This document shows, one piece after another, positions 1-23,452 of a stretch of 23,452 bases of DNA (positions are counted from its first letter, which is position 1; the number at the start of each line of letters is the position of its first letter). The DNA is taken from positions 1 through 23,452 of the IMG/VR virus record IMGVR_UViG_3300025769_000867; one strand, 5' to 3'. Origin of the DNA: a virus. Both the position numbers and the translations under genes were made by a program. Under the pieces are notes generated by a model. That model saw nothing but the letters and a program-made list of their open reading frames with translations, had not been told where the DNA came from and did no database searches.

Positions 1-829
1 TACTTATAAATAAATTATCAGTATTATAGTCAAATATAAACCCATCTGAACTGTCGGGGATGTTGTCTCCGTTGAAGTAGACTACTTCTTTGTCTAGACC
101 AGTAAGTGAGGTCCCCCCAGTCCCATAGGATCCTGTATGGTAAAATCTACCTGATTGGGTATCGTATACTACTACGTTAGGGTGGGTCCCGTCGTCATAT
201 GAAGTAGAAGCATGGAGTCCACCAACATCTATGGTAGCTGTAGTAATAGCCCCATTGTCTGTGACTTGTTGGAGATTTAAACTGGCTGAAATTTTTATGT
301 CCGGATCTGATGTGTTAATGGTGATACCTGTCCCTTCTGAGATTGTGATAGCTCCGCCAAACCCATTTACTGATACTACATTACCTACTCCACCCGCAAA
401 TGAAGTAAATGTTGTAGTGAAGGCAGCAAAAGTATTACTTATGCTACTACTTAAACTAGAGGTTTGGTCTAAAACATAGGTTTCTGTAGCGTATCCGTCC
501 AAGCTAGCAGTAACTACACTAAATGTAATAGTATCATTACCATTATCAGTTATATTAACATTATCTCCCTCAGCTAAAGTAAGGTTACCTGTAAGGTTAT
601 TTAGCCCAGTAACTCCAGATGTTCCACCACCTAATCCACTACTAGCTGTATAGTGGAATTCTCCTGTAGAGGGGTTGTAGGTAACTACATTGGCTAAATT
701 TTGTTGGGTTAAGCTAGCGGTTAAACCGCTAGAAGCAGAAATAGTTGATGCTGTTATATTAGTAGTAACATATAAACTATTTAATTCCGCATCGGAACCT
801 GATTGTATGAGTTTTCTCCAATTTGGCAT
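1..829 (-). CDS. Tail fibre-type structural protein, 3' end cut by window edge
   Basis: The frame is open from an ATG at 829 to the left edge, giving 276 visible residues and no stop. It begins MPNWRKLIQSGSDAE, which matches the opening of the 777-residue fibre protein at 2984-5317 (MGEWKKVLVSGSDIE). The body is rich in Ser, Thr, Gly and Asn. It carries two copies of a motif of the form V-x-Y-[DN]-x-x-[ST]-G-x-[FH]-[YH]-[YH]-T, once near residue 50 and once near residue 225, followed by Gly-rich linkers. Such low-complexity beta-rich proteins with an N-terminal W-[RK]-K-SGSD motif are common among tail fibre or baseplate appendage proteins of marine phages, so a virion surface role is inferred. 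It follows the 49-residue gene after an 83-base gap. The receptor-binding end lies outside the window, so its exact role is unknown. Confidence 0.75.
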   Translation of the reverse strand, partial: MPNWRKLIQSGSDAELNSLYVTTNITASTISASSGLTASLTQQNLANVVTYNPSTGEFHYTASSGLGGGTSGVTGLNNLTGNLTLAEGDNVNITDNGNDTITFSVVTASLDGYATETYVLDQTSSLSSSISNTFAAFTTTFTSFAGGVGNVVSVNGFGGAITISEGTGITINTSDPDIKISASLNLQQVTDNGAITTATIDVGGLHASTSYDDGTHPNVVVYDTQSGRFYHTGSYGTGGTSLTGLDKEVVYFNGDNIPDSSDGFIFDYNTDNLFIS

Positions 830-912
830 ATATCTTTAATATTGTGGTTGGTTACACCAATTGTGCGGTGCCCACTTCCCTTATGGGCCAACAATGTTTT
901 TTCTATAACTTA
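830..912 (-). other. 83-base intergenic spacer with small inverted repeats
   Basis: This is the longest non-coding gap in the left part of the window, between the 49-residue gene and the partial fibre gene. It holds a 5-bp inverted repeat TTGGT/ACCAA at 848-860 with a 3-base loop, and a second short one, GCCCA/TGGGC, at 70-74 and 84-88 of the 800 block (870-888). Just before the ATG at 829 the minus strand reads AATATTAAAGATATA, a degenerate relative of the leader motif seen elsewhere. The hairpins are short and lack a clean T-tract, so this may be a weak terminator, a leader structure or nothing. Confidence 0.3.
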
Positions 913-1062
913 TTATTTAACTTCTTTTAATGTATCTAATTTGTCTTCAAATTTTTTAAGTACCCCTGATACCATATGGGCATCTCTTCCATAAATTTGG
1001 ACATTTTGGATTGCTGCTATGACAAACTGGACTTCTTGGGGGTCTAATCTTAGTTGTAACAT
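913..1062 (-). CDS. Small helical protein of unknown function (49 aa), fibre-linked
   Basis: An ATG at 1062 opens a 49-codon frame ending in TAA at 913-915. The protein is predicted to be mostly helical and charged, with no signal peptide or membrane segment. From residue 10 it reads EVQFVIAAIQNVQIYGRDA, which aligns without gaps to EAQYLLGLIARSEFKGQDV in the 66-residue protein at 5310-5510 (same E, Q, I, G and D, similar residues between). Both small genes sit directly before a fibre gene that starts with a W-[RK]-K-SGSD motif, so they look like paralogues tied to the fibres, perhaps as chaperones or small structural subunits. The start is 17 bases after the stop of the 630-residue gene, and a GATATTTATA motif lies 28 bases upstream. 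The function is not known. Confidence 0.7.
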   Translation of the reverse strand: MLQLRLDPQEVQFVIAAIQNVQIYGRDAHMVSGVLKKFEDKLDTLKEVK

Positions 1063-1079
1063 TTTTGTAGTATTTTTAA

Positions 1080-2972
1080 TTACGCGTATATATAAATATC
1101 GTTGGCTGCTGTATCTACATACATTTGTCCGACAGAGGTATTATTATCTCCATTTCCAAAGTTGGGTGGGGCTCCTGTAGGGGGGGCTGTTGAGGCACTA
1201 ACTGTTACTATATAGTCGATTGTTCCTGATACTGTTATGTTAGTGTCGTTAGAGCCTACTGAGCTGCTTTGGGCTATCATCCATCGGTTAGTACTTTCTT
1301 CATAAAATAAAGCAGAACCAGATCCACTAGAATCTGTTTGAACTACAATACCACCTTCGTGTATACCTCCAACAGATCCGCTATTTAATAAAATAAATCT
1401 ATCTTCAACACGCAAGTTTGAAACTTGCAGTTCAGTAGCCTCCCCATAAACATATAAATTACCTCTGACCGTTAAGTCTCCCCCACCTGAATCATCATCT
1501 ATAACCAATCCATTAAATCCTGATTGAGTTTGGGCACTAAGGAGATAAGGCTCCAGCATTGAACCAGTTTCTGCTTCTGTTATATAGGAACTAGTAGCTG
1601 ATGTAAGGTTATCTATAGAGATTGAGTTAGCACCTACTGTTAAAGTAAGGTTAGTTAGAGAGGTAGATGAAGCAAAATATGCACTTGATGTGTAAGCCAA
1701 ATTACCATCAGCATCAGTAGTAACTACTTTAGTGAGGGTATCTTCTTCTGGGAGGGAGATTATTCGGAGGGAACCACTTATAGTGGTGTTGCTGTTTTGT
1801 CTATTTACTTTAAAGGCTTCAGAAGAAACTGCGGTACCTATAGAACCAGATTTATATATTATGAATGAGTCAGAGTCTGATTTAAAATTGTAGTATGCGG
1901 GTGAAGGCCCATAAAATATAAAGGCATCTTGTCTAAAATTGGAAATGGGTCCGTTTGATCCTGAAAAAGCCCAAGAAGTAGCATGGGGCATGTTTATAAG
2001 AAAACTTTCGGCGACACCATCTACTAATTCAGTACCCCCTATTCTAATAGCATTATGAGTATTGCTAGGTAAACTAGAAGAACTTACAACCAATCCAGAA
2101 CCTGTTATATTTATTTCGGGTATCTCAAATAATTCAGGCACCAACCCCTCAGCAAAGCTAGAAGTTCCATATAAACTACCTGTTATACCATTGGTAACTT
2201 CAATAGAACCTGTTACAATTACTGTAGGGGAAGAACCACTTACTAGGAGGGAGCCTGTGATAACAGCATTACCTTCAAACGGGAAACCTTCTCCTCCCCC
2301 ACTTCCACCTAAAGTCCCGTCAGATATTTGGCTTTGAAGGGTTCTACCTACATATTGATAAGCACTTAACCAAACATATTGGGAGATACCAGGAGCTACA
2401 CTATTATTGACAAAAGATAAAACACCTGTTTTATAATCAAATACATAATTTGCAGCTTCTACAGCCCCACTCCCCCCATCACCTGGTTGGGCATCATTAG
2501 AAGTTATATATACTCTTACATTGTAGCCTGCTGGGTTGTTTTCGGCATTGGCCAAAGATATATCTAATCCACCGAACTTAGGGGACAAAAAATTGGTGAC
2601 TTGGGATTCGTGTATAAGTTGTTCAGATGTGTTAGATAGAGATCCTGTAAGGAAAAACCAAGTTTCATACTTATTACTTACAGCAGTAGATCCGGGGGTT
2701 AATTTCTTTTGAAACCAATATTTAGCTATTGGTAAGTCATTTTCTCCTGAAAGTGATGGATCTACTACACTAGCAGACACTATTAGCCCATCTTGGGATG
2801 ATCCACTAAAGGGTAAACTAGAAGTTGGGATATATCTAGTATCAGTGAATATCTCATTAGAACCTATGCTGAGGACTGAGGTGAATGCTTCTTGGGCATC
2901 ACCAATTTGATTGGTAGTATACCTTCTGTCTTGGAGTTTCCTATTACTAAAAGAAGAGCTTATAAATGCCAT
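1080..2972 (-). CDS. Tail fibre / appendage structural protein (630 aa)
   Basis: This long frame encodes a Ser/Thr/Gly-rich protein without membrane segments or a signal peptide. The first ~230 residues look like a distinct head domain (MAFISSSFSNRKLQDRRYT and onward). A Gly-rich hinge (GGSGGGEG) follows, then repeated short beta-type units such as ITGSLLVSGSS and GSLYGTSSFAE. Near residue 430 is a TTDADGNLAYTSSAY unit. Near residues 520-590 is a block of the type DLTVRGNLYVYGEATELQVSN followed by EDRFILLNSG and a FYEESTNRWMI unit, a pattern I associate with trimeric fibres and appendages of myoviruses. It lies 11 bases after the 777-residue gene, in the fibre cluster. A virion fibre is likely; the exact position on the particle is not shown by sequence. 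Its last codons contain a GATATTTATA motif that may serve the next gene. Confidence 0.78.
   Translation of the reverse strand: MAFISSSFSNRKLQDRRYTTNQIGDAQEAFTSVLSIGSNEIFTDTRYIPTSSLPFSGSSQDGLIVSASVVDPSLSGENDLPIAKYWFQKKLTPGSTAVSNKYETWFFLTGSLSNTSEQLIHESQVTNFLSPKFGGLDISLANAENNPAGYNVRVYITSNDAQPGDGGSGAVEAANYVFDYKTGVLSFVNNSVAPGISQYVWLSAYQYVGRTLQSQISDGTLGGSGGGEGFPFEGNAVITGSLLVSGSSPTVIVTGSIEVTNGITGSLYGTSSFAEGLVPELFEIPEINITGSGLVVSSSSLPSNTHNAIRIGGTELVDGVAESFLINMPHATSWAFSGSNGPISNFRQDAFIFYGPSPAYYNFKSDSDSFIIYKSGSIGTAVSSEAFKVNRQNSNTTISGSLRIISLPEEDTLTKVVTTDADGNLAYTSSAYFASSTSLTNLTLTVGANSISIDNLTSATSSYITEAETGSMLEPYLLSAQTQSGFNGLVIDDDSGGGDLTVRGNLYVYGEATELQVSNLRVEDRFILLNSGSVGGIHEGGIVVQTDSSGSGSALFYEESTNRWMIAQSSSVGSNDTNITVSGTIDYIVTVSASTAPPTGAPPNFGNGDNNTSVGQMYVDTAANDIYIYA
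1091..1100 (-). promoter_or_regulatory. Leader motif GATATTTATA before the 49-residue gene
   Basis: The minus strand reads GATATTTATA, 28 bases before the ATG at 1062, within the last codons of the 630-residue fibre gene. It matches the motif before the 84-residue gene (17853-17863), which has nearly the same spacing of 29 bases. It could also be coincidental coding sequence. Confidence 0.35.
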
Positions 2973-2983
2973 ATTATATTATA

Positions 2984-5317
2984 TTATAAGTTTGTTGTTA
3001 TTAAGGTAATAGGGGTTGGGTCTCCTTTGTATCGAATAACTAACCAAAATTTAGTGTAGGTACTGTCTAAGAATAACCCTTGGGCTGCATTGACTTTTAC
3101 AGTATATGTAGGGTTTGATGTTCCTGAAATGGTTCTTCCAGTATTACCTCTAATATCGATGCTGTTTGAAAATGGGTTAAGTTGGGTATTAGTTGAGGTA
3201 ATTCCAATCCCGATATTATCATCAGATTGATTTATGTCAATTAACTTATCAGGGTCGCTCTCAAAGATGATACCTAAAGATATACCATTTGTAGCACTAT
3301 CCCAATTTTGTATATTAGTTGTGCTAATATTATTAAATTGAATAGTAAAACTATTTAAAGTATTGACTCCACTTAATCCACTATCAAATTCTCTTATATA
3401 CCAATAATACCCAGATGCATCATAATAACCAGAGGCTTGGTGCCAGTACTTGTAAGTTCCCCCAGGTGTAATTAAAAATCCAGGTTTTACTTGAAGGGCT
3501 CTAGGATTATTTTGAGCTAGGTTAGATCCACTATTATAGATATTAGAGGTATTTCCTAAATCTAAATTAGTTGTGCTATCAATAGAAGATCCATTTAATT
3601 GGACTCTACGAACTTCATCTTCAAAGTATTCGTTTTTAGTATTACTAGAATTAGTGGCTGTAGGGTTATGGTAAGCCATAGTTCCTGAGGCAAGTGGTTG
3701 GCCAAAAGTCCCGGCATTGAAGAAGTTAAATGATGTGTTTTCAAGAACCTGATTACTATTGCGGTTGTATGCTGAAGCAGTAATACCAAACCCTAAATCT
3801 GAGGAGAATCCGTTTTGGATTATGTTATCACTATTCCCAGCATTGAATGTAAGGGTTCTACTAGTTTTGAGCACATCAGTTCGAGCTGGGATTTGGCCTG
3901 CACTTCTAGGGGTGGTAGATGTGGTTGAAATGTACACAAAAGAGTCACCACTAATAGCACCATTCAACATGTCTTGGTCTGTGTCATTTAGGGTTATTTT
4001 GTTATCATTACCTATAACACTCCATATAACGGTACCTTCATGGTATAATGGGTCAAATACTCCAGAGCTAGTAACTTGGATATTATAAGTAGCAGATACT
4101 AAATAAGGGGCACCCGATAATGAATTAGAAATCGCTGTAAGAGAACTTGAAGCAAAAATATGATTTATGGTATTTGTAGGGATATTATTGTTTAAGGCAG
4201 TTGTATCTGCATAAAATATTTCTTTACTTCTAGTCTTAAAAGAAGAATACTCACTAGATCCTGAAGCTATAGCTATAGAGGAGGTTATTTGATAGTATCC
4301 TATAGATTCAGTTATGTTAGCGAAAGATATTCCACCATTATACAGATCAGCTTGAAGAATTGAAACAAATTTACCATCCTGGTAAGCAGGGGGTATTATT
4401 AGAGGGTTAACGGTAGGGACTTCTCCTACATATAAACCATTTGATGATCCTGGGCCTGCTTGGGAAAGGAGAGATTCTTGGGAGGTTGTTGCCGTTGGGG
4501 TTTTATCAGATTGAGAAGAAAATAACCAGCTTTGGGAAGCTGATACATAAAAGGTATCCCCTAGTGATCCTAAATTAAAAGTCCCTACAGAAGAAGATAC
4601 TATAGTATCCCCACCAGCAGCTGAGGAGTATTTAATATTGTACTCACTGTCTGTGTATATGGTGGATATTCCATTAAATAGTACAGTTCCACTTGAGGCA
4701 AATCCTTTATCTCTTATATAAGCAACAATAGGATTAAGAGCTGATTGGGGTACCCTCCCGGGGGGGCTTGTTCCAATATCATCATGATTCGTATCTACAA
4801 CTTCTGATATGTTTTGGTAATATTCAGTATTAGGAGAAGCATCTGGGGCTGAAGCGCTGAGGAGACCTGCTATGAAGCGTAGTATCTCGGATGTGTTGGT
4901 GTTGGCATCAAAATTGTTGAAGTAAGAACCTTCTAAGTTATCTTTCCATCCATTACTTTTAGGGTAACCTACATTGTGGTTGTATGAATAAAGAGATTCA
5001 GACAAAAGTACAGAATAAATTTGATTCCCACTACCCCCACCACTAAAGGAAGAAGTCCCAGTCCCGGATTGGGAAGGGGAGGTTTGTAAAATAGAACCTG
5101 TAATTTGTAATGTATTTGCAGTATTATAGTAATCTCCTTGATCAACAAAAATACCTCCTCCCCCACCTAACCCATCTGAGGAAGTATAATGTAAAGCACC
5201 ACTTTGGGTATCATATACTACTATATGGGATTGGGAAGCTTCACTTAACCCACTAGCCGTTATTTGTCTTACTTCAATATCTGATCCAGATACTAAAACT
5301 TTTTTCCATTCACCCAT
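2984..5317 (-). CDS. Large tail fibre / appendage structural protein (777 aa)
   Basis: The start ATG at 5317 overlaps the stop of the 66-residue gene by eight bases (ATGGGTGA), which suggests translational coupling. The protein opens with MGEWKKVLVSGSDIE and then a VVYDTQSGALHYTSSDGLGG segment, both echoed in the partial fibre at 1-829. The rest is rich in Asn, Ser, Thr and Gly with scattered aromatic beta segments and no membrane helix. A C-terminal ~200-residue region (from about residue 570), containing a Tyr/Trp-rich stretch (YYDASGYYWYIREFD), may be a separate globular domain. The composition, length and location next to other fibre-like genes point to a virion fibre or baseplate appendage. 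No catalytic motif was recognised, and assignment to a named T4 fibre is not possible from sequence alone. Confidence 0.78.
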   Translation of the reverse strand: MGEWKKVLVSGSDIEVRQITASGLSEASQSHIVVYDTQSGALHYTSSDGLGGGGGIFVDQGDYYNTANTLQITGSILQTSPSQSGTGTSSFSGGGSGNQIYSVLLSESLYSYNHNVGYPKSNGWKDNLEGSYFNNFDANTNTSEILRFIAGLLSASAPDASPNTEYYQNISEVVDTNHDDIGTSPPGRVPQSALNPIVAYIRDKGFASSGTVLFNGISTIYTDSEYNIKYSSAAGGDTIVSSSVGTFNLGSLGDTFYVSASQSWLFSSQSDKTPTATTSQESLLSQAGPGSSNGLYVGEVPTVNPLIIPPAYQDGKFVSILQADLYNGGISFANITESIGYYQITSSIAIASGSSEYSSFKTRSKEIFYADTTALNNNIPTNTINHIFASSSLTAISNSLSGAPYLVSATYNIQVTSSGVFDPLYHEGTVIWSVIGNDNKITLNDTDQDMLNGAISGDSFVYISTTSTTPRSAGQIPARTDVLKTSRTLTFNAGNSDNIIQNGFSSDLGFGITASAYNRNSNQVLENTSFNFFNAGTFGQPLASGTMAYHNPTATNSSNTKNEYFEDEVRRVQLNGSSIDSTTNLDLGNTSNIYNSGSNLAQNNPRALQVKPGFLITPGGTYKYWHQASGYYDASGYYWYIREFDSGLSGVNTLNSFTIQFNNISTTNIQNWDSATNGISLGIIFESDPDKLIDINQSDDNIGIGITSTNTQLNPFSNSIDIRGNTGRTISGTSNPTYTVKVNAAQGLFLDSTYTKFWLVIRYKGDPTPITLITTNL

Positions 5318-5510
5318 TTACCTTATAATTTAGATCTTTAATAATTTCTTGTAATTTGAATGCTAAAGTATAGACTACTTGAACATCCTGTCCTTTAAAT
5401 TCGGACCTAGCTATTAATCCCAACAAATATTGAGCTTCTTCAACTGTAAAAGGGGAAGATTTAGGAACTTCAGCAGTTCCTGTTTGTTTAAGTTCTTTAA
5501 GTGTAGCCAT
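5310..5510 (-). CDS. Small helical protein of unknown function (66 aa), fibre-linked
   Basis: The frame is open from 5549, but the likely start is the ATG at 5510 (MATLKELKQTG). The longer version would overlap the end of the previous gene and its leader motif, and residues before this Met look non-conserved. The protein is 66 residues, mostly helical, with no membrane segment. Residues 25-43 (EAQYLLGLIARSEFKGQDV) align without gaps to residues 10-28 of the 49-residue protein at 913-1062. Both precede a fibre gene with the same N-terminal motif, so the pair looks like a duplicated two-gene unit. The stop overlaps the next start by eight bases. An ATATTTATC motif lies about 17 bases upstream. 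The function is unknown; a fibre chaperone or small fibre-associated subunit is a guess. Confidence 0.72.
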   Translation of the reverse strand: MATLKELKQTGTAEVPKSSPFTVEEAQYLLGLIARSEFKGQDVQVVYTLAFKLQEIIKDLNYKVNG

Positions 5511-5527
5511 AAAACTTGTTATTTTAT

Positions 5528-5537
5528 GATAAATATT
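5528..5537 (-). promoter_or_regulatory. Leader motif variant AATATTTATC before the 66-residue gene
   Basis: The minus strand carries AATATTTATC overlapping the TAA stop of the 115-residue gene and ending 17 bases before the ATG at 5510. It has one mismatch at the end of the shared motif. Confidence 0.4.
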
Positions 5538-5883
5538 ACGAGTAACCAAAATAAAATTCGTTTGATTTATAAATCATACCTCCTTCTTTAACAGTAGGAA
5601 AACTATTTCTAACTGACATGATTGGGATACCATTATTATCAATGAGAAAATAATTAGTGGAAGCATTAGTATTTTGGACTTTGAATATGTCTTCTGATGA
5701 GTTGTATTGTTTTACTGTAAGAGAAGAAGTAACAGTTACAGGAAGACTCCCACTGTTTCCTATGTGGGTGTCATATACAATCCACCCACTTGAGCTTTGG
5801 ATAGCAGCAAGGCTAAAGTCAATGTCTCCTATACCACCTCCCCCGGTACCTCCACTTGTATCTATAATAAACCTTTCTGCCAT
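5536..5883 (-). CDS. Small fibre-like structural protein (115 aa)
   Basis: The protein begins MAERFIIDTSGGTGGGG, then has a Gly-rich linker and a WIVYDTHIGNSGSLPVTVTS segment that resembles the V-Y-D-x-x-x-G unit of the two large fibre proteins. The C-terminal half has a KVQNTNASTNYFLIDNNG segment of a beta-structure type often seen in phage fibre modules. No membrane segment or enzymatic motif is visible. It is separated from the 201-residue gene upstream by 16 bases that hold an AATATTTATA motif, which ends seven bases before this ATG, and it is followed by the small helical gene. It probably belongs to the fibre or appendage set; the specific role is unknown. Confidence 0.68.
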   Translation of the reverse strand: MAERFIIDTSGGTGGGGIGDIDFSLAAIQSSSGWIVYDTHIGNSGSLPVTVTSSLTVKQYNSSEDIFKVQNTNASTNYFLIDNNGIPIMSVRNSFPTVKEGGMIYKSNEFYFGYS

Positions 5884-5890
5884 GGTCTAA

Positions 5891-5900
5891 TATAAATATT
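5891..5900 (-). promoter_or_regulatory. Leader motif AATATTTATA before the 115-residue gene
   Basis: AATATTTATA on the minus strand, ending seven bases before the ATG at 5883, abutting the stop of the previous gene. It lies in a 16-base gap that is otherwise featureless. Confidence 0.5.
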
Positions 5901-6505
5901 TAAGGTTTATAGTACTTTAAATAATCTTGATTGAGGTATTGGCCAAGGCCATAAAACTTTTCTTGTTTTTCTTTTAATGCAACTATATTACTATTTGTTG
6001 AAGCTACTACTTTAGGATCTCCTGTTATACTCCAAGGTATATTGAATGGTATCCAAGGTTTAAAATCAATTGTTGGATCTTTTTTGAGCAGTCTATCGTA
6101 ATCTTTTTTAGATATTTCTAAATAAGTAAATTCATTTCCTCGCTTGCAAAAATACCTCCTAAACTCACCTAACTTGTAGTCGTCTTGTGTTGGTGTAGTG
6201 TATTTCAATTGCGGGATATCTCGTGTAATACCCATGTCAACACCCTTTAGTATACCATACTCATAACTAGCTAGATCGTTGGTTATATACACTTTACTTG
6301 ATAAGCCTGATGGAATCTCACCGTATTCAGTGATTCGAATCAGTGGGTATACTGGGGTATCGTCTGGGTTTTTGCCTGAGAATGTGCCGCCTGTGTAGGT
6401 TTTGTGGTAATAACCTACATAGTTAGGGTTTACCCCATCAATATAATATTCTCCCCCAGGTGTGTAGAGGTTGGTTTGTATTCTATTTTTGGGGATATAA
6501 GCCAT
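5900..6505 (-). CDS. Virion-associated protein of unknown function (201 aa)
   Basis: The ATG at 6505 follows directly on the stop of the hub gene (TAAATG). The protein is Tyr- and Pro-rich at the N-terminus (MAYIPKNRIQTNLYTPGGEY), with a GYYHKTYTGGTFSGKNPDD segment near residue 31 and a charged, mixed helix/strand C-terminus. No signal peptide or membrane helix is visible. I recognise the general style of the TYTGGTFSGKNPDD motif from phage structural clusters but cannot attach a proven function. Its place between the baseplate hub gene and the fibre genes suggests a baseplate or fibre-attachment component. This is inference from position only. Confidence 0.7.
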   Translation of the reverse strand: MAYIPKNRIQTNLYTPGGEYYIDGVNPNYVGYYHKTYTGGTFSGKNPDDTPVYPLIRITEYGEIPSGLSSKVYITNDLASYEYGILKGVDMGITRDIPQLKYTTPTQDDYKLGEFRRYFCKRGNEFTYLEISKKDYDRLLKKDPTIDFKPWIPFNIPWSITGDPKVVASTNSNIVALKEKQEKFYGLGQYLNQDYLKYYKP

Positions 6506-9301
6506 TTATATGAATATAGGTTCGATTTGACCACTTTCTGCTTGGGTATAAATATTTTCGATATTATTACGGGCAGCAGGATCTATACCATTTATTCTGA
6601 TGTGGAAGTGTCTGCCTGTGGCTGCTCTAGTTAGGTCCTTATATTCGTTTATATAACTAGCTTGTTTGTCTCTGTTGCCTGCCGCAAATTGAGCTAATAC
6701 ATCTTCTACAATTTTAAGATTTGTTGAAGAAGCAGGGTTAATAGTAAAATCAAGAGCATTACCTTCTGAATGGGAAGAAACATAAGATAATCTGGTGTGG
6801 TATTTATCGTTACCTCCTGTAACCCTAACTGCTATTTGGGGGTTTCTAGATTTAAGAGCTCTAAATACTGCTATAGCATAATCTGCTAGGTTGGCTGTAA
6901 TGTCTCCTCCATTGGCTATTTCGTCCCCTTTTTCTGTGTAGCCTAATTGGGTTAATACATTTCTTAACCTATCAGCATTAGGTGTATCAGATGGTGGGGT
7001 AGTTACAGCAGGCCTACCACCAGCATAAGATGGTTTTTCACCAGGGACAAATGTCCTTTTAAGAGGTGGAGCATCTTTTAATTGTCTGGGTTTGGGGGTG
7101 CCTATACTTTCTAAAGATGTTTTCCACCCTGAATTGTCTACAGTGTGAGATATACCTTTGATTAGGAATTCAATATTATCTTGATAGTTTTGAGGTAGAA
7201 TAATATCGTTTACAGTATATTTTTGATATATTTTGGGGCCTGAGATACCATCTAGTGTGAGGTTGAGTGAGATAGGGATGAAGAATCTTGCAGGAAGTTC
7301 GTCTTTTTCTATTGCTATATCTCTTTTTGTTATAAGATAGTTTTTTCCTACAGAATATAACCTATTAATATCTTTTTCTTCTAAAGAAAATATTATATAC
7401 CTACTTAATAATGCCCCTAAATCATTAATATCCCCAGTATCTTCACCAAAAACTTCTTCTTCATATGAGGTAACTTTGGTAGGTATAACTCTATCAGTTA
7501 AACCCTCATTCCACCTTGAAATTGCTATTGAGTTTGAACCTACATCTGTGTTGTTGGATTGAGCTCCAATAGCTAACATAGAGCCCATTTGATTTGAAAT
7601 GGTACTTTCAATAGAAACATCTAATACAAAGCTGCCTTGGTTTGGGGTAAGTAAACCTACATTTATTAGAGCTGCTTCTTCAAACTCTTCTTCAGGAGAA
7701 GTTGTAATATTTTTATCTAAAATAAAATAAGTATTAACTTCCTCATCATAACTAAATTCTAAATTAGTTATACCCCCTAAAGCTTTATCTATATTGTTGA
7801 AGATAGATTTATAAAAATCAAATATTGGGAGGTTGCCTTCTTTGTCTACATTTTTGTCTAGAATATCTAGAATCATATCTATGTTTACATAGATATTTAA
7901 AGGTAAACCAACTAATTCTCCTTTGTTATTTTTATAATCTAAAAATCCTTTAAATCCTTTGTTGTTTAATTCAGATAAGTCTGCAACTCGGGGTCTTTTA
8001 GTAGTATTATCATCTTTAAAGCCTGTTATGTATTCATAATAATCCAATTTCATTTCGGATTCTATTATACAAATTCGAGGATCTAAAGAAAAGAGATCAT
8101 TTATATAAGAACAAAAATTAGTATTATTATCAGTATCAAAAAAATTTATAGGAATAGGATTCCCAGGTGAGTCGTCGTATTTGTAGAAAAAACCTTCTAT
8201 CATTCTTATTAGTGAACCTAATCTTATATAATAGTGATCCTTATTGAACCATTGACCAACTTTTACAGCATCCCTGTCTATAGCATTTTTGTCATAAAGT
8301 GATACATAAGGTTTATTGTCTAACTCACCTATCTTTTTTATATTTTCAATAGATAATTTGAGAAATCCTTCATCATCTAACCTATTTTTGATCTTCTTTA
8401 ATGTTCTAGCTAATGGACTACTTCCTGTTTCTGAGTCTTCCCCAGCTATAGGTTCCATTTCAACTGGGTTTGTGATGCTGAGGGATTCTATCACGTCCCC
8501 ATATGTTACTGCCTTTAAATTGATGTCGTAGCTGTAGTCTGAGTTAAGATTCCATTTGAAGTTTTGTACCCACCCTAAGAATGCGTCGTAATTACCATTG
8601 GAGTTTTTTCTTTGGGTAGTTATTAAGTTTTGGATTCTTGTTACATTAGCGTCTGTGTCTACATCAGGGTAGACCCCAATTATAGAATTACTTGGGTCAA
8701 ATGGAAGTGTTAAATCTAGGAATTCATCATATATCCCATGCATAGGATTTGTTTGAAGTACCCCATTATTATCAAAGTACATACTATGGCCCCACTCTAA
8801 GAGAAAAGTGTATTTTAACCTCATAAAGAGAGTTTCAATTATATTGAACTGGTCTTTATTAAAGCATTTCATTTTTATTTCAGCTATCCTTAATGAACCT
8901 CTATTTTTAGGTGTTACCTTGATGTTTTCAATAAAAGGCATGGGGGTTAATCCATATTCGGTTGATGAATTAAACCCGTATTGTTTGGTTGTATTTAAAG
9001 GGTCGGTATATGAATCTATAATACCTCCTTTAGGTTCAGATATATTGTCTCTAGAATTAACCCCATTAAATAGGATGTATTTGCTGGCTAGTTGGTTGCC
9101 TTGGTAAGTTGGGGGTATTCCCAATTTGGCACACTTTCCGGCACTTACATTGATACCAGAAGTAAGGCGGATCCAACTATTTCGGCCTGTAAGGTAGGTG
9201 TTGACTAGGTCGTTATTTTGGTTAAGGCCTAACTTTTGTTGTCTAGTTTCTATTTGGCCTCTAACGTAATCATCAAAAGTTTCTCCTATTATTTTTGACA
9301 T
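6506..9301 (-). CDS. Baseplate hub protein with C-terminal LAS-type zinc murein peptidase (931 aa)
   Basis: This large protein lies directly after the gp53-like gene. The N-terminal ~750 residues have mixed alpha/beta content with segments such as IENIKVTPKNRGSLRIAEIK, suited to a hub or spike scaffold. A Pro-rich linker (around 775-800) leads to a C-terminal domain that carries S842-x-H844-x-x-G847-x-A849-x-D851, the SxHxxGxAxD zinc signature of M15/LAS metallopeptidases, and ends with GRHFHIRI (H898 and H900), which resembles the HFHVR end of MepA-type murein endopeptidases. Such enzymes cut peptide cross-links in peptidoglycan. The fusion would play the part of T4 gp27 plus the gp5 lysozyme, locally opening the wall during injection. 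The zinc ligands are seen; substrate bond and hub identity are inferred. It starts five bases after the preceding stop, without a Shine-Dalgarno sequence. Confidence 0.8.
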   Translation of the reverse strand: MSKIIGETFDDYVRGQIETRQQKLGLNQNNDLVNTYLTGRNSWIRLTSGINVSAGKCAKLGIPPTYQGNQLASKYILFNGVNSRDNISEPKGGIIDSYTDPLNTTKQYGFNSSTEYGLTPMPFIENIKVTPKNRGSLRIAEIKMKCFNKDQFNIIETLFMRLKYTFLLEWGHSMYFDNNGVLQTNPMHGIYDEFLDLTLPFDPSNSIIGVYPDVDTDANVTRIQNLITTQRKNSNGNYDAFLGWVQNFKWNLNSDYSYDINLKAVTYGDVIESLSITNPVEMEPIAGEDSETGSSPLARTLKKIKNRLDDEGFLKLSIENIKKIGELDNKPYVSLYDKNAIDRDAVKVGQWFNKDHYYIRLGSLIRMIEGFFYKYDDSPGNPIPINFFDTDNNTNFCSYINDLFSLDPRICIIESEMKLDYYEYITGFKDDNTTKRPRVADLSELNNKGFKGFLDYKNNKGELVGLPLNIYVNIDMILDILDKNVDKEGNLPIFDFYKSIFNNIDKALGGITNLEFSYDEEVNTYFILDKNITTSPEEEFEEAALINVGLLTPNQGSFVLDVSIESTISNQMGSMLAIGAQSNNTDVGSNSIAISRWNEGLTDRVIPTKVTSYEEEVFGEDTGDINDLGALLSRYIIFSLEEKDINRLYSVGKNYLITKRDIAIEKDELPARFFIPISLNLTLDGISGPKIYQKYTVNDIILPQNYQDNIEFLIKGISHTVDNSGWKTSLESIGTPKPRQLKDAPPLKRTFVPGEKPSYAGGRPAVTTPPSDTPNADRLRNVLTQLGYTEKGDEIANGGDITANLADYAIAVFRALKSRNPQIAVRVTGGNDKYHTRLSYVSSHSEGNALDFTINPASSTNLKIVEDVLAQFAAGNRDKQASYINEYKDLTRAATGRHFHIRINGIDPAARNNIENIYTQAESGQIEPIFI

Positions 9302-9306
9302 AACTT

Positions 9307-9606
9307 TTATTTATTTAATAATTTATATTCCTTCAAGATAGAAGAAATATTAGACGGGATCCTTATTTGGTGCCCTCTTTCAGGATAAATGCTGTTGGGT
9401 TTAAATCTAGGATTGGCCGCCGCTATAATCCACCACAAAGTAGAATCATTATAGTAAGTATTAGCATATTGGTCGTACCTGTCTCCTTCTTGTGCTATGA
9501 CATAAAAATCCTGGTCTGAATAGGGGATTTCAGGGTATTTCACCCCTGGATAGTATCTTTTACCTTGGGGGGTTTTGAAGGGGTTTAAGTCTTTATACCT
9601 GTTCAT
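9307..9606 (-). CDS. LysM-like baseplate protein, gp53-type (99 aa)
   Basis: The protein begins MNRYKDLNPFKTPQGKRYYP and then carries an IPYSDQDFYVIAQEGDRYDQ segment, followed by YANTYYNDSTLWWIIAAAN and a C-terminal QIRIPSN. This is the pattern of short phage LysM-like proteins (a start of the type D-x-[YF]-V-x-x-x-x-G-D-R, the L-W-W-I-I-A-x-A-N core and a final Q-[LI]-R-I-P). T4 gp53, a baseplate wedge protein, has such a LysM-like fold, and small proteins of this type sit among baseplate genes in many myoviruses. The ATG overlaps the preceding stop (ATGA), so translation is probably coupled. It is shorter than T4 gp53 (about 196 residues), so it may match only the LysM part. The structural role is well supported; the exact equivalence is not. 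Confidence 0.8.
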   Translation of the reverse strand: MNRYKDLNPFKTPQGKRYYPGVKYPEIPYSDQDFYVIAQEGDRYDQYANTYYNDSTLWWIIAAANPRFKPNSIYPERGHQIRIPSNISSILKEYKLLNK

Positions 9607-11183
9607 GCTCCTATTAATGTTGAATTAGCATTTATAACGTTATTTTGGTTGTCAGCAATTGGGGTAAATTGGAATCCCGATACTTTTATAGCTTTGGGTA
9701 ATTGTTTTCCTGATGTATAATCGCCAACACCAATATCAAACCCAGCCTCAAATATTGGAGATAATGTAAAGCTATTTATGATACCTGGAGTGTTAACTAA
9801 ATAATCCCCAAATGTAAGTTTAAAGAAATTACCACGCAAATACCCATCAATGCTATAGCTTGGTGTTAGGTAAGCTAGGAAATTATTTAATTTATTGTAT
9901 ATTTGAAGGGTTTGATCTGGGTCTGGGGACATTATAGTGAAGTCCATAGAGATAGATCTGGTGAATCCCTTGTATTTGTATGAGGGGTATCCTCTACCTA
10001 CATAAGTGTAGGTATCGTGTTCGGAGTTTATTTGGTCTGAGAAGCTATCAATATAGGCTTGCCAATAAACATAGCGAGGGGTAGATGGATTATCTGCCGA
10101 AATTGCTGCTAAATAAAACTTGAATAATTGAGTGTCGGGAGCTTCTTCAGTAAAATTGGCTTTATTTAATGCTTTAGTGTTAGCTTTGTTGAATGTATCT
10201 ACTGACACATCACTACCTGCTCTATAACTAGAAGTTACATATTTTATTTCGGGTTCGTAATTTGAAATGCTAGAGGCGTATGTGCCTTTCCTAAATGCAG
10301 TTTTTAGTGTAACGGATGTATCTTTGTCTTTAGAACCAGCTCCATAAGTTACATTAGATATAGATCCTGAAGGGTTGTTTTGGTTGAAGTAAGTTCTAGA
10401 ATTAGCAATTTTTTCTTTAGACCTATTTCGCGAATCTTCTATAGATGTACCTGAGTATCCTTGGGATCCAACTGTGAATTCTGTTCTTCGTATATTAGTT
10501 TTCAATCCAGTAATGCCAGCCCCAGGTCCTCCAGTATAATTTTGGAGTAAATTTGGATTGGATACGTCAACCCCATGGTCTCTATTTAGTGGGATTGGAA
10601 TTTCAGGTATACTTGCTATGAATCCTTCATTAAAGGCTTGAGCACCAAGTATATCAAATGCCCCAGTTAAATTACCTATATCCCCTGCAAATGGAGAAGA
10701 TGGGGGTGGTGTGAACGATCCCCCACCAATTTTGGAATTTTTGAGTATAAGGAGTTTGTTAGTTTTTTCCTCGTTATACTTAATTTTATATATATCGTTG
10801 TACCTATTGCTATTGTCTTCTCCACTTATACCCAACAAATTTAAATGACCTCCAACAGCATTAGTTGCAGTTTGGAGTAAAGTATTTAGGGGGTTGTATA
10901 AGTTTTTGGGGTTGCCTATTATTTTAGGATTTTGGGCTGCTAGAAGATTTTGGTTGGTTATGAATCCTAACCCTTTAGGAGTAGTTAGGAATTTACCTAT
11001 CCTAGCTCCATCCTCAATACCTCTAATTAATGCTCCTTGTCTTAAAAGAAAGTCAGGGGAAGCCCCAGGTGGGTTTTCAGGTATCTCTTTCTTGATGAAA
11101 GGTTCCCTACTACTCCCTAAATCAGGTCTGTCTAACCCATACTTTAAAGACTTGAGGTCAGTTTTGAGGTTAAGTAATCCCAT
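9603..11183 (-). CDS. Baseplate / tail-tube initiator candidate with tube-like C-terminal domain (526 aa)
   Basis: The first ~340 residues are Gly-, Asn- and Ser-rich and low in recognisable motifs. The C-terminal part (about 353-515) is a globular domain with AYIDSFSDQINSEHDTYTYV, then GRGYPSYKYKGFTRSISMDF, then a YNKLNNFLAYLTPSY helix and a LRGNFFKLTFGDYL strand. This resembles the tube-type fold used by tail tube and tube-initiator proteins such as T4 gp48 and gp54. The position after the tape measure gene and before the gp53- and hub-type genes matches the T4 order 29-48-54. I therefore infer a baseplate component on which the tube is polymerised, but cannot choose between gp48 and gp54. 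It starts three bases after the 76-residue gene and its stop overlaps the next start. Confidence 0.68.
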   Translation of the reverse strand: MGLLNLKTDLKSLKYGLDRPDLGSSREPFIKKEIPENPPGASPDFLLRQGALIRGIEDGARIGKFLTTPKGLGFITNQNLLAAQNPKIIGNPKNLYNPLNTLLQTATNAVGGHLNLLGISGEDNSNRYNDIYKIKYNEEKTNKLLILKNSKIGGGSFTPPPSSPFAGDIGNLTGAFDILGAQAFNEGFIASIPEIPIPLNRDHGVDVSNPNLLQNYTGGPGAGITGLKTNIRRTEFTVGSQGYSGTSIEDSRNRSKEKIANSRTYFNQNNPSGSISNVTYGAGSKDKDTSVTLKTAFRKGTYASSISNYEPEIKYVTSSYRAGSDVSVDTFNKANTKALNKANFTEEAPDTQLFKFYLAAISADNPSTPRYVYWQAYIDSFSDQINSEHDTYTYVGRGYPSYKYKGFTRSISMDFTIMSPDPDQTLQIYNKLNNFLAYLTPSYSIDGYLRGNFFKLTFGDYLVNTPGIINSFTLSPIFEAGFDIGVGDYTSGKQLPKAIKVSGFQFTPIADNQNNVINANSTLIGA

Positions 11184-11186
11184 ATA

Positions 11187-11417
11187 TTAGAATGTTCTAC
11201 CTTCAGGAGCAGTATTTCTGTAGTTGTTTTTAGGTACAGCCCCATTTAAATCCAAACCAGAAGCTTTAGGTAAGTTGCCTAGTTTAGGATTTCCATTTAA
11301 AGAATACTCGTTGTGTAATTTAGATTCTTTAGTACCAAAGAAAGAACCAGCTGGTACTACTGGTGGGTTGTGAGTGAATGGGGAAGTTCCCTGGTTGTAT
11401 TTGTCTAGAAGTGCCAT
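11187..11417 (-). CDS. Small proline- and asparagine-rich protein, unknown function (76 aa)
   Basis: This 76-residue frame lies between the tape measure and the tube-initiator candidate, with 18- and 3-base gaps. It opens MALLDKYNQGTSPFTHNPPV and has a middle KESKLHNEYSLNGNPKLGNL segment. It is Pro-, Asn- and Gly-rich, probably largely unstructured, with no membrane segment or Cys pair. I do not recognise the family. The position among tail assembly genes suggests a minor virion or assembly protein. The AATATTTATAA motif ends only two bases before the ATG, which is the closest spacing in the window and would give an almost leaderless message if the motif is a promoter. Confidence 0.65.
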   Translation of the reverse strand: MALLDKYNQGTSPFTHNPPVVPAGSFFGTKESKLHNEYSLNGNPKLGNLPKASGLDLNGAVPKNNYRNTAPEGRTF

Positions 11418-11419
11418 GT

Positions 11420-11430
11420 TTATAAATATT
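11420..11430 (-). promoter_or_regulatory. Leader motif AATATTTATAA before the 76-residue gene
   Basis: Full match on the minus strand, ending two bases before the ATG at 11417. The close spacing is unusual if it is a -10 element, because transcription would start inside the gene. Confidence 0.5.
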
Positions 11431-11435
11431 TAGGG

Positions 11436-13811
11436 TTATTGGAGTTTATAAGACCCAACAGTTAGAGCAGTACCAACTTTAGTACCATCTAATTCTATTG
11501 TTCCTTCTTTAGCTAATATAGCTTGTAGTGTGGTATTCATTCTATTCATTTGCTCTACTAGTGGAGCTATGTTTATAGATGGGGAGGTAGAGGCTGTTTC
11601 TGTTTTACCACCACCTAAATTAGTACCTGCTATAATAGTGTCGTTGTCGTTAAGTGCTATGGAGCCTTCAGGGCCAAATAGGGTGCGTTTACCATATCCA
11701 TTTCCTCCCGGGGGTGGTGAAAATATGTCGTCACCATACATGGCTGTGGCTGATCCTATAGTAGCTAATAAGCCTGCTGTAGCTCCAATAGCTAATGGGA
11801 GACCAGCACCAAAAGGTATTTGTAAGAAGGATTGGTATATACTTGCTATTGAAGTTACTAATGATTTTACAGCTATCCCTGCAAGTATTCCTACTAAAGC
11901 AGAAGCTAATATTTTAGATTCAGCTATATACCCAACTACAGCAGCAAACCCATCTATTATAGGAGCTAATATAACTCCAATGTTGCCTAATACTTCCTGT
12001 ACTTTAGCGATAGATGCTTGGAATTTTTCAGTTGCACTTTGAGTAGCTAGTGCCTCGTATGTAGTTTCACCATAAGCATCTTTAAATTCTTCAGCACTCA
12101 TAGCAGCAAACTTTTGGCTAAGGGCCATTTGGGCCAATTGGTCTCTACTTATTCCTAAACTTTTAGCTAATGCTTCTTGTTGGATTCGGTTTTGGGAAGA
12201 GAATGCTGCTACTACTTCTTCATTTTTAGCTATTTCATTACTAAGACCCTCTAGGTCGTTAGTAAGAGCAAAGTATCTGGCTCTTTCAAGATTAAGTTGT
12301 TTTCCAGTTAGCAATTCTGCTTCTAATTCGGCCTCTATACTAGATTCAAATTGGAGGAGGCTTTCAGCTACTTTATCTACCTCACTTAAAGATAATCCTA
12401 ATTTGCGGGCTTGGCGGGCGGCCCTAGCTAGGGCCTCAGGAGAAAAACCTAAAGATCCTGCTATAGATTTACTAGCAGAAGATATATCTTGGAGAACTTG
12501 TTTAACATTAACCGCCACTCTATCCTGCTTATTCATAGCACTTACAGTAGCTACAGTATTGGATAATATATCTTCAGTATTTTCACCCTGGGCTCTAGCA
12601 AAAAGTGCTAAGTTTCCTGCTGATTCTTCGCTGAGTCCTAGTTGTTTATTTAAAGTGGTGAATGAAACAAGAGTATCGCCTCCAAAGTCAGCTATGAAGC
12701 CCGTTTGCTGTGTTAGGTCTGAGAATGCTTTTTGGAGGTCTTGACTAGTTACGTATAATTTTTCGCTATTAGCTGCTGCTAAACCAAGTTCTAGTCTTAG
12801 GTTGAGGGCAGATTTATAGTCAACACCTAAAGTTTTTTGTATGTTTGCTATATCATCACTTCCTTTGATCATAGCATCAAAGATAGCACTAATTACAACT
12901 AGAGGATCTTTAAGGTTGGATATTAATTGAACCCCAGCCTCTCTTAACCCCCCTCCTAAAACCTTTAATTTATCTTTAAATGTTATTTCTTCACCAGTAG
13001 CTGCTGCTTTTTTGGCTAAATCTTCCATCCCCTCTTTAACACTATCTAAACCTAAAGCATCTTTAAGTCTACCTAGCCCCATTTTATCAAGGGCTTTCCC
13101 CATACCATCTATAGCGGCCCCACCTAAACCTAAAGCCTCATTGACTCGTTCTTCTTCAGCTATGCGAGCTTGGATTTTATCATTGATGATAGTATAAAGA
13201 GAGCCTTGTTCTTCTAATAACCCAGATGCTTCATCATAAGCATTATTAGTTAAACGTAAATCTTCTTTAGTTTTTTCTATTTCTCTTCCTCTTTCCCTTA
13301 TTTGTTTATTTAATTCTCTTCTTCGGGCTACTGAGATTGAGGCACTTCTTAATTCGTTTTGGGCTTGTTGTTGTTGGGATATTAAGGATTGTTTTTCAAC
13401 ATCAAGAGAATTTTTTTTATTTTCTAATAAGTCTTTAGAATTTTCTAGATCTCCTACTTTAGATTGGAATTTTTTCTCTAAAGTTTTTAAGTCTTTAAGA
13501 TTTAACTCAGTAATCCCTGATTGGTCGTCACGAAGTTTTTTAGCTACATCGTCAATGCCCCTAAAGGCTTTTTTAGTGTTGTTTAAAACAACATTTGTCT
13601 TTGACATAGCATCTAAAGATGCATTTATAGAACCCCTAATATCACCAAAATCGTCGTTAATAGCATCAAGTCTATTCTCTACACCTCGCAAGGCATCTTC
13701 TAGTTTTCTTACATCGGTTTCTTGCCTAGAGAATGGATTAGTTTCGCCTAGTCTTCTATAGGCTCTGTCTAATTGGTCTAGCAGTTTTCTAATTTCTTCT
13801 GGAGATGCCAT
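11436..13811 (-). CDS. Tape measure protein (791 aa)
   Basis: This is the longest helical protein in the tail cluster. Residues ~90-215 are highly charged and Gln/Lys/Glu-rich, typical of coiled coil. A central helical region follows, then a hydrophobic stretch at about 636-693 (beginning ASALVGILAGIAVKSLVTSI and continuing GLPLAIGATAGLLATI) that could form membrane-spanning helices. The tail end has a GKRTLFGPEGSIALNDNDTI segment and a short C-terminal helix. Tape measure proteins extend through the tail tube lumen, set tail length and can insert into the host membrane. T4 gp29 is shorter (590 residues), so a longer tail than T4 is inferred. The gene directly follows the tail chaperone, the canonical order. 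It has an ATATTTATAA motif 15 bases upstream. Confidence 0.88.
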   Translation of the reverse strand: MASPEEIRKLLDQLDRAYRRLGETNPFSRQETDVRKLEDALRGVENRLDAINDDFGDIRGSINASLDAMSKTNVVLNNTKKAFRGIDDVAKKLRDDQSGITELNLKDLKTLEKKFQSKVGDLENSKDLLENKKNSLDVEKQSLISQQQQAQNELRSASISVARRRELNKQIRERGREIEKTKEDLRLTNNAYDEASGLLEEQGSLYTIINDKIQARIAEEERVNEALGLGGAAIDGMGKALDKMGLGRLKDALGLDSVKEGMEDLAKKAAATGEEITFKDKLKVLGGGLREAGVQLISNLKDPLVVISAIFDAMIKGSDDIANIQKTLGVDYKSALNLRLELGLAAANSEKLYVTSQDLQKAFSDLTQQTGFIADFGGDTLVSFTTLNKQLGLSEESAGNLALFARAQGENTEDILSNTVATVSAMNKQDRVAVNVKQVLQDISSASKSIAGSLGFSPEALARAARQARKLGLSLSEVDKVAESLLQFESSIEAELEAELLTGKQLNLERARYFALTNDLEGLSNEIAKNEEVVAAFSSQNRIQQEALAKSLGISRDQLAQMALSQKFAAMSAEEFKDAYGETTYEALATQSATEKFQASIAKVQEVLGNIGVILAPIIDGFAAVVGYIAESKILASALVGILAGIAVKSLVTSIASIYQSFLQIPFGAGLPLAIGATAGLLATIGSATAMYGDDIFSPPPGGNGYGKRTLFGPEGSIALNDNDTIIAGTNLGGGKTETASTSPSINIAPLVEQMNRMNTTLQAILAKEGTIELDGTKVGTALTVGSYKLQ

Positions 13812-13826
13812 TTAGGGAAATATTTG

Positions 13827-13837
13827 TTATAAATATA
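13827..13837 (-). promoter_or_regulatory. Leader motif TATATTTATAA before the tape measure gene
   Basis: Minus strand TATATTTATAA, ending 15 bases before the ATG at 13811 and directly downstream of the hairpin at 13841-13862. It differs from the shared form at the first base only. Confidence 0.5.
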
Positions 13838-13840
13838 GGA

Positions 13841-13862
13841 GAGCATCACTTTTGTGATGCTC
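13841..13862 (-). terminator. Hairpin at the end of the chaperone extension
   Basis: A perfect 9-bp inverted repeat (GAGCATCAC/GTGATGCTC) with a 4-base loop spans the stop codon of the frameshift extension. On the minus strand it is followed by TCCTATATTTATAAC, only partly T-rich, so it is a weaker terminator candidate than the one at 14894-14919. It could also attenuate read-through into the tape measure gene or stabilise the 3' end. The late-promoter-like motif starts a few bases downstream. Confidence 0.5.
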
Positions 13863-14142
13863 CCGTATTGTACATAGGTCTACTAGCTTTCTTGAATTCG
13901 GCTTTATTTATGTTGCCTGAAGGGTCAATTAGATTGGTAGAGTTTTTGGTTGTTGCTTTATCGTATTGTTCTTTTTCTTCCTTATAGAATTTGGCTATTT
14001 CCTCGTATGTGAATTTTCTTAGCCAAGTTGGCATATTATATACGTCTGCTATGTTATATCCTCCTTTACCATGAAATACAATTTCATGTATTTGTTTGAA
14101 TAGACTACGCCTAGCTAGAGGTATGTTATCATAGGTCAGGCC
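13846..14142 (-). CDS. Frameshift-encoded C-terminal extension of the tail assembly chaperone (98 codons)
   Basis: In the frame +1 to the 241-residue chaperone ORF, translation is open from GGC at 14142-14140 to the TGA at 13846-13848, with no stop in the 36 codons before the first ATG at 14034. The sequence reads RRSLFKQIHEIVFHGKGGYN, then IADVYNMPTWLRKFTYEEIA. The D-V-Y-N-M-P-x-[WY]-L-R-x-F pattern resembles the tail of phage tail chaperone families. No Shine-Dalgarno lies at a proper distance before 14034, and coding character runs across that Met, so a free 62-residue gene is the weaker reading. With a +1 shift after F237 the fused protein would be 335 residues. The alternative is a T-run length error in assembly. 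The stop codon lies inside a hairpin. Confidence 0.7.
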   Translation of the reverse strand, partial: GLTYDNIPLARRSLFKQIHEIVFHGKGGYNIADVYNMPTWLRKFTYEEIAKFYKEEKEQYDKATTKNSTNLIDPSGNINKAEFKKASRPMYNTGASQK

Positions 14143-14854
14143 AAAAAAAGTTTAAATTAATTGGGATAGTGATCTCCTCGTCACCATCTGTTGTGAACGT
14201 TAAATCTACGTCCGGTTGTACTTCTTTTATATGTTGCCTAAGTGCTCTAGAATCGCGTGCTAGGAGGTGGTTGTCAACAAAATTCCTAATGGTTTTAGTT
14301 TCGCTGTCTCCTTGAACTGAGGTAAGTATGTATTTTAGCCTAGTGGTTAGTTCTGGAGAGGCATTTTTGTGAATTTTCTTGAGGCCTGTTATTTCTTTGT
14401 CGATTTTACTTTCATCATGTCCTGTTAGTATTTTGAATGTAACAGGAATGTTGCTGTGGGGTAGGGTAAATTCGAATTGGTTTTCTCCATTTACAATAGA
14501 GGACTCATCAAATGGTTTGTTTTCTAGGGTAGATAAATCTACAGTATGGCTTTCCCCACCATATGAAAATGAATAGTCTTTACCATAACCTAAAACACGA
14601 GCAGCCACTAGCAAAGCGTTTTTGTCCCCCACAATAAGATCCTTAATGTTAATTGGGGATATTATAAGGGATTTAAGTAGCTCGTCAAGTACTATACCTT
14701 TATCAATGTAGGATTGGTTTGTTAGTATATCTTCCTCTCTAGCAGTCATGTATTTCATTTCGACTTTACCAGATGAGAGAGGATTGTCTTTAGGGTATAG
14801 GAGGCCTTTGGAAGGCAATTCTATAACTTCTGTTGGGAATTTAAATTCACTCAT
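14129..14854 (-). CDS. Tail assembly chaperone, T4 gp26-like family (241 aa, unshifted form)
   Basis: The protein begins MSEFKFPTEVIELPSKGLLY and carries the E-L-P-S-K-G-L-x-Y opening, a KVEMKYMTAREEDILTNQSY segment near residue 30 and an IKDLIVGDKNALLVAARVLG segment near residue 75. This is the pattern of the T4 baseplate-hub gp26 family found upstream of tape measure genes in T4-like phages. These proteins act during assembly of the hub and tape measure rather than in the finished tube. The unshifted frame ends NFFWPDL at the TGA 14129-14131, just after seven T residues at 14143-14149. A second form made by frameshifting is likely (see the extension feature). The gene is preceded by a terminator hairpin and an AATATTTAT motif. 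Confidence 0.82.
   Translation of the reverse strand: MSEFKFPTEVIELPSKGLLYPKDNPLSSGKVEMKYMTAREEDILTNQSYIDKGIVLDELLKSLIISPINIKDLIVGDKNALLVAARVLGYGKDYSFSYGGESHTVDLSTLENKPFDESSIVNGENQFEFTLPHSNIPVTFKILTGHDESKIDKEITGLKKIHKNASPELTTRLKYILTSVQGDSETKTIRNFVDNHLLARDSRALRQHIKEVQPDVDLTFTTDGDEEITIPINLNFFWPDL
14143..14149 (-). promoter_or_regulatory. Candidate frameshift site (run of seven T)
   Basis: The minus strand reads AAC TTT TTT TGG in the chaperone frame. The P-site Phe tRNA on the second TTT can re-pair perfectly after either a +1 or a -2 move because all seven bases are T. Either move enters the frame that runs into the C-terminal extension. The two frames overlap only from the TAA at 14152-14154 to the TGA at 14129-14131, and the T-run is the only slippery element in that interval. 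Frameshifting in phage tail chaperone genes is well known; use of this site is inference. Confidence 0.6.
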
Positions 14855-14872
14855 TAGTATAACTTTGTTTAT

Positions 14873-14882
14873 AATAAATATT
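14873..14882 (-). promoter_or_regulatory. Leader motif AATATTTATT before the tail chaperone gene
   Basis: Minus strand AATATTTATT, followed by ATAAAC, 18 bases before the ATG at 14854. It lies 11 bases downstream of the strong terminator, as expected for the start of a new transcription unit. Confidence 0.5.
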
Positions 14883-14893
14883 TGGAGAAAACA

Positions 14894-14919
14894 AAAGAGC
14901 GCGATTGCTCGCGCTCTTT
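14894..14919 (-). terminator. Strong intrinsic terminator after the tail tube gene
   Basis: A perfect 11-bp GC-rich inverted repeat (AAAGAGCGCGA/TCGCGCTCTTT) with a 4-base loop lies 20 bases after the stop of the tail tube gene. On the minus strand it is followed by a T-rich tail (TTTTGTTTT counting the stem end). It would end the sheath/tube transcript, and the next gene has its own leader motif just beyond, so the two transcription units appear separated. This is a classic Rho-independent layout. Confidence 0.8.
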
Positions 14920-14938
14920 CTTGTATATTGGGTTTCTA

Positions 14939-15424
14939 TTAGAAGTTCAATACGCAGTAGTCTGGCTGTACTGTCATGGAGATTTCTATTGCTCCTTCGT
15001 TGTCGTAGTTGTAATCACCGAAGGTAGATTCTGTAATCATAGCTCCCTTAATGATCCATTCGGAAACGATATCACCTACAGGTCCAAGGACATTGAATGT
15101 CAAGTCCTTTTTGTAAAAGTCAGAATAACCATCTCTACCAGTTACAGATTCATGGTGCAATCTTGCCCATTCCATTACAGCTTGTGCTCCGGAAGGTGTG
15201 ATTGGGTCAAACAATGTGAACGCTATAGTGTTCCACTTTGTTTTACCTTTCACATATCTTTGAATGTTAATGTGGTTAAGCTCAACTGAACCATTCGTAA
15301 ATGATACAGCTCCTATCCCCTTTACCATATAAGATGGAAAACCATCTATATACATGATGAATCTATTCTGTTGTTTAGGTTCAAACGGGGTAAAAAATAT
15401 TTCGTTTGGATCTAGTACTGCCAT
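14939..15424 (-). CDS. gp19: Tail tube protein (161 aa)
   Basis: The protein is 161 residues, almost the same as T4 gp19 (163). It opens MAVLDPNEIFFTPFEPKQQN and continues RFIMYIDGFPSYMVKGIGAV. The middle has the ELNHINIQRYVKGKTKWNTI stretch and an ALHHES-like helix (EWARLHHESVTGRDGYSDFY). It ends with EGAIEISMTVQPDYCVLNF. This is the conserved architecture of T4-type tail tube monomers, which stack as hexameric rings around the tape measure and carry DNA and the hub into the host. It directly follows the sheath gene, the expected order, and is followed by a strong terminator, consistent with high expression of both. An AATATTTATAA motif ends 12 bases before the ATG. Confidence 0.92.
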   Translation of the reverse strand: MAVLDPNEIFFTPFEPKQQNRFIMYIDGFPSYMVKGIGAVSFTNGSVELNHINIQRYVKGKTKWNTIAFTLFDPITPSGAQAVMEWARLHHESVTGRDGYSDFYKKDLTFNVLGPVGDIVSEWIIKGAMITESTFGDYNYDNEGAIEISMTVQPDYCVLNF

Positions 15425-15436
15425 TGTTGTATTTTA

Positions 15437-15447
15437 TTATAAATATT
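15437..15447 (-). promoter_or_regulatory. Leader motif AATATTTATAA before the tail tube gene
   Basis: Full match on the minus strand, ending 12 bases before the ATG at 15424, in a 41-base gap after the sheath gene. Confidence 0.55.
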
Positions 15448-15465
15448 ATGTTTCTCTATTTTTAA

Positions 15466-17547
15466 TTATGCTGGGAATTCAGCACCAGTTGGCAATACAT
15501 TGAAATCGAGAATTATGAATTCTGCTGTTCTTGTTGGTTGGATAAAGATCTGACCAACTAATTGATTTCTGTCTATTACGTCTGGTGTGTTGTTTGAATC
15601 ATCCATTACAACCTTAAAGGCATATACACCTTGTCTTTGTTGAACACTTTCCATGTATGGGTTAACCTGTGCAAGGAAGCTGTTTCTAGTAGCTGCTGTG
15701 TTTTGTTCAAACACTAAGTTGTTGGCTACTTGGCTGATGTATCCTTTCAACTCAATCAACAATCTTCTAACATTTACGCGGTCGAGAGCAGATGCTTTCT
15801 TCTGCAATGTTTTCTGACCGAATACTACTGGGCCAGTTGCTGGGAAGTTTGCGATTGGGTTAACGTTTGCTTCATATAAAGTGTCGCGGTCAGCTCTTTG
15901 CAATCTTCTTTCTGGTCTAACCACTTGAGTTAATCCACCTCTGTTGATACCTGCTGGTGCGAACCATGGTTCTGCTGCTGCATCGTTTGCTGCATAAACA
16001 CCTGGGATTAGTACTGAAGCAGGGACCCAATCTGTTTTACCAGTGTCTGGGTTGATAATTTGGACCCAAGGCCAGTAAGTAGCTGCGTAGCTTGAGTTAA
16101 TGGCATTTGCTTGTCCTACAGTTCCTAAAATAGTACTTCCGTATTTTACTAAATCAACTACTGCTAAAGCATCTCCTCTATTTTGAGTATTAGTAACTAA
16201 AGTGTTTAATTGAGATGTATGGCCACCTACTCCACTTACTTCATGGATCAAACCAGGAGCAGTAATTACGTTGTATTGGTACTCGTCTTTGTTAGTAAGA
16301 AGGTCAATTGCTACGTCATAATTAGATCCTGTTAAACCTTGAGTATTGATATCTATATTTTTATTAAAGAGAGGAGTAACTCCAGCTGGGATTAGGGCGC
16401 CCATTCCATTATAGAAAGAACCGCTACCTAAAGTTGGGATATATCCTTTGTAGGTGGTTTTAGCTACTCCATTATTATCAAAATAATCAGGAGTTTTAGC
16501 TAAGACGTCCGATACATACACATATCTACTTCTGCTAGGATTTTCACCAACAGTTTCTATATAGCGATTTTCGTCATCATCTGTTTGAACTTGTTGATAT
16601 GAATCACCGATTCTTTTAGAGATATAGTTGTCTGATTTTGGATCTAATGAAAGGTTAGTAAATGTTTCAAGAATTACTTTTTCATTAGTAGTGTCATTAC
16701 CTCTTCTAATTAAGAGAGTAAATGTTCCTTTTTCTTCATCTCTTTGTGAAATTTCCCATCTAAGATTATCTTCACTTCCACTAATTAAAGCTCCATTAGC
16801 ATCTTCAGATCCTGAGTTGTTCATGATTACCCCCTCAGAGAAGGTCTTTAACATGAAAGTATTACCTGAGATTCCAGTACCACCACTAAGTGTTAAGGCA
16901 ACCGAGTTCTCATTTATTAAATGCCAGTAAGAACCTGTTGATACTGTAATAGTGTTACCAGCCTCTCCAGCAAATGAAGCTGTGAGAGATAAGGTAGTTC
17001 CATCATGGGATGCAGTAAAGTATTGGGGAACTTTAGCGTTAATTTCACTAGCTAAATCTGCTCCTGTACCTGTATTATAGTAGTAAAGGTTTAGATTTGG
17101 ATAATCCTGGACTAGTTCAGATGCTGAGATAAAGGTATAATTAACCCCATCATAATTTAGTCTAACTCCATTGAGTTCGTCTGGGAGGTAGTTGATTGAT
17201 CCTGAGGCTGGGTTACCAGATCCACTAACGTTAGGGACTGTAGTACTAATGGCAGGTTCAAAAGATTCTGCTGTTACCCTAGTAACCAATAAAGTACTAC
17301 CACCATTTTGGAAATAGTTGTATGCGGAGAGAGAAGTAAGGTAAGAATGGACATCTCCATTGTATGTGAAGGTAGTTCCAAATTTATTCTTAAACTCACT
17401 ATATGAGGTTACTACTGTAGGTATTTCAACAGGTCCCTTAACTGTAGGGCCGATTATGGCGGCTCCTACCTCTACGGGTTGTGCTGTAATGAATGACTGG
17501 TCGTTTTCTCTTGTAAATACACCAGGTGATACTATCTGTTCTGCCAT
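15466..17547 (-). CDS. gp18: Tail sheath protein (693 aa)
   Basis: The protein opens MAEQIVSPGVFTRENDQSFI, the conserved beginning of contractile sheath proteins, followed by VEVGAAIIGPTVKGPVEIPT and an EFKNKFGTTF segment. The C-terminal part has an LRRLLIEL-like helix (RVNVRRLLIELKGYISQVAN), VFEQNTAATRNSF, then VGQIFIQPTRTAEFIILDF at the end. These are the features of the C-terminal inner domain by which sheath subunits bind the tube and link their arms. It is slightly longer than T4 gp18 (659 residues), with the extra residues likely in surface domains in the middle. It is followed by the tail tube gene as expected. The leader has an AATATTTATAA motif ending 12 bases before the ATG, overlapping the stop of the small gene upstream. 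Confidence 0.95.
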   Translation of the reverse strand: MAEQIVSPGVFTRENDQSFITAQPVEVGAAIIGPTVKGPVEIPTVVTSYSEFKNKFGTTFTYNGDVHSYLTSLSAYNYFQNGGSTLLVTRVTAESFEPAISTTVPNVSGSGNPASGSINYLPDELNGVRLNYDGVNYTFISASELVQDYPNLNLYYYNTGTGADLASEINAKVPQYFTASHDGTTLSLTASFAGEAGNTITVSTGSYWHLINENSVALTLSGGTGISGNTFMLKTFSEGVIMNNSGSEDANGALISGSEDNLRWEISQRDEEKGTFTLLIRRGNDTTNEKVILETFTNLSLDPKSDNYISKRIGDSYQQVQTDDDENRYIETVGENPSRSRYVYVSDVLAKTPDYFDNNGVAKTTYKGYIPTLGSGSFYNGMGALIPAGVTPLFNKNIDINTQGLTGSNYDVAIDLLTNKDEYQYNVITAPGLIHEVSGVGGHTSQLNTLVTNTQNRGDALAVVDLVKYGSTILGTVGQANAINSSYAATYWPWVQIINPDTGKTDWVPASVLIPGVYAANDAAAEPWFAPAGINRGGLTQVVRPERRLQRADRDTLYEANVNPIANFPATGPVVFGQKTLQKKASALDRVNVRRLLIELKGYISQVANNLVFEQNTAATRNSFLAQVNPYMESVQQRQGVYAFKVVMDDSNNTPDVIDRNQLVGQIFIQPTRTAEFIILDFNVLPTGAEFPA

Positions 17548-17559
17548 TTTGTTCTTTTG

Positions 17560-17570
17560 TTATAAATATT
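17560..17570 (-). promoter_or_regulatory. Leader motif AATATTTATAA before the tail sheath gene
   Basis: Full match on the minus strand, ending 12 bases before the ATG at 17547, the same spacing as before the tail tube gene. It overlaps the stop codon of the 84-residue gene. Confidence 0.55.
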
Positions 17571-17823
17571 ATTCAGTCTTTGTAAACATTCCCGACTCTA
17601 AATCGACGGTTCCGTTTCCATATTTTTCGTTAAGTTCTTGTCCAATTTTTACTTCTTCTTGTTGAAGTGTTGTCATAGTTTCAACCAACTTGTCCTTTTG
17701 TAATTCTATCAATTGCATTTGGTATTCCAATTGTCCGAATTGTCCGATTAGATTCTGTTGGTTAGATTGGAGGGTTTTAATCTGTGTGATTTCCTCTTCA
17801 GATAACTTAATTTGTTCGCTCAT
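17569..17823 (-). CDS. Small coiled-coil protein of unknown function (84 aa)
   Basis: The protein is 84 residues, rich in Gln, Glu and Lys and strongly helical, with heptad-like spacing of Leu and Ile from about residue 5 to 65 (for example QLEYQMQLIELQKDKLVETM). There is no signal peptide or membrane segment. It lies between the gp15-like and sheath genes, where T4 has the terminase genes 16 and 17, and so is not a T4-type replacement. The small size and coiled coil could suit a minor assembly factor or scaffold; the sequence gives no proof. The ATG follows a long A/T-rich leader with a GATATTTATAG motif 29 bases upstream. Its end overlaps the leader motif of the sheath gene. Confidence 0.75.
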   Translation of the reverse strand: MSEQIKLSEEEITQIKTLQSNQQNLIGQFGQLEYQMQLIELQKDKLVETMTTLQQEEVKIGQELNEKYGNGTVDLESGMFTKTE

Positions 17824-17852
17824 TTTTGTATTTTTTTAGGTTAAAACATTTA

Positions 17853-17863
17853 CTATAAATATC
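17853..17863 (-). promoter_or_regulatory. Leader motif GATATTTATAG before the 84-residue gene
   Basis: Minus strand GATATTTATAG, 29 bases before the ATG at 17823, in a 59-base A/T-rich gap. The longer leader here would allow transcription to start before the ATG. Confidence 0.5.
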
Positions 17864-17882
17864 AAATATTCTTTCAAAAACA

Positions 17883-18737
17883 TTAAACATCATTAATATC
17901 TCCAACAGTTTCGTTTTGTATAATAATCTGACCCTTACTAAAGCGCTTCTTGTCTACTGTTAGGTCTTTTTGTATGATATCTGGTATTATATATCCTGTA
18001 AGGTTTATGTCGAAACTAGCCCTTACTGTTCTTTCAGTTCCGGCTGTTAATTCAGTTACTGTGCTAAATGAATCAATAGTGGCTCTAAATTTGAAACGCT
18101 CAGGGTCGCCCCAATATGAATCAGCCGCGTAGTTGGCAGATTCTATTATTTTGTTGAGTTGTTCAATATAGTAAGTGTACACTAAACAACTGTATTGGAC
18201 TGTAACGTAGTTGGGCACTACTACAGTGTGGTATTCTTCAATAGGGGTACGATTGTTTAATACATTAAACTTATCGTATGTGTTTTGTTTGTTGTATTTC
18301 TTTTGAATGTATGCTACGTTGTTAGGGTAGTTAGCATCCATTTTGTTGTACAATCCTTTAATGGGGGTAATAGTATTACGCTTGAACATAATGAGCGGGG
18401 CCATTATTTTGTTCTTTTTGTCTCTATAATATCCATCTTTTTGTACCGATTTCCACCTTTCAGGGGCACCATAAATTACTGGTACTGCTATTCTTTGCCC
18501 ATTTTGTATTACAAATGGTTTAATGATATTGTCAAAGTAATATACAATGGATTCGTCTATGTCTTTAATACCAACACTAAAAGGTTTGGTAGTATCTCCC
18601 CTAAATGAGTTTTTGTCTCCACGATTTAGGTCTCGGCTCTGGTTTGGGTTGCCATTCTTGGCATCATATGGTTGGATGCCATCAGTTGATATCTCGTATT
18701 GAGATTTGGGTATGGGGGTTCTGCCTTGTGTTGCCAT
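17883..18737 (-). CDS. gp15: Tail completion / sheath terminator protein, gp15-like (284 aa)
   Basis: The first ~40 residues are polar. A core follows with IVYYFDNIIKPFVIQNGQRI, then VPVIYGAPERWKSVQKDGYY, a MAPLIMFKRN segment and VVPNYVTVQYSCLVYTYYIE. T4 gp15 has corresponding elements (a strand with VPITYASKEHF, then PxPIKMIYELSIFT and an acidic helical stretch) and forms the hexameric ring at the head end of the tail that stops tube and sheath polymerisation and receives the head. The length (284) is close to T4 gp15 (272). The start overlaps the stop of the gp14-like gene by one base (TAATG). The order 13-14-15 supports the call, which rests on pattern and synteny rather than on a database search. 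Confidence 0.85.
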   Translation of the reverse strand: MATQGRTPIPKSQYEISTDGIQPYDAKNGNPNQSRDLNRGDKNSFRGDTTKPFSVGIKDIDESIVYYFDNIIKPFVIQNGQRIAVPVIYGAPERWKSVQKDGYYRDKKNKIMAPLIMFKRNTITPIKGLYNKMDANYPNNVAYIQKKYNKQNTYDKFNVLNNRTPIEEYHTVVVPNYVTVQYSCLVYTYYIEQLNKIIESANYAADSYWGDPERFKFRATIDSFSTVTELTAGTERTVRASFDINLTGYIIPDIIQKDLTVDKKRFSKGQIIIQNETVGDINDV

Positions 18738-19246
18738 TATAATCGTGCTTTTTCAATACCCAATTTGTCTGCTGGGGTGTAGTGGGTTTTACATATGATT
18801 GAGAAGTTGGAACCGAATTGGTCTAAACCTGGGTTTAGGGGATTTGAGCTATAATCGTAGTCTGGGTTTTTGCCTAAGAGGTATTGGTTGGCATTTGTAG
18901 TTTCTACTTCATAATACCCACCATAATAGAATATAACATCGCCTATCTCAGGTACTGTTTGGGCGTCTATTAAATCCTCGCGGAGGAACCTAAATGTTAG
19001 GCCCCAATTGAAATCCACACCTAAATCGCTTTCAGGGAATTCTTGGTCAGGGCGTTCAATAAGACAATTAAATAGGATAGGGCCATCAAAGAACCTGCCT
19101 TCTGATGCTTCACCATAAAAGTTTACCTTGGTTTCGTACAAACCATATTTGTAGAAAGCACATTGTTGGGTGATTACGTCTCCCAACAATTCGCGGTTCA
19201 CTGTAGTGAATAGGTTTATGTCTCGTTGTCTGCCAAATAATGCCAT
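18737..19246 (-). CDS. gp14: Neck protein, gp14-like (169 aa)
   Basis: The protein opens MALFGRQRDINLFTTVNREL and continues LGDVITQQCAFYKYGLYETK. It has a FYGEASEGRFFDGP segment near residue 45 and a VPEIGDVIFYYGGYYEVETT segment near residue 105, followed by YLLGKNPDYDY. T4 gp14 has the parallel PKEGDLIYF and YQLGQN elements late in its middle region. T4 gp14, with gp13, forms the neck between the portal and the tail. This version is shorter than T4 gp14 (256), and lacks a matching C-terminal extension. The stop and start codons overlap with both neighbours (TAATG at each end), so the 13-14-15 genes probably form a coupled set. Identity is strongly suggested but was not checked by search. Confidence 0.82.
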   Translation of the reverse strand: MALFGRQRDINLFTTVNRELLGDVITQQCAFYKYGLYETKVNFYGEASEGRFFDGPILFNCLIERPDQEFPESDLGVDFNWGLTFRFLREDLIDAQTVPEIGDVIFYYGGYYEVETTNANQYLLGKNPDYDYSSNPLNPGLDQFGSNFSIICKTHYTPADKLGIEKARL

Positions 19247-20397
19247 TATGCTATATAGATTGTGAATGGTACGTTATTGAGTTCTTTCTGCCTATTGTCT
19301 GACTCCTGAGCACGCTTTTCGAGTAGCTTGTTTCGGGATGTGTCGTCTAAGTAGGCTCGTAACCTTTCTAATAACGCTATTTTTTCGGCTGTTGCAGCCG
19401 AAATCAAATCACTGTGGTTCAATGTTACTTCAGCTCCGGGAATTGGCACTGTAGTGTATTTGCCTCTAACATAACCTAGCATTTCTTTACACAACGCTAA
19501 TGTGTATTCAAATATCCATTGTCTACCTATAGAATTAATGAAGGAATACGTTGGATTAGTGTATGGAACGGTTGAAATGTCCGTTATCACACCTGTTCCC
19601 ATACTGCCAGATACTACCGGATTATTACGGTCGGACTTTAAGATATACTCAAAATGGAGTGTTCCGTCTCTATATGGGATAGGGAATATTTTTAATTGGT
19701 TGTTGATGAGTTCAAAGCTATAGTTGGATTTTCTAACTTGGTCGTTAAACTCAATTGCCTGTATTTTTTGTAAATCATAGTTGATAGGCATTAACATGAA
19801 GTTTATGCCTGGGGAGTAGCTGCCGAATCCAAATGAGCTGAGTAGGCCTTGTATGTCTGTGCCTGTACCTGCGTATGGGTCGAAGTATCTTACCATAGGA
19901 GGAACAGATTCGTAAAATATACGCTTTACCTCCATATCTCCTGCTACTATGCCCTGCTCTATAGCCCATTGTTCCATATCGTATTTTTGGATGCTTTGGC
20001 TAAGGGCTAGGCTGCCTGTTCTCCAAGTTACATTACCGCCAACACCTGCTTCGGTTCCGTATTGTTCTGACATACGGATTATAGTACCCATATTAGGTTG
20101 GTGGAGTTTATAATTTAAGGCTGAGCCTGTTTCTGAACCCTCTAAGGATAAATAGTTTTGGGCGGCCTGGTAAGCGTATACTTCATTTCCATATGTAGTT
20201 ATGGCTTCTTCAAACGCAGCATAAAAATTGATGTCTTGCAATTCTATGTCTGTGAGTGGGTATCCAAGTCTACGAGCGCAAAATACAGATACTCTGTCAG
20301 CATCAATTTGAAAATCAATATCACTGTCATAAAATCCAAACGGAGTGTCTCCAGGGAAAAATGAACTAGATCCGGGCCAGATAGGAGTGTTGGGCAT
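19246..20397 (-). CDS. gp13: Neck protein, gp13-like (383 aa)
   Basis: The N-terminal region holds a helical segment (VSVFCARRLGYPLTDIELQD and INFYAAFEEAITTYGNEVYA) that corresponds to the RRLG...IELTPDQIYDCI element of T4 gp13. Near residue 292 begins RQWIFEYTLALCKEMLGYVR, then VPIPGAEVTLNHSDLISAAT and EKIALLERLRAYLDD. The last matches the T4 stretch RWVKDYATALAKEL...[27 protein letters not shown], which is the strongest evidence for the call. T4 gp13 (309 residues) is a neck protein needed for head-tail joining. This version carries an extra N-terminal and internal region. The gene is followed, with one-base overlaps, by gp14- and gp15-like genes. An AATATTTATAA motif ends ten bases before the ATG. 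Confidence 0.85.
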   Translation of the reverse strand: MPNTPIWPGSSSFFPGDTPFGFYDSDIDFQIDADRVSVFCARRLGYPLTDIELQDINFYAAFEEAITTYGNEVYAYQAAQNYLSLEGSETGSALNYKLHQPNMGTIIRMSEQYGTEAGVGGNVTWRTGSLALSQSIQKYDMEQWAIEQGIVAGDMEVKRIFYESVPPMVRYFDPYAGTGTDIQGLLSSFGFGSYSPGINFMLMPINYDLQKIQAIEFNDQVRKSNYSFELINNQLKIFPIPYRDGTLHFEYILKSDRNNPVVSGSMGTGVITDISTVPYTNPTYSFINSIGRQWIFEYTLALCKEMLGYVRGKYTTVPIPGAEVTLNHSDLISAATAEKIALLERLRAYLDDTSRNKLLEKRAQESDNRQKELNNVPFTIYIA

Positions 20398-20407
20398 GTT
20401 GTTTTGG

Positions 20408-20418
20408 TTATAAATATT
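20408..20418 (-). promoter_or_regulatory. Leader motif AATATTTATAA before the gp13-like gene
   Basis: Full match on the minus strand, ending ten bases before the ATG at 20397. It overlaps the stop codon of the split subtilase, so it starts the neck gene set. Confidence 0.55.
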
Positions 20419-21466
20419 AAGTCATTTTAAGTGGGTTAGCTAAAGCATAAGGCCAATGAATAGAATAAGTTGGAGCTCCATTTAGGGATATTTGCCCAGT
20501 TCCCCGATTTGTTCCTATACCCCACTTACTTAAATTTCGAATATTATTTTTATGGATACTCCCAGTATAATCAGGTCTATTGAGTGGATCTTCAGTAAAT
20601 ATTTTTAAAGTTTGGTGTTCTTTTATAAAATCTTTAAATTGTTGTGGAGTTGCTTGAGGATTCATTTGAAGATAAAGGGCAGCCATGCCAGATACTTGGG
20701 GGGCTGCAAATGAGGTTCCACTTAGAGACCCCATTACATAGTTAGATCCTTCATAGTCTGGGTTATAAAGGGAATAATTAACTGAGTATTTAGGGATAAT
20801 TCGGGTGCCTGAAGGGAGTCCAATATTAGGGTCACAGGCTAGCATTATGCTTTGACCTGCTGCGAAAGTATCAACAGCGGGGCCTACTGAGGAGAAGTAG
20901 GCTACTGTGGAGAGTCCTTTTTCTTGTAAGGTATCCCAACCAGGAAAAATTTCATCTCCACCAATACCTAACTTAATATCATGGAATGGGTAAGCAGTTT
21001 CTTCAGTCCACATTAGAGAAGGTGCCCAAACATGAGTGTATGGGCTTAATTGGATGTCTGAGAAGTTTAGGTTGCCGCTACCATGTTTAGGACTATCTCC
21101 ATAGATGTTGTAAGGGATAATACCATAATATGGGTTAGTTTCATCATCTATAGGTGAGGAGGGGATTGTAGCTTCAGGAGATAAAGCCCCTACTATAATA
21201 GTTCCTTCTCCAGCCCAATCTGCTCTATTAGAATAGATCGGATCTCCGGCATTGAGATAAATACCAAGAGCCTCAGCGTCTTCTCCTGTATAAAAAGCAG
21301 TATTAAGCATAGTAATAGGATAAGTTCTAGTAATGTAGCTATTGTATATTTCACTAAAATACTGGGGGTTATTTTCGTAATAATCTCGTGATATTATAAC
21401 ACTAAAATTCCCAGCAGCTTTAACCGTAAAAACATTTTCCTCAGTAAGTTGATCTATTAATTCCAT
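20417..21466 (-). CDS. C-terminal half of a split subtilase (oxyanion Asn and catalytic Ser)
   Basis: This frame encodes 349 residues with the second half of a subtilisin (S8) catalytic domain. Residues 16-20 are the AAGN oxyanion-hole motif with Asn20. Residues 250-255 are GTSFAAP with the catalytic Ser252, followed by the usual alpha-helix (QVSGMAALYLQMNP). GPAVDTFAAG near residue 195 is another conserved subtilase segment. The Asp and His motifs are missing from this chain; they are in the upstream ORF 21457-22611. The ATG at 21466 overlaps the end of that ORF by ten bases in the -1 frame. A true two-chain enzyme, a ribosomal -1 shift, re-initiation or an assembly error of one base are all possible. 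It ends just before the gp13-like gene. A role in virion processing or host-surface proteolysis is inferred. Confidence 0.85.
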   Translation of the reverse strand: MELIDQLTEENVFTVKAAGNFSVIISRDYYENNPQYFSEIYNSYITRTYPITMLNTAFYTGEDAEALGIYLNAGDPIYSNRADWAGEGTIIVGALSPEATIPSSPIDDETNPYYGIIPYNIYGDSPKHGSGNLNFSDIQLSPYTHVWAPSLMWTEETAYPFHDIKLGIGGDEIFPGWDTLQEKGLSTVAYFSSVGPAVDTFAAGQSIMLACDPNIGLPSGTRIIPKYSVNYSLYNPDYEGSNYVMGSLSGTSFAAPQVSGMAALYLQMNPQATPQQFKDFIKEHQTLKIFTEDPLNRPDYTGSIHKNNIRNLSKWGIGTNRGTGQISLNGAPTYSIHWPYALANPLKMT

Positions 21467-22611
21467 TTCGATTTTGTAGAGTGGTATGTATTACTAGAAG
21501 AGTAAAAATACCTCATATTATGAGTTTCATCAAAGGTATTATTTTCACCAGTTAATCCTAATGAATTACCTTTATAATATATTTGATCTATTTTAGTTTC
21601 AATATCGGGGGGGAGGATGACATCAAATCCCCCACTGGATCCTACAGGGGTGAGGTATAAGCCTATGCTGAGGTTCATTACTGTAGGTCTTTTGTACCCA
21701 GTATTAGGGTCTACTGATTTAGATACATGGAAATGTCTAATACATTCAAGAGCTTCTATGGAATTTCCATAATGAGCTACAGAAGGATCTGTTTCGAGAT
21801 ACCCCCCATCAGCAATACTGCCTATAATTCTAAAGTCATAGATATGAGCATTTTTAGCCCATCCTGCAAGTCTACCGGCTGCTACAGAAGCTACTGATAA
21901 GCCGTGGCTGCTGTGGTAAAAATATGGGTTATAAAAATTATTCCCTAAAGTTCTACCAGGAATGTGCTGATACCAATCATAATATTTAACTCTGGTTTGG
22001 CCTTTGCTATCAAGTAACTCAGGGTGGTTTCGGGATCCCCAAACCCCAGCATCTACTATAACAATATCTACTCCAGTTCCATCTAAACTATAATTATAAG
22101 AATTAATTCTGTCTGATCCTGTTTTATATGATCCAGTGTCAGGACCATAAATGTCTCCAACTCCATTAAAAGACCATAAATCTTCCCAATCTACTTTGTC
22201 TTTGTATTTAGTATGATATTTTAACCCCCAATTAAGTGGAGCAGCACCTTCAAGGAACAAACCAGTGGCGGATATATTATTAAACCATAAATTAGATGAA
22301 TACCCATTATATCCTGTTCCTATATAATACCCATCTTGTTGAAGAGCTACTTCGTACTCTTTTAATACAATTTTTTCTACGATTTTTATATCAGGATAAA
22401 GTTTAAGTTGAGCTGCTTCAGCATCACTTAATTTGTAAGATTTAAATCGTGGGTTATCGTAATCTCGTTCTACCCCAACAGGTCTATCTGGGAAGTAAAA
22501 TCTGATAGTGGCGTTTTCTTGAGATGTATCTTGTTTAAGGTTTTTATCAACAAATTCGATAGAAATCCCTTTTTGGGTCATTACACCATATTCAAAATAA
22601 GTAGTAGCCAT
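21457..22611 (-). CDS. N-terminal half of a split subtilase (Asp and His of the triad)
   Basis: The chain is 384 residues. Residues ~55-85 resemble the end of an I9-type inhibitory propeptide (SYKLSDAEAAQLKLYPDIKI then VEKIV). The subtilase core begins around 178 with GTGVDIVIVDAGV, where D187 fits the catalytic Asp in D-[ST]-G (here DAG). H236 lies in HSSHGLSVASVAAG, the H-G-x-x-V-A motif, and RPTVMNLSIG at about 308-317 is the conserved strand before the Ser-pocket. The frame ends in TAA at 21457-21459 before the Asn/Ser half. There is no signal peptide. It starts two bases after the stop of the upstream paralogue, so they are co-transcribed. Because both halves retain intact motifs, the break is recent, functional or a sequencing artefact. 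Confidence 0.87.
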   Translation of the reverse strand: MATTYFEYGVMTQKGISIEFVDKNLKQDTSQENATIRFYFPDRPVGVERDYDNPRFKSYKLSDAEAAQLKLYPDIKIVEKIVLKEYEVALQQDGYYIGTGYNGYSSNLWFNNISATGLFLEGAAPLNWGLKYHTKYKDKVDWEDLWSFNGVGDIYGPDTGSYKTGSDRINSYNYSLDGTGVDIVIVDAGVWGSRNHPELLDSKGQTRVKYYDWYQHIPGRTLGNNFYNPYFYHSSHGLSVASVAAGRLAGWAKNAHIYDFRIIGSIADGGYLETDPSVAHYGNSIEALECIRHFHVSKSVDPNTGYKRPTVMNLSIGLYLTPVGSSGGFDVILPPDIETKIDQIYYKGNSLGLTGENNTFDETHNMRYFYSSSNTYHSTKSKWN

Positions 22612-22613
22612 GA

Positions 22614-23452
22614 TTATGTGTATTTTATTGAGATATTTTTATATTGCACAGAAGAAGAAATAGCATAAGGGTTATACAGTATACCACCAGGTTCACCATT
22701 AGTATAAAGATTTTGGGACCCAGACTCAACCCAAAAAGAATTAAGTTTTCCTGGGGTTGTAGTGGAGGGGGTTAGATAATTGTTATACAAAAAATATTGG
22801 GGGGATTCATTATCATTATTTGGGATAACTTTTGCATTGGTTGACCTTAACCAATTTCTAACATCTTTTACATTAGCAGAAGGATTAATTTGAAGATAGA
22901 GACAAACCAGCCCAGCAACTGTAGGAGAAGCAGCTGAGGTTCCTCCACCTCGTGAATCCCCTAATGTGTAATGGAATAGAGGGCCTGTGGATTCGTTTAA
23001 AGCAATTGGGTAATTTTCAGTTAAAAAATCAATAACTGATTGAGAGTTGAATTGTATTTTGGCGTATTGAGGGTGAATAACAGTATCATTAAAGGTATAA
23101 GGACCATTGGTTGGGGATGCTGTAAGGGCATAAGAAGCCAAAGCGAATGTATCAACAGCAGGGCCCCTGCAGGAGACTGGGGAGAGGTGGATTCCAGCTG
23201 GGCTGAGTGATGTGTGTAAGGTGAATCCTCTAAGGTTAGTTAGTAGGCCCGCTTGAATAGTACTTCCATTAGAGTTTAAATTAGGTAATAAAAATTTTAT
23301 AGGAGTATTAGCTAAAGCTACAGAGCCTATAGTTATATCTCTTTCAAAATAGGTAGAATTAAGATAATTACTTACCATGTAGTCTTCTAAAAAAGGGTTA
23401 TTATCTAAAGAAGAAGAACATGAACTTGGAAGACTCCTATTTCCAGCGGCCA
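22614..23452 (-). CDS. Subtilisin-like serine protease, 5' end beyond the window
   Basis: The frame stays open from the stop at 22614-22616 to the right edge, giving 278 visible codons beyond the first in-frame ATG at 23378. That Met is not the true start, since the 24 codons upstream of it (23379-23450) encode AAGNRSLPSSCSSS, which carries the oxyanion-hole Asn. The catalytic Ser is in GGTSAASPTVAGL (Ser148 counted from the Met at 23378), and RGPAVDTFA is the same conserved segment as in the adjacent subtilase. The Asp and His motifs must lie outside the window. It is a paralogue of the split subtilase next to it, with only two bases between the genes. Whether this gene is intact cannot be judged. 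A virion or maturation protease role is inferred from context. Confidence 0.86.
   Translation of the reverse strand, partial: AAGNRSLPSSCSSSLDNNPFLEDYMVSNYLNSTYFERDITIGSVALANTPIKFLLPNLNSNGSTIQAGLLTNLRGFTLHTSLSPAGIHLSPVSCRGPAVDTFALASYALTASPTNGPYTFNDTVIHPQYAKIQFNSQSVIDFLTENYPIALNESTGPLFHYTLGDSRGGGTSAASPTVAGLVCLYLQINPSANVKDVRNWLRSTNAKVIPNNDNESPQYFLYNNYLTPSTTTPGKLNSFWVESGSQNLYTNGEPGGILYNPYAISSSVQYKNISIKYT

Follow-up and report, generated by a model that had tools for sequence, protein, structure and literature searches.

In phage lambda, frameshifting immediately ahead of the tape measure gene yields the short and long proteins gpG and gpGT with a common N terminus, and frameshifted tail chaperones using −1, −2 or +1 shifts in different phages have already been described, including a tail gene of the haloarchaeal myovirus HSTV-2 with a frameshift that is very likely +1 (PMC5009743). 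The tail chaperone genes of T4-like phages were identified in 2022 (Vladimirov, Gautam and Davidson, Virology 566:9; as cited in PMC10885494 and PMC12846349), and T4 gp26 and gp51 are described as short and long chaperones from separate genes (Vladimirov et al. 2022, as cited in PMC10885494). Frameshifting in T4-like groups is given as −1 with poly-T (PMC12846349). A +1 clade in the gp26/gp51 family or a switch of direction did not turn up in the literature that we searched, in which the 2022 study was represented by articles citing it. Vladimirov et al. reportedly found frameshifting in several T4-like groups in 2022.

In this work, we analyzed a tail gene locus of an environmental T4-like phage represented by the viral record IMGVR_UViG_3300025769_000867 (positions 1 to 23,452; this whole stretch of 23,452 bases is here called the window). 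With a probability of about 0.9, the two reading frames ORF1 and ORF2 form one chaperone gene, predicted to give a short form and a long form by a +1 slip on a run of seven T residues (T7 run). This reading is based on evidence at the sequence level: site and frame are conserved, the extension is under selection, a usable conserved separate start is lacking, and the proteins are homologous to gp26/gp51. The locus resembles lambda G/GT in its short/long layout just upstream of the tape measure position; however, lambda uses −1, whereas the phage described here is T4-like and contractile-tailed and would use +1. HSTV-2 is similar in mechanism, i.e., +1 in a myovirus tail chaperone gene, but has an archaeal host.

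Gene order and sequence at the proposed slip site

The genes concerned are all located on the minus strand, in the order sheath, tube, ORF1, ORF2 (in the +1 frame) and a 791-aa gene. The tail sheath gene (15466..17547) matches PHROG 23 (E 8.1e-75), and the tail tube gene directly upstream of ORF1 (14939..15424) matches PHROG 4542 (E 9.9e-26). ORF1 (14129..14854) encodes the predicted short product of 241 aa (TAC-N, T4 gp26-like), and the +1-frame extension of 98 codons (TAC-C, gp51-like) spans 13846..14142. Directly downstream, the 791-aa gene (11436..13811) showed no clear family match of its own and was assigned to the tape-measure position by gene order, as the next large gene is annotated as tape measure in Flavobacterium phage immuto and in SP-15. 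A sequence-only reading of the window had proposed a short/long-form layout just upstream of the tape measure gene, and ORF1 and ORF2 indeed lie between the tube gene and the gene in tape-measure position.

Read in frame, ORF1 ends with AAC TTT TTT TGG CCT GAC CTA TGA. Here, the T7 run occupies 14143..14149, with the slip pair TTT TTT followed by TGG, and translation of the short product would stop in the 0 frame at TGA (14129..14131). The base 5'-adjacent to the run is a C (14150), the third base of AAC, and the first base of an SD-like GAGGAG (14174..14179) lies 30 nt ahead of the run. From 14151 on, the +1 frame stays open as far as a stop at 13846 (stop codon 13848-13846), with 98 sense codons after the second TTT that begin GGC CTG ACC. 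The coding strand of the window contains only two runs of at least seven T, and the one at 14149-14143 is the sole run whose first six T form two in-frame TTT codons of an ORF. The 241-residue ORF ending shortly after the run was confirmed as that reading had described it, and so were the 98 open codons, 36 of them ahead of the ATG at 14034, and the D-V-Y-N-M-P-x-W-L-R pattern in the extension. This ATG (14032..14034), the Met of the conserved NMPxWLR, is the first and not, as had been stated, the only one; a second is present at codon 90 of the +1 frame.

The proposed membership in a T4-like gp26 family agrees with profile searches. ORF1 matched PHROG 150 ('baseplate hub', T4 gp26 family) over residues 5-238 (E 2.9e-8) and, along most of the protein, a cyanophage gp26 profile (E 2.9e-9), with the latter match ending at the FF pair. 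The extension matched cyanophage gp51 in a profile-profile comparison (E 2.2e-5), and its direct match to PHROG 634, the C part of T4 gp51, was weak (E 0.078). Pfam gave sub-threshold matches only, for both ORF1 and ORF2, and a sequence search against solved structures returned nothing usable. A structure model of ORF1, for which an alignment of this phage's sequence with viral-contig sequences served as input, reached a pLDDT of 90.9; its top structural matches, YqbN (3klu, Z 5.7) and the HK97 tail assembly chaperone (2ob9, Z 4.9), were weak given a caution level of Z 8. We take YqbN to be an XkdN-type tail chaperone. We assign the locus to the tail assembly chaperone, presumed from its function in related systems, of a contractile-tailed phage of the T4-like type.

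Conservation in relatives and coding selection on the extension

Relatives of ORF1 were collected in two scans of viral contigs. A first set of 80 contigs was obtained with several peptide patterns, among them one located at the slip site; the second scan used a single pattern distant from it, so that conservation of the site is not a search artefact. A script scored 216 of 221 distinct relatives as +1, and both ORFs stay separated by the same shift in these relatives when homologues are compared. In L215 and L244, both frames are open and the conserved domain is in +1; the same holds for L252, whose sequence is truncated at the contig end, and the L038 sequence breaks off directly behind the site. 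The sole differing relative among the 221, L087 (LR756511), has its extension, which bears an ATG of its own, in the other frame and is possibly a further arrangement. No relatives came up when bacterial genomes were scanned with the LR756508 protein, and SP-15 and RM378 as queries against the viral contigs returned only themselves.

The run is exactly 7 nt long in 206 of the 210 distinct relatives that contain TTTTTT and is never longer than 8. The same T7 is found in the isolate genomes RM378 and Mel-JY01. FFWPD, the end of the 0 frame, is itself conserved, and the synonymous positions of the dual-coded CCT GAC after the run are nearly invariant among relatives carrying TTTTTT. Three relatives (L227, L235 and L239) have CTT TTT as slip pair (GAC CTT TTT TGG), with the UUU.U step kept.

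To assess coding selection, the stretch from the 0-frame stop to the internal ATG was compared across 43 relatives that share the stop position. The +1 frame contained no stops and had a pN/pS of 0.32 (pS 0.69, uncorrected for multiple hits), while the other two frames showed pN/pS values of 1.28 and 1.05 with 183 and 81 stops, respectively. This indicates that coding selection already acts upstream of the internal ATG. Judged by conservation and coding selection in relatives, the open frame and the T7 run are beyond chance. In six public records (L081, L084, L085, L089, L090 and L091), the extension appears as one or more short hypothetical genes, as gp51 or not at all, and the joined product is missing.

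Direction of the proposed slip, accompanying signals and rival explanations

Slippage itself, its efficiency and the choice between the two UUU codons are inferred. Most ribosomes would read ORF1 to its stop and release the short form of 241 aa. In a minority, tRNA-Phe would occupy the P site on the second UUU, with UGG in the A site; these ribosomes would move forward by one base (UUU.U to UUU), read on as GGC CUG ACC and complete a long form of 335 aa (237 + 98 residues). As a point against this model, the A-site UGG is neither a stop nor an obviously starved codon. Following the lambda G/GT model, binding to the tape measure protein may fall to the N part common to both forms and recruitment of tail tube subunits to the extension.

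The sequence-only reading had left +1 and −2 open; the shifted frame stood, and the relatives favor +1. TTT TTT TGG, present in most of them, permits either direction when taken alone, and in this phage the T7 run would let an A-site UUU re-pair two bases back, giving the same frame with one extra Phe; a −2 slip is known in phage Mu (PMC5009743). Three site variants, however, break this pairing: in immuto (AGC TTT CTT TGG), GXN1 (GAA TTC TTT CGT) and LR756508 (AAC TTT CTA TTC), a −2 slip loses its pairing, whereas a one-base forward slip stays feasible. Other variants read TTT CTT TAC or, in SP-15, GAA TTT TTT CAC, and pairing after a +1 step is kept in the variants as UUU.C to UUC or CUU.U to UUU. 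The P-site codon can re-pair in +1 as UUU.U or CUU.U in nearly all relatives and as UUU.C in SP-15 and GXN1; in LIS04 (TTT TTT AGT) and LR756508 (TTT CTA TTC), the first TTT must be the slipping codon, which counts against the scheme above. Because the interrupted runs allow the forward but not the −2 slip, +1 is most likely the direction, and a −2 slip is considered unlikely. An X XXY YYZ site for a −1 shift is absent: the run follows a C or G, and the frame of the extension is +1.

Slippage of RNA polymerase, which is known on longer homopolymer runs, could also join the frames if some mRNAs carried six or nine U. A homopolymer is present, but the run is bounded 5' by C or G and its length is constrained as described above, and in relatives of the same layout with interrupted runs polymerase slippage is excluded because their runs are broken; we regard this explanation as even less likely than the −2 slip. 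Homopolymers are also error-prone in sequencing, and an erroneous T-run could split one continuous gene. This is very unlikely, and the least probable of the explanations weighed here, because the run comprises exactly seven T in 206 of 210 relatives and recurs in the isolates RM378 and Mel-JY01, i.e., the same T7 appears in about 200 distinct sequences as well as isolate genomes; the conserved 0-frame end FFWPD argues against it as well.

Alternatively, ORF2 might be a separate gene, starting at ATG 14034 or, in relatives, at an upstream +1-frame TTG or GTG. An annotator would call a protein of 62 aa there, and in many relatives a +1-frame TTG lies shortly before the run, about 11-12 nt past the SD-like element. 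Against this stand the selection in the +1 frame ahead of the ATG and the lack of any +1-frame start codon before the ATG in this phage and several relatives. Furthermore, the ATG encodes a motif Met, reads TTA or TTG in 2 of 48 aligned relatives and is missing in the Flavobacterium phage, and the genes of this phage mostly lack an SD sequence (by the motif applied, only 1 of 20 genes examined in the window has one). A separate start for the 62-residue ORF, had it been conserved, would have spoken for two genes; no conserved one was found among the relatives. Initiation at 14034 was rejected given the selection upstream of the ATG and its poor conservation as a start; the ATG is probably not a start, and a separate ORF2 gene is highly improbable.

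For the preferred +1 slip, signals around the run were examined in 97 relatives less than 75% identical. In 93 of the 97, the run is immediately preceded by C or G, compared with a background of 21% (binomial p ~1e-57, uncorrected for kinship). Asn before the run is encoded by AAC in 39 of 40 cases among these diverged relatives; in a wider set, pre-run Gly is GGG in 25 of 27 (10% elsewhere in ORF1) and Lys is AAG in 8 of 8 (19% elsewhere in ORF1). It is plausible that G/C serves to avoid a −1 shift, since a T before the run would complete a U UUU UUU −1 site; A is avoided as well, which −1 avoidance leaves unexplained. The only TTTTTT-bearing relative with a T before the run, L165 (AAT TTT TTT TGG, eight Ts), offers a natural test of this idea.

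An SD-like element of the GGAGG type mostly starts 28-33 nt upstream of the run; it lies ~25 nt upstream and, in relatives, at −33 to −24. An SD-like 5-mer occurs within 45 nt in 67 of 97 relatives versus 10.5% of other stretches, and the two Glu codons at the element are GAG in 39 of 46 and 36 of 45 cases versus 22% elsewhere. The element stands out because the genes of this phage are mostly without SD. To our knowledge, it lies more distant upstream than in other cases of frameshifting, which counts against the model. RNAalifold on 49 ungapped relatives detected no conserved structure, with a weak four-pair stem in a subset, and folding downstream of the site was modestly increased (mean z −0.9 to −1.1 versus −0.1 to −0.5 elsewhere).

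Relation to known systems and further genes of the window

The bacterial prfB (RF2) +1 site uses a stop codon and a close SD, both of which are absent here; the CUU.U of immuto-type relatives is the same slip codon as in prfB. UUU is among the next best slip codons at the prfB site (PMC10885494).

Homologues with a different shift were found in cyanophages. The gp26/gp51 proteins of S-PM2 and its relatives are homologous to those described here and likewise combine a Phe-Phe slip pair with an extension in another frame. In contrast to the present phage, they use −1 on U UUU UUC and have a 0-frame stop right after the site, and in many of them a TGGAGGG-like SD-like element is located only 11-17 nt upstream (−17 to −11). 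All 63 distinct cyanophage homologues have their extension in −1 at T TTT TTC, and the base ahead of the pair is invariably T; Atu_ph07 and PA5oct are −1 as well. T4 shares the homologous N part (PHROG 150) and the homologous C extension with our phage, but has two separate genes in place of one gene with a predicted +1 slip. The PHROG 150 match of T4 gp51 reaches to the end, with residues 207-244 of this protein matching the cyanophage extension (E 2.1e-5), whereas gp26 (PHROG 150 family) stops at the FF pair; T4 therefore carries short and long forms as two genes. Taken together, related T4-like phages seem to have three routes to the same chaperone pair, namely a −1 slip, a +1 slip and split genes.

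In a tree of ORF1, all 19 rows with +1 cluster together (90/88; seen in 88% of the bootstrap trees), with −1 rows on both sides. This is compatible with one change from −1 to +1; we only infer its direction, because the tree was midpoint rooted and RM378 and T4 gp51 are long branches. The chances appear evenly balanced that one family switched once, from −1 (U UUU UUC, close SD) to +1 (S UUU UUU UGG, distal SD-like element), by small changes around the same Phe-Phe pair, with the pre-run G/C and the distal GGAGG as undescribed parts of a +1 signal. As only a few bases distinguish the homologous sites, determinants of frameshift direction can be tested by exchanging few bases. For annotation, hundreds of environmental phages seem to carry a single chaperone gene where a 'baseplate hub' gp26 and a short 'hypothetical' ORF behind it are now listed.

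Elsewhere in the window, several large tail-region proteins (931, 777, 630 and 526 aa) encoded on the minus strand at 1080-9301 and 9603-11417 had no PHROG match at the thresholds used. Furthermore, three adjoining ORFs at 20417-23378, also on the minus strand, have matches within the same long PHROG proteins (phrog_9158 and phrog_3677), each to part of them, and may represent split or duplicated domains.
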